A stretch of 64,000 nt of DNA from Vitreimonas flagellata. GTDB taxonomy: Bacteria > Pseudomonadota > Alphaproteobacteria > Caulobacterales > Aquidulcibacteraceae. This document shows, piece by piece, positions 1-64,000 of this stretch. Under the pieces are notes generated by a model, which made no database searches, was not told where the DNA came from, and saw only the letters and a list, made by a program, of their open reading frames with translations. The stretch is taken from positions 717,001 to 781,000 of the forward strand of contig NZ_SBJL01000001.1 of the NCBI RefSeq assembly GCF_004634425.1. Direction: 5' to 3'. Each line of letters opens with the position of its first letter. Position 1 is the stretch's first letter. The position numbers were made by a program, and so were the translations under genes.

Positions 1-1
1 T

Positions 2-427
2 GGAACGAAGGACCTGCTGAACCAGGGTCGCGCGACGGACGCGGCACCCTTCATCCGGCAGTACCTCGAGTACCAACTCAGCTTCATCATCAGCAAATGT
101 CGGATCCCGGTGCCGATCGACATTGCGTACAGCGATGAGCAGAAGATGGTCGGCAAGCTTCTAAAAGCCGTCCAGGACGCGGTGGCTTTGCACAAGAAGG
201 CTGGCGATCTGGTTCTGGAGCCGGCGCAGGAAACGGCGCTTGACCAGCGCGTGACCAGCATCACCAGCAATTTCGTATCCCACTGGGCGACGGGAAGCAG
301 CGGCGCCTACTCCGCCGCCGCGCTGCAGACCGTTCTGGCGGCGATCGAAACCCTGGAAGACAGCTTCCAATATGAACCGACGCCCGGCGCGGCGAAGGTT
401 TGGTATTTTTCATTGTCGAAACGCTGA
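2..427 (+). CDS. C-terminal end of an AAA/SMC-like ATPase (5' end outside window)
   Basis: The reading frame is open from the left edge to a TGA at 425-427, giving about 141 residues. An internal GTG at 110 could start a 105-residue protein, but the frame upstream reads as sensible protein (APFIRQYLEYQLSFII at residues 15-30), so this is more likely the tail of a larger gene. The helical, acidic sequence resembles the C-terminal region of large RecF/SMC-like ATPases found in accessory islands; no Walker motif lies in the visible part. That assignment is family resemblance only. A DNA-processing or defence role would fit the restriction genes nearby, but nothing seen here proves it. Confidence 0.4.
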   Translation, partial: GTKDLLNQGRATDAAPFIRQYLEYQLSFIISKCRIPVPIDIAYSDEQKMVGKLLKAVQDAVALHKKAGDLVLEPAQETALDQRVTSITSNFVSHWATGSSGAYSAAALQTVLAAIETLEDSFQYEPTPGAAKVWYFSLSKR

Positions 428-465
428 AGCGCCGCGCCGTCGAATGCCGCACGCCCGCCTATAAC

Positions 466-522
466 TGAGTCCGCTGCGGTCGACGGAATCGCCCACTTCC
501 GCAAATGCCCCGAAGCGGCCCC
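466..522. repeat. intergenic dyad repeat, copy X1
   Basis: A segment running from GTCCGCT (469-475) to GAAGCGGCC (512-520) lies just downstream of the ATPase gene. A related segment lies just after the gene ending at 5968. Its ends match those of repeat copy C at 35,765 (GTCCGCT and AGCGGAC). Terminator-like or REP-like function is inference. Confidence 0.45.
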
Positions 523-595
523 AGCGTGCTTTGACACGATCGGTTGGCTGGGCCCGCACGCACACGCCGCGCGCCCTCCCCGCTCCTCATCTGCA

Positions 596-741
596 TCGCA
601 CGCGGGCGGCCCCGCGCAAGGGCAAGCCCTCGGCGCTGACGCGCCCTTGCGCGCGTCCTCGATCCCGCGTGCGCCAAACGCAAGACGTCGCGGGGACGGC
701 TCGCGGCGCGCCGCCGGCGCTTCCGGCGTCGGATCTCCTCC
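596..741 (+). ncRNA. candidate structured leader RNA, copy 1 (SSB-like gene)
   Basis: This is the untranslated stretch before the SSB-like gene. It folds into an outer stem, 598-606 with 664-672 (9 perfect pairs). An inner stem, 613-623 with 643-653 (11 perfect pairs), caps a loop beginning AAGCC. A third hairpin, 712-717 with 723-728, ends just before a weak Shine-Dalgarno. The leader at 25,199-25,349 before ssb has the same three elements in the same order. In its outer stem two base pairs change together (C-G to T-A, twice). Compensatory change points to a conserved RNA structure. The 428-741 gap holds no other gene I can support. Confidence 0.6.
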
Positions 742-1056
742 ATGCTTTCATTCACGCTCACCGGCACAGTCAGCTCTGTCCTGACCAATGCACCCGATGA
801 AACGACGCTCGTCCTTGAAACACTGGTTGCACGCACTGACGCCCAACCCCGCCTGTCATGGATATTGTGCAGCGTTCGCGACGCAGATCCGCGCAAGATC
901 GCGGCGCAACATCTTCGCCAAGGTGATCAGGTCCGGGTCGATGGCGAGATCGAGCAACATCGCCGCCAGGTCGGCGAACTTGGGTTCTTCAGCTTGGTCT
1001 TCATCGCTCGAAAGATCGAGCGATTGCCTGAACCGATCACAGGAGCCGGCCAATGA
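742..1056 (+). CDS. SSB-like OB-fold protein
   Basis: This 104-residue protein has the pattern of a small OB-fold: an N-terminal strand (LSFTLTGTVSSV), a basic middle (KIAAQHLRQGDQVRVDGEIE, about 52-71) and a final strand (FFSLVFIARKIERL). I do not recognise a named family with certainty. The case for an SSB-type role rests on this pattern and on the structured leader it shares with the ssb gene at 25,350. ATG 742 follows a weak GGA. Its TGA overlaps the ATG of the HNH gene at 1053 (ATGA), so the two are translationally coupled. It probably binds single-stranded DNA during transfer or repair; this is inferred. Confidence 0.5.
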   Translation: MLSFTLTGTVSSVLTNAPDETTLVLETLVARTDAQPRLSWILCSVRDADPRKIAAQHLRQGDQVRVDGEIEQHRRQVGELGFFSLVFIARKIERLPEPITGAGQ

Positions 1057-1357
1057 GCCGGCTCTATCTCACGCAGCGCGAATACGATGCGTTGCTCGAG
1101 GCGCAAGGCGGCACGTGCTGCGTCGCCGAGTGCGAAGAAACGGAAGGCCTGATCGCCGAGCACTCAACGCCCAACGCTTTGCGACCTGGCAAGCCGTATC
1201 AATTGATGTGTGTGGCCTGCCACAAGTGAAAACCTTGCGCGATGTGAAGGCGATCGCCAGGGCCAAGCGGCTCAATGGCGAAACGTCAAGCCAGTATGAG
1301 CGACGAAAGAAGTTTGGTTCGCGATTGAAAGGGCGTGGCTTTGATAAGCCCGGCTAA
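1053..1357 (+). pseudogene. small HNH endonuclease, disrupted by a -1 frameshift
   Basis: From ATG 1053 the frame encodes 58 residues with HNH-type features: Cys22, Cys23, Cys27, a Glu-His at 36-37, then C-V-A-C-H-K (53-58), and stops at TGA 1227-1229. The expected continuation (VKTLRDVKAIARAKRL, then YERRKKFG) lies in the -1 frame from GTG 1226 to TAA 1355-1357. Together the two parts give a roughly 100-residue HNH protein of the Cys-rich type common in alphaproteobacterial mobile elements. One missing G after CACAAG explains the break. No good slippery heptamer is visible, so mutation (or a sequencing error) is likelier than programmed frameshifting. The zinc site is in the first part, but that fragment alone probably would not be active. 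Confidence 0.65.
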
Positions 1358-1418
1358 GTGGCTGGGGAGCGGATCAATGACGACCGGACTCCAGTGGCGG
1401 CTGGATGAGAAACGGGGG

Positions 1419-1622
1419 TCACGTCAAGATCAACAATGGATGCTCTTGCGCGATCCTCGCCTTGATCAACAATTCGCCCGCGTGCGACGCTTGAAGTACC
1501 GAAAGCTCGGACCAGTACTTATTCTCTAAACTTTTGCGGTTCGCGTGCCAGTTGGCGTGGGCCAACGCTCCTAGACCCAAGCCGCGCATATGTTCGTGCA
1601 CGTTCTCGGCTAGCAGCGACAC
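1419..1622 (-). CDS. short HEPN-like protein, probably truncated
   Basis: GTG at 1622 overlaps the TAG of the methylase gene (TAGTG), so it is read third in the restriction operon. The 67 residues are helical and hydrophobic, including AGELLIKARIAQEHPLLIL near the C-terminus. This resembles the beginning of larger HEPN/DUF3644-like proteins in which the reading continues past that motif. Here it stops at once, suggesting that the rest was lost near 1420 where plus-strand sequence follows. Family resemblance is from memory and only moderate. If intact family members are toxins or RNases, this copy is probably inactive. Confidence 0.45.
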   Translation of the reverse strand: MSLLAENVHEHMRGLGLGALAHANWHANRKSLENKYWSELSVLQASHAGELLIKARIAQEHPLLILT

Positions 1623-2383
1623 TACGCGGACTTTCGTTTCTTGGATGGCGATGGCTTGCGACGTTCACTTGTGGCCTTCTCAGTTGCCTTTTTCACTTTG
1701 CCAATCGAAACCACATTCGACTGACTGTGATTAGAGTACGTGTCCCACGTGGGAGCATAGCTTTCATCAGCTTGATTGCCCCAAAGCGCCCATCCAGGAC
1801 GTGTCCCGCGCGCGAAGAGCTCCAGATACGGGCCAGGGCTACATGCCTCGATAATCGGGAAAATCTCGTCCGGCTTTCGCGAGTGCTCACGCTTCCTCGT
1901 CGCGAGAAGATTGACCTGACTGCGCCCAGGTCCAAGGGTGCGTGCATTCTTCCCGCGCACGCCAAATAACAAGATCTCCGTGACATTCCGAAAGTAGAAT
2001 CCAACACCGCGGCCGTCGGACCCGCCATCCTTGCGCACCTTGTGCCAAATGATGTTCGATTTGTACTTGAACCCCCACGCCTCCATGACGCGAAGCCCTT
2101 CGGGCAAGAGCGCGTTGGGTACCCACAAGTAGAGGTGGGCGGTGTCTGCCGAGACCATGCTAACGGGCAACGCGCAAATCTCTTCGAGCGTCATCGTCTC
2201 ATATCGTGAAAGCCTCCGGTGCTCTGGAGCGACCTTGCCTGTGCGATTTTGGAACTGCCAAGGCGGATCCGCCAGGATTGTGGAAAAACGCTGCCCCTTA
2301 GTGAACGCCAATAGTTCACTCGCCGGCGTCTTCTCCAGGCTCAAAGCTAACTGAGATTGGCTCGGGCGTTTCATCTTCGACAT
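1622..2383 (-). CDS. MT-A70 family adenine DNA methyltransferase
   Basis: This 253-residue protein carries the catalytic DPPW motif at 39-42 inside FSTILADPPWQFQNRTGK, followed by HLYLWVPNALL and the C-terminal SAM-binding region (EACSPGPYLELFARG). MT-A70 enzymes methylate adenine N6; in bacteria many act as modification partners of restriction enzymes. It starts at ATG 2383, 68 bases inside the 3' end of the restriction gene, and its stop overlaps the next start, so the three genes form one tight minus-strand unit. The basic C-terminal tail (about 220-253, rich in K, R and S) probably contacts DNA. It would protect the element's host from the adjacent nuclease. Target sequence cannot be read from the protein. 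Confidence 0.85.
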   Translation of the reverse strand: MSKMKRPSQSQLALSLEKTPASELLAFTKGQRFSTILADPPWQFQNRTGKVAPEHRRLSRYETMTLEEICALPVSMVSADTAHLYLWVPNALLPEGLRVMEAWGFKYKSNIIWHKVRKDGGSDGRGVGFYFRNVTEILLFGVRGKNARTLGPGRSQVNLLATRKREHSRKPDEIFPIIEACSPGPYLELFARGTRPGWALWGNQADESYAPTWDTYSNHSQSNVVSIGKVKKATEKATSERRKPSPSKKRKSA

Positions 2384-2960
2384 AGAGATTCCTCGTAATC
2401 CCGAATACTAGAATCGGGCATCCACCGCCACCGCCGCCCTGAATCTTCGGCAAGAGCTTCGACATATGAGTGGTTGACGCACCGTAGCTTGCGCCACGTC
2501 CTAGCTGCTTGAAGATGTCCTGCAGGTGGTCAGAGCGTGTAACGATGACTCCGAGGTCGATCACACGAAGTTCGAACAGCAGCCGAAAATTATTCAAGTC
2601 TCGATCGTAGAATGGATCCTTGTTATTCCACTCGAGCTCAAGCGCAACCCGCCCCTTGAAGCAGTCCACGGAGTGCGTGGGCGACGGTGTAACTTCGCCG
2701 TCGACCTGTATCCCGGTGCGAAACTCGCGCTCCGTCCAGCCTCTCTCATTGAATGGCTTCTCAAAGCGATCCGAAATGAAGGATCGATTCCCACCCGGAA
2801 TAAGTATCTCGCTCCGCAACAAGCGGAATGACCGAAGACAATCTAACAGTTCCCGCCATTCCTGCGGACAGGCAGTGGACATCACGCCTGCGGCATTGCG
2901 CCATTCATGCACCTCATAGAGGTCAGCCAAATCGCCAGGAATGAGATGTGTCGTGACCAT
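2316..2960 (-). CDS. BglII/BstYI-family type II restriction endonuclease
   Basis: The 214 residues match the BglII/BstYI fold family. The core SVDCFKGRVALELEWNNKDP (97-116) gives Asp99, Glu108 and Glu110, the same spacing as the active site of BglII (Asp84, Glu93, Gln95). Further family-like stretches are RDLNNFRLLFELRVID, YGASTTHMSKLLPKI and a Gly-rich GGGGGGCPILVFGIT. Enzymes of this family cut A-GATCT or R-GATCY type sites, so a GATC-centred target is likely. The gene is first in the operon and overlaps the methylase by 68 bases, which may balance nuclease and methylase. Role: host defence, or addiction that stabilises the ICE. The ICE's own ArdC would help it evade similar systems in recipients. 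Confidence 0.85.
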   Translation of the reverse strand: MVTTHLIPGDLADLYEVHEWRNAAGVMSTACPQEWRELLDCLRSFRLLRSEILIPGGNRSFISDRFEKPFNERGWTEREFRTGIQVDGEVTPSPTHSVDCFKGRVALELEWNNKDPFYDRDLNNFRLLFELRVIDLGVIVTRSDHLQDIFKQLGRGASYGASTTHMSKLLPKIQGGGGGGCPILVFGITRNLYVEDETPEPISVSFEPGEDAGE

Positions 2961-3110
2961 CCCCTGAGATGCGCACGGAGCCCGATTCCCTTCCAGTCGT
3001 TTTGCTCGTTGGCAGCCCCCCAGGGTCCGCGTTGAAAAATCTAGCGCTTGGGGTCACGCCCGACCGAAAAAGGGCTGGCGGTTCTGAGCGCCGTTGCTAC
3101 CGTAGCGCGA

Positions 3111-4640
3111 ATGACTGACGCAGAGAGCAAGCAGCAACCACCCGAACGGCGCAGCATCCCGGCGCTTCGCGTAAATCAGTGGCGCGCAGGCTGGGAAAAT
3201 GTTGGCTTTTCCGAAAAAGCACATCGCCGCAAGCCGGAACCCAGTTTCCTGCTTTGCTCGATACCTGCCGTCGAACTCAAAAGTCTTTGTGGCGTGAGTC
3301 GGCGTGACGCCACCAATCCTACTCCGCGAGCTCAGGACCTGGGGATACAGCGCCAGCACGACGAGAAACGCTCTGAGGAAATTTCTCGCTACATCGAATA
3401 TGGATTCCCTTGGTCGACCCTCTCGGATGCTCAGCGCCGCAGCAATGCGTATAACTCGATGCGCAAGCCGGGCTGGCTGCCGACCGCAATTGTCGTGAAT
3501 ATTTTGCGCGACATCGACCGACGGCCTCTCGGCGGATCGGTAGCGGCAGAGGACCTCATTCAGATCGAAGATGCAGGCGCGATCGCCTCGCTGAAGTTGC
3601 CGTACTCAGCATGGGTACCGTCGTGGCGCCCATCCAATCTCCCGCCAATGGAGATCGTTGATGGGCAGCATCGCCTGTTTGCTTTTGGAGGACAGAACAC
3701 ATCATTCGAATTGCCAGTTGTGGCCTTCTACGGACTCGACATTAGTTGGCAGGCGTATCTGTTCTGGACCATCAACATCAAACCTAAGCGCATCAACGCA
3801 AGCTTGGCGTTTGACCTTTATCCGCTACTCCGCGGCGAAGATTGGCTCGACAGCACCGATGGGCACCCCGTGTATCGCGAGACACGAGCTCAAGAACTGA
3901 CCGAAGCGATGTGGTCACACCCTGACAGCCCTTGGCTTCACCGCATCAATATGCTTGGCCAGAAGGACACAGGCGGCGTCACCCAATCCGCGTGGATAAA
4001 GACCCTCACCGCAACGTTTGTGCGCCAGTGGCGTTCACGCGGGTCAAAACTCGGCGGCCTATTTGGCGGCCGATATGACGACGACGACGAAGTTCTCGGG
4101 TGGAGCCGAGCACAGCAAGCCGCTTTCCTCATCTATGCGGCTCGGGCACTGCATCGTGCGATCACGAATACGAACGCTGACTGGGCTCAAGATTTACGTC
4201 AAAGTTCTGTTGCGAAGAATAAATCAGACGACGCCGCGTTTTACGGCCCCTACGCGTTGATCAATACGGACCAAGGCGTCAGAGGATTTCTGCACGTCCT
4301 GAACGACCTTTGTTTTGCAAGCGCTTCCCGCCTCGCGCTCGACAAGTGGGCCGCTGACGAGGCAGCGGGAGCCGCGGATGAGACAGCGGTGAGCAATGCC
4401 TTGAGGGGGATTAGCGAGCAAAAAATTGCCGGTGTGCTGGATGACATAGCCAAGAACCTCGCCACCTTTGATTGGCGTTCAAGCGCCGCCCCCAACCTGT
4501 CCGAGGAGCAACGCTTGGCAAAGCTCGCTTACAGAGGAAGCGGTGGATACCTAGAACTGCGACGGAGAATTCTAGAGCACCTCGTTTCTAGTAGCTCGAC
4601 TTTGAAATCGATGGTCGAAAGAGTTGAGGCGCTCGCTTGA
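3111..4640 (+). CDS. DGQHR-domain protein (DndB-like fold)
   Basis: I chose ATG 3111 (509 residues); a TTG at 3048 would add 21 residues without a clear benefit. The signature DGQHR is at 194-198 within PPMEIVDGQHRLFAF, and the following region (VVAFYGLDISWQAYLFWTIN) fits DGQHR proteins. This domain is related to the ParB/sulfiredoxin fold and is best known from DndB, the regulator of DNA phosphorothioation, and from other defence islands. No dndC, D or E genes are visible, so this is not a standard Dnd system. The gene diverges from the restriction operon across 150 bases and overlaps the next gene. DNA or nucleotide sensing is inferred. Confidence 0.65.
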   Translation: MTDAESKQQPPERRSIPALRVNQWRAGWENVGFSEKAHRRKPEPSFLLCSIPAVELKSLCGVSRRDATNPTPRAQDLGIQRQHDEKRSEEISRYIEYGFPWSTLSDAQRRSNAYNSMRKPGWLPTAIVVNILRDIDRRPLGGSVAAEDLIQIEDAGAIASLKLPYSAWVPSWRPSNLPPMEIVDGQHRLFAFGGQNTSFELPVVAFYGLDISWQAYLFWTINIKPKRINASLAFDLYPLLRGEDWLDSTDGHPVYRETRAQELTEAMWSHPDSPWLHRINMLGQKDTGGVTQSAWIKTLTATFVRQWRSRGSKLGGLFGGRYDDDDEVLGWSRAQQAAFLIYAARALHRAITNTNADWAQDLRQSSVAKNKSDDAAFYGPYALINTDQGVRGFLHVLNDLCFASASRLALDKWAADEAAGAADETAVSNALRGISEQKIAGVLDDIAKNLATFDWRSSAAPNLSEEQRLAKLAYRGSGGYLELRRRILEHLVSSSSTLKSMVERVEALA

Positions 4641-5968
4641 GCCTGAGCGCCGCAAATTCCAGCATGATTCCGCTCGCCTCAACCAAGGCGATTGAAGACA
4701 CGTTGGGTAGCGCAACTTCCACAATTCGCGCGAAACGGTGGCTCTCGCCAGCCAATCGGTATCGCCTAGATACAATCATGCGTGTGGAAGCAGACCGCCA
4801 GAGCGGAACGATCAAACGGGGCCACCTCGCACAATACATCGCCGTTAGTACGCTTCTACATTGCACTGATGGATGGTCGTACCTGGGGCGCTCGCTCCAG
4901 GCGCTCATCAGCGGAGACTCAAAGAGCGCCATCCATCTCGCCTACTACGCAGAGCTTCGTGCCGCGATGTCTATCCTCGCGTGTGAAGGCATCGGCGTGA
5001 TGAACACGCGGCATTTCATAGTTGATGCGGCAAACAGCGTACGCGAACTTCCAAATCCAAAGGGCACGCACAATTTCGTATGGGATTGTATTTCGTGGTG
5101 GGCCAACGACGTTCGCTCGGGTCCGTACCTGGCGAACCTCGTGCGACCGGGAGGGCAATCTTTGGAGACATGGTTGGCACCGCTAGGCGGAAGCACAATT
5201 ATCTCTGCGCATGCGCAGCATTGGTTTCTCCAATGGGGCATGGACCTGATGTTGATGGGCGACGACCAGCGCGCTCGCAACGAAGCTAGCTATCGTCCTT
5301 CCGGAATGACTGGCCGCGCGGAGCCATTGCTCAAGGATGCACTCGCCTTCGTAATCGACCTCTGGTCGGCGCTGGAGACGAGCCATTCCGCAGGGTTTGA
5401 CGAGATTGATCGATACATCTTGCGACTAAGCCTCGAGAAAGCGTTCCTAGGCCGCACCGGCCTCAATCCACGCCTGCATCGCAAACGTTTTGAAGCCTAC
5501 ATTCGACCCTGCGTCGCACAGCACGCGTGGTCCCAGGCAAGCCAAGACGCTTGGTTTGATTTCCTGAGGCGGAAAACCGCCCGAGAAGACTCCAAACTCT
5601 TCCACTATTCGCAGCTTTCGCCAGCCTCAACGAAGCACGCAGAACTCGCAGTGATATCTCGTGCCTGTTTGCTCCTTCGTATCGCCTCGACCGCAACACA
5701 GCGCGTATTCGAACGTGCCGGCATTGCAAAAGCAGATCTCGAATTCTGGAGAGACCAAGTCGGTGTTCATCGCGGCTTCTGGGGACTGTCTGGCCCACCC
5801 ACCCCCTTGACCGACCTCTGGGCGGACATTCGAGATCTAATAGCCGACCTGCGCTTGTTTGGCGCCACCAAGACCACCAACCACCATCAATTCACCATGG
5901 CTCATTCGACCGCCCTCACGAGCATCGGGAGCTGCGAGCGCGTAGCGCTCTGGACGATGGCTGGATAG
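4637..5968 (+). CDS. unknown partner of the DGQHR protein
   Basis: TTG 4637 overlaps the TGA of the DGQHR gene; ATG 4664 is a possible later start. The product is about 440 residues, soluble and mostly helical. I do not recognise a named family. A helical stretch near 92-115 (HLAYYAELRAAMSILA) resembles proteins in the HEPN/abortive-infection neighbourhood, but no clear RX4-6H catalytic motif stands out. Tight overlap with the DGQHR gene implies that the two act together. The final 20 residues (from THHHQ-like sequence onward) look less conserved. It lies between the restriction operon and the STAND gene, so a defence role is a reasonable guess. Confidence 0.5.
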   Translation: MSLSAANSSMIPLASTKAIEDTLGSATSTIRAKRWLSPANRYRLDTIMRVEADRQSGTIKRGHLAQYIAVSTLLHCTDGWSYLGRSLQALISGDSKSAIHLAYYAELRAAMSILACEGIGVMNTRHFIVDAANSVRELPNPKGTHNFVWDCISWWANDVRSGPYLANLVRPGGQSLETWLAPLGGSTIISAHAQHWFLQWGMDLMLMGDDQRARNEASYRPSGMTGRAEPLLKDALAFVIDLWSALETSHSAGFDEIDRYILRLSLEKAFLGRTGLNPRLHRKRFEAYIRPCVAQHAWSQASQDAWFDFLRRKTAREDSKLFHYSQLSPASTKHAELAVISRACLLLRIASTATQRVFERAGIAKADLEFWRDQVGVHRGFWGLSGPPTPLTDLWADIRDLIADLRLFGATKTTNHHQFTMAHSTALTSIGSCERVALWTMAG

Positions 5969-5977
5969 TCCAACATC

Positions 5978-6037
5978 TGCGTCCGCTATCGTCGCAAACA
6001 GCGTGCGCTGATTTCCGAAACTGCCCCCAAGCGGCCG
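5978..6037. repeat. intergenic dyad repeat, copy X2
   Basis: GTCCGCT (5981-5987) and AAGCGGCC (6029-6036) flank a short variable middle directly after the gene ending at 5968. The layout matches copy X1 (466-522): both share TTCCG, AAA/AAC and TGCCCC before the right arm. Possibly a terminator or a REP-like element. Confidence 0.45.
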
Positions 6038-6048
6038 GCGGCGCTCGC

Positions 6049-6237
6049 TCAGCGTTTCTGCTTTGTCGCTGGGATGTCTTTGAGAATCTCAGCGAAGAAT
6101 TTGCGCTCATCTACTTCAAGCGCACGTAGCCATTCAACGAGCTGCACTATGTCGAGACGACGTTCATGCAATTCGACTTTGGCGACGTAAGATTGCGTTT
6201 TGCCCAGCGTCTCGGCCAACTCTCGCTGATTGAACGG
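6049..6237 (-). pseudogene. XRE-type HTH regulator, N-terminus missing
   Basis: The minus strand encodes an XRE-like segment: QRELAETLGKTQSYVAKVE (helix-turn-helix), then RRLDIVQLVEWLRALEVD and an end at TGA 6049-6051. Upstream of about 6235 the frame stops looking like an XRE protein and becomes the antisense of a sigma-like fragment, so roughly the first 25-30 residues of a normal family member are absent. There is no plausible start within the conserved part. It looks like a recombination remnant rather than a working repressor. Confidence 0.5.
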
Positions 6238-6435
6238 GAGCGGCTGGCGCTTTTGTGGTTCAAGCTGAAGGGTTTTTCGCACGCCGACATCGCCAAGCGT
6301 TTGGGCGTGTCGCGCCACACGGTGCCGCACTATCTTTCCCGCGGGCTCGCCAAAATCGCTGCGGCGCGGGCAGCCTTTGAGGCTCAGGGTGGTGCGAAAG
6401 ACGCCACTTCGGCTTCGGCGGCGAAAACATCCTAG
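6166..6435 (+). CDS. sigma-70 region 4-like HTH fragment
   Basis: From about 6222 to 6435 the plus strand encodes a sigma region 4 / LuxR-like HTH: IERERLALLWFKLKGFSHAD, then IAKRLGVSRHTVPHYLSRGL. ATG 6166 gives an 89-residue frame, but its first 18 residues are the antisense of the XRE remnant, so the natural N-terminus is probably lost. Such small sigma-like DNA-binding proteins are common in alphaproteobacterial mobile elements. The bases CTGATTGAACGG (6226-6237) serve both fragments, marking the join. Function of the surviving piece is doubtful. Confidence 0.4.
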   Translation: MQFDFGDVRLRFAQRLGQLSLIERERLALLWFKLKGFSHADIAKRLGVSRHTVPHYLSRGLAKIAAARAAFEAQGGAKDATSASAAKTS

Positions 6436-6537
6436 CCACCCCGCCCCAATGCTGCGCGGCGGTTCAGCGCTGCGCATTGACTGACCGCGCTGCCGCATAA
6501 CCCGATCCAGAGTGCGTCCACGAGATCGCGACGCATA

Positions 6538-9500
6538 TCAACCTTCTGGACCAATCCAGATTATCCAAAGTGCTGCAGCGGCCAAAGCGACGAGCAACGC
6601 CAAAGCGAAGAATGTTGTGGGGAGCAGCACCTTGCGCGGCCCTTTGGGCGCAGCGGTTTTTGGGTGTAGGTTGGTGATTTCGGCCGGAAGGGAATTCTCA
6701 GTGCTCGGCGCGGAGGTTTTTGCAGTCGGCGGCGCATTGGAGGTCGTGTGAGGCAATGTCGCCGACGCTGAAAGCAGGGCCGGGGCAGTCAATTGGCGCG
6801 CGATATCAATTCTTGGCCGGGCGGGCTTGATCGCTAGCCAATGCAGTCGACCTAGATTGTCTCCGACCACAAGCCGCCCGTCGGGCAAACCAAGAAGGGC
6901 ACGCACTTCGCCATCGAGTTCTATACGGCCAACTTCAGTGCGACTGAGAACTTCCAGGATACGCACTGTTGTCCCCGCGCTCACGGCGAGCAATCCACCG
7001 GCCATCACCGCAAGCCTGTGGGCATAGTGCCTGTCCACACTTCTCCAAGCTGAAGCGCGCCGGGACACAACAAATTCCTCCGCAGTCTGTGTATTCCAGA
7101 CGGCAACCCACTCTCCGTCTCCTGAGGCCGCAGCGACGCGGCCATCGGGAAGCACTGCTAAAGCGCTATCACCTCCAGCGTGCGAAGTGGAGAACCGCGC
7201 GATCTCCACTTTAGCTTCGACGTCACAAATTCTAACCTCATTAAAATAGCCAATTGCCAAGCACCCCGTCGGCAACCCTGCCAACGCAGTGACGTAGCCC
7301 GCTTCGATTTGCGACACCTCTTTGCCGGTCGCGACATCCCAAATGCTCAGAAAATCGCGCGTTGAATAGGCTCCATCCTGATGTGAAATGACTTTGTTCG
7401 GGGCGACCAAGCGCCCACCAGGAAGCGCGGCCAACAGGCGGGCACCTGAGGCGCCGGTATCAAAATAGCTAAGCTCGACGCCAGCATTTGCATCCCAGAT
7501 TCGCACGCCGTCTCCGCAACCACTCGCTACGGTTCCGTCATCAAGAATCAGGAGCGCGTAAATCTGCGTAGCGCCGAAATGCTTGTGCCCTCCGAACTTC
7601 TCGGGGATTGGGCGGCCAGTATATTCAGCAACTCTTGCGCAGGACTTTGTGTCCCACACCCCCAGCGCACCTCCAGATCCACTCACCACGCGCCCGTCAG
7701 GGAGGAGCGCCAGCGCTTCTACCGCCTGACTGTTCTTGTCGGGCAAAACAGCGCCAGGCGCCGCCTGCGGATTCCAAATGCGCACACTGTTGTCGCGGGA
7801 GCCGCTAGCCAGTCGCCCATCCTGCAACGCGACGAGTACAGTGATCTCTTCCCGGTGTCCTTCCAACTTAAACGTCTTAGTATGTGGCGCTCCGAAAGTG
7901 CGGATGTCGCCATTTTGCGAGCCCGCGAAGATTTGGCCTTGGGGCGTGACCACAAGAAACGCCGCTGACTTGTGATTTTCAACGTGGCTGACCTCGACAC
8001 CCTCGTTCACATCCCAAACCTGAATTTTGCCTTCTGCAATGCAGGCTAAGCGCCCGTTCGGCAAAACGGTAAGCGCGCTCACCGTGGGGCCAAGCGAGTT
8101 CGTTGAACGGCGCAACTGGAGCATCTCGGCGCCAGTTCGCATGTCCCAAATACGAATGCCGGAATGTGCCCAGGCACTTGCCAGGCGCCCATCAGGCAAC
8201 ACTGCAAGCGATGATACCCCGTCCCCTCCGAGGCCCTTGTCGAGCCGCGCGACCTCGACACCAGAGCTTACGTCCCAGACCCGAATAGTTATTTCATCGC
8301 CACCGCTGACCAAGCGCCCATCGGCCAACACCGCCAGGGCCTTGACGGGATAGCGGTGGCCTTCCAACCGAAGAAGTTCTGAGCCCGTATTTGCATCCCA
8401 GACGCGGACGCTCTTGTCATCAGAGCCACTCGCCAAGCGCCCATCCGGCAAGATAGCGAAAGCACGCACTGCGCTTTCATGCCCGTTGCACCGAACCGCC
8501 TCGGCGCCAGTAATTGGGTCCCAACCCCTAATACTGCCATCGCTGTGGCCGACAGCGAGAACCCCATTAGGCAAAACAGCGAGGGCGGTTACGGCGCGGC
8601 TCGCCCGGTCTCCTGGTTCAAACCGCGCCAATTCCGCACCGGGGGGCGTAAGCGCCGCTTGCGTTTCATAGATTGCTCCCGGCGACATTTGCTCCAAGCA
8701 ATTTGAAAGGAAGGTGCTGCTCGCAAGGTGCAATAAGCGACCGTGCAACTGAGGCAAACACTGGCGCAGATCACGCGCCACGTTTCCGGCGATCAGGCGC
8801 AGAGTCCGGCCGATAAGCTTCGCGTCGTCGGACGACGCGAAGCTCTCGTAGTCCGCGGCAACCTCAATCGTTCCACCGAAGGCCGCAACACTCTTGTCGA
8901 TCCAAGCGGGATTCGTCAGCAGCGCGTCGAGACGATCCTGCTGTTTTGCATGATGTAGCTGAAAGGGCAGTTCGACGATGCAGCGGCGGCTCAGGGTTAG
9001 ATCGTCAGCCCGCCAATCCCGCTCCGGTTCAAAAAACTCCGCCAGCGCATGGTGCAATCTGCTCCGATCCCGATCATAAAACCGTATGCGCACGACCTCT
9101 GCGACCTGGCGGTGGAAGAACTGCAGCAATCTCTCACCGTCGCTTCCCTTCTCGACCAGGAGCGCCTGCATATCTCTGCGCAGCCGCACCCAAACAGAGT
9201 CTGGCAGCCGCTGGGTGCTCGCGCCGAATTGCTCCGACGACACTGCTGCCATGACCTCGTGATCCCGGGAAAGCACTGCGAGCAGTTCGCTCTCGCTCAC
9301 CCCCTCTCGTCCCGCGGCAACGAGGCCGAGTGCACGCGCGACGAGCTGTGGCGCATGGTGACGAACGCTCGACAATTCGTCGAGGAATTGTCCGATGAGG
9401 GCCGCGACATCGTCAGCGAGACCGCGCGCGCGCGGATCGTCACTGGACCTCCAGCGGCGCGCCAAAGCGAACGCGACTTTAAGATAAAGCGGTGAAGCAC

Positions 9501-11061
9501 CGGCCGCGACGAAGCGGTCCAGGATATAATCCTGCTGTTCTTTGGTCAGGCTCCGCTGCGCATCGCGCTGAAGGTCGGCGAGGATGTCGCCACCATCGGT
9601 CCGCCTTAGGGGTTCAATTTCCAGAACTCCGTTATCGGGTAAGGCATGCGTCAGTCCACGGATGATCGTGCTCTCGGATGCGTACGCCTCGTCTTCGAGC
9701 GTTGAGACTACAATCTTCACACCCTTTGGTAGCTCGTCCGGAAGCCACGCAGCTCGATACGGCGCACGCAGCTGGTCCAGCGCGTCTACGAAGATCGTGA
9801 CAGGCTGCGCGATGGCGGCGATAAAGGTCCTGACCTGGGAGACAAAACGGTTGGCGTCCTCTTCCCATGGTCCGACCGCTTTTGTGACACCGAGCGCCTC
9901 CAGGTCTGTGCAGATCGAAATGAGAAGTGAGCGCTGCTCCGTAGAGGCAGCGCTGGCGCCGACGAAGCGTTTCACAACAGGGACACCGCCCCTGTTTTCG
10001 GCATCCACCGCCGCGCGCGCCATGAGCGCAGACTTACCCGCTCCGGAAATGCCTTTCAGCACCAGCGGATGACGCACGTCGGCATCGAGGTAATCTTCGA
10101 TCGCCGCCCGATTGCTGCTGCGTCCCACGAACACACGCACCCGCTCTTCAGCGAATGCATTGTGCACGTCACGCTCTTCTTGAAGAGCTGCGTCGGCGGC
10201 GCGCGTTCGGATCTGGACGGATGTGATGTGCCGCTCTATCGCCGCCTTGAGTTTCCCGGTGACGGTTGAAACAAAGGTCGCTTGATAATCGGCAGCGTTG
10301 AAGTCACCGAAGGCCAGTTGATCAGCGGGCACCAATCTGCCAACCAAATCCGAAAGTGCTCGCGCGCCTGGCTCAGCTGAATGTGTCGTGCGAATCCAAG
10401 CAATCGCGGACGGCGCGACACCGGTCAGTCCTTGTCGGATTTCCTGCTCAGTAAGTGACAAGACGGTCTGGTCACGACACTCATCGCTGAGCAACCCCGC
10501 TCGGTGAAGGTGATGCGCGGCGGCTTGCAGAGCATGGCGCAGACGCGTCTCAATCAGCATCCAGGCGTTGGGGTCTGCAAAGTCGGCGAGATCCCCTTCC
10601 CTTGCCCGCAGCGTATAGGCAGACATGGTCTCACCGGCGGACGCCAGAAGCGCACCCGCGATGCGATGGTTCTCGTCGCGCTGATAGACGCGGTCGAGCA
10701 CCGCTACGATTTCGGCATTGTCCCCGATCGCGAGCCAACGGATTGCTGCCTCGTAGGCATCGGCGGCAATCGCGTAGGGCAGCGGAACCCAACCGTAACG
10801 ATCGCCGCACAGGATCAGAAGATTAGGCGCTGGGTATGCTCTGGCGTCCACGACCTCTTCGAGACATAGATCCGCTGTGCGCTGATCAATCTGCGCATCC
10901 GCGCTCACGCCCCAGCGCATATCCACGGCACGGAAGCCAAATCCGTGCGTGGCGCAGAGGCGTTCAAGTTCGGGGAAGACCTCTTCATGCAGAAGTCGAC
11001 GTTCTTCTGTAAAATCCCTGAAAGTAGATGAGACAAAAAGCCGGAATGTCCTCGTGACCAC
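6538..11061 (-). CDS. DUF4062-STAND NTPase-WD40 protein with C-terminal membrane anchor
   Basis: GTG 11061 follows GAGGAGG by 5 bases and is preferred over TTG 11088; 1,507 residues. Order: DUF4062 domain (about 3-100; FRLFVSSTFRDFTEERRLL), a linker, a STAND-type NTPase with Walker A GISGAGKS at 337-344 and Walker B IFVDALDQL near 422-430, a helical region, then about a dozen WD40-like repeats from about 820 to 1415 (recurring LAVLPDGRLASGS and VRVWD). A low-complexity Pro/Thr/Ser stretch follows, then a final hydrophobic helix (about 1480-1503). This is the layout of TEP1/NWD1-like proteins and recalls bacterial STAND defence proteins, where the repeats sense a ligand and the N-terminal domain is the effector. 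The tail anchor would place it at the membrane. Anti-phage function is inferred; no partner gene is adjacent. Confidence 0.75.
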   Translation of the reverse strand: MVTRTFRLFVSSTFRDFTEERRLLHEEVFPELERLCATHGFGFRAVDMRWGVSADAQIDQRTADLCLEEVVDARAYPAPNLLILCGDRYGWVPLPYAIAADAYEAAIRWLAIGDNAEIVAVLDRVYQRDENHRIAGALLASAGETMSAYTLRAREGDLADFADPNAWMLIETRLRHALQAAAHHLHRAGLLSDECRDQTVLSLTEQEIRQGLTGVAPSAIAWIRTTHSAEPGARALSDLVGRLVPADQLAFGDFNAADYQATFVSTVTGKLKAAIERHITSVQIRTRAADAALQEERDVHNAFAEERVRVFVGRSSNRAAIEDYLDADVRHPLVLKGISGAGKSALMARAAVDAENRGGVPVVKRFVGASAASTEQRSLLISICTDLEALGVTKAVGPWEEDANRFVSQVRTFIAAIAQPVTIFVDALDQLRAPYRAAWLPDELPKGVKIVVSTLEDEAYASESTIIRGLTHALPDNGVLEIEPLRRTDGGDILADLQRDAQRSLTKEQQDYILDRFVAAGASPLYLKVAFALARRWRSSDDPRARGLADDVAALIGQFLDELSSVRHHAPQLVARALGLVAAGREGVSESELLAVLSRDHEVMAAVSSEQFGASTQRLPDSVWVRLRRDMQALLVEKGSDGERLLQFFHRQVAEVVRIRFYDRDRSRLHHALAEFFEPERDWRADDLTLSRRCIVELPFQLHHAKQQDRLDALLTNPAWIDKSVAAFGGTIEVAADYESFASSDDAKLIGRTLRLIAGNVARDLRQCLPQLHGRLLHLASSTFLSNCLEQMSPGAIYETQAALTPPGAELARFEPGDRASRAVTALAVLPNGVLAVGHSDGSIRGWDPITGAEAVRCNGHESAVRAFAILPDGRLASGSDDKSVRVWDANTGSELLRLEGHRYPVKALAVLADGRLVSGGDEITIRVWDVSSGVEVARLDKGLGGDGVSSLAVLPDGRLASAWAHSGIRIWDMRTGAEMLQLRRSTNSLGPTVSALTVLPNGRLACIAEGKIQVWDVNEGVEVSHVENHKSAAFLVVTPQGQIFAGSQNGDIRTFGAPHTKTFKLEGHREEITVLVALQDGRLASGSRDNSVRIWNPQAAPGAVLPDKNSQAVEALALLPDGRVVSGSGGALGVWDTKSCARVAEYTGRPIPEKFGGHKHFGATQIYALLILDDGTVASGCGDGVRIWDANAGVELSYFDTGASGARLLAALPGGRLVAPNKVISHQDGAYSTRDFLSIWDVATGKEVSQIEAGYVTALAGLPTGCLAIGYFNEVRICDVEAKVEIARFSTSHAGGDSALAVLPDGRVAAASGDGEWVAVWNTQTAEEFVVSRRASAWRSVDRHYAHRLAVMAGGLLAVSAGTTVRILEVLSRTEVGRIELDGEVRALLGLPDGRLVVGDNLGRLHWLAIKPARPRIDIARQLTAPALLSASATLPHTTSNAPPTAKTSAPSTENSLPAEITNLHPKTAAPKGPRKVLLPTTFFALALLVALAAAALWIIWIGPEG

Positions 11062-11214
11062 CTCGGCCTCCTCGCCCGCTTCGCACAAGGATAATTAGCG
11101 ACGGTCGATTGCCGAGTCACGTCGAACGAACAAGACGTCGCAAAACGCCGTCAACATTTGCACCAGGAGGCGCGCAAAAGCGTCGTGACGCTTGCCACTG
11201 CGTCCCATACATCG

Positions 11215-11529
11215 TTACGAACCAAAGAGATCCCGTTGAACTCCCTTCTGCCCTTGCTTGCGGGGTGCCGCTTTTGCCCGTGATCGTTTGAGTGCTCGGA
11301 GCTTCTTCTCGTGCTTGCGCTTGCGGTCGAACGCGCAGCGGCCCCTAAAGCTCATGAGTGCGGCTTCTAATTGGTCCATTTCACACTTCTTCCAATAGAT
11401 TTGCCGGCCCACTCGGATGGGTTCTGGGAAACCGGCGATATCGCTCGCAGCCGCGCGCCAGAGTGTCCACCGACTGACGCCCAGATCCTCCATCACGGCT
11501 TTGAGCGGCAGATAATTCCTGAGCTTCAT
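11215..11529 (-). CDS. AlpA/MerR-like small HTH DNA-binding protein
   Basis: This 104-residue protein begins MKLRNYLPLKAVMEDLGVSR, then FPEPIRVGRQIYWKKCEMDQ, the pattern of AlpA/excisionase-type winged HTH proteins. The last 45 residues are very basic (RKRKHEKKLRALKRSRAKAA). ATG 11529 overlaps the TGA of trbI (ATGA), so it is the last gene of the transfer operon and made together with the conjugation pore. It could be a regulator of transfer genes or an excision/processing factor. The tight coupling is seen; the role is inferred. Confidence 0.65.
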   Translation of the reverse strand: MKLRNYLPLKAVMEDLGVSRWTLWRAAASDIAGFPEPIRVGRQIYWKKCEMDQLEAALMSFRGRCAFDRKRKHEKKLRALKRSRAKAAPRKQGQKGVQRDLFGS

Positions 11530-12587
11530 CGGTAAGCTCGAAGCACGAGATCGCGCGTCACCAGAACGCGCACCGAAGCGCCGGGCCGGATCGTGATCGA
11601 TGGACGCACATTGAGTTCGCGATCGACGATACGTCCGCCACTCTGCGCTGCTTGTTGTGCGGCCGCATCGCCGACGCTTTGTGAGAGCGAGCCCCCTTCG
11701 TCCTCGTCCTCGCTTTCATTGGCGATGACCGAAATGATCGCCGACAATCCGATCGCCGCGGCCAACCGATCGAAATGATGATCGGTGCGATCGCTGAGAC
11801 CTGCGGCGCCCGAGGGATCAGTCGCCGCCATCTCCTCTAAATTGATGCTCCAGCCATTCGGCAGAATAAGCCGGGTCCAAATTAGAAAAAGACGTCGATC
11901 GCCGTAGCGCACCGCATTGTCATATCGCCCGACCAGGCGGCTGCCCTGCGGAATGAGCAGATACTCGCCGCTGACGGAATCAAACACGGGCGCCGTCACC
12001 TGCGCGCTCACCTGCCCTGGCAGGTCGGAGTTTAACCCCGTGATCAAAGCCGCTGGAATGACATGGCCCGCTTGCAGCATGTAGCGCGAGCGCGGCGGCG
12101 TCAGGCGCGCGGCGAGAGTAGCATCTCTATCCCCCCCTCTGTCCGCTTCCACTTCTCGCACGAACAGGATTGGCGCCACGCGCGCGAGCTGCTGCGGATC
12201 TGGGGCGGCTTGCGTTCGCTCGGGGTCGGCCTGCGCGTGAGCACGAGACGCGCCGGCTTCGTTCGCGCCACCGGTCCACAACGGATCATCGGGAGGCTGC
12301 AGATCATCCGCATCGTGAAGGTCGTAACGCCCATATTGCAGAGAGGCTGCATCATAGTCGGCCGATGCTTGGGCGATATTTTCAGGCGGGCCCGCGGCGG
12401 CTTGTATGGCGTTCTGGGTTTCGCCGCGCGCGCTTTCATGCTCGGAGAGACCATTGACCAGCGCAAAGGCGATAATTGCGCCCGCGCCTAGGCATCCCGC
12501 CATCAGCACCTTGCGGGAGAGACGCTTAGGCGATGGCGGCTTGGCGCGGACGTCTAGCGAAGGCGCGGCTTCGGTTTCGATCGTCAT
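11526..12587 (-). CDS. trbI: conjugal transfer protein TrbI (VirB10)
   Basis: The 353-residue protein has a short cytoplasmic N-terminus, one membrane helix at about 28-47 (VLMAGCLGAGAIIAFALVNG), a disordered Pro/Ala-rich periplasmic part, and the conserved VirB10 beta-barrel domain (VTAPVFDSVSGEYLLIPQGS, then LPNGWSINLEEM and DHHFDRLAAAIGLSAI). TrbI spans both membranes and links the outer-membrane pore to the ATPases. Start and stop overlap the neighbours by 4 bases. An acidic insert near 285-295 (ESEDEDEGG) is slightly unusual. Family assignment is firm. Confidence 0.93.
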   Translation of the reverse strand: MTIETEAAPSLDVRAKPPSPKRLSRKVLMAGCLGAGAIIAFALVNGLSEHESARGETQNAIQAAAGPPENIAQASADYDAASLQYGRYDLHDADDLQPPDDPLWTGGANEAGASRAHAQADPERTQAAPDPQQLARVAPILFVREVEADRGGDRDATLAARLTPPRSRYMLQAGHVIPAALITGLNSDLPGQVSAQVTAPVFDSVSGEYLLIPQGSRLVGRYDNAVRYGDRRLFLIWTRLILPNGWSINLEEMAATDPSGAAGLSDRTDHHFDRLAAAIGLSAIISVIANESEDEDEGGSLSQSVGDAAAQQAAQSGGRIVDRELNVRPSITIRPGASVRVLVTRDLVLRAYR

Positions 12588-13426
12588 GGCCTCTGACTCC
12601 GGCGCCGTGGCGTCGGCGGGCTTGGGTTGCGCTCAATACGCACGACAAGTGGCGCGCGCGTACCAAGGCGAAGCTCTCCAATGTCGAAGATGCGATCAAC
12701 TACATAGCGCGGACCGTTTTGTGCTGTCGTGATGCGATAATTGACCAGTTCCGCACCTTCGCCGGTGATGACGAAGAGCGGCGGTAGGTCGCTCGCTACA
12801 ACATCGCCGGCAAATTCGATCCAGGTGCGGCGTCCATCGTCGAAGACGCGCACCGGCGACCAGGAAGGTGTGCGTCCGCGCATCGTGCGAATGCGATAAT
12901 TGAAATTGAGACCGTCGAGCGGAGTCGTTGCTTGAAGCGCTTGCTCCGCTTGCGGGTAGGACCAGGCGACCTGTGCGGAATACGCTGAACCCGATTGCGA
13001 GATCGCTTCAATCAGATAGGTCCGACGATCGGTGATGAGTACGACATTGGTGCGCAGACCCGCCGCTTGCGGCTTCACCAGGACGATGGTGCGCCCCTCG
13101 CCTTCGGCTTCCCCGTCAGCCTGCGTCACCATCCAGCGCGAGGTATCGCCCGCGGCGATGTTGTTCAAACTCTCGCCGGGCTCCAGCAGAATGGTCGAGA
13201 CATAATTGGGGTTGGTGTAGAGCTCATAGATCGCGCCGGGCTCAAACGAATAGATTTGACGCGCGGCTTGGAAGCCCTCTCGGCTTGGCCGCTGGCGCGA
13301 GGCATCGTTGGCCGACGTCAGCATCTCCAAGGGGGTTTCCGCGCGTGTGCGCCGCGTTTGCGCGTCGACCTGCGCTGGAATGGCGAGCGCGATGGCGGCG
13401 GCGAGAAGTGTGGGTGTCCAATTCAT
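12584..13426 (-). CDS. trbG: conjugal transfer protein TrbG (VirB9)
   Basis: A signal peptide (MNWTPTLLAAAIALAIPAQVDA) is followed by a VirB9-type beta-sandwich: GAIYELYTNPNYVSTILLEP, LITDRRTYLIEA, a Tyr-rich stretch, and the C-terminal VFDDGRRTWIEFAGDVVASD. The 280 residues match the family length. TrbG forms the outer-membrane ring of the mating pore with TrbI. Its ATG overlaps the trbF stop, and its stop overlaps the trbI start. Confidence 0.92.
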   Translation of the reverse strand: MNWTPTLLAAAIALAIPAQVDAQTRRTRAETPLEMLTSANDASRQRPSREGFQAARQIYSFEPGAIYELYTNPNYVSTILLEPGESLNNIAAGDTSRWMVTQADGEAEGEGRTIVLVKPQAAGLRTNVVLITDRRTYLIEAISQSGSAYSAQVAWSYPQAEQALQATTPLDGLNFNYRIRTMRGRTPSWSPVRVFDDGRRTWIEFAGDVVASDLPPLFVITGEGAELVNYRITTAQNGPRYVVDRIFDIGELRLGTRAPLVVRIERNPSPPTPRRRSQRP

Positions 13427-14106
13427 CGCTGCCGGCTCCAGGAGAAGTCCGAGATCAAGAGCCCCAAGGGATTGTTGGCGAGCTCGTCGGCGTTGCGCGG
13501 CGGCCTTGTCGTCAAACTGAAGACGCCGGAATAGATTTCAGGATCGGTCGAGCCCGTCGCGTTGGTGGCGCGCTCGACCCACGTCACTTCCCAAGCATTG
13601 TTAGAGCGCGCGATGATGGAACGGATGTGCACGGTGCGGCCGACGCGGCCCAGGCTTAGGAACGGATCGTCCTGGCGGGCGATCTCGGAGAGCTGTGCTG
13701 CCGCTTGCGGCGTCAGCAAGCGATAGGCTTGCATCCAGTTCTCGCGCAGCACCACGCCGTCTGTCGGCAGAGAGCGCACAAGACGGATGAATTGGCCCAG
13801 ATGGTAGGCGATCTGCGCTTCATTCGGCGACCAACGCCCGTCAGCGGCGCGCACATTCATCACCTGGCCTTCGGGGCTGACTTCAACGACGTGGATGAAG
13901 GTGCGCTGCTGAAGGGCGACAATGACAAGGCTCGCGACGCTCACACCCAGGAGGGCAAGCGCGCCAAAGGCCATGCTGCGCCAGGCGCGCGCTGAGAGCA
14001 CGGCAGACCCCATGCGCGCATCCCATTCCTGGCGTGCGCGTTGATACGGCGTCTCTGCCGGTTCGGGCGCGTACGAACGCGCTGGTGCACGGAATGGCAT
14101 GTTCAT
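13423..14106 (-). CDS. trbF: conjugal transfer protein TrbF (VirB8)
   Basis: This 227-residue protein has a Pro/Arg-rich cytoplasmic N-terminus (PYQRARQEWDARMGS), one membrane helix at about 45-67 (MAFGALALLGVSVASLVIVA) and a periplasmic NTF2-like VirB8 domain (AQIAYHLGQFIRLVRSLPTD; YRLLTPQAAAQL). It nucleates pore assembly on the inner membrane. ATGA overlaps on both sides place it in the same operon as trbL and trbG. Confidence 0.92.
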   Translation of the reverse strand: MNMPFRAPARSYAPEPAETPYQRARQEWDARMGSAVLSARAWRSMAFGALALLGVSVASLVIVALQQRTFIHVVEVSPEGQVMNVRAADGRWSPNEAQIAYHLGQFIRLVRSLPTDGVVLRENWMQAYRLLTPQAAAQLSEIARQDDPFLSLGRVGRTVHIRSIIARSNNAWEVTWVERATNATGSTDPEIYSGVFSLTTRPPRNADELANNPLGLLISDFSWSRQR

Positions 14107-15125
14107 GGGCGTCCTCCGGAAGGTTTGCGCGGCGGCTGCATCGCCGCATAATTGATGGCGGGACGGCGCCCGCCGCTTTGGCCCCCGCCCTTAGTGTTGC
14201 GCGCACCGCCAATCATGCGCATCGCGCCGCCGCCGAGCGCGCCGCCAAGCTTCAAGGCGTTCTTGCCAGCCTGGTAGGCAACCATGCCGCCCGCGACCGT
14301 TGTGAAGCCCGTGCCGATCGCAGTGCGCGCTGCGTCGGCGCCGGAGAGCTGAGGCTGGCCCTGCACAACTTCGCTCGCCAGCATCGGCGCAAACCAGGCG
14401 AGCGCGAGCACCGTCAAGCCGAAGAAGAGCACCTGCAGCCCACCCCCATCATCGAGCACGAATTGTGGCGGCAGCGTTTCAACGAAGCTGATCGAGACCG
14501 ACGCGATCAGCGCCAGCACAAAGAGCCGTATGGCGCAGCCCGCGACCCAGCCAATCGGACGCTCCGCCACCCAGGCCGTGCCATTGAACACACCCCATGG
14601 CAAAGCCACGAAAGCTGCAAGCGCGCCAAGCTTGAAGGCGATCAGCGAGACGAAGAGCTGGAGCGCCAATACGAAAAAGCCCAGCGCCACGAAGAGTGCT
14701 GCGATGAAGATGAGCAACATCGTCATCGTGTCGGCGAAGAAGTTCATCCCCTCGGCGAGCGCAACCGTGCGACCGAACATCTCGATGCCGATCTGGCCGA
14801 CGCGTCCGGGATTGTGGAGTTCGGCCATGCTCAGCGCGCCGCCGCCCGCATTGAGACCAAGCTGCGCGCCCGAGCGGACAATGACGTTGGAGAGCGTCGG
14901 CCAATTGTTCACAAGGAAGGCAAAGAAGCCGACGAACAGAACCTTGCGGAAGAACGGCGCCATCGGCGCCTCGCCGGCCAATGCCCATTGTGCGCCAGCC
15001 AATGTGATCGAGATCACGATCAACGCATTCAGCACGTAGCTCACATCGCCCTGGATCAAGCCGAAACCGGAATCGGCGACGGCTAGAAATTGGTCGAGGA
15101 AGGAATTGACCGAAGTCGGATCCAT
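14103..15125 (-). CDS. trbL: conjugal transfer protein TrbL (VirB6)
   Basis: I place the start at ATG 15125 (MDPTSVNSFLDQFLAVADSG), one base after the trbJ stop; the frame is open 21 codons further upstream. About 340 residues with six or seven membrane helices, including LFVGFFAFLVNNWPTLSN and MTMLLIFIAALFVALGFFVL, then a Gly/Arg-rich cytoplasmic tail (GGGARMIGGARNTKGGG-type sequence). TrbL is the polytopic inner-membrane channel subunit of trb systems. Length and topology agree with the family. Confidence 0.9.
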   Translation of the reverse strand: MDPTSVNSFLDQFLAVADSGFGLIQGDVSYVLNALIVISITLAGAQWALAGEAPMAPFFRKVLFVGFFAFLVNNWPTLSNVIVRSGAQLGLNAGGGALSMAELHNPGRVGQIGIEMFGRTVALAEGMNFFADTMTMLLIFIAALFVALGFFVLALQLFVSLIAFKLGALAAFVALPWGVFNGTAWVAERPIGWVAGCAIRLFVLALIASVSISFVETLPPQFVLDDGGGLQVLFFGLTVLALAWFAPMLASEVVQGQPQLSGADAARTAIGTGFTTVAGGMVAYQAGKNALKLGGALGGGAMRMIGGARNTKGGGQSGGRRPAINYAAMQPPRKPSGGRP

Positions 15126-15126
15126 G

Positions 15127-15849
15127 TCAGTCCCCGAAGGCCGAGCGCGCATGCGCTGTCGTCGCTGAAATTTGGCCAGGGAAAGCACGGCGCTGGATTT
15201 CGCGCGCGCGTTCCTCGCGCGCGAGGCGCTCGAACCGCTCGGTCTCTAACGCGCGTCCCTGCGCGATCAGCAGCGCGTGGATGTCGGCAAGTTGCGAAGC
15301 TTGGATGCCGAGCAATTGATTGCCGGCCTGGATCGCGCCGGTCTGGCCTTCGGCGCCGGTCGATGATTGTAGCGCGCGCTCGATGCGCGCTTGTGTCTGG
15401 CCAAGCCGCTCCGCGGCGCGGGCCTCGGCTTCCATGGCGCGCTCAAGGCTTGCCCGGCTTTGGCGCATCCATTGGTCAGATTGCGCCAGGACATCGCCCA
15501 GTTCGAACGCCTCCCAGGTTTCAGGGTAGAGCGCGCGCAATTCCGCGCCCAATTGGCTGGCCTCGAAGGCGAGCCCCTCAACGCTTTCAAACAGCGCCCG
15601 CGCTTGCCCAATCGATTGCGACAATTCGGGACTGAGCTGCAGCGGATTTTGGCGCAGCATCGCCGTCGCCTGCTCGATCTGCTGCACCTGGTTGCGCACC
15701 TGTTCGATCATGTGACTGACCTGCAGGATGTTCTGCGCCAGATTGCTGGGATCGATGACCGTGATGGCGCGCGCCTCGCGCGCTGGTGCAAAGCCGAGGC
15801 TGAAGGCCAAGATGGCCGCAAACAAACGACGTGAGTGTCTGACGAACAT
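15127..15849 (-). CDS. trbJ: conjugal transfer protein TrbJ (VirB5)
   Basis: The 240-residue protein has a signal peptide (about 1-28, RLFAAILAFSLGFAPAREARA) and a long helical, Gln/Glu/Arg-rich body (NILQVSHMIEQVRNQVQQIE and QSRASLERAMEAEARAAERL), typical of TrbJ/VirB5 minor pilus proteins. It lies between trbE and trbL as in other alphaproteobacterial trb clusters, with a 9-base gap to trbE. It is probably at the pilus tip or in the periplasm. I see no trbK entry-exclusion gene after it. Confidence 0.9.
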   Translation of the reverse strand: MFVRHSRRLFAAILAFSLGFAPAREARAITVIDPSNLAQNILQVSHMIEQVRNQVQQIEQATAMLRQNPLQLSPELSQSIGQARALFESVEGLAFEASQLGAELRALYPETWEAFELGDVLAQSDQWMRQSRASLERAMEAEARAAERLGQTQARIERALQSSTGAEGQTGAIQAGNQLLGIQASQLADIHALLIAQGRALETERFERLAREERAREIQRRAFPGQISATTAHARSAFGD

Positions 15850-15858
15850 GCGCCCCTC

Positions 15859-18309
15859 CTATTCAGCGGCGATTAGCGATGGTGGTGAAGTCCGGGTCTT
15901 GAAGCGTCGGATCGCATCGGCGGCCTCGCTGAGGCCCTTCATGTCGAGCCAGGCCGCGGCAAAGTCCTCGCGGCCTCCTTCCTGCAGCACGCGATCCATC
16001 TGCGCGTGATCCTCGGGTCGGGAGGCGCCAACAAAAGCCAGTGCCGCCGGACCCAGCCCCAATTCGAAGAGGCGCGCACCGTCTCGAGAGACCAGATAAT
16101 AATCGCGCTTTGGCGTGGCGGATGCGATGAGCTCGATTTGCCGGGCGTTGAGTCCGAGCGCCTCGTAGAAGGCGCGTGACCTCGGCTCACGCGCGCGATC
16201 GTTGGGCAAGAAGATGCGCGTGTGGCAGGCTTCGATGATGGTGGAGGCGATCGGACTTGCCTCGACGTCGGCCAATTCCTGGCTCGCGAACAAAACCGCC
16301 ACGTTGCGTTTGCGCAGCGTCTTCAACCAATCCTGAATTTGCGCGGCAAAGAAGCTGTCCTTCAAGAAGAGCCAGGCTTCATCAAGCACGAGCAAGGTAG
16401 GTCGGCCGTCAAACCCGCGTTCAAGCGCGTGAAAGAGCGCACCCAACACGGCCCCGACCGCGTTTGGTCGGCGCATGAGATCATCCATCTCAAACGCCTG
16501 GACGCGCCCCTCCCCTAAGCTCGACGCATCCATATCGAGCAGCCGTCCATAGGGGCCGCCATGTGTGAAAGGCGCCAAGGCCGCGCGGACGTTTTCTTCC
16601 TGCACCAGAGCGGTGAAGAGCGAAAGCGTGCGATCCTCTGGCCCGCGTGCGCCCAATATGTCGAGTGCGCGCCAGATTTCAGCGCGCAGTTCGGGCGTCA
16701 CCGCAACAGATGCCATTTTGAGGATGTCGCAGAGCCAATCGATTGCCCAAGCGCGCTCATCGTCCCGGTCGATGTCGCGCAAGGGCGATAAGCCCAACGC
16801 GCCTTCTTCGCCCAAATCGAAGAAATCACCGCCGAGACCTAAGATCGTGGCGCGGGCTGAACGCCCCTTATCGAAGAGATAGATCTGCGCGCCTTCGTAG
16901 CGCAGCCATTGCGCCGCAAGCGTCGCCAGCAGCACCGATTTGCCCGCCCCGGTCGGGCCCACAATCATGGTGTGACCGACATCGCCGACATGCAGGCTTA
17001 ACCGAAACGGCGTCGCTCCATCGGTCGCGGTCAACATCAAGGGCGGGCCAGCCAAATGCGCATTGCGCAGCGGGCCCGCCCAGACCGCACTCGTCGGCAA
17101 GAGATGTGCGAGCGAGGGTGTCAGAAGAATGGGACGGCGAACATCGGCATAGGCATGACCAGGCAATGAGCCCAGCCACGCTTCGACGGCATTGACGGTT
17201 TCGACTTGTGTCACAAAGCCCAGGCCGTCAGCGCTCTGCTGTACCTGACGCACAGCTTCGTTTGCGGCGCTCTCGTCCGCTTCGGCGATGGTGATGGTCA
17301 AAGTGACGAAGCCCGCGCCCACCGCATCGGCGCCCAATTCCTGGAGCGCGATATCGGCGTCACCGGCCTGGTTGGCGGCGTCATTGTCTTGCAGCGCGGA
17401 TTCTTCCCTGAAGAGCGCCTCGCGTAACATGGTCATCAGACCCTTGCGCTTGGAGAACCAGCGTTTGCGGATCTTCTCCAACTCGCGGCGCGCCTCTTCG
17501 CGTGGCATCGGCAAAAACCGCGTCACCCAGCGATACGAGATGGCCAAGCGGTTGAGCGCGTCCAATAGACCTGGCTCAGTTTCGGCGACATAGCTTCGGA
17601 CCGAGATGATTTTGAGGTGCTTGGCGCCAAGCCGAGGCGCTAAGCCGCCGATCACATTCGTATCGGTCAAAAGCGTGTCGAGGTGGAAAGGCGTCGTGGG
17701 TGCCGTCACGCGATGGGGACGCTCGGATACGCAATCATGGAGGTAGGTCAGCGTCTCCTCGTCGCTCAGCCAGCGCGCTTGCGGCATCAGAGCTTCGAGC
17801 AGCGCCAACATCTGATCGCTCTCTTCGACGAAGCGCGCGAGGTGATGGCGATAATCGACCGGCCCGCCCGCACCGATTTCACCGCCTTCGAATAAGAGGT
17901 TCTCCAGCCTGCCCTGGCGCTCGGCCGGCGGCAGGCACGTCAATGTCAGATAATACGCACTCTCGAAGCGCGCGCCGGCCGTCTCGAAGACGGCGCGACG
18001 TTCTTCGTCGATCAGCCAGGAGAGCGCGTCAGGAAAATCCGCGTCGGGATATCCAGGCGCGGGCGCGCGGCGCGCTTCGACATGGATGCACCAGCCGCCT
18101 TCGAAACGGCGGAGCGCATTGTTGAGCCGGATACTCGCCCCCATCAATTCCGACGGTGTCGCGGAATCGAGATCGGGACCGCGGAAGAGCAGCGTCCGTT
18201 GGAAGGCGCCGTCCTTGTTTAGGACAATGCCCGGGGCGATGAGTGCCGCCCACAACAGATAATCCGAGAGCTTGGCGCACGCGTGTCTGTAGGGCCGAAG
18301 ATCGATCAT
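15859..18309 (-). CDS. trbE: conjugal transfer ATPase TrbE (VirB4)
   Basis: This 816-residue ATPase has a CagE/VirB4 N-terminal domain and a RecA-like motor domain with Walker A GPTGAGKS near 447-454 (HTMIVGPTGAGKSVLLATLA) and Walker B LLVLDEAW near 635. RKRNVAVLFASQELADVEAS is the conserved motif after Walker B. It is the large, conserved energy source of the mating pore at the inner membrane. The full length is intact. It begins 12 bases after trbD. Confidence 0.95.
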   Translation of the reverse strand: MIDLRPYRHACAKLSDYLLWAALIAPGIVLNKDGAFQRTLLFRGPDLDSATPSELMGASIRLNNALRRFEGGWCIHVEARRAPAPGYPDADFPDALSWLIDEERRAVFETAGARFESAYYLTLTCLPPAERQGRLENLLFEGGEIGAGGPVDYRHHLARFVEESDQMLALLEALMPQARWLSDEETLTYLHDCVSERPHRVTAPTTPFHLDTLLTDTNVIGGLAPRLGAKHLKIISVRSYVAETEPGLLDALNRLAISYRWVTRFLPMPREEARRELEKIRKRWFSKRKGLMTMLREALFREESALQDNDAANQAGDADIALQELGADAVGAGFVTLTITIAEADESAANEAVRQVQQSADGLGFVTQVETVNAVEAWLGSLPGHAYADVRRPILLTPSLAHLLPTSAVWAGPLRNAHLAGPPLMLTATDGATPFRLSLHVGDVGHTMIVGPTGAGKSVLLATLAAQWLRYEGAQIYLFDKGRSARATILGLGGDFFDLGEEGALGLSPLRDIDRDDERAWAIDWLCDILKMASVAVTPELRAEIWRALDILGARGPEDRTLSLFTALVQEENVRAALAPFTHGGPYGRLLDMDASSLGEGRVQAFEMDDLMRRPNAVGAVLGALFHALERGFDGRPTLLVLDEAWLFLKDSFFAAQIQDWLKTLRKRNVAVLFASQELADVEASPIASTIIEACHTRIFLPNDRAREPRSRAFYEALGLNARQIELIASATPKRDYYLVSRDGARLFELGLGPAALAFVGASRPEDHAQMDRVLQEGGREDFAAAWLDMKGLSEAADAIRRFKTRTSPPSLIAAE

Positions 18310-18321
18310 GATATTACGCCC

Positions 18322-18585
18322 TCACGCTTCGAAGAAGAGTGGCTTGGCCAGGTGACGCGGCCAGGTTTCCAGAAACCAGGGATCGCGCGCCGCGGCCCAG
18401 GCGGCAGCACCCTGCAACAGCGCCCAGAGTGGCAAGCCGATGAAAGGCTGCTGCAGGCCAAAGCCGATCGCAGCGCCGATCGTGGCGTTGAGAATTGCGA
18501 AGGCGCGCGGCACGCCGCCCATCAGGATCGGGCGCGTGAGCGAGGTACGCAAAGGCGTGCGATATCCTTCTGGCTCTTCGAGCAT
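18322..18585 (-). CDS. trbD: conjugal transfer protein TrbD (VirB3)
   Basis: This 87-residue inner-membrane protein reads GYRTPLRTSLTRPILMGGVP followed by two hydrophobic segments (AFAILNATIGAAIGFGLQQP; LPLWALLQGAAAWAAA) and the DPWFLE motif. The layout, with a basic N-terminus and a trailing aromatic motif, is that of TrbD/VirB3, which works with TrbE. An alternative overlapping frame has no family features. Confidence 0.9.
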   Translation of the reverse strand: MLEEPEGYRTPLRTSLTRPILMGGVPRAFAILNATIGAAIGFGLQQPFIGLPLWALLQGAAAWAAARDPWFLETWPRHLAKPLFFEA

Positions 18586-18627
18586 GGTGGCATCTCCTTT
18601 GTGAGGCGCGATCTGTGGCGAGCGTGA

Positions 18628-18960
18628 TCAAAGAACCGCGCCCCCGGCAAAGCCGAAGAAATCGAGAAAGAACGAAACCGCCGCGAACATCACAGCGACG
18701 CCCAAGCCGACGAAGGCGAGCTTCCTCACCCCGCCGCCGCCCTCGGAGAAAATGATGGTGACGCCGGCGATGACGATGGCGATGACCGCCGCCGCCCGCG
18801 CCACAGGCCCGGTGATGGAATCGACGATCTGTTCGAGCGGGCCTTCCCACGGCATGCCGGAGCCGGACGCGTGCGCAGGCCCAATCAAAGCCAACAACAC
18901 AATCACGCAGACGCTGCTGCGCGACAGAGCACGCAAAATCATATGGCTTGCCGTTCTCAT
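18628..18960 (-). CDS. trbC: conjugal pilin TrbC (VirB2)
   Basis: A 110-residue prepilin: long signal region (residues 1-31, ending IGPAHA), then a short polar segment and two membrane helices (AAAVIAIVIAGVTIIFSEGG; KLAFVGLGVAVMFAAVSFFL) joined by a Gly-rich turn. Mature VirB2-type pilins are processed and sometimes cyclised by the TraF peptidase, whose gene is at 38,701. ATG 18960 overlaps the trbB stop. Confidence 0.9.
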   Translation of the reverse strand: MRTASHMILRALSRSSVCVIVLLALIGPAHASGSGMPWEGPLEQIVDSITGPVARAAAVIAIVIAGVTIIFSEGGGGVRKLAFVGLGVAVMFAAVSFFLDFFGFAGGAVL

Positions 18961-19925
18961 GGCTTTGTCCCCTCGATGGATTGGATGTCGTAGGCATCGC
19001 CGCTTAGGCCGCGCACATGCGCGATGTCGGCAATGGCGCGGCCGGTTTCGGTGCGCGTGATGAAGACGACGAGATCGACTGCGCTCGCGATCAGACGTCG
19101 GGGCGCATGCGCCGATTGCTCAAGCGTCAGATCTTCCAGTCGCGTCAGCGCGTCGTGGGCGGAATTGGCGTGGAGCGTCAGCAGCCCACCGGGATGGCCC
19201 GTGTTCCAGGCCTTGAGTACCTCAAGCGCTGCGCCATCGCGCACTTCGCCGACAACGATCCGATCGGGCCTGAGACGCAGACTCATCTGCACCAGATCGC
19301 GCATGCCGATCGTCGGGCTCGTGCGCTTGGTCAGCAGCTGCAGGCAATTGGCCGCATTGCATTGAAGCTCGGCTGTGTCTTCCAAGATGATGATCCGCGC
19401 GTCGCGGAAGGCCGTTTCGGCTAAGAGCGCATTGAGCAAGGTGGTCTTGCCCGACCCCGTACCGCCGGCGACGACAATGTTGGCGCGCGCCTTCACGGCT
19501 TCGGCGAGCACGTCAGCTTGGCGGGCGGTGGCAACGCCATCGTCCACATAATCGCTCAAGCAATAAATGCGGGTTGGGCGTTTGCGGATGGCGAGGATCG
19601 GCGCCTCGACCAGCGGCGGCAGCAGGGCCTGCACCCGCGCCGCGGATTCTGGGAGAATGGCCGCAAGCGCGGGGCGCGCCTCGCCGACCATTTCACCGGC
19701 CTCGTGCGCCAAAATGCGGATCGCCGTCTCGCGATCCGAGACCGAGAGCGTGTGCGCGGTGCACTCCAACCCAGAACCGACGCGATCGAGCCAGAGTTTT
19801 CCATCGACATTGACCATTGCCTCCACCACATCGGCGGCCGCCAAAGCCTCGGCGATCGCAGGCCCCAGAGCACGCGCCAGCGAAGAGCGGCGCCGGGCTT
19901 GGACGATGGCGTGCGCGTGGGTCAT
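18957..19925 (-). CDS. trbB: conjugal transfer ATPase TrbB (VirB11)
   Basis: This 322-residue secretion ATPase has Walker A GGTGSGKT ([20 protein letters not shown], about 142-160), an Asp box ([13 protein letters not shown]), Walker B-type [20 protein letters not shown] and the His box [14 protein letters not shown]. TrbB forms a hexamer at the cytoplasmic base of the pore and drives pilus assembly and substrate transfer. The start overlaps the CopG-like gene by 4 bases. Confidence 0.94.
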
Positions 19926-20386
19926 GAATTTCCCGCCCCCGCCTTTGCGCGGTCATGGCCGTTTGCGGTCTCGCCAAATTCCAAGCGATCGAGCAGGTCA
20001 TCGCCTGCCTCCGGCGCGATGAGACGTTGGCTCAAGAGATCGAGGAAGCGTTCGAAGCGCGCCTCGGCGCTGGCGCCGGCGCTGTCCTCAATCTCGGGAT
20101 CGAGCGGGGGATTGTGTTCAAGCCAGACCCGCACAAAGAGCAGCATCGCCTGCTTGGTCTGCGTCAAATCCCAGATGAGTCTGTCGAAACGCGCTTCCAG
20201 GCGATTGAGCTGGCGCTTTTGCGTCTCGCCATCGGCCTTGCCCGCTGCCTCCGATGAGCTCGCGAAACGTGCGCGTACGGCGTCGGCAATGATCGCGGAT
20301 TCCGAACGGTTCTGCACCGCCGCAAGCCGCGACACCGCCGCGGCCAGGCCCTCATCGAGATAGGTCTTCACCGGTGCGCGCGACAT
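19922..20386 (-). CDS. CopG/ribbon-helix-helix-like protein of the transfer operon
   Basis: ATG 20386 (MSRAPVKTYLDEGLAAAVSR) gives 154 residues; longer upstream reading lacks sense. The first 50 residues fit a ribbon-helix-helix DNA-binding domain (VKTYLDEGLAAAVSRLAAVQ, RSESAIIADAVRARF). The rest is helical (LEARFDRLIWDLTQTKQAML). Genes of this kind regularly sit between traG and trbB in alphaproteobacterial ICEs. It starts 4 bases after the traG stop. It may regulate the operon or act in the relaxosome. Confidence 0.75.
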   Translation of the reverse strand: MSRAPVKTYLDEGLAAAVSRLAAVQNRSESAIIADAVRARFASSSEAAGKADGETQKRQLNRLEARFDRLIWDLTQTKQAMLLFVRVWLEHNPPLDPEIEDSAGASAEARFERFLDLLSQRLIAPEAGDDLLDRLEFGETANGHDRAKAGAGNS

Positions 20387-20390
20387 CGAG

Positions 20391-22403
20391 TTACACTCCT
20401 GTCGCGCGCGAGCGCTTGGGCGGCTCGCTGTCTTGCGTCTTGGGGTCTGTCGCCTGCGGCGAACGCAGGCCAGCCAGCACCAGTTGGGAAATCGTCGGCG
20501 ATGTCGGCGCCGACTCGGCGTCCTCATCTTGCTTGAACAAATCCGATTGGGCGGTCGGCTGCGCCGCAGGCGTCAGCACTGCGCGGTGCTCGATCTTGGC
20601 CTTTGCACGCGGCTTGGCTGTGGGTGGAAGTCGCCCCAATAGGCGGATGTCTTCCCAGTCATGCGCCGCCGTCAGTCTCTCCGCCTTCGGCGCTGGCGGG
20701 CGCAGACGCTTGGCAAAGAGACGCTCCTGATCAAAGCGCAGCTTCTTGGCGCGGATGGGCTTGGCGCCGGCGACGAAGATGAGTTCTTCATCGCGCGCCA
20801 AGGCCCGCACATTGGCCGGCAACAACAAAGGCCGACGCTCTTCGCGGTAGGTGATCGTGCCCTTGCGTGCGCCCAGCACGGCGCGCGGGCGCTGTTCACT
20901 TTCGTGCGGGCGCACTTCCCATACTTCGCCCGCCATGTCGGCGATGCGCTTGGCCGTTTCGGGATCCGATGCCGAGAACGCCGTGACGATATGGGCGTTA
21001 TCGAGGATGACATTGTCGCGGCCATAGGCGCTGATGATGTGATTGAGCGATTGGCAGACGAGGTAGATTTTCACCCCGTAGCCCGCCATCGCGCCCATCA
21101 TCTTCTCAAAGAAGTCGAGCCGGCCGAGTTGAGGAAATTCATCGAGCAGCATCAGCAGCCGATGCTTCTTCTCCCGCCCCATACCATCGCGGGTTTGATC
21201 CTCCATCAAGGCGCGCGCGGCGATATTGATGAAGAGCCGCATCAGCGGCATCAGACGCGGCGCATCCGAAGGCGGCGGCTGCAGGTAGAGCGTGACCGGC
21301 TGATCGAGACACATCAGATCGCCAATACGGAAATCAGAGCGCGCGGTTTTGTCGGCCACCACAGGATCGGCGAACATGCCGAAAAAGGATTCCGCCGTCG
21401 CCTTGATGCCTGAACGCAGCCGCTCTTCGCTGGCGAGATAGGATTGGGCCGCGTGCAGCACCTCGGGATGCACTTCGGCCAGGCCCGTCTCCGGATTGAA
21501 ACGATGCAGACTCGTGCGCATCTCTTCGGCGGTGGCGTCGAGGTCACGCAGCTTTTCGCGCACCCGCGCCAAAGTCTTCTGCGCAACCGGCTCGCTATAG
21601 AGCACGTGCACGATGATGCCGGTGATGATCTCCTTGCCTTTGTTGTTCCAGAAGAGCTCGGCGCCGCGTGTCTCTCCTTGAGGATGCACCAGGGCTTCAA
21701 CAATATTCTGGATGTCGCGGATCTCATTCAATCCGCGCCGCACTTCAAACAATGGATTGAAGCAATTGGAGTTTGGATCGGTGGGCGCAAAGCGCAGCAC
21801 CGGACCTAGTCGTGCGCGCAACCCCGAAGTGCCCGGAAAGCCATGGCGCGGATCGCCATGATCGAGTTCGCCCTTGATATCGAGCACCAGGGCCGATGCG
21901 TTCCAGGCGAGCAAGGTCGGGACCACTTGGCCCCTGCCCTTGCCCGAACGCGAGGCGCCGATGAGCAGCTGATGCTCTGGACCATCGAAGGCGATGATCT
22001 CGCCGTCGATCTTACCGAGGATCGTGCCGCCCTTGGCAAAGAGCCCAGCAGCTTCAATGTCAGCGAAGCTCGCCCACGCAGCCTCGCCAAAGGGACGCAG
22101 CGCATGCGCGCGTCGAAGCGTCAGCGCTGGCGCCACAAACGCCAAGACAAGCCCCGCTCCGCCCATGAGCCGTGCGATTGCAAAGGGACGCGGATAATCT
22201 GCACCCCATGCGCGTTCCCACTGAAGCCACGCCCAAGGCGCGTAGATCCGCCCGCCGCCTAAAGTGAACGCATCGCCAAGGGCTGGCTGATAGCGAAAGA
22301 TGTGCGCGAGCGTTTGTGTTGCGCCCACTGAGCCCAGCACGCCCACACACAGCATGAAGAGAGACATCTGCACGACTTGCTTGGTGGTGAATTGCATCGC
22401 CAT
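20391..22403 (-). CDS. traG: type IV coupling protein TraG (VirD4)
   Basis: The 670-residue coupling protein has two N-terminal membrane helices (about 10-30 and 72-92), Walker A IGASRSGKGRG near 143-153, Walker B LLMLLDEFPQLG near 418 and the motif DNAHIVTAFSASDPETAKRI. It docks the relaxosome to the mating pore and pumps DNA. Family members of 600-680 residues are usual, so this copy looks complete. It is the first gene of the transfer operon; the 179-base gap upstream separates it from the divergent luxR-type gene. Confidence 0.95.
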   Translation of the reverse strand: MAMQFTTKQVVQMSLFMLCVGVLGSVGATQTLAHIFRYQPALGDAFTLGGGRIYAPWAWLQWERAWGADYPRPFAIARLMGGAGLVLAFVAPALTLRRAHALRPFGEAAWASFADIEAAGLFAKGGTILGKIDGEIIAFDGPEHQLLIGASRSGKGRGQVVPTLLAWNASALVLDIKGELDHGDPRHGFPGTSGLRARLGPVLRFAPTDPNSNCFNPLFEVRRGLNEIRDIQNIVEALVHPQGETRGAELFWNNKGKEIITGIIVHVLYSEPVAQKTLARVREKLRDLDATAEEMRTSLHRFNPETGLAEVHPEVLHAAQSYLASEERLRSGIKATAESFFGMFADPVVADKTARSDFRIGDLMCLDQPVTLYLQPPPSDAPRLMPLMRLFINIAARALMEDQTRDGMGREKKHRLLMLLDEFPQLGRLDFFEKMMGAMAGYGVKIYLVCQSLNHIISAYGRDNVILDNAHIVTAFSASDPETAKRIADMAGEVWEVRPHESEQRPRAVLGARKGTITYREERRPLLLPANVRALARDEELIFVAGAKPIRAKKLRFDQERLFAKRLRPPAPKAERLTAAHDWEDIRLLGRLPPTAKPRAKAKIEHRAVLTPAAQPTAQSDLFKQDEDAESAPTSPTISQLVLAGLRSPQATDPKTQDSEPPKRSRATGV

Positions 22404-22531
22404 GCGGACAATCTGCGCCCGCTGCGAAAGCCGCTTCGAGTCATTGCAACCATCACAGCAAACACGCGACCGCTCATGGCCGCTGGTTCGCGAGAATCGT
22501 CACCAGGATTGGGTGAATCCACTCGTCTGGG

Positions 22532-22549
22532 CACACAACCGGAGGTGTG
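22532..22549. promoter_or_regulatory. candidate lux-type box
   Basis: An 18-bp imperfect palindrome (CACACAACC / GGAGGTGTG, 7 of 9 positions symmetric) lies 33 bases before the luxR-type start and 128 bases before the divergent traG start. Its length and position fit a TraR/LuxR-type operator. Binding is inferred. Confidence 0.4.
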
Positions 22550-22582
22550 ATAGGCTCGGAGAAGGTTGAAGCTGGAGGGCCG

Positions 22583-23314
22583 ATGCAGTCCGCGCCTTTG
22601 ATCGACGACGCCGTGCTGGATTTCGCACAAGCCTGCGAAGCCGCAGCCTCATTGCCAGAACTCGAACGCGTCTGGGACGCCCGGATGCGCGCGCTCGGCT
22701 TTGCTTACGCGGCCCTCGGCGGGCACGCCGATCCGCTGCATCCTGATCGGGCGACCTATGTCTTCTGCAATTATCCGAGAGAATGGGTCAGCCATTATTC
22801 GACCCAACGCTATTTCTTGATCGACCCCGTCTATCGGGCCGTCGAAACCGGCGCGTCGGACTTTCTCTGGCATGATCCGGACTTCTATCAGGGCCTGCCC
22901 TGGCGCCAGCGCCGCATCCTCGCGGAAGCGCGTGAGTGCGGGCTTCGCTTTGGTCGCACGCATGCACTGGCGCCAACGCTCTTTCTCGCCGCCTCTTCGT
23001 CGCTGGTCACAGATTGTGTGGATGTCGATCCGGCCGCGTACGCCACGGCCAAACTCGCCAATGTCATCACCCACCATCGTGCAGCCCTTCTGTGCGCGCC
23101 GCCGCTTGCCCCCACGCCGAAACTGTCGATCCGCGAGCGCCAATGTCTGCAATTGAGCGCGCGCGGCCGCACCGATGGTGAAATCGCGCGCGACCTCGGC
23201 ATCTCGGTCGCCACCGTCCGCCGGCATATCGAGTCCGTCAGACTTCGCTTCCGCGTCTCCAGCAGAGTGCAAGCAGCCGTCAGAGCGGTGCTGAGCGGGC
23301 AGATTGAGCCCTAG
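22583..23314 (+). CDS. LuxR-type acyl-homoserine-lactone-responsive regulator (solo)
   Basis: ATG 22583 follows GGAGG by 5 bases; 243 residues. The N-terminal domain keeps the autoinducer-binding residues of TraR/LuxR: Trp68 and Tyr72 in EWVSHYSTQRY, Asp81-Pro82 in FLIDPVYRA and Trp96 in FLWHD. The C-terminal HTH is complete (SIRERQCLQLSARGRTDGEI, then VATVRRHIESVRLRFRV). No luxI gene lies in the window, so it may answer signals made elsewhere in the cell or by neighbours. Divergence from traG and a dyad between them suggest that it controls conjugation by cell density, as TraR does for Ti plasmids. Confidence 0.85.
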   Translation: MQSAPLIDDAVLDFAQACEAAASLPELERVWDARMRALGFAYAALGGHADPLHPDRATYVFCNYPREWVSHYSTQRYFLIDPVYRAVETGASDFLWHDPDFYQGLPWRQRRILAEARECGLRFGRTHALAPTLFLAASSSLVTDCVDVDPAAYATAKLANVITHHRAALLCAPPLAPTPKLSIRERQCLQLSARGRTDGEIARDLGISVATVRRHIESVRLRFRVSSRVQAAVRAVLSGQIEP

Positions 23315-23338
23315 ACGCAGCCAAACAGATGACGGGGT

Positions 23339-23809
23339 TCAGCTGGCGCCAACACCCGCGATCGACGCCCAGACCGCCTTGTCGTCATCTCGGTCCATCA
23401 TCGCCAAGTCACCCAAGCGGAGCGCGTCGCAATAGGCGGAGAACGCCAACATCTGGTCGGCATCGATGAAACCGGGCGGGCGCCCCCATGCGCTGTAGCG
23501 CCGCCAGGCAATCAGTTTGAGTGCGACCGCGCGCCAGGAGCTTGCCTGATGCAGGGTCAGCGCCCGCACATTGGCATCGATCTTCCAATCGAGCGCTTCG
23601 GCGCGCGCGGCCAGCGCCTCGCGCCGTGCGCTCACGCCCTCACGCGGGGCCGCTTCAATGCCTGGCACACGCGCATAGGCCGCATCCGACAGACGCTGCA
23701 GCCGCAGAAATTGAACCAGAAGTTCGGCGCATCGCGCGTCATCCGAGGCGATCGTTGCGGGACCGATCACATCTGGTTCGGCTTGAATAAGGGCGCGACG
23801 CATGGTCAT
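23339..23809 (-). CDS. conserved-looking hypothetical protein of the ICE regulatory region
   Basis: This 156-residue soluble protein is helical and Ala/Arg-rich, with Trp-containing segments (ASSWRAVALKLIAWRRYSAW; DKAVWASIAGVGAS). I do not recognise the family. It is divergent from the XRE gene at 23,916 and convergent with the luxR-type gene, and shares its promoter region with the dyad at 23,872. Confidence 0.55.
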   Translation of the reverse strand: MTMRRALIQAEPDVIGPATIASDDARCAELLVQFLRLQRLSDAAYARVPGIEAAPREGVSARREALAARAEALDWKIDANVRALTLHQASSWRAVALKLIAWRRYSAWGRPPGFIDADQMLAFSAYCDALRLGDLAMMDRDDDKAVWASIAGVGAS

Positions 23810-23871
23810 GAATCCGTCCCATCGGAATCACGCGGGCCAACCGCAGGCAGAGTAAATGATTTTCATCAACG

Positions 23872-23895
23872 TGACAGGAAATCATCTACCTGTCA
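23872..23895. promoter_or_regulatory. operator-like inverted repeat
   Basis: TGACAGG (23872-23878) and CCTGTCA (23889-23895) form a perfect 7-bp inverted repeat with a 10-base spacer, in the divergent region just before the XRE gene. It is a good candidate for autoregulation by that protein; binding is inferred. Confidence 0.45.
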
Positions 23896-23915
23896 ACAGG
23901 AATGAATGAGCACCC

Positions 23916-24158
23916 ATGGTCACGCCGCTGCAATTGAGGCTCGCGCGCATCGCCATCGGCTGGAGTGCTGCGGATCTGGCAGCCGCGTCCAAGGTCAGTG
24001 AATCCACCATTCGCCGCTTTGAGACCGGCAATGGCGAAATGTACGAAAACAATATGGAGCGCCTGCGCGCCGTACTTGAGCGCAAAGGCATCATCTTCTT
24101 GGGCTCAGGCGACACCACCGATGGCGGCCCCGGCATCAGGCTGAAGAAGAAGAGCTGA
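23916..24158 (+). CDS. XRE-family HTH regulator
   Basis: An 80-residue protein almost wholly an XRE helix-turn-helix: TPLQLRLARIAIGWSAADLA, then ASKVSESTIRRFETGNGEMY. The tail RAVLERKGIIFLGSGD with DGGPGIRLKKKS is typical of small alphaproteobacterial phage/ICE repressors. It lies downstream of the inverted repeat at 23,872, so it may repress its own gene and the divergent one. The distance from the nearest AGG to this ATG is long (15 bases), so the true start is not certain. Confidence 0.75.
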   Translation: MVTPLQLRLARIAIGWSAADLAAASKVSESTIRRFETGNGEMYENNMERLRAVLERKGIIFLGSGDTTDGGPGIRLKKKS

Positions 24159-24309
24159 ACGCCCGGCGCTTTGATTTCGGAATTTGGTCGACTACCGATC
24201 GCGGAGCGCTTCGGACGCAATTGCGCTGAAGCTCACAGTGGAATTGGCGCATCAATCTGGTGACGCATGGGTTTGCCTGCCCTGGCTGAGTTTCCTAGAG
24301 TGACGCCGC

Positions 24310-24642
24310 ATGGGGTCGCGTGGGGACGCGACCGTGATCTATTGGAACGACAAAGAGCGTGGCTATCCGATCGGTCTCGAAAGCGGGACCAAGGGGATCT
24401 GGATAAGCTGCACGGCCTGCAAGCACAGCGATAAATGGCTTTGGGGGCGCGTCGCGCAAACCTGGCGCACAGGCACCTACACGCGCGATCTCACCCGCTC
24501 GCTCAAATGTTCACGATGCGGCGCAAAAGAAGCCTGCGTGATGGCGTGGGCCTGGGGGCCGTTGGAAAATCCCCTCGAGGCTGACCGCCAGGACCTGGCC
24601 TCGAAGGAAATAGTGCGCCGGCGCCTACCTGAAGACGACTAA
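24310..24642 (+). CDS. hypothetical zinc-ribbon-like protein
   Basis: A 110-residue protein with two Cys pairs, CTACKHSDKWLW (about 34-45) and LKCSRCGAKEAC (about 65-76), which could form one zinc ribbon. Trp is unusually frequent. I do not know the family. It sits alone between the XRE genes; an upstream gap of 151 bases holds no other gene I can support. Confidence 0.5.
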   Translation: MGSRGDATVIYWNDKERGYPIGLESGTKGIWISCTACKHSDKWLWGRVAQTWRTGTYTRDLTRSLKCSRCGAKEACVMAWAWGPLENPLEADRQDLASKEIVRRRLPEDD

Positions 24643-24665
24643 AATCGGCGCGCAATCTCCAACGC

Positions 24666-24953
24666 TCATGCGTCGTTGGGCAAGAGATCGGTTACTTTGC
24701 ACTCCAGTGTGCGCGCAACCCGCATCAGCGTGCTTGCAGCAACGCGATTGACGCCCTTTTCGTATTTCTGAATCTGCTGGAACGTGATCCCAAGCGCCTC
24801 GGCGAGGCGCATTTGCGAAACACCGATCGCCAGACGGCGTTCGCGGATGAGCGCACCGATTTTTGCATCGACAGAGCCCGCTGTGCGCGGCCCGAGAGAT
24901 CGCGTCTTCGCTGCGGGTTTCGCCTTTGCCTGCTTCTTATTTGCTTTAGCCAC
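24666..24953 (-). CDS. XRE-family HTH regulator
   Basis: I start at GTG 24953 (95 residues); a TTG at 25010 would extend it by 19. A Lys/Ala-rich N-terminal arm (AKANKKQAKAKPAAKTRSLG) precedes a standard XRE domain (IGALIRERRLAIGVSQMRLA, EALGITFQQIQKYEKGVNRV) ending in LECKVTDLLPNDA. It is probably a repressor with a DNA-clamping arm. It is divergent from the ssb leader region. Confidence 0.75.
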   Translation of the reverse strand: MAKANKKQAKAKPAAKTRSLGPRTAGSVDAKIGALIRERRLAIGVSQMRLAEALGITFQQIQKYEKGVNRVAASTLMRVARTLECKVTDLLPNDA

Positions 24954-25198
24954 AGCGCGTTCTTCTCCGTCCCCAAGCCATTGATCTGATGCGCGCCCGG
25001 CGTGAAGCAACCCTACGCTGCAACAGAAAACCTTCGACCCAAGTCACCCCAAGTTGCGGCGGCAAGCACTTCAGGTCTTACGTCTGGAATTGGTACGTGC
25101 GCCGCAGACCGGATGCGCAACGCGGACTTCTGCCGTTTCTCCCAACCGCACGCACCCGCCGACGCCGACGGTCCTTCCCGCTTCAGTGAGCGCGCATC

Positions 25199-25349
25199 GC
25201 ATGTGGGCGGAGGCTGGCAAGGGGCAAGCCTTTGGTCGTGTCCCACGACCCCTTGCCAGCCTCCTCATGCCCACAAGCGCCCGCATCACCATCGCGGGCG
25301 AGGCCCGCAGCGCCAGCCGGAGCTCTCCGGCGCTTCGGGAGAAATCCTC
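25199..25349 (+). ncRNA. candidate structured leader RNA, copy 2 (ssb)
   Basis: The leader before ssb has an outer stem 25199-25208 with 25269-25278 (9 of 10 pairs). Its long inner stem, 25209-25224 with 25249-25264, is a perfect 16 pairs. The apical loop begins CAAGCC and contains a small GGTCGTG/CACGACC hairpin. A hairpin at 25317-25322/25325-25330 ends close to the GGGAG ribosome site 8 bases before ATG 25350. It corresponds element by element to the leader at 596-741. It may regulate ssb by controlling access to the ribosome site. Confidence 0.6.
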
Positions 25350-25691
25350 ATGTTCTGCTTCACCGCCAACGGCCGTATCGGCTCGATCAACCAATACAAG
25401 AACAACACCGTCTCGATCTCTCTCGCCGCCGATCGGCTCGTCGAAGGCCGCGATGGCCAATTCACCGCCACTGAATGGATCCGCTGCGTGTCATTCGACG
25501 CTGACCTCAACAAGCGTCTGCTGACCGACCTCGACAAAGGGCAGAGCGTGACCCTCCAAGGCCGCCTCGTTCCGCGCGTGCGCGACAAGACCGCCGACAA
25601 GAAAGTCTACGAGACCACGCTCGAGATCACGGGCTTCCAACGCGGCGAAAAGCCGAAGGCTCAGTCCGCGCGAGCCCCCGCCGAAGCTTAA
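25350..25691 (+). CDS. ssb: single-stranded DNA-binding protein
   Basis: This 113-residue protein is an SSB OB-fold: MFCFTANGRIGSINQYKNNT, ISLAADR, TATEWIRCVSFDADLNKRLL, then GQSVTLQGRLVPRVRD and YETTLEITGFQRGE. The tail is short and lacks the acidic DDDIPF-type tip of housekeeping SSB, as is common on mobile elements. It probably coats incoming single strands after conjugation. The start follows GGGAG by 8 bases, at the end of the structured leader. ardC follows 103 bases downstream. Confidence 0.85.
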   Translation: MFCFTANGRIGSINQYKNNTVSISLAADRLVEGRDGQFTATEWIRCVSFDADLNKRLLTDLDKGQSVTLQGRLVPRVRDKTADKKVYETTLEITGFQRGEKPKAQSARAPAEA

Positions 25692-25701
25692 GCGCAGCGT
25701 T

Positions 25702-25725
25702 ACGGCCGCGCACGAGCGCGGCCGT
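25702..25725 (+). terminator. hairpin between ssb and ardC
   Basis: A perfect 10-bp inverted repeat (25702-25711 with 25716-25725) encloses ACGA. The following bases (TCCACCTCCTC) are not a T-run, so it may be an RNA-stabilising or attenuating hairpin rather than a true terminator. Confidence 0.4.
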
Positions 25726-25794
25726 TCCACCTCCTCACTCTCTCAACATCGCGCGTGATCGCGAAGGCACACGCGCGCCAGCAGGACAGATCCG

Positions 25795-26763
25795 ATGACC
25801 AAGTCGAACGCTCTCAAGACGTCCACGCCGCAACGATCGGCGCACGACGCCCTCACTCACGTCACAGCCGAAATCACACGACTGCTGGAGAAAGGCGTGA
25901 TGCCCTGGCGCGCGCCGTGGGATCGCAATCGCGCTCTGGCCGCCACGCCTGGGCTGCCGCTGCGATGCAATGGCGAACCTTATCGAGGCGCCAACGTGCC
26001 GCTGCTCTGGGCAGCACAAATCGCGCGTGGCCATGCCAAGCGCACTTGGCTGACCTATCGCCAGGCGCTCGCACTTGGTGGTCAGGTCCGCAAGGGCGAG
26101 AAAGCCTGCCCTGTGGTCTATTATGGCCAGGCGACGGCCAAGCATGGCTCGGGCGATTATGCGGAAACCAGCGCCGGCAACGGCGAGACCCGCCGCTACC
26201 GCTTTCTCAAGCTCTTTCATGTTTTCAACGTGGAGCAGATCGACAAACTTCCGACCGGCTTCGGCGCCGAGATCGCGCCCAAGGCGCCTCCGCAAACGGT
26301 GCTCGATGCTTGGATTGCGCGCTCAGGCGCGAAGGTTCGAGTCGGCGGCGCCATGGCCTATTATTCGCCAGCGACCGATACGATCCACATGCCGCCACTT
26401 GAAGCCTTCGTCAGTGCTGAACAGGAGACGGCAACAAGGCTCCACGAACTCATCCACTTCACCGGCCACCCCTCCCGCCTCAATCGGCTGCAGGATTATG
26501 CCGTTGATCCGCGCGCGAGGAGTCGTGAGGAACTCACGGCCGAAATTGGCAGCGCCATGCTGGGGGCGATGATCGGCTTGCCGCCGGACCATCTGGAAGA
26601 TCACGCCGCCTATTGCGCGAGCTGGCTCAATGTCATCCGCGATGAACCGCGCGCTTTCTTGTCCGCGGGCGCCAAAGCGCAGGCGGCTATCGATTGGCTC
26701 ACAGCCAAGGCCGGCCCCCCAGAAGACGTGCCGAGCTTGTCGGACCCCGCGAGATCGCCATAA
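25795..26763 (+). CDS. ardC: ArdC-family antirestriction protein
   Basis: The 322-residue protein has the ArdC N-terminal ssDNA-binding domain (TRLLEKGVMPWRAPWDRNRA, WLTYRQALALGGQVRKGEKA) and a C-terminal zincin-like metallopeptidase domain with HELIH near 217-221 and a downstream Glu near 246 (SREELTAEIGSAMLGA). ArdC proteins protect entering conjugative DNA from restriction. Together with ssb it is likely among the first genes needed in a new recipient. It fits the presence of a restriction system on the same element. Complete in length. Confidence 0.9.
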   Translation: MTKSNALKTSTPQRSAHDALTHVTAEITRLLEKGVMPWRAPWDRNRALAATPGLPLRCNGEPYRGANVPLLWAAQIARGHAKRTWLTYRQALALGGQVRKGEKACPVVYYGQATAKHGSGDYAETSAGNGETRRYRFLKLFHVFNVEQIDKLPTGFGAEIAPKAPPQTVLDAWIARSGAKVRVGGAMAYYSPATDTIHMPPLEAFVSAEQETATRLHELIHFTGHPSRLNRLQDYAVDPRARSREELTAEIGSAMLGAMIGLPPDHLEDHAAYCASWLNVIRDEPRAFLSAGAKAQAAIDWLTAKAGPPEDVPSLSDPARSP

Positions 26764-26894
26764 GACTGAAAGGAAGCTGCTGAGCGGCGCGCCGCCGTTC
26801 GTCCTGATCCGGTATGGCAGCTCGCATTCGGTTACGCTCGCGAACGCGCGCCGTCGAATGACGCGCACTGTCGGGCGCGAACACCGACATGTTT

Positions 26895-26910
26895 GGAGCG
26901 GCCCCGCTCC
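26895..26910. terminator. possible hairpin between convergent genes
   Basis: GGAGCGG and CCGCTCC form a perfect 7-bp stem with a 2-base loop, between the ends of ardC and the convergent dynamin gene. No T-run follows, so the terminator role is tentative. The rest of the 26764-26948 gap shows nothing I recognise. Confidence 0.35.
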
Positions 26911-26948
26911 TTGAGCCGTCATTTCACAGTTCGCCAGGCAGAACGCAC

Positions 26949-29006
26949 CTAGATGCCTTCACTTACAACCAATTGATGCGACAGCTTGAAGGCGCGCGAG
27001 GCGATTTCCTGCAATTCAGCATGCAGCGCGCGCGACGCGACTTGATCGCGCTCCTTGGACTGGCGACTTCGGGAATAAAGCTCGCGGGTTTCGTGCAGCT
27101 GCTGGGTGGTGTCATTGAGCTTTGCCTCGGAGGCTTCAGACACACTCTTACGGAACGCCTCAAACGCGCCAGTCGCCGCGTCCTGGAAATGAAGCGTCAC
27201 GACATCGACGCCGAGGTCGCGCTCGATGTGCTTTCGCACCGTTTTGATCGCGTTTTCTTTGTAGTTCTGGACACGGGATTCCTGGAACAACGCGTCGCTG
27301 AGCCACCTGCCCGTGAAGATACTCGCCACGCCGACTAGGATGGCCACCGGGAAGACGAAGGCGGCGCCCAGACCAAGCGCTGCCGCACCCGCAAAGCCCA
27401 ACACTGCAGTCCCGATTGAGGCGCCCAGTCCAACGCCGGCGCCCTTCCAACCGGCGCTTTGGTAACCACTCCAAATCCCTCCAAAACCCGACCAGACAGC
27501 TACTCCGGCGAGCACACCCTCTGTCACTTTGGTCGACTTGTCTTCTGTATCAAACTGCTGAAACCGTTTGCCCACTTCACTCATGAGAGATGAAAGCTGG
27601 ACATCAAATGCGTTCAACCGAGCCGCTTCCCGGTTGATGGCGCCCTCAACCTCGCTTTGGAGCTCCATAGCAAAAGCGTCCATCACTTCCGAAGTGGTCT
27701 TCGTGACTAAGGCCTGAACTCTCTTATCCAAGGTTTTTCGGGCGTCACCCGACAGATTGTCATTGTCGATCGCCAAAGCCTGGATTGCGGCCTCCACAGC
27801 TTTCGGCAATTTGCTCATAAACAGCACACCCATATCGCCTGCGCGCTTGCGAATGACATTGCCCGCATCCACCATCGCCATGCGCTCTTGCGCCCAACGC
27901 TCGCGCGCCTTCTCAATCATCGTGGTGGATTCCGCCATCGCGCGATCGAAATCCTCGACTTCAAGGGTGAGTGCAGCCTCCCGCAAGGCCAGGGTTTCGA
28001 GAATATCACGTACGCTGGCTATGCAACGATTGAGCGGTACTTGCAGCATGATCACGCCGCGATGCTCGGTCAGAAACTTCTCCAATTGCAGCTCGAATTG
28101 AGGAAAACCACTGCGCTCCAGGCGTTGTGTATCACCCGATTTCTTGGCCTCGATAGCCTCGCGGGCGGAGAGTCCAAACACCTTCGGCGCGCCGATCTTG
28201 CGCAGATAGGTCTCATACTCATTGGAGTCCGCCCCGAACTGACGCTTCGCCCGCTCAAACACATTACGCTTGATCCGGCCTTCCACGCCCTCCAACAGCC
28301 GCTTGGCTTCATCGGGGCTGTTGAGGCGATCCAATCCATTTACGACGAAGATGACGCGCCCGAGATCCACGCTTAACAAGCGGTCCTCAAGAAACTCCCG
28401 CTCGAAATCGCTAAACGGCGATTGCGCCATTATGACCATGATAGCGGCGTCTACCTGCGGCAGCACGCCTAATGTCACTGCCGTCATCGCTTGATCCTCG
28501 TTCAGGCCGGGCGTGTCGATGACGTCGACATTGTTTTGGCAATAGGGCGAGGGGTAATAGACTGTCGCCTCCGCAAGCGTCGCTGCCACGGCCTCGGATT
28601 GCTCAGTCAATTTGGTGACGTAGCTCGGCAGGCTGTCGTACGGAATATCTTCAACACGGCCGTCCTTGTAGGTGACGGTGACGCGCTTCTCGATCGAATA
28701 GGTCACGCGATTAAGCGCCGCCGAACATGGCAAGACATCGGTTGGCAATACCGAAACACCGAGCAGCGCGTTAATGAAGGTGCTCTTGCCGCGCTTGAAT
28801 TCGCCAACTACCGCGACCGCGAATTTGTTCTTTTCGAGCCGATCGAGCACAGATGCGATCTCTCGTGCGACACCGCTCAGCCCGAGCTCCAAGGCATGTT
28901 TGCGCAATGTGCGCAGATCAGTCGACAGATCGAGCACGACGCGCTGGTAGTCGATGAACGAGCCGGAGAACGAGGGTTCGATGGGCGCGGCTTGTTGTTC
29001 GCTCAT
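26949..29006 (-). CDS. dynamin-like GTPase with hydrophobic segment (DLP-A)
   Basis: This 685-residue dynamin-family protein has G1 GEFKRGKST at 68-76, G3 DTPGLNED near 162-169 and G4-like VVNGLD near 222. Helical stalk-like regions follow. At about 500-570 there is a Gly/Ala-rich hydrophobic stretch (GLGASIGTAVLGFAGAAALG; FVFPVAILVGVASI) that could insert in membrane, then a C-terminal coiled coil. It lies 15 bases after the second dynamin gene in one operon. Tandem bacterial dynamins often act as heteropairs that remodel or repair membranes, and some protect against phage lysis. ATG 29006 is chosen; no better start is visible. Confidence 0.85.
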   Translation of the reverse strand: MSEQQAAPIEPSFSGSFIDYQRVVLDLSTDLRTLRKHALELGLSGVAREIASVLDRLEKNKFAVAVVGEFKRGKSTFINALLGVSVLPTDVLPCSAALNRVTYSIEKRVTVTYKDGRVEDIPYDSLPSYVTKLTEQSEAVAATLAEATVYYPSPYCQNNVDVIDTPGLNEDQAMTAVTLGVLPQVDAAIMVIMAQSPFSDFEREFLEDRLLSVDLGRVIFVVNGLDRLNSPDEAKRLLEGVEGRIKRNVFERAKRQFGADSNEYETYLRKIGAPKVFGLSAREAIEAKKSGDTQRLERSGFPQFELQLEKFLTEHRGVIMLQVPLNRCIASVRDILETLALREAALTLEVEDFDRAMAESTTMIEKARERWAQERMAMVDAGNVIRKRAGDMGVLFMSKLPKAVEAAIQALAIDNDNLSGDARKTLDKRVQALVTKTTSEVMDAFAMELQSEVEGAINREAARLNAFDVQLSSLMSEVGKRFQQFDTEDKSTKVTEGVLAGVAVWSGFGGIWSGYQSAGWKGAGVGLGASIGTAVLGFAGAAALGLGAAFVFPVAILVGVASIFTGRWLSDALFQESRVQNYKENAIKTVRKHIERDLGVDVVTLHFQDAATGAFEAFRKSVSEASEAKLNDTTQQLHETRELYSRSRQSKERDQVASRALHAELQEIASRAFKLSHQLVVSEGI

Positions 29007-29021
29007 AGCTAGCTAGACCTT

Positions 29022-30983
29022 TCAGAACGACGAAAACGGCCTCTCGGGCAACGCTGGCGTTGATGACGAAATCATGCTTCGCAGCGTTTCGCGCCGCCGA
29101 CTGGCGCTGACGCGCGCCGCCTCGCAAAACTTCAGCGCGACGCTGACGCGCTCGGCGCCGCGCGCTCGTGATCCATTGAGCTGCTCGCGTTGCACGCGCA
29201 GCGCCCAAATGCGTTCTTTCGTCATCGCCTCGATCCTATCGACCGCGATCTGCGCCTTTGCGGAGATGCCGCGTGCGATCTCGATGCTCGCGGTTTTGAT
29301 CCGCCCAGATAGATCGATTACGCTAAGCGTACCGCCGATCATCCCGTTGATGTGGCTTTTGTAGCCGGACCGGACCGTGGAGGCGACCTCGCTCGCCTGA
29401 TTGCGCAAAGCGGAATCGTCCTTGCTAAACATGCCCCAGATTTCGCGCACCGTGCTGCTCGTTACGATCTGCCCGAGCGCGCTGCTCAAATGTGTTTCAC
29501 CATCATAGCCGAAATCAAACCTCTCAATTGCGCTCGTAACATTGTCCAGTGAGGCGCCAATTGCCGCCGACACATCTGGGGCGGCCGGCGTAGGATCGCC
29601 CGGTGCTTCGCGTGTGAGATCTTGCGCCAACAGCCAATCAAGCCGCGCTGTCAAAGTGTTCAGCGCGAGCAGTTCTTCGCTCGTCCATTCCGTCGCACGT
29701 TTGTGGCCGGCGTTGACCACCGCTTCGAATTTTGCGGTGAGCGAAGGATGGACTTCGCGCCTGACCATTGCGTGGCGTGAGTCGGGATCGTTGATATAGG
29801 ATTCAGAGAAATCAAGGCTTGATACTTTTGAGTCTGCGATCGACCTCAACGCGCTTTGCACGGCCTCGGCTTCCGCGCCCGCCACTTCCTGAAAATGTGA
29901 CAGGCGTTTGGCGGCGTCGCTAAGCCAAGTGCGGGCATCGCGGCTCAGGCCATCCAACGCCGACTCAAGTGAAGCGAGGCGGGCTATGTCGGCCTGCTCT
30001 TGTTGTTCGATTTTGGCCTGCGCGGCGGCAGCGTGCTCGACAACGCCAGCAGCCAAGACCTCCAACGTTTCATTGGCCGCTTGCAGGCGCGCGACGCCGC
30101 TGTCGCGCACGATGAAGGTCTCCAGGGCGTCTTCAAGCGCTGCGACTCCGCTGCGCGCGAGCAGACCCGCATCCTTGTTTTGCTTGGCCAATAGAGCTTC
30201 GCGCGCAGAAATCCCATAGACGCGTGGCGTCGACTTCAGCACGGTGGCTGCCCGCTTGCCGATGCCTTCCAGCAGGCGCTGACGATCACCCTCATCGATC
30301 AGGTCAAGTTGATTGACCACGATGAAGATGCGGGTTTCATCGACGTGGTGCAGCAATTGCACCATCATATTCAGTTCGGACTGCGCCATCGGCGAGAGTG
30401 CGCTTGTCACCACAAGCGAAGCGTCGATCCTCGATAGCATGGCGACCGTGCGTTCCGTCATGGCCGCCTCATCGCCGAGGCCGGGGGTGTCCAGCAATTC
30501 AACATTGTTCAGACAGAGCCGCGTCGGGTAAGCGATGATGGCCTCGGCGATCGCCTCCGCACGGGCCGCCGACGCGTCACTCAACTTCGTGACATGGTTG
30601 GCGAGTGCTTCGATGGCGATGGTTTCGGTGCGACCATCGCGCAGTAGTAGCCGCGCATGCGGTTCGCGCCCATAGACCACGCGATTGATCGTCGCTGTCG
30701 CAGGCGCGATGTCGGCGGGCATGATCTCAGCGCCAAGCAAGGCATTCGCCAGCGTGGATTTTCCGCGCTTGAATTCGCCAACGAGTGCGACCACGAACGC
30801 GCCGCGCGCCAAATGCTCAAGCCGCTCTTCGGCCTTCTCTGCCAATTCGGTTTGATCGACAACGCGGGCATCGGCGCTCAGGCGCGATAGGTCCGCGGCG
30901 GTTCGGATCAGTTCGGCTTGAAAAGCCACATAATCCGCATGCGGCTGCGCGTCTTGAACGCGACCAGACCCGTCGTCCCCCAC
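29022..30983 (-). CDS. dynamin-like GTPase, partner (DLP-B)
   Basis: The 653-residue protein has G1 GEFKRGKST at 69-77, G3 DTPGLGDE near 164 and G4 VNQLD near 218, followed by long helical segments (AAAQAKIEQQEQADIARLAS). Unlike its neighbour it has no convincing membrane segment, which suits a heterotypic pair with one membrane partner. GTG 30983 follows GGAG by 7 bases. It is the first gene of the operon and diverges from the TIR-FGE gene by 93 bases. The two dynamins share the same P-loop but otherwise differ, so they are old paralogues rather than a fresh duplication. Confidence 0.85.
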   Translation of the reverse strand: MGDDGSGRVQDAQPHADYVAFQAELIRTAADLSRLSADARVVDQTELAEKAEERLEHLARGAFVVALVGEFKRGKSTLANALLGAEIMPADIAPATATINRVVYGREPHARLLLRDGRTETIAIEALANHVTKLSDASAARAEAIAEAIIAYPTRLCLNNVELLDTPGLGDEAAMTERTVAMLSRIDASLVVTSALSPMAQSELNMMVQLLHHVDETRIFIVVNQLDLIDEGDRQRLLEGIGKRAATVLKSTPRVYGISAREALLAKQNKDAGLLARSGVAALEDALETFIVRDSGVARLQAANETLEVLAAGVVEHAAAAQAKIEQQEQADIARLASLESALDGLSRDARTWLSDAAKRLSHFQEVAGAEAEAVQSALRSIADSKVSSLDFSESYINDPDSRHAMVRREVHPSLTAKFEAVVNAGHKRATEWTSEELLALNTLTARLDWLLAQDLTREAPGDPTPAAPDVSAAIGASLDNVTSAIERFDFGYDGETHLSSALGQIVTSSTVREIWGMFSKDDSALRNQASEVASTVRSGYKSHINGMIGGTLSVIDLSGRIKTASIEIARGISAKAQIAVDRIEAMTKERIWALRVQREQLNGSRARGAERVSVALKFCEAARVSASRRRETLRSMISSSTPALPERPFSSF

Positions 30984-31076
30984 ACTAGTTCTCCGCGCCT
31001 GTTGTTCTTGCCGCTTGCTCTAACTATAGTTGTGCACGCTGTGAGCGCAACTCGGTTCCGAGATGGGGCGGATGGA

Positions 31077-32312
31077 ATGACGACGAAAGCGGATGGAATT
31101 TCTGAGGCCACGCTTATCTTCATTTCTTATCCGCGCGTCGAGCGGGAGCATGCCGTACAAATTCGTGACGCGATTGCGCGCAAAGGCTATCGAATTTTTT
31201 TCGACACCTCCGATCTCGACGCGGGCGATAGCTTTCCCGACATTATCGACAAAGCGCTGAAGGCAAGCGCGGTCGTTGTCGGATGCTGGTCGCCCCTCGC
31301 ATTCACACGCCCATGGGTCATGAAAGAGCAATTACTGGCGCTCGACCTCGATATTTTGACGCCGGCAGCAATCAAGCCCGTAACCGGCCGCGACATTCGC
31401 GTCGACTTTCAGGGCATCGACTACGCGGATTTAACGTCCTTCGACGGCGCGGACTCGCACCCAGGCTTTGTCAAGCTCATGCGGGCGATCGAACGTAAAA
31501 TTGCCTCAAGTCGGGATGATGCGCGTCTGCGACCGGGTTCTGAGTGGCGCGATACGCCGAACGCCGAAAGCACACTTGAGACCCCGCTCATGGTCACATT
31601 GCCCACGGGCGCCTTTACAATGGGCGCTCCACCGACGGAGGCAAAGTCGGATCACGCCGAACGTCCGCAGCATCGCGTGACGTTGGCTTATGCCTTCGCC
31701 CTTTCCAAGTATCCCATCACATTTCGACAATGGGACAGCGCACGCAGCGACGGCGCGGACCTGCCGCACGCAAACGATCAAGGCTGGGGCCGCGGCGACC
31801 GTCCGGTCATCAATGTGAGCTGGAACGACGCTCAGGCCTACATTGGCTGGCTCAATCACCGATCGGGGCTAACCGGTCGCTTCGGCTATAGGCTGCCGAG
31901 TGAGGCAGAGTGGGAATACGCCTGCCGCGCAGGCACGCAGACGCCCTTTTTTTTTGGCGCGTCGCTGTCCCCTACCCAAGCGGTGTTCGACGCAAGCGTT
32001 TCCTACGGCGATGCGCGCGCCGGCGCGGCGGTGGCCCATACCCAGCCCGTGGCGGATCAACCGAGCAACGGATTCGGCCTTGCCGGCATGCACGGCAACG
32101 TGTCTGAGTGGTGTGAAGATTGCTGGAACGGCAGCTATGTTGGTGCGCCCGACAATGGCGACGCCTGGCTCAGTGGCGAAAAAATGCAACGCGTGTCGCG
32201 CGGCGGTGCGTGGAATTTTATGGGTCACGTGCTGCGCTCGGCCGCACGTGATCGTAGCCCACCCAGCACGCGCATCAACTATCGCGGGTTTCGCGTTGCT
32301 CGAACATTCTGA
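31077..32312 (+). CDS. TIR-FGE (sulfatase-modifying-factor fold) fusion protein
   Basis: ATG 31077 is preferred over an upstream frame that lacks domain sense; 411 residues. Residues 10-140 form a TIR domain (ATLIFISYPRVEREHA, GYRIFFDTSDLDAGDSF) with the likely catalytic Glu84 in PWVMKEQLLALD. Residues about 168-411 are an FGE/SUMF1 domain (MVTLPTGAFTMGAPP, YRLPSEAEWEYACRAG, GNVSEWCEDCWN, RGGAWNFMGHVLRSAARD). The Cys pair used by true formylglycine-generating enzymes is absent after RGGAW, so this part is more likely a ligand-binding C-type-lectin-like sensor. TIR domains in defence cleave NAD or make signals. Its position, divergent from the two dynamins, suggests a joint module. Confidence 0.8.
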   Translation: MTTKADGISEATLIFISYPRVEREHAVQIRDAIARKGYRIFFDTSDLDAGDSFPDIIDKALKASAVVVGCWSPLAFTRPWVMKEQLLALDLDILTPAAIKPVTGRDIRVDFQGIDYADLTSFDGADSHPGFVKLMRAIERKIASSRDDARLRPGSEWRDTPNAESTLETPLMVTLPTGAFTMGAPPTEAKSDHAERPQHRVTLAYAFALSKYPITFRQWDSARSDGADLPHANDQGWGRGDRPVINVSWNDAQAYIGWLNHRSGLTGRFGYRLPSEAEWEYACRAGTQTPFFFGASLSPTQAVFDASVSYGDARAGAAVAHTQPVADQPSNGFGLAGMHGNVSEWCEDCWNGSYVGAPDNGDAWLSGEKMQRVSRGGAWNFMGHVLRSAARDRSPPSTRINYRGFRVARTF

Positions 32313-32406
32313 GCCCCCCGCAGCAAGCTAGAAATCAAGGGGGCAAGTTTCCGCCGACGCCAAGCGGCAGGCGCTCAATTCCGTCTGGATCGCTCCTCCT
32401 CCAGTT

Positions 32407-32459
32407 TGCGCCGCGGCCCGTCGAACAAGCATATTTCTCGAATGGCGCGCTCTAAGCCG
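32407..32459. repeat. array repeat, copy G (partial)
   Basis: Plus-strand sequence GCGCCGCGG...CATATTTCTCGAATGGCGCGCTCTAAGCCG matches the left half of copies C-E and overlaps the stop codon of the DoxX-like gene (32452-32454). Confidence 0.4.
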
Positions 32460-32877
32460 TTTTTCCACCAGCACTCGTGCTCCACCAGATGAGCCAAACG
32501 AGAACCGGCTGGAACGCCAGCCGAAGCCAAAGCCCAAGCACGCCGATTGCGGGGTAACGATTGGCGTCTAGCGCCATCCCAAGATTGGCGGGGGTGACGC
32601 AAACCGTCAGCGTCATGAGCGCCCATCCCATCGGTCGGCGGAATTCTGGCCGGATCACCAAGCAAAGGGCGCCGCCGATTTCACAAACCCCAGTGAATAG
32701 CACCATGAAACGGGCAAACGGCACATAGTCCGGCACGATTGCAACGAAGGCGTTCGTAAAAAGGAAGTGGCCAAGGCCGCCCAACGCGAACCAACCGACA
32801 ATAAAGCTAAGGGCCAGCGTGCGCAAAAATGGATGATCAGGTTTGAAGGTCGCCTTTGGAAATTTCGCGTCGGCCAT
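32452..32877 (-). CDS. DoxX-like membrane protein
   Basis: ATG 32877 (MADAKFPKATFKPDH) gives 141 residues with four membrane helices: LALSFIVGWFALGGLGHFLF, FMVLFTGVCEIGGALCLVI, MGWALMTLTVCVTPANLGMA and IGVLGLWLRLAFQPVLVWLI. The motif FTGVCEIGGAL fits the DoxX/DoxX-like family. The function of such proteins is usually unclear; some act in redox homeostasis. It is one of the genes in the repeat-separated array and is followed by repeat copy G at its stop codon. Confidence 0.75.
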   Translation of the reverse strand: MADAKFPKATFKPDHPFLRTLALSFIVGWFALGGLGHFLFTNAFVAIVPDYVPFARFMVLFTGVCEIGGALCLVIRPEFRRPMGWALMTLTVCVTPANLGMALDANRYPAIGVLGLWLRLAFQPVLVWLIWWSTSAGGKTA

Positions 32878-33014
32878 CCCGACACCGTACGCCCTCACGC
32901 GCTCGCGCACAGCGCACTTGCAAACAATAGACGCTACCGGCTGCTCTGGCCCACGACCCCCACCGCGCGACACTTCATCAATGGCGTGGTCCAACCCCAT
33001 GCGGTCAGCGACCA

Positions 33015-33070
33015 ATAGCGCCGTTGGTCACATTCCTTTAGTGGCGGCCGGCCATCGCCGATACCAGACG
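33015..33070. repeat. array repeat, copy F (short)
   Basis: AGCGCCGTTGGTCACATTCC and CCATCGCCG match the ends of copies A-E, but the middle 45 bases are missing. It lies between the VOC and DoxX-like genes, just after the VOC stop codon. Confidence 0.45.
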
Positions 33071-33075
33071 CCCGA

Positions 33076-33459
33076 CTAATCGCCCTTGATTAAGCTTGAG
33101 GGCCAGCCGACGCGAACCAAGAGGCCGTCGGGGCCGGTGATGCCGACTTCATACATGCCCCATTCACGGTGCCGGAGAATGCCGCCGGGACGGATGATCA
33201 AATCATCGACACGCGCCGCGATGGCATCGACATGCGGTGTGCGAATGAAGACTCCGAAGGGGTTGTTTTCCGCAGGCACGCGCCAGGGTCCCTTGCCTGC
33301 TTGGGTCAGATGCACCTCGCAGCCCCAGCCGGTCATGATGACGTATTGATGGTCGCCACCGGTGCGCGCAAAGCCCAAGCGCTCCCAGAAGGGGATTGCG
33401 GCAAGCAACTCGTTGCTGGGCACGATAGCAAACGCGCCGACAGGCGTTGGCTCAGACAT
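33076..33459 (-). CDS. VOC-family (glyoxalase/bleomycin-resistance fold) protein
   Basis: ATG 33459 (MSEPTPVGAFAIVPSNELL) gives 127 residues. The pattern IPFWERLGFARTGG, VIMTGWGCEVHLTQ, FGVFIRTPHVDAIAARVDDL and MYEVGITGPDGLLVRVGWP is the paired beta-alpha-beta-beta-beta of the vicinal oxygen chelate superfamily. His and Glu ligands for a metal are partly present (VHL), but the substrate is unknown. It belongs to the repeat-separated array and lies between copies A and F. Confidence 0.75.
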   Translation of the reverse strand: MSEPTPVGAFAIVPSNELLAAIPFWERLGFARTGGDHQYVIMTGWGCEVHLTQAGKGPWRVPAENNPFGVFIRTPHVDAIAARVDDLIIRPGGILRHREWGMYEVGITGPDGLLVRVGWPSSLIKGD

Positions 33460-33530
33460 TCTTCGCTCCCAAGTCGCGCGCACTCGTATCTAGGCGCTTC
33501 GAGCCGTTGTCACTCGATCGCTGGAAAAGG

Positions 33531-33625
33531 GACAGCGCCAGGCCAATCGCAACCTTTCTCGAGTGACCGTCGCGCCGCAATCCTGCCGTTGGCCCCCTGC
33601 TCGTCAATTCGGCTCACGATCGCCG
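33531..33625. repeat. array repeat, copy A
   Basis: CAGGCCAATCGCAACCTTTC, GCAATCCTGCCGTTGG and CTCGTCAATTCGGCTCACGA are shared with copies B and D. A GAGGGAC/GTCCCCTC hairpin (33625-33645) follows. It separates the VOC gene from the acyltransferase. Confidence 0.6.
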
Positions 33626-33695
33626 AGGGACGCCATTGGTCCCCTCAGTGCTCTTTGTCACAGATGGGGCGGCGTCTGCACGGTAGCATTTCGGC

Positions 33696-34820
33696 ATGGA
33701 CAAAGAGCGGTTTGTCACTTTGGACGGCCTACGTGGAGTCGCGGCGTTGGCGGTGCTGTTGGGCCATGCGTTCAAGACAGACTCCGCAGAGCGCGTGAAT
33801 GAGGTGCTGCCGTTTAGCTACTTGGCGGTCGATCTTTTCTTCATGCTGAGCGGCTTCGTGATCGCGCACGCCTACGAGCACAAGCTGCGCGACGGCATGG
33901 GGCTCTGGACGTTCCTGCGCGTGCGCTTCATTCGACTAGCGCCACTGCATGTGCTCGGCACGGCGCTAGGACTCGCTCTTATTCTCTACGGCGTCTGGCG
34001 CGGGTGGCATGACTACCCAATTGCAGGCCTGCTTCTCAGCTTCGGCCTGTCAGTGTTCTTCATTCCAACACCGCCAGGGATCATTCCTCAGAACACCCTG
34101 CTCTTTCCGCTCAACGCACCGGCCTGGTCGCTGTTCTTCGAGATGGCGGCAAATATCGTTTTCGCGCTTCTCGCGCCGACACTGACAACGGCCCGGTTGG
34201 CCTCCATCGTCGCGCTCGGTGCGATTGCAATTGCCGCCATTCCGCTGACTGGAAGTGATGCATCCGGCGGCCCAATCTATGCGGGAATATTTGCGGGAAG
34301 CGCGCGCGTTGTCTTCGCCTTCTTCGCCGGCGCCCTTCTCTTCCGCCTGCATCGCTCTGGCGCGACGTCTAAGCTTCGAATGCCGGCGCTCCCGCTGCTG
34401 ATCATCTTGGGTGCGGTGCTGCTATGGCGGCCGCCGACGTGGCTCGTCGATGTGTATTTCTACGCATCTGTCTTTGTCCTGTTTCCGTTGTTGATCGCCG
34501 TCGGCGCGCAGTCTGCGTCGCGCGGCTTCACCAGCGTCATCGCCGACATGCTCGGACGAAGCTCGTACGCGGTGTACATCGTCCAAGCGCCGCTGCTGTT
34601 GTTCTTCAATCTGATTGTTATCAAGCTCTACGGCGAACCGCTTGGCGCGTTTGGCTGGCCCGCCGTTCTGGTATCTTCCGCGCTGGTCGTGGTTATCGCG
34701 CTTGCGCTTGATCGCTTCTATGACGGACCAGTTCGCGCCTTTCTCTCGAAGTTCAGCAAGCGACGCGGCCTCTTTGTGGTTAGCGGCGGCGGCGACGGAA
34801 AGTCACAACATAGTCCGTAA
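33696..34820 (+). CDS. acyltransferase 3 family membrane protein
   Basis: The 374-residue protein begins FVTLDGLRGVAALAVLLGHA, the signature with the catalytic His of acyltransferase family 3 (OafA/NodX-like), followed by DLFFMLSGFVIAHAYEHKL and RVRFIRLAPLHVLG. About ten membrane helices follow (e.g. ALPLLIILGAVLLWR; LLLFFNLIVIKLYG). Such enzymes acylate surface sugars or lipopolysaccharide, so it could change a phage receptor. It is the only plus-strand gene in the repeat array and may be a separate insertion. Full length for the family. Confidence 0.85.
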   Translation: MDKERFVTLDGLRGVAALAVLLGHAFKTDSAERVNEVLPFSYLAVDLFFMLSGFVIAHAYEHKLRDGMGLWTFLRVRFIRLAPLHVLGTALGLALILYGVWRGWHDYPIAGLLLSFGLSVFFIPTPPGIIPQNTLLFPLNAPAWSLFFEMAANIVFALLAPTLTTARLASIVALGAIAIAAIPLTGSDASGGPIYAGIFAGSARVVFAFFAGALLFRLHRSGATSKLRMPALPLLIILGAVLLWRPPTWLVDVYFYASVFVLFPLLIAVGAQSASRGFTSVIADMLGRSSYAVYIVQAPLLLFFNLIVIKLYGEPLGAFGWPAVLVSSALVVVIALALDRFYDGPVRAFLSKFSKRRGLFVVSGGGDGKSQHSP

Positions 34821-35023
34821 TATCTCCCGCAGCCGCGTCGCTCGCAGACATGCCCTCCCACCAGAAAGGCCATTGGCTGCGCATCGACTCCGCGCTCGCG
34901 CCTGCTGCGTTGAAGAAAAAGAGCATTACTTACCCTCGCCCATCTTTTTCTGGCGGTAGCGCTTCCGCCGCCATGCCATCCTTGACGGTCTCGTCAACCT
35001 CTTTCTGTCGCCGGCGGCGGACG
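34821..35023. other. 203-bp spacer, no gene recognised
   Basis: Between the acyltransferase stop and the zinc-ribbon gene stop. I see no repeat copy of the array type here; only a GCGGACGCTAGA stretch (35017-35028), shared with the end of copy C, marks the array-style gene end. Confidence 0.4.
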
Positions 35024-35305
35024 CTAGACCGACGCGCGGCGCAGGTCAGTGCTGCAATGCGGACAGCGATCGGGACTGCGCCCGGCCTTACGCGTCTCCC
35101 ACCCCGTCGTTGGCAGCACGTGCTTGCCGCACGATGCGCAGCGCGTGTCCATGTAGATGCTGAACGCAATGTAGAAGGCTATGAATAGGCCGATTACGAC
35201 CAGCCCTTGATATGGAAAGCGCTGAAGCCCGACTATAATCACGGCGACGAACAAGACACCTTGGATCGCCTTCCAAGACTCCAAACGCTTGCGAACAGAC
35301 TGCAC
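35024..35305 (-). CDS. two-helix membrane protein with C-terminal zinc ribbon
   Basis: GTG 35305 follows GGGGAGG by 7 bases and is clearly the best start; 93 residues. There are two hydrophobic segments (AIQGVLFVAVIIVGLQ; GLVVIGLFIAFYIAFSIYM), then CASCGKH and CPHCSTD, a zinc-ribbon pair. The family is unknown. It lies in the gene-repeat array; the preceding repeat copy B is directly upstream, and the stop codon is followed by CGTCCGC as in copy C. Confidence 0.65.
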   Translation of the reverse strand: MQSVRKRLESWKAIQGVLFVAVIIVGLQRFPYQGLVVIGLFIAFYIAFSIYMDTRCASCGKHVLPTTGWETRKAGRSPDRCPHCSTDLRRASV

Positions 35306-35343
35306 GTGGTGCCTCCCCGCGAGCGTTATCGCCGACTGCGCCG

Positions 35344-35460
35344 AATGTCTCAATTGGGCCAGCACCAGGCCAATCGTAATGTTTGTCGAGTGGCTTAGTC
35401 GCTCAAGTCCAGCCGTTCCCGCCCTGCCCGGCAAATCGGCTCACGATCGCCGATCGCGGA
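35344..35460. repeat. array repeat, copy B
   Basis: AATGTCTCAATTGGGCCAGC at the left and CGGCTCACGATCGCCGATCG at the right, with the shared middle TCGAGTGGC and GCTCAAGTCCAGCCGTTCCC. It lies between two minus-strand genes. Confidence 0.65.
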
Positions 35461-35470
35461 CGATGATGCT

Positions 35471-35731
35471 TCAGGTCTGCATATCAAACGTTGTCAGGAA
35501 CTCGCTTATCTCCGGGTCAGAGGCCTGCCAAGCGTTTCCGCGCTCTTCAAACATTGTCACAACCCCAAGAAGCTCGATCGGCCCTTCGCCGGAAAAGCTC
35601 TGATTCCCTTTACTGGCAGTCCAAACATCTTGCGAAGGGTGAGCGCGAATGTGGCGCTCAACTGTGTAGCCACGCGAACGAAGGACCAACCATGCTGGTG
35701 CTTCGACATTGCCTGCTGCCATGATGTGCAT
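35471..35731 (-). CDS. hypothetical small protein
   Basis: An 86-residue soluble protein (AWLVLRSRGYTVERHIRAHP, NQSFSGEGPIELLGVVTMFE, ASDPEISEFLTTF). I do not recognise it. ATG 35731 is used; ATG 35722 is possible. It has the shape of a small immunity-like or DUF protein, but this is only an impression. It is flanked by repeat copies B and C. Confidence 0.45.
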   Translation of the reverse strand: MHIMAAGNVEAPAWLVLRSRGYTVERHIRAHPSQDVWTASKGNQSFSGEGPIELLGVVTMFEERGNAWQASDPEISEFLTTFDMQT

Positions 35732-35764
35732 GGCACTGAGACTAAACGAGACGCTTACCGAAGC

Positions 35765-35882
35765 AATGTCCGCTTCGGGCCAGACGCGCGCCGTTCAACA
35801 TTTTTTCCGAATGGCTGGCGCGCTCCAAACCTGCCGATGGCGCCCTGCCCGTCAACTGGGCGCACGCTCGCCGTGAGCGGAC
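35765..35882. repeat. array repeat, copy C
   Basis: The ends are self-complementary: GTCCGCT (35768-35774) and AGCGGAC (35876-35882), seven perfect pairs. The middle (TTTTCCGAATGGC, GCGCGCTCCAAACCTGCCGA, GCCCGTCAACTGGGCGCACG) follows the family. The right end adjoins the stop codon of the next gene. Confidence 0.7.
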
Positions 35883-35883
35883 G

Positions 35884-36111
35884 CTAGAGGACCTCGCCTC
35901 GAATGGCTCTGGCGACCAAAGACGCACCAAGCACGAAAAATACGAAGGCAATGAGATACAGCGCAAACAGCGATGGCCGATAGTCGTTGCCAAAATGCTT
36001 GAGGTAAATTTCGCGGATTCTTTCTCGAAAATCGGCACGCAACGCAACAAAGCCGAACGCCAAGAGGATGCACAGAAGTCCCACAGCGGCGGTGCCGACC
36101 CGATCAAGCAT
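35884..36111 (-). CDS. small two-helix membrane protein
   Basis: ATG 36111 (MLDRVGTAAVGLLCILLAFG) gives 75 residues: an N-terminal membrane helix, a charged cytoplasmic loop (ALRADFRERIREIYLKHFGN) and a second helix (PSLFALYLIAFVFFVLGASL). Upstream codons to 36246 are repeat copy D read through, not protein. The TAG stop touches the end of copy C. Function unknown. Confidence 0.55.
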   Translation of the reverse strand: MLDRVGTAAVGLLCILLAFGFVALRADFRERIREIYLKHFGNDYRPSLFALYLIAFVFFVLGASLVARAIRGEVL

Positions 36112-36155
36112 GGCCCATCCTAACCGCAGCGAACTCAGAAGTGCAGACCACTCCT

Positions 36156-36273
36156 GTGTCTGCTCCGGGCCAAGCGACGCGCCATTGGTGAAATTTTTCG
36201 AGTGGCCGCCTCGCTCCAATCGAGCCTTTGCCGCCCTGCTCGTCAATTCGGCTCACGATCGCCGTAGAAAGTC
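36156..36273. repeat. array repeat, copy D
   Basis: Shares GCGCCATTGGTGAAATTTTT, CGAGTGGCCGCCTCGCTCCA and CTCGTCAATTCGGCTCACGA with the other copies. It sits between two minus-strand genes. Confidence 0.65.
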
Positions 36274-36318
36274 ATTCGCGGGCAAGTCCCGGTGCTAGCG
36301 GACCCTTATGCGACAAGG

Positions 36319-37626
36319 TCAGTTGGCATGAAGCGCGTATACCTGCACCACGCCACTACTTCCCCAAACAACAAGCGTTTCAGACACGGCATCGATCGCG
36401 CAATTCACATATGGCTCGTCCGCGAACAATCGAGCCGCAAATGGTCGAATGGCCCATGCACGTGCGAGAACTACTCGGTTCAACTGCCGGCCATGCGCCT
36501 GCACCTCACAATGGATAGGACCTGCCTCTTGAGCGTACCGCGTTTGGGCCTGAGCATTGTCGCCAAACCACATGTCTCTCGGGTCTAGCCACGCCGGATC
36601 CAAATATGATCGCTCGCTTCGCTGCGGCGATCGGGAAAACGCAAATGTCCGAAACCCATGGAGCTGGTTGACCGGCGCTTCGATCCCATCGCGAAATACC
36701 TGCCACTGCACGCCAACCGGAATCAGGCCCCCGCTCCTAGCGAAGGCTCCACTGACACGGATGGGCAAATCCACGTGCTCCATGAGGTCTATTCCCGTTA
36801 TCGTCCCATCCTCTTCCCACCTCACCAGCGTGTTAACGCGATACGGTGGACGTCCAGACTCGCGATCAACAGATGCAATCACCGTTGTTGAATTGCGCGC
36901 AAACATCGCCGATCTGAAGTCACGGTAGCCCGACGACATTCCTGCAAATGGCAGATTTGAGGCGTGCAATACCCGGTGCAATGTGCGGCGCTCAACATCG
37001 ATGACTACCGCAACTCGCTCGCCCTCGATGTCCGCTGTGACCACCATGAGGTTGCCCACATCAGAGACATTCATTCCGCGAGCAGGGTGAAATTGCGCGT
37101 CCTGAAGAGAGGTCGTCGCTCCATCATTGGCAACGATGAGCTGCGAACTCGGTGCCCAATCCTTTGAAACGAAGATGGGCAACTGAAGCCCTTGTGCCGT
37201 TTGGGTCGCTCGCCCTTCGCAGAGGAAAACAACACTACCTCTTGGACCATCGACATGCATTGTGGGCGGGGCAAACCCGCGCGGCTCCGGACAGCGCGGA
37301 TATTCGAGCGATGGGGCGCTGGCACCGTCGCTCTCACCGTTGAGTAAATCTTGCACGTGGAGTAGTCGGAGCGCTCCGCTACAGCGCACGACCAAGGACG
37401 CTCCATCATTGGCGATTGGATTGTGGGGCGCCGGGCTGCAGCCACTTAGCGTAAACCTGCCGACCGGGCGTGCGACTTCTGAAAACGCCGTTTCCAAGGC
37501 GTCAACGGCTTCATGTTGCTCAGCGACAGAATCTGAAACCGGCGCTGCAAAAGTGGCGAACGCGAGCATAACGACAGCGACCATGCCTTGGCGAACCAAT
37601 CCCAACGCGCCAGTCCATTGCCACAT
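36319..37626 (-). CDS. hypothetical secreted protein
   Basis: I favour ATG 37626 (MWQWTGALGLVRQGMVAVVM), giving 435 residues with a signal peptide cut near residue 30 (AFATFAAPVSDS). The rest is beta-rich with repeated short motifs (FLCEGRATQTAQGLQLPIFV, SRSPQRSERSYLDPAWLDPR) and ends CAIDAVSETLVVWGSSGVVQ. It could be a propeller-like periplasmic or exported protein, but no family is recognised. Four scattered Cys could pair. It is the largest gene in the repeat array. Confidence 0.55.
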   Translation of the reverse strand: MWQWTGALGLVRQGMVAVVMLAFATFAAPVSDSVAEQHEAVDALETAFSEVARPVGRFTLSGCSPAPHNPIANDGASLVVRCSGALRLLHVQDLLNGESDGASAPSLEYPRCPEPRGFAPPTMHVDGPRGSVVFLCEGRATQTAQGLQLPIFVSKDWAPSSQLIVANDGATTSLQDAQFHPARGMNVSDVGNLMVVTADIEGERVAVVIDVERRTLHRVLHASNLPFAGMSSGYRDFRSAMFARNSTTVIASVDRESGRPPYRVNTLVRWEEDGTITGIDLMEHVDLPIRVSGAFARSGGLIPVGVQWQVFRDGIEAPVNQLHGFRTFAFSRSPQRSERSYLDPAWLDPRDMWFGDNAQAQTRYAQEAGPIHCEVQAHGRQLNRVVLARAWAIRPFAARLFADEPYVNCAIDAVSETLVVWGSSGVVQVYALHAN

Positions 37627-37675
37627 TTCGATTATCCGCCGTGCACTGGCGATCACTATACGCAACGAATTTCCA

Positions 37676-37783
37676 AATGTCTCGATTGGGCCAGCCCCGC
37701 GCCATCTGTGAAATTTTTCGAGCGACCGGCGCGCTCAAAACACTCGTCAATTCGGCGCACGATCGCCGCGGCCATCGAGAATG
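37676..37783. repeat. array repeat, copy E
   Basis: Self-complementary ends: TCTCGAT (37680-37686) with ATCGAGA (37774-37780), seven perfect pairs but different bases from copy C. Middle: GTGAAATTTTTCGAGCGACC and CTCGTCAATTCGGCGCACGA. It lies just downstream of the stop codon of the next minus-strand gene. Confidence 0.7.
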
Positions 37784-37799
37784 TCTAGCTTCGACGCAA

Positions 37800-38510
37800 T
37801 CACGGCAGGATTTCCGCCCGCAAAGTGCTTTCGCTCGTGGGTGACAACCGGATTACGTTTTGTCCCATACGAAACGATGTTGAACCGTTCGCAGCCCGAT
37901 CATATGCAACTGTCTCCAACCAGTGGATCGCTCCGTTGACGCGCAACCCTTTTCTCAGGCGAACTTCAGCCCTTCTCCAGCGATCGAACACGTAGACCAT
38001 CTCCATGTCCGGAAAATCTTCGACCGCCGAGGGATCATCGATGACTTCTGGCGCTTCCTCCAGCGCGCGGTTTCGCTCCAAGGCGAACCCGGTGTAGGCG
38101 CTGCCCACCAATGTTATCGCAGTGCCGGAGCTACGCGTCTGGAAGCAGACCGTCCGCAGCGCTTCATGCCAATCATGCACAGCGCACCAGACTTCGCCGA
38201 CGCCCTCAAATCTACCAGAGAAGACCGGTGTACCGGCAGGAATAGACGAATTGCCGGAGTAAAAATTGAGGCTCGGGCGCCCAGTCACAGTATTGGTAAC
38301 TCGCCCCGTTCGAGCGTAGCGGGCCGGCATCGCGAAAACCACCTCGCCTTCTTCGACTTCCCCTTCATTCACTTGCAGACTGTTCGAATTCACGATGATG
38401 CCGGAGCGCGGTGAAGCGCTCTCTGGCAGCGTCTGTGCGACGCCAAGTGGCGCGAAACAACACCAGCCGACGATAGCAACCAAGGCCCAAGTGCTTGCCT
38501 TTAGAAACAT
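37800..38510 (-). CDS. hypothetical secreted protein
   Basis: ATG 38510 (MFLKASTWALVAIVGWCCFA) gives 236 residues with a signal peptide ending near 27 (PLGVAQ). The mature part is beta-rich and includes AVHDWHEALRTVCFQTRSSG and MEMVYVFDRWRRAEVRLRKG. It has no recognised domain. It is probably periplasmic. It is the first gene of the minus-strand array and diverges from traF across 190 bases; repeat copy E follows its stop. Confidence 0.55.
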   Translation of the reverse strand: MFLKASTWALVAIVGWCCFAPLGVAQTLPESASPRSGIIVNSNSLQVNEGEVEEGEVVFAMPARYARTGRVTNTVTGRPSLNFYSGNSSIPAGTPVFSGRFEGVGEVWCAVHDWHEALRTVCFQTRSSGTAITLVGSAYTGFALERNRALEEAPEVIDDPSAVEDFPDMEMVYVFDRWRRAEVRLRKGLRVNGAIHWLETVAYDRAANGSTSFRMGQNVIRLSPTSESTLRAEILP

Positions 38511-38700
38511 CCGAATTCCTGTTTCAAAGTGGCTGAACAATGCGGTTCAGGCAGCACAATCGGGCGTACGTCTGACAAAGTCGAGTGTCTCGAAAGGGCC
38601 ACGGACGGTCTCCCCGACATATTCCTACCGATGACCGCAATTGAGCGCATCCCTGCCACGCTCTGGCAACAGCGTGAGGTGACGGGCAATATGGATCGAC

Positions 38701-39216
38701 ATGTCACGACCCGGCCCTGCGCTTCGCACGCCCTTAAAGCGAGGTCTCCTCGTTGTGGCGCTGATCGCCGGCGTCTTCTCTGTGATCACGGCGTGGCGCG
38801 CCCAACGCGTGCTTATCTACAATCCCTCTGACAGCGTTCCTTCTGGCTTCTATCTACGCTCGGACGTCCCCCTGGCGATCGGCAGCTTTGTGACCGTAGC
38901 CGCGATCGATGTCGCACCCGAGTACACTGCCTTGCGTGGCTATGACGATCGCTCTGACTTCTTCTTGAAGCGGGTCACAGCCATCGCGGGTCAACAGGTT
39001 TGCGCCGACGACCAGGTGCTCTCGATTGACGGCGTGCAGGTCGCGGTTCGTAGCACACACGATGAACAGGGCCGCGCATTGCCGACATGGGAGGGCTGCA
39101 GAACACTTGTTGAGGGCGAAGTGTTTCTGCTCGGGGACACCGACGATTCCTTCGACGGGCGTTACTGGGGCCCAACGCCGGTGTCATTGATCGAAGCAGC
39201 GTGGCGTCCACTCTGA
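38701..39216 (+). CDS. traF: conjugative TraF-type signal peptidase (S26)
   Basis: This 171-residue membrane peptidase has one N-terminal helix (LLVVALIAGVFSVITAWRA), the catalytic Ser region NPSDSVPSGFYLR (about 41-53) and the general-base Lys in FFLKRVTAIAGQQV, then GDTDDSFDGRYWGP. TraF enzymes process the trb pilin, matching the TrbC prepilin at 18,628. The gene stands beside the relaxase and far from the trb operon because cargo separates them. ATG 38701 is supported by an upstream G-rich stretch. Confidence 0.88.
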   Translation: MSRPGPALRTPLKRGLLVVALIAGVFSVITAWRAQRVLIYNPSDSVPSGFYLRSDVPLAIGSFVTVAAIDVAPEYTALRGYDDRSDFFLKRVTAIAGQQVCADDQVLSIDGVQVAVRSTHDEQGRALPTWEGCRTLVEGEVFLLGDTDDSFDGRYWGPTPVSLIEAAWRPL

Positions 39217-39528
39217 TCGCACCTAGCTTGCGAAGTGCTTCACGTATGACTGCGATCTCAGCCATGCCTTTTGCAAATAAGCGCCACGACAGAGTTCGCT
39301 GGTATCTACGTGCTGTGTTTTCTTGTGTGTTTGTCAGCGCATCTTTTGGGCGAACACAGATGCGTAGAAGCGCGAAAAACAATACACTCGCAGCATGACG
39401 GGACATCAAAAGGTTGTTTCGCAAGATAAAGGCGCGGGCCGTGCCCGCGCAAACCGCTTACGCGCAAAGAACTTTTTGCGGGCCGCGTTGATTGGTGCGG
39501 GCCGCGCGACAGGCCGCGAGCAAACACG
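39217..39528. other. 312-bp non-coding region, candidate oriT
   Basis: The gap before the relaxase gene has no convincing gene. It holds a perfect 8-bp inverted repeat (39432-39439 with 39443-39450, loop CGT), then two direct repeats of TGCGGGCCGCG within 39476-39512. Inverted and direct repeats next to a relaxase gene are typical of an origin of transfer. No nick site is identified. Confidence 0.45.
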
Positions 39529-40731
39529 ATGAGCACAAGCTTCGATCGTCTTTTGCAATCATCGTTTCTGGCGATGCCAGCCATCGGCGTCGATCAATTG
39601 CGTGTTGATCGTTCGATTCGCATGACGCGTCCCGACCAAGACACATTGGTCGGGAGATTAGGTAAGGGCCAAAGCGGGCGTGGTGGATCTGGCGCCGCGC
39701 AGAAGCTGATCGACAAACTCAGCAAGCGCCTGAAGGCGAAAGCTCCTCGTTCGCAAAAATTCTCATCGTCCGGTTTCTCCGGATCCGCCGCGTTCGATGC
39801 TCGCCAACGCGCCGTGGCGAAGATCCATTATTTCAGCCATGCCGGCGGTGGCGCGGCTGCGCTCAAGGCTCATGGCAAATATGTTGCGCGCGACGCCGCG
39901 GCCCGCGACGGCCCGTCCTCGACGCTCGAGGCAGATGAGAGTGCATCGGACACAGAAAAGAAGCCCAGCGTGGTGCGAACCCATGCCGACTATCTGGAGC
40001 GCGGCGGCGAGCGCGGCGCCTTCTACGACGCCAACCAAGATGCGGTGGATGGCGGCGCGCGTCTGGAAGCGTGGGCGCAATCAGATCGCCGGCACTTCCG
40101 CATCATTCTAAGTGCGGAGGAAGCGCAGCGGCTCCAAGATCTGCCCGGCTACACCCGTGAAGTCATGGCGCGGGCTGGAGCGGCCCTCGACACCAAGCTG
40201 AGCTGGGTGGCGGTGGATCATCACGACACGGACAATGCCCATACCCACATCATCGTTCGCGGCCGTCGCGCTAACGGCCAGGACCTCGTCCTCCCGCGCG
40301 ACTTCATCAAGCACGGATTCCGCGGCATCGCCCGCGATGTGGCTACCGAATGGCTGGGCAACCGTACCCCTGAACACGAGCGGATGGCGCTCGACCGTGA
40401 CGCGCGCCGGCATGGACCAACACGCCTTGACCGCATGATCGAGGCGCAAGCGCCGGACCAGAAAGTCCGCGTGGCCGAGATTTGCGCACCCAATGATGAC
40501 CCGCACCTCACGCGGGCCTTAAAGGCCCGCGTGCAGGAACTGGAGCGCATGGGCCTGGCAAAGCCGGTCGGACGCGGCGTCTTTCAGTTTACGCCGGACT
40601 GGCGCGATCGCCTCAACGCCATGGAACTTCATCTCGACATCAGAAAGCGGGTGATGCGAGAGCGTGTGGAGCGCGGGCTGGCGCAGCACCAGGCGGTTCG
40701 AGAGATAAGAAAAGGCCTGCTCGATCGCTGA
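39529..40731 (+). CDS. VirD2-like relaxase
   Basis: The 400-residue protein carries the relaxase triple-His motif HHDTDNAHTHIIVRGRR (near residues 225-241) with upstream FRIILSAEEAQRLQDL and the regions ARDAAARDGPSSTLEADESA and GFRGIARDVATEWLG. It fits the VirD2/DUF3363-type relaxases of alphaproteobacterial ICEs, which nick oriT and pilot the strand. Many relatives are 560-670 residues long; this one ends after QAVREIRKGLLDR, so the C-terminal part is missing or naturally short. ATG 39529. Confidence 0.85.
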   Translation: MSTSFDRLLQSSFLAMPAIGVDQLRVDRSIRMTRPDQDTLVGRLGKGQSGRGGSGAAQKLIDKLSKRLKAKAPRSQKFSSSGFSGSAAFDARQRAVAKIHYFSHAGGGAAALKAHGKYVARDAAARDGPSSTLEADESASDTEKKPSVVRTHADYLERGGERGAFYDANQDAVDGGARLEAWAQSDRRHFRIILSAEEAQRLQDLPGYTREVMARAGAALDTKLSWVAVDHHDTDNAHTHIIVRGRRANGQDLVLPRDFIKHGFRGIARDVATEWLGNRTPEHERMALDRDARRHGPTRLDRMIEAQAPDQKVRVAEICAPNDDPHLTRALKARVQELERMGLAKPVGRGVFQFTPDWRDRLNAMELHLDIRKRVMRERVERGLAQHQAVREIRKGLLDR

Positions 40732-40807
40732 ACTTGAAGAATGGGCTCGGCGCTGCCAGATTCTTTGCAGAAGCCCTTGTTCGCCCTGTGTGCGCAGGAA
40801 GTGACTG

Positions 40808-40827
40808 GATCCCGCTAGGCCGGGATC
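40808..40827. terminator. hairpin after the relaxase gene
   Basis: GATCCCG and CGGGATC (7 perfect pairs, loop CTAGGC) lie 77 bases after the relaxase stop. There is no clear T-run, so confidence is low. Confidence 0.3.
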
Positions 40828-40877
40828 GGCACATGTTCGGGCCAATGCTGTGACGCCTACCCCTCGGAGGCGTCGTC

Positions 40878-41123
40878 ATGCTGTTTATGTCGCTTATTAT
40901 CATCGTCGCACTGGGACTGGTTTTTGAACTCGCATCCCGGGTCGTGGCCTTCGCGCTCTTGTGGATGGCGCCAATCCTGGTGGCATTAGCGGCGATGCAG
41001 ATCGCGCTGACCTTGCACCCGGATGATCCAGGGCGAGTATTTCTCGCGTTTGTGTGCGCCGCCTTCGTCACCCGGTGTATGATCGGCTGTCTCGCCGTCG
41101 TCGCAGGGAGATTGATGCGATGA
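40878..41123 (+). CDS. small membrane protein
   Basis: An 81-residue protein of two or three helices (MSLIIIVALGLVFELASRVV; AFALLWMAPILVALAAMQIA; FVCAAFVTRCMIGCLAVVAG). A hairpin, GACGCCT (40852-40858) with AGGCGTC (40868-40874), holds the GGAGG ribosome site in its loop and 3' arm, which could hinder translation. Similar short membrane genes often sit near ICE integrases; function unknown. Confidence 0.5.
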   Translation: MLFMSLIIIVALGLVFELASRVVAFALLWMAPILVALAAMQIALTLHPDDPGRVFLAFVCAAFVTRCMIGCLAVVAGRLMR

Positions 41124-41226
41124 TTCCCGCGTCAAGAGTCCTGATTGGTGCCGCTTGTTGCCCGTCGCAGCCGCACCTGAATGAGGGCATTATCGTTCAA
41201 AGCCCACTCTCTACGAGGGCTAACTC

Positions 41227-41520
41227 ATGTCGATCGAACATTTTACTGAAGGTCGCATCTTTTCTGCGATTGATCAGGAAGACCAATCGCTCGATCATCA
41301 CCGCCGAGTGCGCCGCCCCAAACGGCCATCGGTGAAAGCGATGATCAAAGCCGCCAAGGCGGCGGGACTTGAGATCGCATCGATCGAATGCAGCGAAGAC
41401 GGCGTCCGGTTGATTTGCGGAACTCAAGCCGCCAGCGCCGATACTGACGAAAGCCAATTGGACCAGCAGATGACCGAGCAGATGGGCGTTGCGCGACTGG
41501 GCGGACGCAAACGGAGGTGA
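41227..41520 (+). CDS. hypothetical protein upstream of integrase
   Basis: A 97-residue soluble protein: MSIEHFTEGRIFSAIDQEDQ, then basic RRVRRPKRPSVKAMIKAAKA and ECSEDGVRLICGTQA. The gene ends 5 bases before the integrase ATG at 41526, so the two are probably cotranscribed. Position suggests a role in excision or integrase control; no HTH is evident. Confidence 0.55.
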   Translation: MSIEHFTEGRIFSAIDQEDQSLDHHRRVRRPKRPSVKAMIKAAKAAGLEIASIECSEDGVRLICGTQAASADTDESQLDQQMTEQMGVARLGGRKRR

Positions 41521-41525
41521 GCGGT

Positions 41526-42855
<1,330 letters not shown>

Positions 42856-42936
42856 GTCTCTTCGCGAGAGGCGCGGAATTAGGCCAACCCGTTCGGGCGG
42901 TCAAGCGCGCACGGACGGGTTTTGTAGCTGCAGCCT

Positions 42937-43488
42937 CTAAGGCGTGCTGTCCGGCAATGCCGCCAATTGCGGCGCGCGGATCGGGTCTTCCCAGCGCATG
43001 GTCGGCGAGGTCACGCGCAGCAGCGCTTCGAGCCGATCATTCGGGATCAGCGCTTCAGAGCCACCCTGCCCGGCTACGCCGACAAAAGTCGCACCCGTTC
43101 GCGTGTCTATGGCGAGGACTGAGCGGCCGTGAGCGCAACCCGACAACGCGCAGCCCGAAAACACGAGAGCTTCCGCCCCGCCCCCAGACGCCACAACGGC
43201 GGGCTGCTGGACCGCCATGCCCGCCTCAAAGCGCGCTTGTTCCGGCCCATTCAACCGTAACGAGTCGGCGGAATACCGTTGCATACCATCGATTTCAGCG
43301 AAGGCCGCGTAATCCAGCCCCGCCAAAGGCCGAATGTCGGGGTCGAGGTAGGCTGGCGCGGCGGGGGCGCTTGGGGCCGAGGCCGCGGGCGCCGGTTCAA
43401 GCCCGACACGGTCACAGCCCGCAACGGCCAAAACCGCCAATGCGCCAAGTCCGCAACGAGTCATCGCCCAGCTCATGCGCAGACTCAT
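42937..43488 (-). CDS. putative lipoprotein
   Basis: ATG 43488 (MSLRMSWAMTRCGLGALAVL) gives 183 residues with a lipobox LAVAGC (Cys25), then a Pro/Ala-rich linker. The rest, including VVASGGGAEALVFSGCALSG and IDTRTGATFVGVAGQGG, is unassigned and may lie in the outer-membrane or periplasmic space. Its four internal Cys could pair. It belongs to the chromosome outside the ICE. Confidence 0.55.
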   Translation of the reverse strand: MSLRMSWAMTRCGLGALAVLAVAGCDRVGLEPAPAASAPSAPAAPAYLDPDIRPLAGLDYAAFAEIDGMQRYSADSLRLNGPEQARFEAGMAVQQPAVVASGGGAEALVFSGCALSGCAHGRSVLAIDTRTGATFVGVAGQGGSEALIPNDRLEALLRVTSPTMRWEDPIRAPQLAALPDSTP

Positions 43489-43596
43489 ACCCCGGCACGC
43501 GTGTGAGGCGAAGCTTTTATCCACAGGCGGCGGGCTCTGTGCTGGTCGCCCTCTCGGCTTCAGCGCAGCCTTCGCACCGCTGCGCGCAGATAAGGC

Positions 43597-43671
43597 TGGT
43601 GGGCGGTGAGGGGATCGAACCCCCGACCCTCTCGGTGTAAACGAGACGCTCTACCGCTGAGCTAACCGCCC
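43597..43671 (-). tRNA. tRNA-Val (TAC)
   Basis: Acceptor GGGCGGT/ACCGCCC, discriminator A, encoded CCA at 43597-43599, anticodon loop TTTACAC (anticodon TAC), T loop TTCGATC. Its first ten bases overlap the 3' end of the channel gene and supply that gene's stop codon. Confidence 0.95.
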
Positions 43672-44468
43672 TCTAGGTCGCGCCTTCTGACCGCAAGCGC
43701 GCGCCGACGCAAGGCCGCGCCCAATTTCTCGCCGCACGACTTGCAGAATTTCGCGTCCTGTTCGTGCCGATCGAGCCCGCAGGCGTGGCATGGGATGATC
43801 TTGTGCGAACTGGCGAAGGCTTTCTGCGCGATGGAGAAAAACAGGCTGATGCCCGTGATCATCAGAACAACCGAGAACAGCCGCCCGGCGGCGCTGTCGA
43901 TGGTGATGTCGCCGTAACCCGTTGTCGTAAGCGACGTGACGACGAAATAAATCGCATCGACAAAATTGTTGAGCTTCGGGTGCTGTCCAAGGAACACAGC
44001 CTGCGTGAAGCCCGCCGCCATGAAAATGAACACGAACAACGTGACAATCGCTTTCGTGAGATCCTCGATCCGTGTCTCGTCGAAACGTCCGCGCGCCAGC
44101 ACGTTCCAGAACCGCTCGCTGTGTACGATCGTCCAAAGCCGCGCGATGCGTAGGAAGCCCCAATTGTGGAGCACCGTCGGCAATAACAACGTGGCGAAGA
44201 CGACGAGATCGATCCACGTCGTCGGATATTTTAGCCAGCGTTTCAACGTGCCGAACGCGAACAAGCGCGCAAACAAATCCGTCGCGAGGAACACCGCAAT
44301 GGCGGCGTCCACCATCCAGAACCACGGCTGTTCGGCAATGAATTGGCTGCCGATAAAAAAGCCGATGATCAGCAGATCAAGCGCCAGCAGCACGCCCTGA
44401 AAGCGCAGCGCGCGCTGCGTGTGGCCGAAATAAAGCGCCCGCACCCGCGAGCGAAGCCGCGATCTCAT
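43662..44468 (-). CDS. potassium-channel-like ion transporter with zinc ribbon
   Basis: The 268-residue protein has about six membrane helices, a voltage-sensor-like region with spaced Arg residues (FLRIARLWTIVHSERFWNV), the pore filter TTTGYGD near 181-187, and a C-terminal zinc-ribbon pair (CHACGLD...FCKSCG). It is probably a potassium channel of the inner membrane. The last codons GGC GGT TAG are the first bases of tRNA-Val. ATG 44468 overlaps the GFA-gene stop by 4 bases. Confidence 0.85.
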   Translation of the reverse strand: MRSRLRSRVRALYFGHTQRALRFQGVLLALDLLIIGFFIGSQFIAEQPWFWMVDAAIAVFLATDLFARLFAFGTLKRWLKYPTTWIDLVVFATLLLPTVLHNWGFLRIARLWTIVHSERFWNVLARGRFDETRIEDLTKAIVTLFVFIFMAAGFTQAVFLGQHPKLNNFVDAIYFVVTSLTTTGYGDITIDSAAGRLFSVVLMITGISLFFSIAQKAFASSHKIIPCHACGLDRHEQDAKFCKSCGEKLGAALRRRALAVRRRDLEGG

Positions 44469-44926
44469 GAGCTTTGATTGACCTGCATGTTGGCGAAGAA
44501 CGCCTGTGCGCTCTCGCTTTCGCCGGTGCGCTCAGCCTTCACATCCTCGCAGAACTTTACCCAAGGCAGGCGGCTCTCAATACCAAACTGAATCTCGATC
44601 GGCACATCCTCCGGCGCGTCGAGCGAGCCAATCGTCACATAGAAGCGGGCCTCTGGCGTGTTGTAAGCGAACGAGAGCGGCGTGCCGCAATCGCGACAAA
44701 AGCCACGCTGCGCCAGATTGGAACTGGCGAACATCGCAGGCTCACCAGCCGTCCACGCGAATTCCGCCTTCGGCGCGCCTACGAGTGCAGCGAAAACCCC
44801 GCCCGTCGCGCGCTGGCACATGCGGCAATGGCAGACGTGACTGGCTTGCGGCTTAACGTACAGCGCATAGCGCACAGCCCCGCATTGGCAGCCGCCTGTG
44901 GCGATCGGCGTTTTGACTTCGCTCAT
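44465..44926 (-). CDS. GFA-family protein (glutathione-dependent formaldehyde-activating-like)
   Basis: The 153 residues contain the CxC-CxxC zinc pattern of the GFA/Gfa-like fold: GGCQCGAVRY (11-20), HVCHCRMCQRATGG (30-43) and GFCRDCGTP near 76-84. Many such proteins bind zinc and have no proven formaldehyde function. ATG 44926 starts an operon with the channel gene. Complete length. Confidence 0.85.
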   Translation of the reverse strand: MSEVKTPIATGGCQCGAVRYALYVKPQASHVCHCRMCQRATGGVFAALVGAPKAEFAWTAGEPAMFASSNLAQRGFCRDCGTPLSFAYNTPEARFYVTIGSLDAPEDVPIEIQFGIESRLPWVKFCEDVKAERTGESESAQAFFANMQVNQSS

Positions 44927-44979
44927 GGCCTCGCTCTACCACCGCCCCCTATTGGCGCAAAGCGATAGGCGACGAGCTC

Positions 44980-46200
44980 ATGAGCGAGACCAAACCCAAA
45001 GCCGCCCTCGAAGGCGTGCGCGTGCTCGATCTCTCCCGCGTGCTCGCCGGCCCTTGGGCGACGCAAATCCTGGGCGATCTCGGCGCCGACGTGATCAAGA
45101 TTGAAAAGCCAGGCGCCGGCGACGATACCCGCGCCTGGGGGCCGCCCTTTCTGAAGGGCGAAGGTGATGCGCATGGCGACGCCGCCTATTATCTCGCCGC
45201 CAACCGCAACAAGCGCTCCGTCACAATTGATTTCGCAAAGCCGGAAGGGGCGGCGCTTGTGAAGCGCCTTATTCCGCAATGCCAAATCTTCGTCGAAAAC
45301 TTCAAAACCGGCGGCTTGAAGAAGTACGGCCTCGATTACGAGAGCGTGCGCGCGATCAATCCGGCCATCGTTTATTGCTCGATTACCGGCTTCGGTCAGA
45401 ACGGACCGTACGCGAAGCGGCCTGGCTACGATTACATCATCCAAGGCATGGGCGGCTTAATGAGCCTCACCGGCGAACCGATGGGCGAACCGATGAAGAG
45501 CGCCGTCGCCGTCGCCGATCTTTTCACCGGCATGTACGCAGTAACCGGCATTCTCGCGGCACTCCGCCACGCCGAACGCACCGGCGAAGGCCAACAGATC
45601 GATGCCGCACTGCTCGACGCGCAAGTCGCGATGCTCGCCAATCTCGGCGCCAGCTATTTGCAATCCAACGAAAAGCCCACGCGCCTCGGCAATCAGCACG
45701 CCGCGATCGCGCCCTACCAGGTGCTGCCGACCGCAGACGGCCACATCATTCTCGCCGTCGGCAATGACGGCCAATTTCGCGATTTCTGCGAGGCCGCCGG
45801 CGTGAAGCTCTGCGACGACCCGAAATTCGCGCATAACGAAGCGCGCGTGCACAATCGCGTCGAACTCACCGCAGCACTCAACACGATCATGCAGCGCAAA
45901 AGCACGGCGCAATGGGTGTCGGCGCTCGAAACTGCGCAAGTACCTTGCGGGCCGATCAACACACTCGATCAGGTTTACGCCGACCCGCAGGTGATCGCCC
46001 GCAATGCCGTTGAAAACATCACGCGCGCGGATGGCACGCCGCTGAAGCTCGCCGCCAATCCGCTGCGCATGAGCGAGACACCGCCGCGCACACGCGCAGC
46101 GCCGCCGCCGCTAGGCGAAAACACCGACGATGCGCTGAAGGAACTTCTCGCGCTAAGCGAAGCAGAACTCGCACGTCTGCGTGAAGCGAACGTCATCTAA
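44980..46200 (+). CDS. CaiB/BaiF family CoA-transferase (family III)
   Basis: The 406-residue protein begins EGVRVLDLSRVLAGPWATQI, the standard class III CoA-transferase start, and has the likely catalytic Asp180 in SAVAVADLFTGMYAV. Motifs YCSITGFGQNGPYAKRPGYD and AIAPYQVLPTADGHIILAVG also fit. It transfers CoA between carboxylic acids; the substrate is not evident. It diverges from the GFA gene by 53 bases. Confidence 0.92.
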   Translation: MSETKPKAALEGVRVLDLSRVLAGPWATQILGDLGADVIKIEKPGAGDDTRAWGPPFLKGEGDAHGDAAYYLAANRNKRSVTIDFAKPEGAALVKRLIPQCQIFVENFKTGGLKKYGLDYESVRAINPAIVYCSITGFGQNGPYAKRPGYDYIIQGMGGLMSLTGEPMGEPMKSAVAVADLFTGMYAVTGILAALRHAERTGEGQQIDAALLDAQVAMLANLGASYLQSNEKPTRLGNQHAAIAPYQVLPTADGHIILAVGNDGQFRDFCEAAGVKLCDDPKFAHNEARVHNRVELTAALNTIMQRKSTAQWVSALETAQVPCGPINTLDQVYADPQVIARNAVENITRADGTPLKLAANPLRMSETPPRTRAAPPPLGENTDDALKELLALSEAELARLREANVI

Positions 46201-46277
46201 CACCTCTCCACAGAACGCGGCGGAACGCAGGCCGACCGAACGGCGTTTCATGGCTCGAAGCTTTGAAGGAGAGTTCC

Positions 46278-46631
46278 ATGCGCATGAGCTTGATTGCATC
46301 GATCGCATCCGCCGCCCTGTTGGCGGCTGCGTGTACGCAGACTGGTAATATGGAACGCGGCGCTGCAACCGGCGCTGTGCTCGGCGGCGTTGCCGGCGCT
46401 GTGATCGGCAACAATGTCGGCGATGGCGATGCGGAAACCGGCGCAGCTATTGGCGCCGCAGTAGGTGCGGCCGGCGGCGCCTATGCAGGCTGCGTACGTG
46501 ACGGGCGCTGTGGCAACAACGGCCAACAAGTGAACCGTCGTGAATCGTACGACGCGCGCTCGGGCCGCTATTATTTCCGCGATCCGCAATCGGGCCAATA
46601 TTATTACGAGAACGGCGAGCGTTACCCGTAA
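46278..46631 (+). CDS. glycine-zipper lipoprotein
   Basis: ATG 46278 follows AAGGAGAG by 5-6 bases; 117 residues. A lipobox LAAAC (Cys19) precedes a glycine zipper (GAVLGGVAGAVIGNNVGDGD, AAIGAAVGAAGGAYAG) and a Tyr-rich tail (SGRYYFRDPQSGQYYYENGE). Such proteins are outer-membrane lipoproteins of the YmgG/Rickettsia 17-kDa type. Single gene. Confidence 0.8.
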   Translation: MRMSLIASIASAALLAAACTQTGNMERGAATGAVLGGVAGAVIGNNVGDGDAETGAAIGAAVGAAGGAYAGCVRDGRCGNNGQQVNRRESYDARSGRYYFRDPQSGQYYYENGERYP

Positions 46632-46660
46632 GCCGTCATCCGCAAACTCTGAAATAGACG

Positions 46661-46688
46661 CGCCGCGCTTCTTCAAAGGAGCGCGGCG
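46661..46688. terminator. bidirectional terminator
   Basis: CGCCGCGCT and AGCGCGGCG form a perfect 9-bp stem with a 10-base loop, between the converging lipoprotein and cheW genes. T-rich bases follow on both sides. Confidence 0.65.
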
Positions 46689-46697
46689 TTGTCGTTC

Positions 46698-47162
46698 TTA
46701 AGCGGCGATCGAGACTTCGCGCGGGAGGACGTTTTCGAGCACGATCCAGGTGATCAGGCGCTCGCCCTCCACCAGAATGCCCTTCACGAACGAGCCGTCG
46801 CCATCAACCACGGCCGGCGGCGGCTGCAGCGCGTCGGCGCCCGCCGTCATGATCTCGGACACCTCATCGACCAACAGGCCAACCAAGCCTTCGCCCATGC
46901 GCACGACGATAATCGCATTGCGCGCGCTGACTTCCGTAGGGCCAAAGCCCAAACGGTCAGCGAGATCGAGGATGGGCAATACAGCGCCGCGCAGATTGAT
47001 CACGCCACGCACGAAACGCGGCGCCTGCGGCAACGGCGTCGCCGCCGCCCAGCCGCGAATTTCGCGCACTTCCTGAATGTCGATGCAATATTCTTGGCCC
47101 GCAATGCGGAAGAGCATCAGTTCCATTTGACCTTTGCCCCCGTGCACGTCTTCGCGCAGCAT
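46698..47162 (-). CDS. cheW: chemotaxis coupling protein CheW
   Basis: The 154-residue protein has the CheW fold: ELMLFRIAGQEYCIDIQEVR, GVINLRGAVLPILDLADRLG, and VGLLVDEVSEIMTAGADALQ. It links chemoreceptors to the CheA kinase. It begins 13 bases after the receptor gene in the same direction, so the two are probably cotranscribed. CheA and CheY are not in the window. Confidence 0.9.
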   Translation of the reverse strand: MLREDVHGGKGQMELMLFRIAGQEYCIDIQEVREIRGWAAATPLPQAPRFVRGVINLRGAVLPILDLADRLGFGPTEVSARNAIIVVRMGEGLVGLLVDEVSEIMTAGADALQPPPAVVDGDGSFVKGILVEGERLITWIVLENVLPREVSIAA

Positions 47163-47175
47163 GTTCGTTCCTCCA

Positions 47176-48600
47176 TCAAGCGCGACGGCGCTGCCCCCGG
47201 GCCGATGAGGGCTGCCAGGTTTGCACCACAGGGGCGTTCGCCACCGTGAAGCGCCCCATCAGCGCCGCGAGTTGCTCGGCGTCATGCGCCAGCGACGTGC
47301 TCGCGGCCGTGCTCTCCTCGACCATGGCCGCATTCTGCTGCGTCATTTGATCCATTTCGTTAACGGCGCTGTTAACTTGCTTCAGCGCGGTGGCCTGTTC
47401 TTGTGACCCAGCCGCGATCTGCTCAACGATCTGAGAAATCTCTGAAATCTGGCTAACAATACCGCGGAGGGACTGGCCGGTGGCGTTCACCAGCTCGACG
47501 CCCTTCTCCACTTCATCGGCCGCCGTGGAGACCAAAATCTTAATCTCGCGCGCGGCTTCCGACGAGCGTTGCGCCAGGCCGCGCACTTCACTGGCCACAA
47601 CCGCAAAGCCCCGGCCCGCATCACCTGCACGCGCCGCTTCGACGCCAGCATTCAACGCCAGCAGATTGGTTTGGAACGCGATCTCGTCGATCACGCCGAT
47701 GATCCGGCCGATCTGACCCGAAGAGCGATGGATTTCGCCCATTGCGGCGACCGCGGTTTGCACGATCTCGCCGGAGCGCTCGCCTTCTTGCTTGGCTTGG
47801 CGCACGACCGCGTTGGCGTGATTGGCGCCTTGCGCCGTGGTGCCGACAGTCGCGGTGATTTCGTCGAGCGAGGCGGCGGTCTCTTCGAGGTTGGCCGCCT
47901 GCTGCTCGGTACGGCGTGACAGCGAATCCGCTGCGCTAGCCAAGTCTTGCGTACCGTTCTGCATGCCGCGCGCCACATCGGCCGCCGCGCTGATCGCTTC
48001 ATGCATCTCGGAAATCGCTGCGTTGTAGTCCAAACGCAGTCGCTCATAGCTCTCGGGGAAATCATCATCGATCGACGCCGTGAGGTCGCCATCGGAAAGC
48101 CGTTTCAACGCATCTGCGAGCGCGGCGACCACGCTGTTCTGCTCGGCTTCCTTCGCGGCGCGCTCTGCTTCCAATTGAATGCGCCGCTGCTCCTGCGCGG
48201 TGACGTCGGAAGCGATCTTGATAACTTTGATGGTCCTGCCTGCGCCATCGAGCACCGGATTGTAGGACGCCTGGATGTAAATTTCGGCGCCGGACTTTGT
48301 GACGCGCCGAAAGACTTGCGCGAAGAATTGCCCCGACTGCAGTTTGCGCCAGAATTCGCGGTACGCTTCGGTCTCGCGTTCCGCCGGGTCCATGAAGATG
48401 CGGTGATGCTGGCCGACGATCTCTTGAAGGCCATATCCGACCGCCCCGAGGAAGTTTTCATTCGCCCAAAGGATCGTGCCATTGGGCTCGAACTCGATCA
48501 GTGCTTGCGATCGCCCAATTGCCGCGAATTTTGCTTCAAGATCCGCTGATTGCGCCACCTGTGCCACCGCCGCTTCTGCGCGCCGTGAGAACATGCCCAT
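47176..48600 (-). CDS. soluble PAS-containing chemoreceptor (MCP)
   Basis: This 474-residue protein lacks membrane helices. A PAS domain (about 20-130: SQALIEFEPNGTILWANENF, GSQFFAQVFRRVTKSG-type region) is followed by helices and the MCP signalling hairpin containing IIGVIDEIAFQTNLLALNAG and VEAARAGDAGRGFAVVASEV. The PAS could bind a small ligand or haem; no His ligand is certain. Methylation-region glutamates are present. The receptor acts in the cytoplasm with CheW from the next gene. Confidence 0.9.
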   Translation of the reverse strand: MGMFSRRAEAAVAQVAQSADLEAKFAAIGRSQALIEFEPNGTILWANENFLGAVGYGLQEIVGQHHRIFMDPAERETEAYREFWRKLQSGQFFAQVFRRVTKSGAEIYIQASYNPVLDGAGRTIKVIKIASDVTAQEQRRIQLEAERAAKEAEQNSVVAALADALKRLSDGDLTASIDDDFPESYERLRLDYNAAISEMHEAISAAADVARGMQNGTQDLASAADSLSRRTEQQAANLEETAASLDEITATVGTTAQGANHANAVVRQAKQEGERSGEIVQTAVAAMGEIHRSSGQIGRIIGVIDEIAFQTNLLALNAGVEAARAGDAGRGFAVVASEVRGLAQRSSEAAREIKILVSTAADEVEKGVELVNATGQSLRGIVSQISEISQIVEQIAAGSQEQATALKQVNSAVNEMDQMTQQNAAMVEESTAASTSLAHDAEQLAALMGRFTVANAPVVQTWQPSSARGQRRRA

Positions 48601-48737
48601 GATGCCGCCCGCCCTGTGCCTTATGGCCTATGCCGCAAGGAGGAGCGTGCGCTCGTCTGGTTAATATAATTCGCGTTACACGTGCATCGACACCGGTGTA
48701 CCCGGTATAATTGTTCTAACCTAAGTTAGAAATGCAA

Positions 48738-48788
48738 TGGTCGGGGCAGAGGGATTCGAACTCTCGACATCCAGCTCCCAAAGCTGGC
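48738..48788 (-). other. 3' half of tRNA-Pro (TGG): probable prophage attachment site
   Basis: Minus-strand sequence contains an anticodon arm (CCAGC/GCTGG with loop TTTGGGA, anticodon TGG), a T arm with TTCGAAT and the acceptor strand TGCCCCG, then A-CCA (48738-48741). The matching 5' acceptor CGGGGCA and D arm are absent; to the right is only a loosely D-arm-like CCCAC/GTGGG hairpin (about 48,830-48,860). A remaining 3' half is what a tRNA-Pro-integrating phage leaves at its far end. Confidence 0.65.
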
Positions 48789-48879
48789 CGGAATCCATGG
48801 GGCGTATGGGCGGGCGTGTACGAAAACGCCCTCACCCACCCCAATTAGACCAGTGGGTTACCCGGCCGATGTACGAAAA

Positions 48880-49017
48880 TCAGTCGCCGATTTTGCCCAC
48901 CAGATCGACGGCGATCGGCAGCACCGTGTTGAACAGCGCCACCCCGGCCGCGGCCAGAAAACCGAACACGATCGGCTGCCACCAGCGCCACGCCGACGGC
49001 AATAACTCGATGCTCAT
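48880..49017 (-). CDS. 45-residue membrane peptide next to phage DnaK
   Basis: ATG 49017 overlaps the dnaK stop (ATGA); TGA 48880-48882. The peptide [20 protein letters not shown] continues into LAAAGVALFNTVLPIAVDL, a single long hydrophobic segment, and ends GKIGD. It may be a holin or pilot-type peptide, or a membrane partner of DnaK; function unknown. It is too short for ordinary gene callers but has tight coupling and clear codon sense. Confidence 0.5.
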   Translation of the reverse strand: MSIELLPSAWRWWQPIVFGFLAAAGVALFNTVLPIAVDLVGKIGD

Positions 49018-50597
49018 GCTGCTTCTCCCCTCACGCTCCGCGCGGCCTTGGCCATGCGCTCCACGGCCTTCGGCGCGAGCCCCGCGGCCTCTGCGGTGAT
49101 GTTGTTGCTCCGCCCGGTGGCGCGATCCTTGGCGCTGGCCGTGACGATGCCGTCGACGTCGATGTCGATCGTGACGTCGACGCGCGCGGCGCCCGCGGGC
49201 CTGGCCCCGATGCCCTCGAGGTGAAATTGGCCGAGCGCCAGGTTGTCAGCGGCGAGCTCGGCCCCGCCCTGGCGTAAGCGTACCGTCACCGCCTCCTGAG
49301 AGTCGACCTGGGTCGTGCACGCTCGCTTTACCTGACAGGGGATCTTGGTCTGGGCCGGGATCAGCACGGCCATCGAGTGATCGGCGGTCTCGATGCCGAT
49401 CGGGTGTGGGGTGACGTCCACCAGCTCAATGTCGAGCTGGCCGGTGAGCGCCGCCGCCAGGATCGCCGCACCGCGGGCCACGATCTGATCCGGATCGGGC
49501 GCGCGCCACGGCACGCCGCCGAAATAGGTCGTGGCCGCCTCGAGCACGGCCGGCGCGCGTGTCATGCCGCCCACCAGCAGCAGCTCGTCGACATCACCGG
49601 GCGCAATGCCGGCGTCGGCGAGCGCGGCCTCGCAGCAATCGATCGTACGCGCCACCAGGTCGGCGGTGAGCCCGTCGAACTGCTCGCGGGTGATCTCGAG
49701 ATCGAGATCGATGTGCGGCCGCCCGTCGGCGCCGGGCTTCACCGGCTCCAGTGCTGCGTAAGGGATCGAGAATTGCACCCGATCACTTTCGGAAAGCGCC
49801 CGCTTCACCCGCTCGGCCTCGTCGGCCAGGCGCTGCAGCGAGACCTTGCCCTCGCGCAGATCGACGCCGTGATCGGCCAGGAAGCGCTCGGCCACCCAAT
49901 CGATCAGCCGGGCGTCGAAGTCGTCGCCGCCGAGGAAGGTGTCGCCATTGGTCGAGAGCACCTCAAACTGGCCGCTCTCAGCCCGCAGCACCGAAAGGTC
50001 GAAGGTGCCCCCGCCCAGGTCGTAAACCGCCACCGTGCGGCCGTCCCTGGCGTCGATATCGGCCGCCAGCGCCGCCGCCGTCGGCTCGTTAACGATGCGC
50101 AGCACCTCGATGCCGGCGATGCCTGCAGCGTCGCGCGTGGCCCGGCGCTGGGCGTCGTTGAAGAACGCCGGCACGGTGATCACCGCCTTGGTGACCTCCC
50201 GGCCCAAAGCCCGCTCGGCGGCCTTTTTCAGCCGCGTCATCACCATTCCCGAGATCTGCGCCGGCGGCATCGGATTGTCCCGCCCCTGAATCCAGGCCTC
50301 GCCGTTGTCAGCCCGCGCGATTGCGAACGGCGACTTGGTCGCCATCTGCGCGGTCTCGTCCTCGGTGAAGGCCCGCCCGATAAGCCGCTTCACCGAGCGA
50401 TACGTGTGCTCAGGGTTGAGTTCGGCCTCGCGTTTGGCAGGCCAGCCCACCAACACCTCGCCGTTGTCCTTCACGGCGACCATGGACGGCGTCACCAGCG
50501 CGCCCTCGATGTCCTTGATCACTTCCACAACGCCGGCTTTACGCCAAACCGCGATGCACGAATTCGTCGTGCCGAGATCGATACCCACCGCCGTCAT
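49014..50597 (-). CDS. dnaK: phage-encoded DnaK/Hsp70 without the C-terminal lid
   Basis: The 527-residue protein has a complete nucleotide-binding domain: [14 protein letters not shown] (5-18), [48 protein letters not shown] and [16 protein letters not shown]. The linker and substrate-binding beta domain follow ([40 protein letters not shown]). It ends about 45 residues later, so the 100-residue alpha-helical lid of normal DnaK (about 630-640 residues) is missing. Start and stop overlap the neighbours by 4 bases in an apparent phage late operon. It may help fold structural proteins or disassemble host complexes. DnaJ and GrpE are not seen. Confidence 0.88.
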
Positions 50598-51862
50598 TGC
50601 GTTTGCTCCTCAGGCACGCGAGCACCTGTTAGTTTCGACATCAGATCGTCGATATCATCGCCCTCGGGCGGTGATTGCGGACCTGGCTCTTCTGGATTGT
50701 CGGCCGTGGGCTCGGAATCAGACCGGCGGCGATCACGGCTTGAGCCGCGCGGCGCGCGATCGTCGTCGACGCGCCAGTGACCCGCCACCCGCTTTTGCCG
50801 GCGGCCGTGCTCGTCAACCATCATGTGGCGCTGTGTAAACTCGGGATCCTCCACCAGACGCCAATCGGCCAGGATCGGTAAATCGAGATCATCGGCAGGC
50901 GTCGCCGGCGCGATAATTTCCTCGTCCTCATTTGTGGGCGGATTTTGGGACACTGGCTCGCCCTCGAGCACGCCGAGTTTGCTCGTGGCGCCCACCAGGC
51001 CGAGGCCCGCGCCCAGCACCAGCAGCATCTCGACGACGCCCGATCGGAGTAGATCCAGCAGCGACGCCACGAGCTCGCGCGCAAGGCCCGTGGCGCTGGC
51101 CACTTCGCCGTCCACCGGGCGCGGATCGGTGAATTCCTGGTGCGTGGTGACGTTCGCCGATCGCGCGGCCTGCAGCGCCGCCTCCAGGCGCGCGCGCTCA
51201 GCGTTGTCGAGCCTGGTCTGCTCGGTGTTGGCGGTGATGATCCGCGATCGCGCGGTGGCGAAATTCTCGGGCGTGCGCGCGAGCTCGGCGCGACCCTGCT
51301 CGGCACGCTGCGCGGCTTCCAGGTTGTGACGCTGCAGCGCGCTCGTCGCTTCCGACACCGACGACGTCGCGCCGTCGATCGCCACAACGCTGGCGCCGCC
51401 CGACATGCGCTGCTCGTGCAGGTAATAATTCCACATGCCGAGCAGCGAGATCGCGAACAGCGCCGCCACCAGCAACGCGCCAGCGCCGACCGTGACGTTC
51501 GGCAGGTGCAGGTGCGCCGATCGGATCTTGAGGCCTTTGAAGCGCTGCTCGTCGAACTCGAGGATCGGCACGATCAGCGGCACGCGCACCGGCGACGTTC
51601 CCTCGGCCGCGTAACGCACGATCGCGAAGCCGAGCGCACCGGCGAAAGTAAAGCCCCAGGCGATGTCGGTGGCCAGCCGATCGTCAGCCATCCACAAGCG
51701 CCACGACGCGACCTGGCTCGGGCCTGCGATCCAGCAGAGCACGTAGATCGACAGCACGAGCCAAGCGAATTTGAAGAGACGACGCACGAGTGCGCCAGGC
51801 GGCCCGATCACATTGCGCGGGTCGCGCCAATATGAGGCGAACGCCTCAAACCAGAGGTGCAT
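50594..51862 (-). CDS. phage membrane protein with coiled coil
   Basis: This 422-residue protein has hydrophobic segments near 28-48 (KFAWLVLSIYVLCWIAGPSQ), 69-85, 125-147 (VTVGAGALLVAALFAISLLG) and 260-285 (ELVASLLDLLRSGVVEMLLV), a helical stretch between the last two, and an acidic, disordered C-terminus. I do not recognise it. It could belong to the lysis or membrane-associated cluster. ATG 51862; the stop overlaps dnaK. Confidence 0.5.
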   Translation of the reverse strand: MHLWFEAFASYWRDPRNVIGPPGALVRRLFKFAWLVLSIYVLCWIAGPSQVASWRLWMADDRLATDIAWGFTFAGALGFAIVRYAAEGTSPVRVPLIVPILEFDEQRFKGLKIRSAHLHLPNVTVGAGALLVAALFAISLLGMWNYYLHEQRMSGGASVVAIDGATSSVSEATSALQRHNLEAAQRAEQGRAELARTPENFATARSRIITANTEQTRLDNAERARLEAALQAARSANVTTHQEFTDPRPVDGEVASATGLARELVASLLDLLRSGVVEMLLVLGAGLGLVGATSKLGVLEGEPVSQNPPTNEDEEIIAPATPADDLDLPILADWRLVEDPEFTQRHMMVDEHGRRQKRVAGHWRVDDDRAPRGSSRDRRRSDSEPTADNPEEPGPQSPPEGDDIDDLMSKLTGARVPEEQTQ

Positions 51863-51877
51863 GCTCTAAAACTCCAA

Positions 51878-52249
51878 TTAACCGCGCAGCATCCATGCGA
51901 GCGCGAACGCGCCGGCGATGCCGAGGATTGTGTTGATGGTCGAACCGAGGTCGCCCTTGCGTCGACCGCTCTGCCTGTCGAGCGCATCGATCGCGCGCGT
52001 CAGCACGACGGCCAGACCGTCAGCCGCGGCCGTCGTCGGCGGCGGCTGCGGTGGTGGCGCAGACAAGCGATCGAGCTTCGCCGACAATTCCGCGCGCATG
52101 CGCTCCACCGTGTCCGGGATGTGCATCAGCTTGGCGCGCATCTCGATGTCGTTGTGCTCGAGCTTGGTGATCTGGCTCTGCAGGTTGTCCTTCAGTGCGA
52201 CGTGCTCGCGATACGAAACTAAACCTTCCCCCCCAGCCTCACTCGTCAT
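51878..52249 (-). CDS. coiled-coil protein with C-terminal membrane segment (holin-like candidate)
   Basis: The 123-residue protein has an N-terminal coiled coil (VALKDNLQSQITKLEHNDIE), a Pro-rich hinge and a C-terminal membrane helix (TINTILGIAGAFALAWML). It is ATGA-coupled to the spanin gene. The position is right for a holin or antiholin, but the topology (soluble N-terminus, one C-terminal helix) is like a tail-anchored protein, so this is tentative. Confidence 0.45.
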   Translation of the reverse strand: MTSEAGGEGLVSYREHVALKDNLQSQITKLEHNDIEMRAKLMHIPDTVERMRAELSAKLDRLSAPPPQPPPTTAAADGLAVVLTRAIDALDRQSGRRKGDLGSTINTILGIAGAFALAWMLRG

Positions 52250-52602
52250 TGCACATCCCTCCCCCCGCGATATCGCGCCTGCTGCTCCTCGGCCGTGCGC
52301 CTGTTGAATTCCGCGCAGCGCACGCCCACCAGGCGCACGTCCTCGTATTGGGTGCGCACCTCGTCGGCGTAGCTGATGGTTGAGTCAGCAACGGCGCGCG
52401 CGTGCGCGAGCTCCTGCGACGCCGGCGGCAGCGGCCCAGGATTGTAGGCCTGCAGCGCCGGCGGATCGCGTTGACACTCAGCCGGCGGGATCACCGGCGG
52501 CTGGGGTGGCGGACACACTGGGCACGGAGGCGGGCTCAGAAAGCTCGCGCAACCGCTCACTGTAATCGACAACATCGCCAGGGCGGCGAGCTTGAGCTTC
52601 AT
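52246..52602 (-). CDS. outer-membrane spanin (Rz1-like) lipoprotein
   Basis: ATG 52602 (MKLKLAALAMLSITVSGCAS) gives 118 residues with a lipobox (TVSGC, Cys18) followed by a Pro-rich, Cys-containing stretch (PPPCPVCPPPQPPVIPP). That is the standard Rz1 shape. It overlaps the inner-membrane partner gene by 125 bases in a different frame, as spanin pairs often do. It joins inner and outer membranes at lysis. Confidence 0.75.
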   Translation of the reverse strand: MKLKLAALAMLSITVSGCASFLSPPPCPVCPPPQPPVIPPAECQRDPPALQAYNPGPLPPASQELAHARAVADSTISYADEVRTQYEDVRLVGVRCAEFNRRTAEEQQARYRGGRDVQ

Positions 52603-53455
52603 GACGTCTGCTCCTCTCACGTTGCTGCAAGCGCGCACGCAAATCGTCGCGCTCATCCATCAAAGTCGCGGATTCCAATTCCTCCTCGATCGAGCGCGTG
52701 ATCGCCTCGTCTCGAGCCGCTTGCATGGTCGCCAGATTTTGCTCGGCCACGCCGGCGCGCATCGCCCAACCTTGCGCGACGCGACGCGCCTCGTTGGCGT
52801 CGTGCTTCAACCGCTCTACGCGCACGCTTTGCACACCGAGCGCCCCCACCAGGCCGAGCGCTGCATAGAGTGGCCAGAACCGCAGCGGGCCCACTTGCGG
52901 CAACACGGCCGCAAAGCGCGACGGCCGCGTCAGCGATGGCGGGTCGGCCAGCGGATCATCACCGAACGCACGCAAGCCTCGCAGGATCTGCACCAGGGTC
53001 GCATCCTCGGCGTCGGTGCGATCGGGTTTCAGCGCCAGCGCTTCCCACGTGCGCCGATAGCGCGCCTGGTCCTCATGCTGCGCCGGCGTCGACCAATAGG
53101 CCGGATGCGCATCGCTCGCGGCGATCTTCTTGGCGTGCGCGATTGCGTTCCAATGGCGCAGCGCATCGAGCGCCTCACCCGCCTCGCGCCACAGCCAGGC
53201 AAACACCTGGCCGAATTCCTTGCGCCGCTCGACGTAGAGCAAAAGCCCAATCGACCAGATCGCGGCCGTGACGAACACAGCCCACTGAAAGAACGGGCTC
53301 TCGAGCGTCGCCCACAGAACCAGGCTCACCACCAACGCCCCCGGGCAAAAGCGAAACGCAAACCAGCTGCGCAGCCGACGCATCTGCGCCTGCGCTTCAG
53401 CGTCAAGCGTCCAACCCGTCTCGGCGATCGGGCGATGATCATTGCTCTGCACCAT
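52478..53455 (-). CDS. inner-membrane spanin (Rz-like) with extra N-terminal membrane domain
   Basis: ATG 53455 (MVQSNDHRPIAETGW) gives 325 residues. Two membrane helices lie at about 37-75 (FCPGALVVSLVLWATLE; WAVFVTAAIWSIGLLLYV), a soluble middle follows, then a third helix near 205-225 (FWPLYAALGLVGALGVQSVR) and a long coiled coil (KHDANEARRVAQGW; EEELESATLMDERDDLRARL). The last part is Rz-like, but the N-terminal 200 residues are extra. It overlaps the Rz1-like gene in another frame. The pair is a strong lysis signature. Confidence 0.65.
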   Translation of the reverse strand: MVQSNDHRPIAETGWTLDAEAQAQMRRLRSWFAFRFCPGALVVSLVLWATLESPFFQWAVFVTAAIWSIGLLLYVERRKEFGQVFAWLWREAGEALDALRHWNAIAHAKKIAASDAHPAYWSTPAQHEDQARYRRTWEALALKPDRTDAEDATLVQILRGLRAFGDDPLADPPSLTRPSRFAAVLPQVGPLRFWPLYAALGLVGALGVQSVRVERLKHDANEARRVAQGWAMRAGVAEQNLATMQAARDEAITRSIEEELESATLMDERDDLRARLQQRERSRRHEAQARRPGDVVDYSERLRELSEPASVPSVSATPAAGDPAG

Positions 53456-53456
53456 G

Positions 53457-54176
53457 TCAGGTCTCCGGCCAGTCCTGGTCGACTCTCGGGTGATAGGCGC
53501 GCGCCGCCTCGACGCTCTGCAGCGCGTTGATCCGATCGATGTGCGCACGCCGTGCGGCCTCGACGCCCTCGCGCAGCTGCGACCAGCTCTCGTGCTGCAT
53601 GAGCTCGAGCTCCTCGTCGCGTGTGGCGCGCCCGCTCGCCTTCCTGGCGTCAAGCTCCACCATGCGCTCGTAGAGCGTGACGCCGAATCCGGTGCGGGCC
53701 GCTGCAGCGCGCGTGACCAGCACGATCAGCGCTGCGCGCGCGCCCTCGATCGAACTCCAATGCGCAGGATCCAGCGGATCGATGTGCACCACCACCGCCG
53801 GCGGCGGTTCTGCAGGTGGAGGCGGTGGCGGCGGTGGTTCGACCACAGCTGCCGCCGCCACCGTCTCGCGCTCTGCGATCGCCGCGGCGCGCATGTCGTG
53901 CGCCAGGCTGATCGCATCGCTGCGCGCGCCACCATGCGGGCGTCCGCGATACATCGCCCGGATCTTCCAAAGCTCGCCGACACGCTCGACCACGACGTCG
54001 TCGAGATCGGCGAGGATCTCGCGCACCTGGCTCGTGACGCCGGCGAGCTCCTCAGCCGCGCGGCGTTCATCTAAGGCGCGACGCGCGACCGCCTCGGCTC
54101 TGCGCTTCTTTTCTTCGCGCCCACGCGCCGCGGTAAACGCAGCGCGCTGCGCCTGGCGATCCTTGTCGATCATCAT
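53457..54176 (-). CDS. phage coiled-coil protein
   Basis: A 239-residue protein: basic helical N-terminus (RGREEKKRRAEAVARRALDE), a Pro stretch (VVEPPPPPPPPAEPPPAVVV) and a C-terminal helix (GVEAARRAHIDRINALQSVE). No known domain is evident. It ends one base before the spanin gene start. Possibly a tail- or lysis-associated scaffold. Confidence 0.45.
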   Translation of the reverse strand: MMIDKDRQAQRAAFTAARGREEKKRRAEAVARRALDERRAAEELAGVTSQVREILADLDDVVVERVGELWKIRAMYRGRPHGGARSDAISLAHDMRAAAIAERETVAAAAVVEPPPPPPPPAEPPPAVVVHIDPLDPAHWSSIEGARAALIVLVTRAAAARTGFGVTLYERMVELDARKASGRATRDEELELMQHESWSQLREGVEAARRAHIDRINALQSVEAARAYHPRVDQDWPET

Positions 54177-54200
54177 TGCACCTTCGTTGGGAGATCGTTC

Positions 54201-54620
54201 TCAGGACGATTCAGCGGTTAGGATGATTGTTGCAGTGGCCAGCACGGCTCCAGATGCGGCATCGCGAATTTCAACCGTGAAATTGCAGGTTTTCAGCGTG
54301 CTTGAAGCAGAGACCGTCCATGTTCTTGTGGAACTCAAAGCCAGCCACACCCCTGTTGTGCCGCTGCTCAACGTTCCGGAATTTAGCGTTACGCGGCACT
54401 CGTACGCCGCGCCGGCCGCCGCCTTCGGCGCGATCCAGTCACCTATGTCAACGTATGAGCCGCCGGTACTAAAGTCTCGCTTGGCGATGTCACCAGTCGA
54501 TTGAAGCTCATAACCCGCGGTCGCCGACGCAGGCGCGACAACAGTGTCGGTTATGTTTTCGGCTGTAAGGGTTACGCGAGGTTTGGCGCCAGCGCCTGCG
54601 GCCAGCATTATTCCCGTCAT
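54201..54620 (-). CDS. phage structural protein with Ig-like composition
   Basis: 139 residues, beta-rich and rich in Thr/Ser (TLTAENITDTVVAPASATAG, VTLNSGTLSSGTTGVWLALS, ATIILTAESS), the composition of a small tail or fibre-decoration domain. ATG 54620 overlaps the next upstream gene by 4 bases. No firm family. Confidence 0.5.
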   Translation of the reverse strand: MTGIMLAAGAGAKPRVTLTAENITDTVVAPASATAGYELQSTGDIAKRDFSTGGSYVDIGDWIAPKAAAGAAYECRVTLNSGTLSSGTTGVWLALSSTRTWTVSASSTLKTCNFTVEIRDAASGAVLATATIILTAESS

Positions 54621-55051
54621 TCCGCTGGCTCGGCTAGCGCCGCCTCAAGCTCCGAGATGCGTGCACGCGCAAGCTCAAGCGCCACGTTCTTCGCTTCGAT
54701 GATTGTGTTGGCCTCGGCAATGACTTGTTGGCGGGCGGTCTCGGCGGCGGTTAGCGCCGCACTGTGTGTTTCGCGCAGTGCGCTCAATTCGGCGGCGCGG
54801 TCCGCGCGCATTTGCAGGACTTGCGCCTCGACGCGCTCTACGTGGCCGCGCTGCTCTACTGCGGCGTCGCCCAGTAGTGTCTTTAGCGCCTCTTGCGAGA
54901 TCGGCTCATTTTGCCATTCGGGTTGGCCCACGGTCTCGCCGTCGCGCAACACTTGCACGCGCTTACGCGCCTCTGCGCTGGCGAAGCTTCCGTCAATGTA
55001 GAGGCTCACGCGAAGTTCGCGGTCCACTACTTGTTCTGTATAATCCGGCAT
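54617..55051 (-). CDS. phage coiled-coil protein
   Basis: ATG 55051 forms TAATG with the stop of the fibre gene, so it is coupled; a TTG at 55060 is possible. About 144 residues: an N-terminal beta part (VVDRELRVSLYIDGSFASAE) and a long coiled coil (RADRAAELSALRETHSAALT, NVALELARARISELEAALAE). It may be a fibre chaperone or tip protein, which is usual after a fibre gene. Confidence 0.5.
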   Translation of the reverse strand: MPDYTEQVVDRELRVSLYIDGSFASAEARKRVQVLRDGETVGQPEWQNEPISQEALKTLLGDAAVEQRGHVERVEAQVLQMRADRAAELSALRETHSAALTAAETARQQVIAEANTIIEAKNVALELARARISELEAALAEPAE

Positions 55052-56424
55052 TAGACCCAATCTCCTTTATAGTGCCAGTTGTTATCGCCGACCGGATTCC
55101 AGAGCAGGCCGCAACCGCCTTGCGGAATAGTGACGTTGGCGTTAGCCGGCGCTCCACTGGCCTTGTAATTGTAGAGGGCCACGCCAGAGCCGCGCGACAG
55201 CGTGATTTGACTTTCAGCGATGAGGTAAACCGCGAAGCCCTCGGGTACGTCTGTGGTGGATTGCGGCTCCAGCGTATATGTCGGAGTGCCGGACGCAGCT
55301 TTAACGCTTCGACCATTGTCGCTCAGCGCAATGCTATACGCGCTGTTGCGAGTATTCGCCGCGCCAAGCCCACGGAAGCCCGCGCTGTTGGACGCTTGGC
55401 CTGTAGGTGTTGGCTCAATGCGAAGATCGCAAACGTCAAACTCGGCAACGACCGGCGATTGGCCCGAGCGGGTAACCGTAAGCCAAGACGTTGCCGACGA
55501 ATAAGCGTCGTTCACAAAGTCAAAGCCAAGCGTCCCGCCGTTGTTCCACCAGCGTTGGTACTTTTCGTTTGTTCCCGCCCCGGTGCTATATAATTGAAAG
55601 GACGCGAATGTTGTACTTTGGACGGTTTGCTGCGCCGTGAAGAAGTTTGCGGCACCAAGCTGGGCGCCGGTCGCGGTGGTGAGCACGACGCTCCCGCCGG
55701 CAGTGAGCGCCCCATCAAACACAGCGTTGCCGCTGGCGTCGATTTCTACGCGGTCAGTGCCGTTGTAGTCGAACTTCAAAGTGTTTGCGTCGTTGCGCGC
55801 ACCCCAGGCGTTGTTATTCGTGCTCTCAATCCAGCGTGATTTTGCGGCGGCACCTGAACGATAAAACGTGATGACGTTGGCGTCGGCGCCGCTGAATAAA
55901 TTTGATCCAGTGTGCGTGTTGTTGCCGCTGTCGGTTTTGTTCGTGTTGAGCTTGCCAACGGCGTCGCCGCTTGTGCCGATCGTTGCGACGGCCGCCGTGC
56001 CTAACGCCGCGAGCGTGCGCAGCGCTGCAGCATCGGCAGCATTCCAGATCGAGCGACCAAACGACGTCGACGGCGCGGTCGACACCAGATCAACGCCCGT
56101 CGCGTAGATGACGTCGCCGGCAGCCACGGTAAGCCCTGCGATCGCCGTGACGAGCACGTCAGTGAGCATGTAGGCCGAGAGCTGCTCGTGGCGTACGGCT
56201 TCGCCGTTGGCAGTCGATGCGCGCAGCCCGCCCACCGTGAAGCCAGCAGCGTCCTGATCGCCTGTAAACGGCGCTTCACCGTTGCGCGCGAGCGAGTCCG
56301 ACAGCGCATCGGCGATGTCATCCATCTCGGTGTTAACGCCATCAGCGCCGTCCGCCTCGGCGATCTCGCCGCCGACGTACGGATCGACCGCGCGCGCGTA
56401 ATTGCCGGAACCGTCACGCGGCAT
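55051..56424 (-). CDS. phage tail-fibre-like protein
   Basis: ATG 56424 (MPRDGSGNYARAVDPYVGGE) gives 457 residues. The start resembles conserved fibre N-termini, followed by repetitive beta sequence (NVITFYRSGAAAKSRWIEST, NTLKFDYNGTDRVEIDASGN, QQTVQSTTFASFQLYSTGAG) and a C-terminal GCGLLWNPVGDNNWHYKGDW typical of receptor-binding tips. It should contact the host surface. Complete. Confidence 0.7.
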   Translation of the reverse strand: MPRDGSGNYARAVDPYVGGEIAEADGADGVNTEMDDIADALSDSLARNGEAPFTGDQDAAGFTVGGLRASTANGEAVRHEQLSAYMLTDVLVTAIAGLTVAAGDVIYATGVDLVSTAPSTSFGRSIWNAADAAALRTLAALGTAAVATIGTSGDAVGKLNTNKTDSGNNTHTGSNLFSGADANVITFYRSGAAAKSRWIESTNNNAWGARNDANTLKFDYNGTDRVEIDASGNAVFDGALTAGGSVVLTTATGAQLGAANFFTAQQTVQSTTFASFQLYSTGAGTNEKYQRWWNNGGTLGFDFVNDAYSSATSWLTVTRSGQSPVVAEFDVCDLRIEPTPTGQASNSAGFRGLGAANTRNSAYSIALSDNGRSVKAASGTPTYTLEPQSTTDVPEGFAVYLIAESQITLSRGSGVALYNYKASGAPANANVTIPQGGCGLLWNPVGDNNWHYKGDWV

Positions 56425-56453
56425 GCTTGACTCCCTTGTTAATATCTTGGCCC

Positions 56454-56603
56454 ATGGCGCCCATGGATCTGGTCGCAATCGGCGCGCTGGCGCTCATCGC
56501 CCTCGCTGCGCTCGCCTTCTTCTCGAACATGCCGATCGTCGCGATCGCGCTCGTCGTGGTCGCGATCGGCGGCTTCGTCGCCCACCGCGCCGTTACCGAT
56601 TGA
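56454..56603 (+). CDS. 49-residue membrane peptide on the opposite strand
   Basis: ATG 56454 (or 56463) to TGA 56601-56603. MAPMDLVAIGALALIALAAL is followed by SNMPIVAIALVVVAIGGFVA, two membrane helices with a short turn. It lies, with the next gene, as a plus-strand pair between minus-strand phage genes. Two-helix peptides of this kind can be holins, but this is inference. Confidence 0.45.
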   Translation: MAPMDLVAIGALALIALAALAFFSNMPIVAIALVVVAIGGFVAHRAVTD

Positions 56604-56635
56604 GATAACCCGCTGGGTTGTGCTAAGCTGCGCGC

Positions 56636-56944
56636 ATGACCGAACTGCCGATCGAGCGCCACCGCCGCCAACACTGGCCGTTTAACGCCCCGTTCACCGT
56701 CGAATATTCCGAGGTGCGTCGCGCCTATGGCTTGCTCGGTGCAGGCCTGCTCATCGGCGTTCTCGGTGCCCTGCTCGCGGCCGTGCTCCTGTTTGGCCAG
56801 ACCTGGGATCTAGGCCGCGTCGCCAGCTTTACGTTCAGCGCACTCGGCATCGGTGGCGGCGCCATCGTGCTGATCGTTGGCGCAGGCACGCTGCTTGACG
56901 TCTTGTTTGGCCCCCACGACGTCGAAGAGGATCACGACGCCTAA
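56636..56944 (+). CDS. small phage-region membrane protein
   Basis: 102 residues, ATG 56636, with two membrane helices (LLGAGLLIGVLGALLAAVLL; FTFSALGIGGGAIVLIVGAG) and an acidic tail (DVEEDHDA). Its stop overlaps the end of the convergent 1,214-residue gene (56941). It follows the 49-residue gene by 32 bases, so both may be read together from a plus-strand promoter within the late region. A holin/antiholin pair or prophage-expressed exclusion proteins are possible. Confidence 0.55.
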   Translation: MTELPIERHRRQHWPFNAPFTVEYSEVRRAYGLLGAGLLIGVLGALLAAVLLFGQTWDLGRVASFTFSALGIGGGAIVLIVGAGTLLDVLFGPHDVEEDHDA

Positions 56945-59900
56945 GGCGCTTCCGCGTTCGCCGGCTGCGAGTCGGCCGCCAAAGCCGCAGCGATAACCGA
57001 GGCCAATCCCGCCTCACGCAGCAAGTTCACAGCGTCCGGATTGTTGCGGATCGCGTCGGCGATCTGCTTCACCGATGCGCGCGCGTTCTTGCCGATCTCA
57101 ACACCAAGGATCCTCGCGGCCGATCGCAGCTCGCCGGCGTTGAGCCCGCGCAGATGCGTCTCCACACCACCGCGCCCCGTCGCCTGCAGACGCTCCTCGA
57201 TCTGCTTGCCGCCCACGCGCCGCGGCTGAGGTGGCGGCGGAGGCCCGGCGCGCACGCCACGCATGCGGCCCTGTACCTGCTGGCCGCGCGCGACGCGCTC
57301 CTCGATGTCTGCTGCAGGCGCTGGCTGCATGCTGCGATCGCCGATCGCCGGCGGCGCGCTGCCACGTACGCCGCGCGCGCGACTGGGCGTCAGCATGCGA
57401 TCTGCGGCGACTGTCGCAGCACCGCCCATGCCGCCGATCCCGGCGCCAGCGAGCGGATCATTGCCCGTAGCTGCAGCTGTTACAGCGCCTGCGCCGGCGC
57501 CCGCGCCGATCGCAAGGCCGTCGACCATTGCCGCGCGACCGGGCGTGATGCGTCCGCGCCCCATGCCTTGCGTGCGCGCACTCGAGGGCCCTGCGCTACC
57601 GCGCGAAGGGCCAAGCTGACGCCGACGGCCGCGCATGAAGGCGCGACCACCGCGACGCGTCGCCAACGCCGCCGCAATTCCTGCGGGCCCGCTCCACGCC
57701 AGATTTGAATTGCCCTGCTGGGTTTCTTCTTCCTGCGGTGCGCCCGCTTCCGTGACGGCCGGATCGACCATGACGCGGCCGAGATAGCTCGTGTTGCCGC
57801 GCGCATCGCGCTCCCACGCAAAGCTCTCGCCGTCGCGGTTCGTTCGGATGACGAGCGGCCCGTCATAACGTTCATTCTCCAACGTGCCGAACCGCGGTGC
57901 GTCGCCGCCAAATTCCGCATGGTCCGCCGGCGCAATGACATAATCGCCCCGCTGCTCGAACCCCTCGGCTTGCGCCCAGGCCGCCATCTCCTCAGGCGTC
58001 TCCGCGTCGGCGTCGCTCACGCCCATCGCGGCAGCCAGGCTACCGATCGTCGAGACGGCGGTCCAATAACCGCCTGTCGCGGCGAGCCCCGCAGCATCGT
58101 CCAGATCGAAGCCTGCGCGGGCCGTCAATTTGCGCGCGCGCTCGGCGAGCTCGGCCGGGATTGCTCCACGGCGGTTAGTGTCGAAGCCTTTGCGCGCCGT
58201 CGACAGCAAAACCGAGATCGCTTGGGGCGTCGTTCCCAACCGCCGCGCCAGATCCTCGCGCGAGATCCCGGGCGCCGATTCCAGCACGTCGAGAGTGCGC
58301 ACCAGGCGCTCGTGCGGCACGCGGGTGGCGCCTCCAGTGCCGCGCGCACGCTGCGCAATTGGAACGCCCTCGGCACGCGCCTTGCTCAGTTGCACCTGCA
58401 GCGAATTCCCTGAGCTCAGGCCGGTGCGCTCGAGAATGTCGTTGGTGCTGTAGGCAAAGCTGCCGTCGGCGCGTTTGGCGTTCGCCATGATCACCATCTG
58501 CGCCCGGCTCGGGCTGCTGATCCACGGGTGACGCCCCACCAGGTCGCGCCACTGATCCGGATCCGTGGGGATCTCTATGTCGACGGTCTCCTCGAGCGTG
58601 CGCGCGCGCTGCGCGCCTTCGGGTGCGATCTCTTCGAGGTGATCGCGCAGACGTCGGCCGCGCAGCGATAGATCCGCACCCATCTGATCGAACTGATCGA
58701 GCGTGTCGCGCGCCACTTCCAATTCGACCGCCTCGTCGGTAGCGCCCGTCGCCAACCGCCCCGCGTTGTTGGCGCGCAGCGCTTCAATGAATTCGTCGCG
58801 TGACGGGATCTCGGTGAAATACCCGTCTTCCCAAGCCGCCGTCGCCAGATCATCGATCTGACGCCCGCCGCCGCCCGTGCGCACGATGCGATGCCAGCCA
58901 TGCCGGCCCTCGTTCAGGTCGCGCAAGTCGCCGCGATCGTCGCTGATGCCCCCCCTCTTGGCGACCCAGTCGCGAAGCGAGATCTCACGATTAGTGCGCA
59001 GCGTGCGCTTCGCCTGGTTGATCGCGTCCGCAGAATTTTCCGCGAAACCTGGTTCTGTTCTCCTAACGGTCGCGCTTCGTACCCCGGTTTCGGTAATGTC
59101 GTAATTACGTGCTCGTGCAGCGCCACCACCCCGCCCAGCGAACGCGGTCGGGTCGAAGCCCGACATCAAGCGCCCGTCAGCGCCAAAGAATGGCTTGCCA
59201 TCAGCCCGATGCGTGATCGGATCGGCCTCGGCCTCATCCACCCGCTGCGCCTGCAGCGTCGGCCCGCGCGCACGGCCGTTGCGCATCGCCGCGAGGCCGT
59301 TCTCGCGCGACATAAACTGGCCGTCGACGACAAAGCCCACCACGTTCGGATCTTCGACCTGGCCGCCGTAATGGCCGAACAGCCGCCCCTGAATCTCTTC
59401 CGGCGCGCTATCAATCGCCTCGAGGTGATCGGCCCCCGTGTAGACCGTGCCGGTCTCAGGATCGCGCACGGCCGCCCGCCATTGGCGCGCCGCCGGATCT
59501 GCGGCCTCGACATCAATCGGCGCTCTGGGCGGCCTTATGCCCTCAGGCGGCGCGTCCGGCGCTGGCCGAGCCTCGAGCACCTCCGACAACCGCTCCTCCT
59601 CAGCAGCGCGCCAGGCGCGGCGCTGGGCGGCCTCTGGAGCCTCGCGGATGCCGATCTCGCCGATCGACGCCCGGAGCCCACGCAAGCTCTCGTTTGCGCG
59701 CCGTACGTTGCGAGACGCCTCGCCCACGCCAGGCGCGACAGTGAGCCCCGCCATCGTCGTGTCGCCGAGGTTTGCTAACGCCTGGTCGGCAGCACCTTCC
59801 TCATCGCCACGGAAACGCAGGCGATCCCGCTGCTGGGCGCCTTCTTCGTAATCGCGCCACGGCTGGCCCAGGAAGTCGAACGCCTCCTCGCCGACCGCCT

Positions 59901-60585
59901 CGACGAGATCCTGGTTGGGGTGGCGCGCCTGAAACTCGTTCCAGCCGCGCTCGATGCCTGCGCCAGTGCGATTGGCCCAATCGCCAACGTCGTCGGCCGC
60001 GGCTCGCGCACGCGTGGCCAGCGATGGCGCTTGGCCCTCCACGACGATGTCCGGCTCGATTTGCCCGTACCAGCGCTGAAAGCGCTCGTCGTCCATGGGC
60101 GCTGGGCCCTGGGCGTTGCGCGCCTCGAGTGATGGGCTGTCGAGCGCGTCGTTGTTGATCCAATCGCCCACGGCGCGCAGGCCACGCTGTACGCCTCGCC
60201 CAGTGTCGCGGCGGTTCTCACGATCCGCCACCGGATCCACAAACGGCGAAAGCGTGCGCGCGCCCCACTGGATCGGCCAGGCCTGATCGCCCGCCTCGCG
60301 ATCGTTGGCGCGCTCGAGCACATACTCGTCCTCGCGCGCCTGCTCGATCACCGGGTTGCCTGGCAGGCCCGCGTCGTCGCGCAGCTCGTCGAGCTGCTGG
60401 CGCTGCGCTGGCCCCCATTGCTCCTCGGCCCAATCGAGCGCGCGATCCCGCTGGCGGTTCAGGCGCTGCTGGTCGAGCAGACCCTGCGCGCGTTGCTGGC
60501 GCGGATCCTCGTTTTTGTCCGTCGTCTTGCGACGGCTTTCCGTCTCGCCCACCAGGCGCGCGAAGAGGCCCGCGAAATCACTCAT
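56941..60585 (-). CDS. large virion protein with internal HTH-like segments
   Basis: This 1,214-residue protein is Arg/Ala/Gly-rich and largely helical, as are injected internal virion proteins of podovirus-like phages. Between about residues 690 and 820 it has two HTH-like stretches: TNDILERTGLSSGNSLQVQL and SREDLARRLGTTPQAISVLL, unusual for a structural protein. A Gly/Ala region near 1,040-1,080 (IGAGAGAGAVTAAATGND) could insert in membrane. The C-terminus has a Pro stretch and helices. The start overlaps the next gene by 4 bases. Function is inferred from size, composition and context. Confidence 0.55.
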   Translation of the reverse strand: MSDFAGLFARLVGETESRRKTTDKNEDPRQQRAQGLLDQQRLNRQRDRALDWAEEQWGPAQRQQLDELRDDAGLPGNPVIEQAREDEYVLERANDREAGDQAWPIQWGARTLSPFVDPVADRENRRDTGRGVQRGLRAVGDWINNDALDSPSLEARNAQGPAPMDDERFQRWYGQIEPDIVVEGQAPSLATRARAAADDVGDWANRTGAGIERGWNEFQARHPNQDLVEAVGEEAFDFLGQPWRDYEEGAQQRDRLRFRGDEEGAADQALANLGDTTMAGLTVAPGVGEASRNVRRANESLRGLRASIGEIGIREAPEAAQRRAWRAAEEERLSEVLEARPAPDAPPEGIRPPRAPIDVEAADPAARQWRAAVRDPETGTVYTGADHLEAIDSAPEEIQGRLFGHYGGQVEDPNVVGFVVDGQFMSRENGLAAMRNGRARGPTLQAQRVDEAEADPITHRADGKPFFGADGRLMSGFDPTAFAGRGGGAARARNYDITETGVRSATVRRTEPGFAENSADAINQAKRTLRTNREISLRDWVAKRGGISDDRGDLRDLNEGRHGWHRIVRTGGGGRQIDDLATAAWEDGYFTEIPSRDEFIEALRANNAGRLATGATDEAVELEVARDTLDQFDQMGADLSLRGRRLRDHLEEIAPEGAQRARTLEETVDIEIPTDPDQWRDLVGRHPWISSPSRAQMVIMANAKRADGSFAYSTNDILERTGLSSGNSLQVQLSKARAEGVPIAQRARGTGGATRVPHERLVRTLDVLESAPGISREDLARRLGTTPQAISVLLSTARKGFDTNRRGAIPAELAERARKLTARAGFDLDDAAGLAATGGYWTAVSTIGSLAAAMGVSDADAETPEEMAAWAQAEGFEQRGDYVIAPADHAEFGGDAPRFGTLENERYDGPLVIRTNRDGESFAWERDARGNTSYLGRVMVDPAVTEAGAPQEEETQQGNSNLAWSGPAGIAAALATRRGGRAFMRGRRRQLGPSRGSAGPSSARTQGMGRGRITPGRAAMVDGLAIGAGAGAGAVTAAATGNDPLAGAGIGGMGGAATVAADRMLTPSRARGVRGSAPPAIGDRSMQPAPAADIEERVARGQQVQGRMRGVRAGPPPPPQPRRVGGKQIEERLQATGRGGVETHLRGLNAGELRSAARILGVEIGKNARASVKQIADAIRNNPDAVNLLREAGLASVIAAALAADSQPANAEAP

Positions 60586-62768
60586 TGCGCAGCCTCACGC
60601 CGACGCGGGCCGCGCTGGTGCGTGGCGGTTTGCGCGCCGACCACGCCGGCGGCAGCGCGAAGCCCGCGTGCGCGCGGCGTCGTCGTCACCGGCGCCGAGG
60701 CCTCGCGGATGCGATCGGCGATCGACGTCATGTTCTGGCGCGTCGCCGGCTGATACATGAGCCGCGCCAGCTCCTGGTTCACCTTCGGATCGTAGATGCC
60801 CGGCCGCTTCAATCGATCGTACACAGCCGACAAGCCGCGCGTGGCGATCACTTCTGGACGGAAGCCAGAGTCGACGGCCAGGTCGCTCAGGAAGCCGAGC
60901 TCGCTCTCGCCATCCGTCAACGCGCGAATGTCTTGCTGCAGAGGCGTCGTGCGCGAGCCCGATTGCACGAAATTGTTGGTTTCCTGTTGCGCCACTTCGC
61001 GGTTCAGCCGGCTGATGAAACGCGTGTAGCGGCGCATGGCGGCCGTGCGCTCGCGCCCCGTGAGGCCGGGTCGCACAATCGAGCGCTGCAGCTGCGCCTT
61101 CCAATTTTCGTTGCGCATCAATCGCGCCACAAACGCGGTGTCGCCAGAACCGAGTTTCTGATCGATCGCTTCCAGCGCGCCGATCACGAATGCGTCGCCC
61201 TCCTCGAGCGTGGCGCCCTGCCCGCGATTGGCCCCGCGCAGCAGCGCATCGATCTCGCCGTCGGCCATGTCGAAAATCTTCCGGCCGGCCTGCGCCATTT
61301 CCTCGATACGCATCGATCGACCGTACGAGATCCGCGCGTCGGCCAGGCGCGGCGCTATCATGTCGCTCGCGGCCGTAAAGCCGCTCCAAGCTTGAGACGC
61401 TGCGCCGCCCATCGGCGTCGACTTGCCGCCGGCCTGCTCGACGATGTCCCACAGCGCCTGCTGATAATATTCCAAGGTGCGCGCATTCACGCCGTTCGGC
61501 AGCGCCGTGTCGGGAGCATCAGGCGAGTAACTGCGCAATTGGCGCAGGTGCCCGATCGCGCGTTGAATGTCCTGCGCTGACCACATCAGCCCCTCGGCTT
61601 CGCCCGAAGCGCCGCCGTCTGGTGTCGACGACACACGCGCCAGTCGGCCTTGCACGCCGGCGAGATCGAACTCTGCGATCTCGATCGCCTTCTGCAGCGC
61701 GCGCTCCTGCACGCGCCCGCCATGCATGAGCGTCCGTGCTGTGTCCTGAAACGCGCGATCGTCCACTGGTGTGCGATAGGCCTCGTTAAACGCGCTCTGG
61801 CGCTGCGCATCGCGCGCGCCGCGCAGCGAATTCAAGAAGTCGTAATACTCGCGCGGGCTGTGCGTCTGCGCAGGCTTAAAGCTCTCCTGCGCCTGGTCGA
61901 GCATGCGCCCGCGCAAGCCCGTGCGCCGCGCATCAAGCGCAGTTTTCGCAATGCCCTGGCCGGGCCCATCCACCGTCGCTACCGCGCGCGCCGTATTGGC
62001 CCACGTTGGCGCAGCTTCAGCGGCGATCTCTGTCACCGGCCCGCCCTGGTTCGGCAGCTGGTTGGCCCAGCGCGTGAGGTCCTCCGGCTCCATCGGCGGA
62101 GCGTTGCCCTCCTCGATGATCCGCGCCGCCTCACGACGCGCCTGCGCCGGCGTCATGCCTTGATCGATCAGCCGTCGTTCGAGCGTGCCCTGGCTCGTGC
62201 GTGCATTGCGCAAGCCGCGGCCGGCCAGGCGCGCTGCGCGCTGCGCGGGATCCGCGCCGCCACGTGTGGCCAACGCGGCCACCGTGCCTAGCGCTTCACC
62301 AGCTCCCGCACCCACTAGGCCGAGGCCTGTTCCGATTCCTGCTTCAATGCCGCGCTCGGCAGCCGTTTCGCCCGAGCCTGCGCCGTAGAGCCCGCCCGTG
62401 AGTGCACTGGAGCTGTAGAGCGCGGCGCGCCCGCCCACGCCGGCCAGGCGTGCAGCCCTGAACGCGGCCGTGCCGGGCACCAGTGAGGCGGTGAGACCGC
62501 CTGCCATCGTGAAGCCTGGGCGCTCCTCGCGCGCTTGCTCAAGCCGTCCACGCGCCTCATCGCGGCGCTGACGATAGGCCTCGCCGGCGTCGCGTCCTTC
62601 CATCGCTGCCAGCAACGCATCGACGCCGCCGATCGCCTCATCGCCAAAACCGAGCGTAATCGCGTCGCCGAAACCCGCGCCAAAGGCGTCGGCGCCGTTC
62701 ATGCGATCATCGGCGAAGCGATAGCTCGGCCCGGTTGGGGCCTCATCGACAAAGCGATAGCGCGGCAT
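60582..62768 (-). CDS. large virion/ejection-type protein
   Basis: 728 residues. The N-terminus (MPRYRFVDEAPTGPSYRFAD) has two RF-motif repeats, followed by a Gly-rich amphipathic region (GFGDAITLGFGDEAIGGVDA; AGIGTGLGLVGAGAGEALG) that recalls pore-forming ejection proteins, then helical domains (ALEAIDQKLGSGDTAFVARL). No enzyme motif is evident. It is 4-base coupled to the 1,214-residue gene and starts 3 bases before the next gene's end. Confidence 0.55.
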   Translation of the reverse strand: MPRYRFVDEAPTGPSYRFADDRMNGADAFGAGFGDAITLGFGDEAIGGVDALLAAMEGRDAGEAYRQRRDEARGRLEQAREERPGFTMAGGLTASLVPGTAAFRAARLAGVGGRAALYSSSALTGGLYGAGSGETAAERGIEAGIGTGLGLVGAGAGEALGTVAALATRGGADPAQRAARLAGRGLRNARTSQGTLERRLIDQGMTPAQARREAARIIEEGNAPPMEPEDLTRWANQLPNQGGPVTEIAAEAAPTWANTARAVATVDGPGQGIAKTALDARRTGLRGRMLDQAQESFKPAQTHSPREYYDFLNSLRGARDAQRQSAFNEAYRTPVDDRAFQDTARTLMHGGRVQERALQKAIEIAEFDLAGVQGRLARVSSTPDGGASGEAEGLMWSAQDIQRAIGHLRQLRSYSPDAPDTALPNGVNARTLEYYQQALWDIVEQAGGKSTPMGGAASQAWSGFTAASDMIAPRLADARISYGRSMRIEEMAQAGRKIFDMADGEIDALLRGANRGQGATLEEGDAFVIGALEAIDQKLGSGDTAFVARLMRNENWKAQLQRSIVRPGLTGRERTAAMRRYTRFISRLNREVAQQETNNFVQSGSRTTPLQQDIRALTDGESELGFLSDLAVDSGFRPEVIATRGLSAVYDRLKRPGIYDPKVNQELARLMYQPATRQNMTSIADRIREASAPVTTTPRARGLRAAAGVVGAQTATHQRGPRRREAAQ

Positions 62769-62771
62769 CTG

Positions 62772-64000
62772 TTAGCGCGCCCCTGGATTGCCGCTGGTGG
62801 CGTGCACGCCAGGCCCACGCGGACCGTCGAACGCTGTGCGGCGCGCGCCTTGGCGCACCCACCGACGCCCGTCGCTCACATAAGCCTGGCCGGAATCGTC
62901 GACGATGCGACGGCCGCGGTTAGCTGCAGGATCCGGCAGCTGATCCATCACCCCGCCGGCGCCATTCCCGCCGCCGCCGGCGGCGCTTGGGCTCAGCGTG
63001 TCGGCCAGCTCCTCGGGCAGGCCAAGGTTCGGCGCAATCCGATTGGGGTCGAACTCATAGCCCGACGCCATGTCGCTATAGAGCGCGCGATCGCGCTCGT
63101 GCTGCTCCAGCCGCGTGGCGTAAATGCCCTGTGCGTCGCGGCCGAACTGGCTGCGCTGATTGGGATCCAGGAACGAGCCGTTGACCGTGCGATTGTAGGC
63201 GTTGCGGATCCGATCGGGCACGCCGGCCGCGTTCTGTGCGTTGGCGAATTCACCCTCACGGACCACCGACGTCGGATCGAGCAGCTTCATGTAGCTGAAC
63301 ACGATCGCCATGTCGGTGGTGGCGCTTGGCGCTTGGCCCGCATCGAGCAATTGCCCTTGGCGATTGATCAGCGAATTGATGGTCGAGTAGGCGTCGCGGA
63401 TCATGATGAAGTCGCCCTGCCCGCGAAGGAATTCACCACGCATCGAGGCCTCAGCGCGTGCGTCGGCGCGTGCCTCGCGGCGGTTGTCATCATTGATGCG
63501 CGCGTAGCCGAGGCCGACGTTCTGCTGCGCCAGGTTCCAATCGTCCTCGGCCGGCCCGAAGCGCTCGTACTCGCCGCCCTCGCCTTCGCGGTAGCCTTGG
63601 CCGAACAGCGTATTGCGCGCGCGGATCGGGCCCGATCGCTCTTCCAGGTCGAGCGCATCGGCCATCTCGAGCTGCTGGGCGTTGCGACCGCTCAGCATGT
63701 TGAACGCGGCCTCTGGGTTTTCGCTGGCCAGCGCGCTGGCTGCGGCGCGCTGCGCTGCGGCCGGATCGTCTGGATTGTTTTCGAAAGCTGCGATCGCATC
63801 GGCCATCGAGGCCTCTGACTCGTATTCGTCCTGACGTTCTTTATCGCGATCGTCCTGCTCGCGCCGGCGCTCGTCGCGCGCTGCTCGAGCACGAAAGAAC
63901 GCCTCGCCGCCGCGCGTAAGTCCCTCGAGCAATGTGCCCGACACCGTTGGCCGACCTACGCCAGAATCCAGTGCATCGACGAGCGCCTGGCGATTGGCCG
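62772..64000 (-). CDS. phage structural protein (5' end outside window)
   Basis: The frame is open to the right edge and reads sensibly (NRQALVDALDSGVGRPTVSG) before a possible GTG at 63944, so the true start is probably outside. At least 409 residues: helical and charged (FRARAARDERRREQDDRDKE), then QLEMADALDLEERSGPIRAR and MIRDAYSTINSLINRQGQLL. It is consistent with an internal virion or tail-tube accessory protein; no family is recognised. Confidence 0.5.
   Translation of the reverse strand, partial: ANRQALVDALDSGVGRPTVSGTLLEGLTRGGEAFFRARAARDERRREQDDRDKERQDEYESEASMADAIAAFENNPDDPAAAQRAAASALASENPEAAFNMLSGRNAQQLEMADALDLEERSGPIRARNTLFGQGYREGEGGEYERFGPAEDDWNLAQQNVGLGYARINDDNRREARADARAEASMRGEFLRGQGDFIMIRDAYSTINSLINRQGQLLDAGQAPSATTDMAIVFSYMKLLDPTSVVREGEFANAQNAAGVPDRIRNAYNRTVNGSFLDPNQRSQFGRDAQGIYATRLEQHERDRALYSDMASGYEFDPNRIAPNLGLPEELADTLSPSAAGGGGNGAGGVMDQLPDPAANRGRRIVDDSGQAYVSDGRRWVRQGARRTAFDGPRGPGVHATSGNPGAR

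Follow-up and report, generated by a model that had tools for sequence, protein, structure and literature searches.

A dynamin-like gene pair and a TIR-FGE fusion gene as candidate defence cargo on an integrative conjugative element in Vitreimonas flagellata

The window, a stretch of 64,000 nucleotides from the Vitreimonas flagellata genome, carries two dynamin-like GTPase genes in tandem (dynA and dynB) and, facing them, a gene that fuses a TIR domain to an FGE domain (Table 1). The reading that we favour, with about even confidence, takes the locus for defence cargo carried by an integrative conjugative element and composed of two adjacent units. The dynamin pair and the TIR-FGE gene are probably separate units, an independence that we infer from their lack of recurrence.

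Table 1. Features of the element and its cargo slot (positions are those of the window)
Feature	Position	Strand	Basis or remark
Conjugation backbone: Trb-type type IV secretion genes, coupling protein TraG	11488..23340
ArdC-like antirestriction protein, left edge of cargo slot	25795..26763	plus	domain search
Cargo slot: dynB, dynA, TIR-FGE, acyltransferase, other genes	26721..38595
dynB, BDLP-type dynamin-like GTPase, 685 aa	26949..29006	minus	ORF list, domain search, motif scan
dynA, partner dynamin-like GTPase, 653 aa	29022..30983	minus	ORF list, domain search, motif scan
Divergent intergenic region, dynA / TIR-FGE	30984..31076		93 bp
TIR-FGE fusion, 411 aa from ATG 31077	31077..32312	plus	domain search, motif scan; open reading frame 30918-32312 (+)
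TraF-type conjugative signal peptidase, first backbone gene right of slot	38701..39216	plus	68 bits, below cut-off 100
RlxS-like relaxase	39529..40731	plus	191 bits, below cut-off 850
Probable integrase abutting tRNA-Asp	41517..42836	plus	inferred from position
Attachment site: 47-bp direct repeat of tRNA-Asp 3' part	42778..42824		second copy at G000:C1:694050-694096

The window up to about 42.8 kb belongs to an integrative conjugative element of about 65.7 kb, delimited by a 47-bp tRNA-Asp repeat. The attachment repeats, the empty sites found in relatives and the conjugation genes are together those of an integrative conjugative element. For the probable integrase, the Phage_integrase match stayed below threshold (E 0.063), and searching the genome with this family yielded nothing on the contig holding the element. 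Plasmid DNA searches with the element returned short matches only. A LuxR-type regulator gene was seen on the other strand within the backbone.

Through comparison with a congeneric genome (G182), we found the same element backbone at 83.9% identity. The DNA match to G182 ended at position 26720, within the ArdC-like gene; the cargo slot had no blastn match (E 1e-20) in 80 kb of G182, where the slot was filled by about 14.9 kb of other DNA. Because this genome has the same backbone and other DNA in the slot, the dynamins and TIR-FGE are regarded as exchangeable cargo. The second attachment copy was not found within 80 kb of G182. Further defence genes are located elsewhere in the element.

The first-pass annotation described two distinct tandem dynamin-like GTPases, one of them with a hydrophobic segment, and the open reading frames, domains and motifs agree with it. 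dynA is the first and dynB the second gene in the direction of transcription, with a spacing of 15 bp. Dynamin_N was detected in both products (E 2.1e-26 and 5.7e-25, far above chance), together with the P-loop GEFKRGKS at residues 68 and 69 of the two proteins, a DTPG motif at residues 164 and 165, and an NxxD motif at residues 223 and 224. Both thus have the domain, P-loop and switch motifs of a bacterial dynamin-like GTPase. The hydrophobic peak of DynB covers residues 546-564 (19-residue mean 2.41), and a second, weaker window starts at residue 174 inside the GTPase domain; the maximum of DynA in a 19-residue window is only 1.22, so that it has no strong segment.

Judged by profile comparison, the two dynamins resemble BDLP1/mitofusin-type pairs. 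A profile built from DynB plus two relatives aligned with BDLP1 (2j68) over almost its full length (profile positions 38-665, E 1.1e-47), the DynA profile aligned to BDLP1 across positions 49-366, and both matched the Campylobacter DLP pair and mitofusins. Nostoc BDLP1 and Campylobacter DLP1/DLP2 (5owv) are likewise encoded by two dynamin genes in one operon, which PMC6104087 describes as the usual arrangement of bacterial dynamins; the window pair differs from them in its low sequence identity, its position in a mobile element and the adjoining TIR gene. Eleos (LeoA/LeoBC), a dynamin-like defence system (PMC11811056), also has two dynamin-like proteins, but the window pair had modest model scores: the PADLOC LeoA and LeoBC models matched both dynamins weakly (47-69 bits, E 4e-13 to 1.2e-19), and NCBIfam LeoA/HP0731 gave 19.9 and 26.4 bits against a cut-off of 325.

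The two closest relatives of the pair are the loci L012 and L058. In L012 the gene order is first dynamin, dynB and an M48-type gene, and the DynB homologue is 46% identical; in L058 the order is dynB, M48-like gene and second dynamin. The strong hydrophobic segment is confined to DynB in all three loci. The protein encoded upstream of dynB in L012 has 32% identity with DynA over 476 aligned positions (191 bits), slightly below the score of L012 DynB against DynA (196 bits), and its pairing with DynA is therefore based on position and the missing hydrophobic segment. The M48-type metallopeptidase partners came from a Competibacteraceae MAG and a human gut scaffold, and a gene of this type is the recurrent neighbour of the pair in the two relatives; in the window no M48 gene was found (best E 0.20). 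When 84,980 species were scanned with a single protein, a search that detects close relatives only, the dynamin family turned up in one other genome. No dynamin relative was confirmed in the viral contigs scanned, and plasmid searches with the dynamins gave partial matches alone (3, 3, 3 and 4 records), never reaching 80% query coverage.

The TIR-FGE fusion, with the Glu84 that had been pointed out, was borne out by matches to TIR_2 (1.8e-17) and FGE-sulfatase (8.4e-51), both far above chance. Numbered from ATG 31077, Glu84 is retained within WVMKE, as the glutamate of the W-x-x-x-E motif of TIR NADase effectors. Having a TIR domain with this glutamate, the protein, as predicted from sequence, likely destroys NAD. 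It was not assigned to the Thoeris TIR families, as ThcB4 scored 39.5 bits against a cut-off of 220 and ThsB1 15.9 bits. SpbK of ICEBs1 is an element-borne TIR NADase working via abortive infection (PMC11984713), and the window protein would be analogous to it as a TIR protein on an integrative conjugative element for which NAD cleavage is proposed; the likeness is one of domain and setting, and the other part of the window protein is an FGE domain.

Formylglycine-generating enzyme has a catalytic cysteine pair in its C-terminal GGS loop. The cysteines of the TIR-FGE protein are residues 70, 283, 346 and 349 only, and the stretch aligned to the GGS loop of human FGE contains none, so the FGE domain lacks the catalytic pair. 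The closest solved relative of the domain is PvdO (5hha, E 5.7e-39), a pyoverdine maturation enzyme named dihydropyoverdine dehydrogenase in NCBIfam; unlike PvdO, the FGE domain here is preceded by TIR. FGS (FGE) domains have been proposed as lectin-like sensors of invaders (PMC8195603, PMC7159879), and the conflict systems presented there (STAND-FGS with TIR partners, vWA ternary systems) also place an effector before a C-terminal FGE. A plasmid search with TIR-FGE gave 131 records, one of which (Anabaena) covered at least 80% of the query; no TIR was found in it by the TIR profile, which derives from a single genome and could overlook distant TIRs.

It had further been suggested that the three genes form one module, in which the dynamin pair would sense membrane perturbation and license TIR-FGE, with NAD depletion following. 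The 93-base gap to the divergent TIR-FGE gene is present as described, the three genes lie in the same cargo slot, and other conflict systems combine GTPase switches, FGS domains and TIR effectors, as PMC8195603 sets out. Through the common region the dynamins and TIR-FGE could be co-regulated. The promoter scan found no sigma-70-like site in the gap; over the region scanned, promoter-like sites numbered 2 against a shuffled mean of 1.3 (near chance), and terminator-like sites 10 against 6.3. Codon usage gave no useful separation of TIR-FGE from the dynamins.

Against this single module, the three-gene set did not recur. No TIR or FGE gene was found near the dynamins at any of 16 other loci, though the contigs of L012 and L058 end just upstream of the first dynamin gene, where TIR-FGE could sit. 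Dynamins were likewise absent near all 117 FGE loci (78 viral and 39 genomic), a test saying little on TIR-FGE proteins because the genomic flanks were at most 1.5 kb and only one of the 39 was a TIR-FGE fusion; wider views of three of these 39 and of one plasmid locus had no dynamin. The recurrent neighbour in the two closest relatives is instead the M48-type gene. Among the best-ranked papers, few of them subscription ones, we recognised no report of a dynamin pair with TIR-FGE or M48, and the main texts of the FGS-system papers PMC7159879 and PMC8195603 do not mention dynamin. We consider the three-gene system rather unlikely.

In the two-unit reading, the first unit would be a two-gene dynamin pair of BDLP/mitofusin-like type. 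The hydrophobic segment would hold DynB at the membrane, and DynA, without such a segment, would pair with it into a hetero-oligomer; when a phage perturbs the inner membrane, this hetero-oligomer may tether, cluster at or reseal it. The second unit would be the single-gene TIR-FGE protein, whose catalytically dead FGE domain may act as a sensor binding an invader or damage ligand; with the ligand bound, the TIR domains would assemble and cleave NAD, and the cell would be killed or arrested. Phage defence would be the purpose of both units. Of the earlier proposal, then, the single module was not supported and the defence role is plausible: the three genes sit as exchangeable cargo on a conjugative element that has further defence genes, anti-phage functions are known for dynamins as well as for TIR proteins (PMC11811056, PMC8844932, PMC11984713), and the dynamins match LeoA/LeoBC weakly. 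DynA of Bacillus, for example, delays phage lysis (PMC8844932).

The dynamins might instead serve the element or the envelope, for instance by membrane stabilisation in conjugation or stress, beside an unrelated TIR-FGE defence gene. Their location within a conjugative element and the membrane surveillance by bacterial DynA against antibiotics too (PMC8844932) agree with such a role, but G182 has the conjugation backbone and nothing that matches dynB at E 1e-30, so the element apparently manages without dynamins, and we hold this unlikely. That the cargo is decayed or silent, with no present function, appears very improbable: the dynamin family is so rare that selection cannot be judged, but all three reading frames are intact and retain the P-loop, switch and TIR motifs.

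We might also speculate, at a quite low probability, that dynB/dynA is a mobile membrane-sensing trigger wired to exchangeable executioners, an M48-type metallopeptidase elsewhere and a TIR-FGE NADase here. In mitochondria the OMA1 protease acts with the dynamin OPA1, and the M48 version, if true, would be a bacterial parallel. Should the dynamins gate a TIR or a protease, this would make GTPases that remodel membranes direct triggers of suicide in bacteria, a connection that the literature searches did not bring up. Even as ordinary cargo, the locus presents a rare dynamin pair on a conjugative element beside other defence genes, in a small gene set testable in laboratory strains.

Different from the FGS/FGE conflict systems, no diversity-generating reverse transcriptase was found near TIR-FGE. 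The genome's single RVT_1 match is at C1:52061, about 0.7 Mb away, and TIR-FGE was thus rejected as a diversity-generating retroelement target. The open reading frame matching RVT_1 also contains a TIR-like stretch.

The locus consisted of two minus-strand genes and a divergent plus-strand gene. By Pfam, the minus-strand proteins each carry Dynamin_N, and the plus-strand protein carries TIR_2 and FGE-sulfatase (the FGE part is also called the FGS domain). dynA (653 aa) is first in transcription order, with dynB (685 aa) 15 bp behind it; they share 31% identity over 503 aligned positions and are therefore distinct paralogues. A strong hydrophobic segment (maximum at residues 546-564) was found in dynB only, so that the first-pass annotation was correct in describing two different dynamin-like GTPases, one with such a segment. 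The TIR-FGE gene most plausibly starts at ATG 31077, giving 411 aa with Glu84 within WVMKE. The 93 bases regarded earlier as a shared promoter region do separate dynA from TIR-FGE; the promoter scan found no sigma-70-like site in this 93-bp gap. Gene set, domains and layout stood as annotated, while the interpretation as one three-gene anti-phage system remained unproven; the locus may well be composed of two adjacent defence units.

Coordinates of the genes, repeats and compared loci (window positions unless a genome or locus is named)
Feature	Coordinates	Remark
dynB	26949-29006	minus strand
dynA	29022-30983	minus strand
TIR-FGE	31077-32312	plus strand
BglII-type restriction endonuclease and adjoining MT-A70 methyltransferase	1622-2960	inside element
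DGQHR-domain gene and overlapping second gene	3048-5968	second gene without Pfam or NCBIfam match
ATPase-WD40 protein	6538-11088	1516 aa; AAA_16 ATPase domain and WD40 repeats
AbiEi/AbiEii		other element cargo
Patatin		other element cargo
LuxR-type regulator	22547-23314	autoinducer-binding
tRNA-Asp 3' part	42778-42824	
Exact repeat of tRNA-Asp 3' part	G000:C1:694050-694096	47 bp
Extra DNA left of the repeat	G000:C1 ~692.8-694.05 kb	~1.2 kb
G182 match	11488-23340	83.9% identity
G182 match	24264-26720	88.7% identity
G182 match	38596-43026	90.7% identity
G182 short match	6232-6381	
G182 short match	11221-11496	
Dynamin pair with M48-type gene	L012:1-4986	Competibacteraceae MAG contig
Dynamin pair with M48-type gene	L058:175-4984	phage-labelled gut scaffold
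Three consecutive dynamin genes	L025:6942-13608	Lysinibacillus capsici plasmid
Dynamin gene	L026:4550-9899	cyanobacterial plasmid
TIR-FGE fusion	L171:267-2405	another genome of the class
Adjacent TIR-domain genes	G000:C1:1404063-1405486	L006/L010
Reverse transcriptase ORF	G000:C1:52061-52687	L003

Searching the PDB with a profile of dynB and two relatives returned Nostoc BDLP1 at the top (positions 38-665, E 1.1e-47), followed by the Campylobacter DLP pair and mitofusins; a second profile, built from dynA and the first dynamin of L012, also hit BDLP1 (positions 49-366) as well as the Campylobacter proteins and mitofusins. The PADLOC LeoA and LeoBC models of Eleos matched both dynamins at 47-69 bits, whereas their NCBIfam LeoA/HP0731 scores were 19.9 and 26.4 bits, the cut-off of that family being 325. 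These matches point to a pair that probably works like the known bacterial dynamin pairs and that may or may not belong to Eleos.

At E 1e-30, no genome but its own contained a dynB match, whether in 398 genomes of the order or in 385 of the class, two draws overlapping by a few genomes. A profile combining dynB with its L012 relative likewise matched the L012 genome only, among 369 genomes of the class to which the L012 genome belongs (E 1e-40) and 40 of its order (E 1e-25). Scanning 84,980 species with a single protein, an approach that detects close relatives only, gave one confirmed locus, L012, and L058 carries another relative. With a broader profile (E 1e-15), 12 of 299 phylum genomes matched, own included, mostly with single distant dynamins.

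Gene order in L012 is first dynamin (5' end missing), dynB and M48 peptidase gene; in L058, by eye, it is dynB, M48-like gene, second dynamin and an opposite-strand integrase-like gene. The window dynB is 46% identical to its L012 counterpart and 33% to that of L058. For dynA, the first L012 dynamin (191 bits) and L012 dynB (196 bits) scored about alike, so its partner was assigned from gene position and the lack of a hydrophobic segment; in L012, L058 and the window alike, this segment is present in dynB and absent from the other dynamin. The M48-type metallopeptidase genes beside or between the dynamins of both closest relatives encode proteins of 25% identity over 301 positions (E 2e-24); only the L012 protein reached the Pfam M48 model, and that of L058 has an altered HExxH motif and no Pfam match. 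The window contained no M48-type gene. Dynamin-M48 pairing resembles OPA1-OMA1. Elsewhere, the three dynamin genes of L025 lie near an annotated fexA resistance gene, and in L026 cas1-cas2 and a RAMP-type gene lie upstream of the dynamin gene.

PvdO was the closest solved relative of the C-terminal part of TIR-FGE. Alignment with human FGE placed no cysteine in the stretch matching the loop of that enzyme with the catalytic cysteines; TIR-FGE has cysteines at positions 70, 283, 346 and 349 only. Two papers describe FGS domains as lectin-like, sensing or neutralising invaders and placed after effector domains (PMC7159879, PMC8195603), and a third describes SpbK, a TIR protein carried by the conjugative element ICEBs1, as an NADase acting in abortive infection (PMC11984713). 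The genome of the window (G000) gave 13 matches to TIR-FGE, among them TIR-FGE itself; ten others concern the TIR part and two the FGE part, thus TIR genes are common in Vitreimonas flagellata. Two adjacent TIR-domain genes lie elsewhere in the chromosome, and a 561-aa reverse transcriptase ORF has a TIR-like stretch at 373-461.

That all three genes form one system is unlikely. The three-gene set proposed earlier did not recur when sought with profiles of TIR (nine sequences, own genome), FGE (44), dynamin (7) and M48 (2): neither TIR nor FGE was near the dynamins at any of 16 other dynamin loci, and no dynamin was near FGE at 78 viral loci (from the best 80 of 161 matches) or at 39 genomic loci, whose flanks reached 1.5 kb at most (from one search, 29 of its 43 non-own places; from another, 10 of 14). 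However, the L012 and L058 sequences stop immediately before the first dynamin gene, that of L082 extends only 0.8 kb upstream of it, and one TIR-FGE fusion (L046) among the 39 genomic loci is too few for a good linkage test, so the set may yet recur among close relatives. Two more genomic loci had a nearby TIR gene (L032, L037); when L046, L032, L037 and an Anabaena plasmid locus (L027) were viewed more widely, they contained no dynamin. At least two nearby dynamin genes occurred at five of the 16 dynamin loci (L012, L025, L058, L082, L090), three of which contributed to the dynamin profile, and M48 at the two that built its profile. The L171 fusion (713 aa) has hydrophobic stretches, by eye, between its domains, and no dynamin in the 14 kb around it.

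The tRNA-Asp repeats frame ~65.7 kb (G000:C1:694050 to window 42824), which is an integrative conjugative element with several defence genes. Its integrase was inferred from position, because the Pfam match was sub-threshold. At 10 of 30 same-genus loci (nine genomes) the left chromosomal flank is collinear and no more than ~200 bp from the tRNA, the arrangement that an empty site would show; the others had no such flank in the stretch examined or had it otherwise arranged. The extra DNA between flank and left repeat is missing or much shorter at these empty sites and may have been left by an earlier insertion. The related element of the congeneric genome G182 left positions 26721 to 38595 without a match and has ~14.9 kb of other DNA in their place, among it a transposase and a pentapeptide-repeat gene; therefore dynA, dynB and TIR-FGE occupy an exchangeable slot, flanked by the ArdC-like gene on one side and the TraF/relaxase genes on the other. 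The 80-kb stretch of G182 that was examined had only one att copy, so the left end of that element was not located.

The element also carries AbiEi/AbiEii, a patatin, the BglII-type endonuclease with its MT-A70 methyltransferase, a DGQHR protein and the ATPase-WD40 protein. This other cargo lends support, short of proof, to a role of the three genes in defence; by Pfam, none of the seven slot genes and one edge gene examined in G182 looked defence-like. A non-defence role of the dynamins is rather improbable, and silent cargo is very improbable. Two adjacent defence units remain our preferred reading. The LuxR-type regulator adjoins the conjugation genes, so that transfer may be under quorum control.
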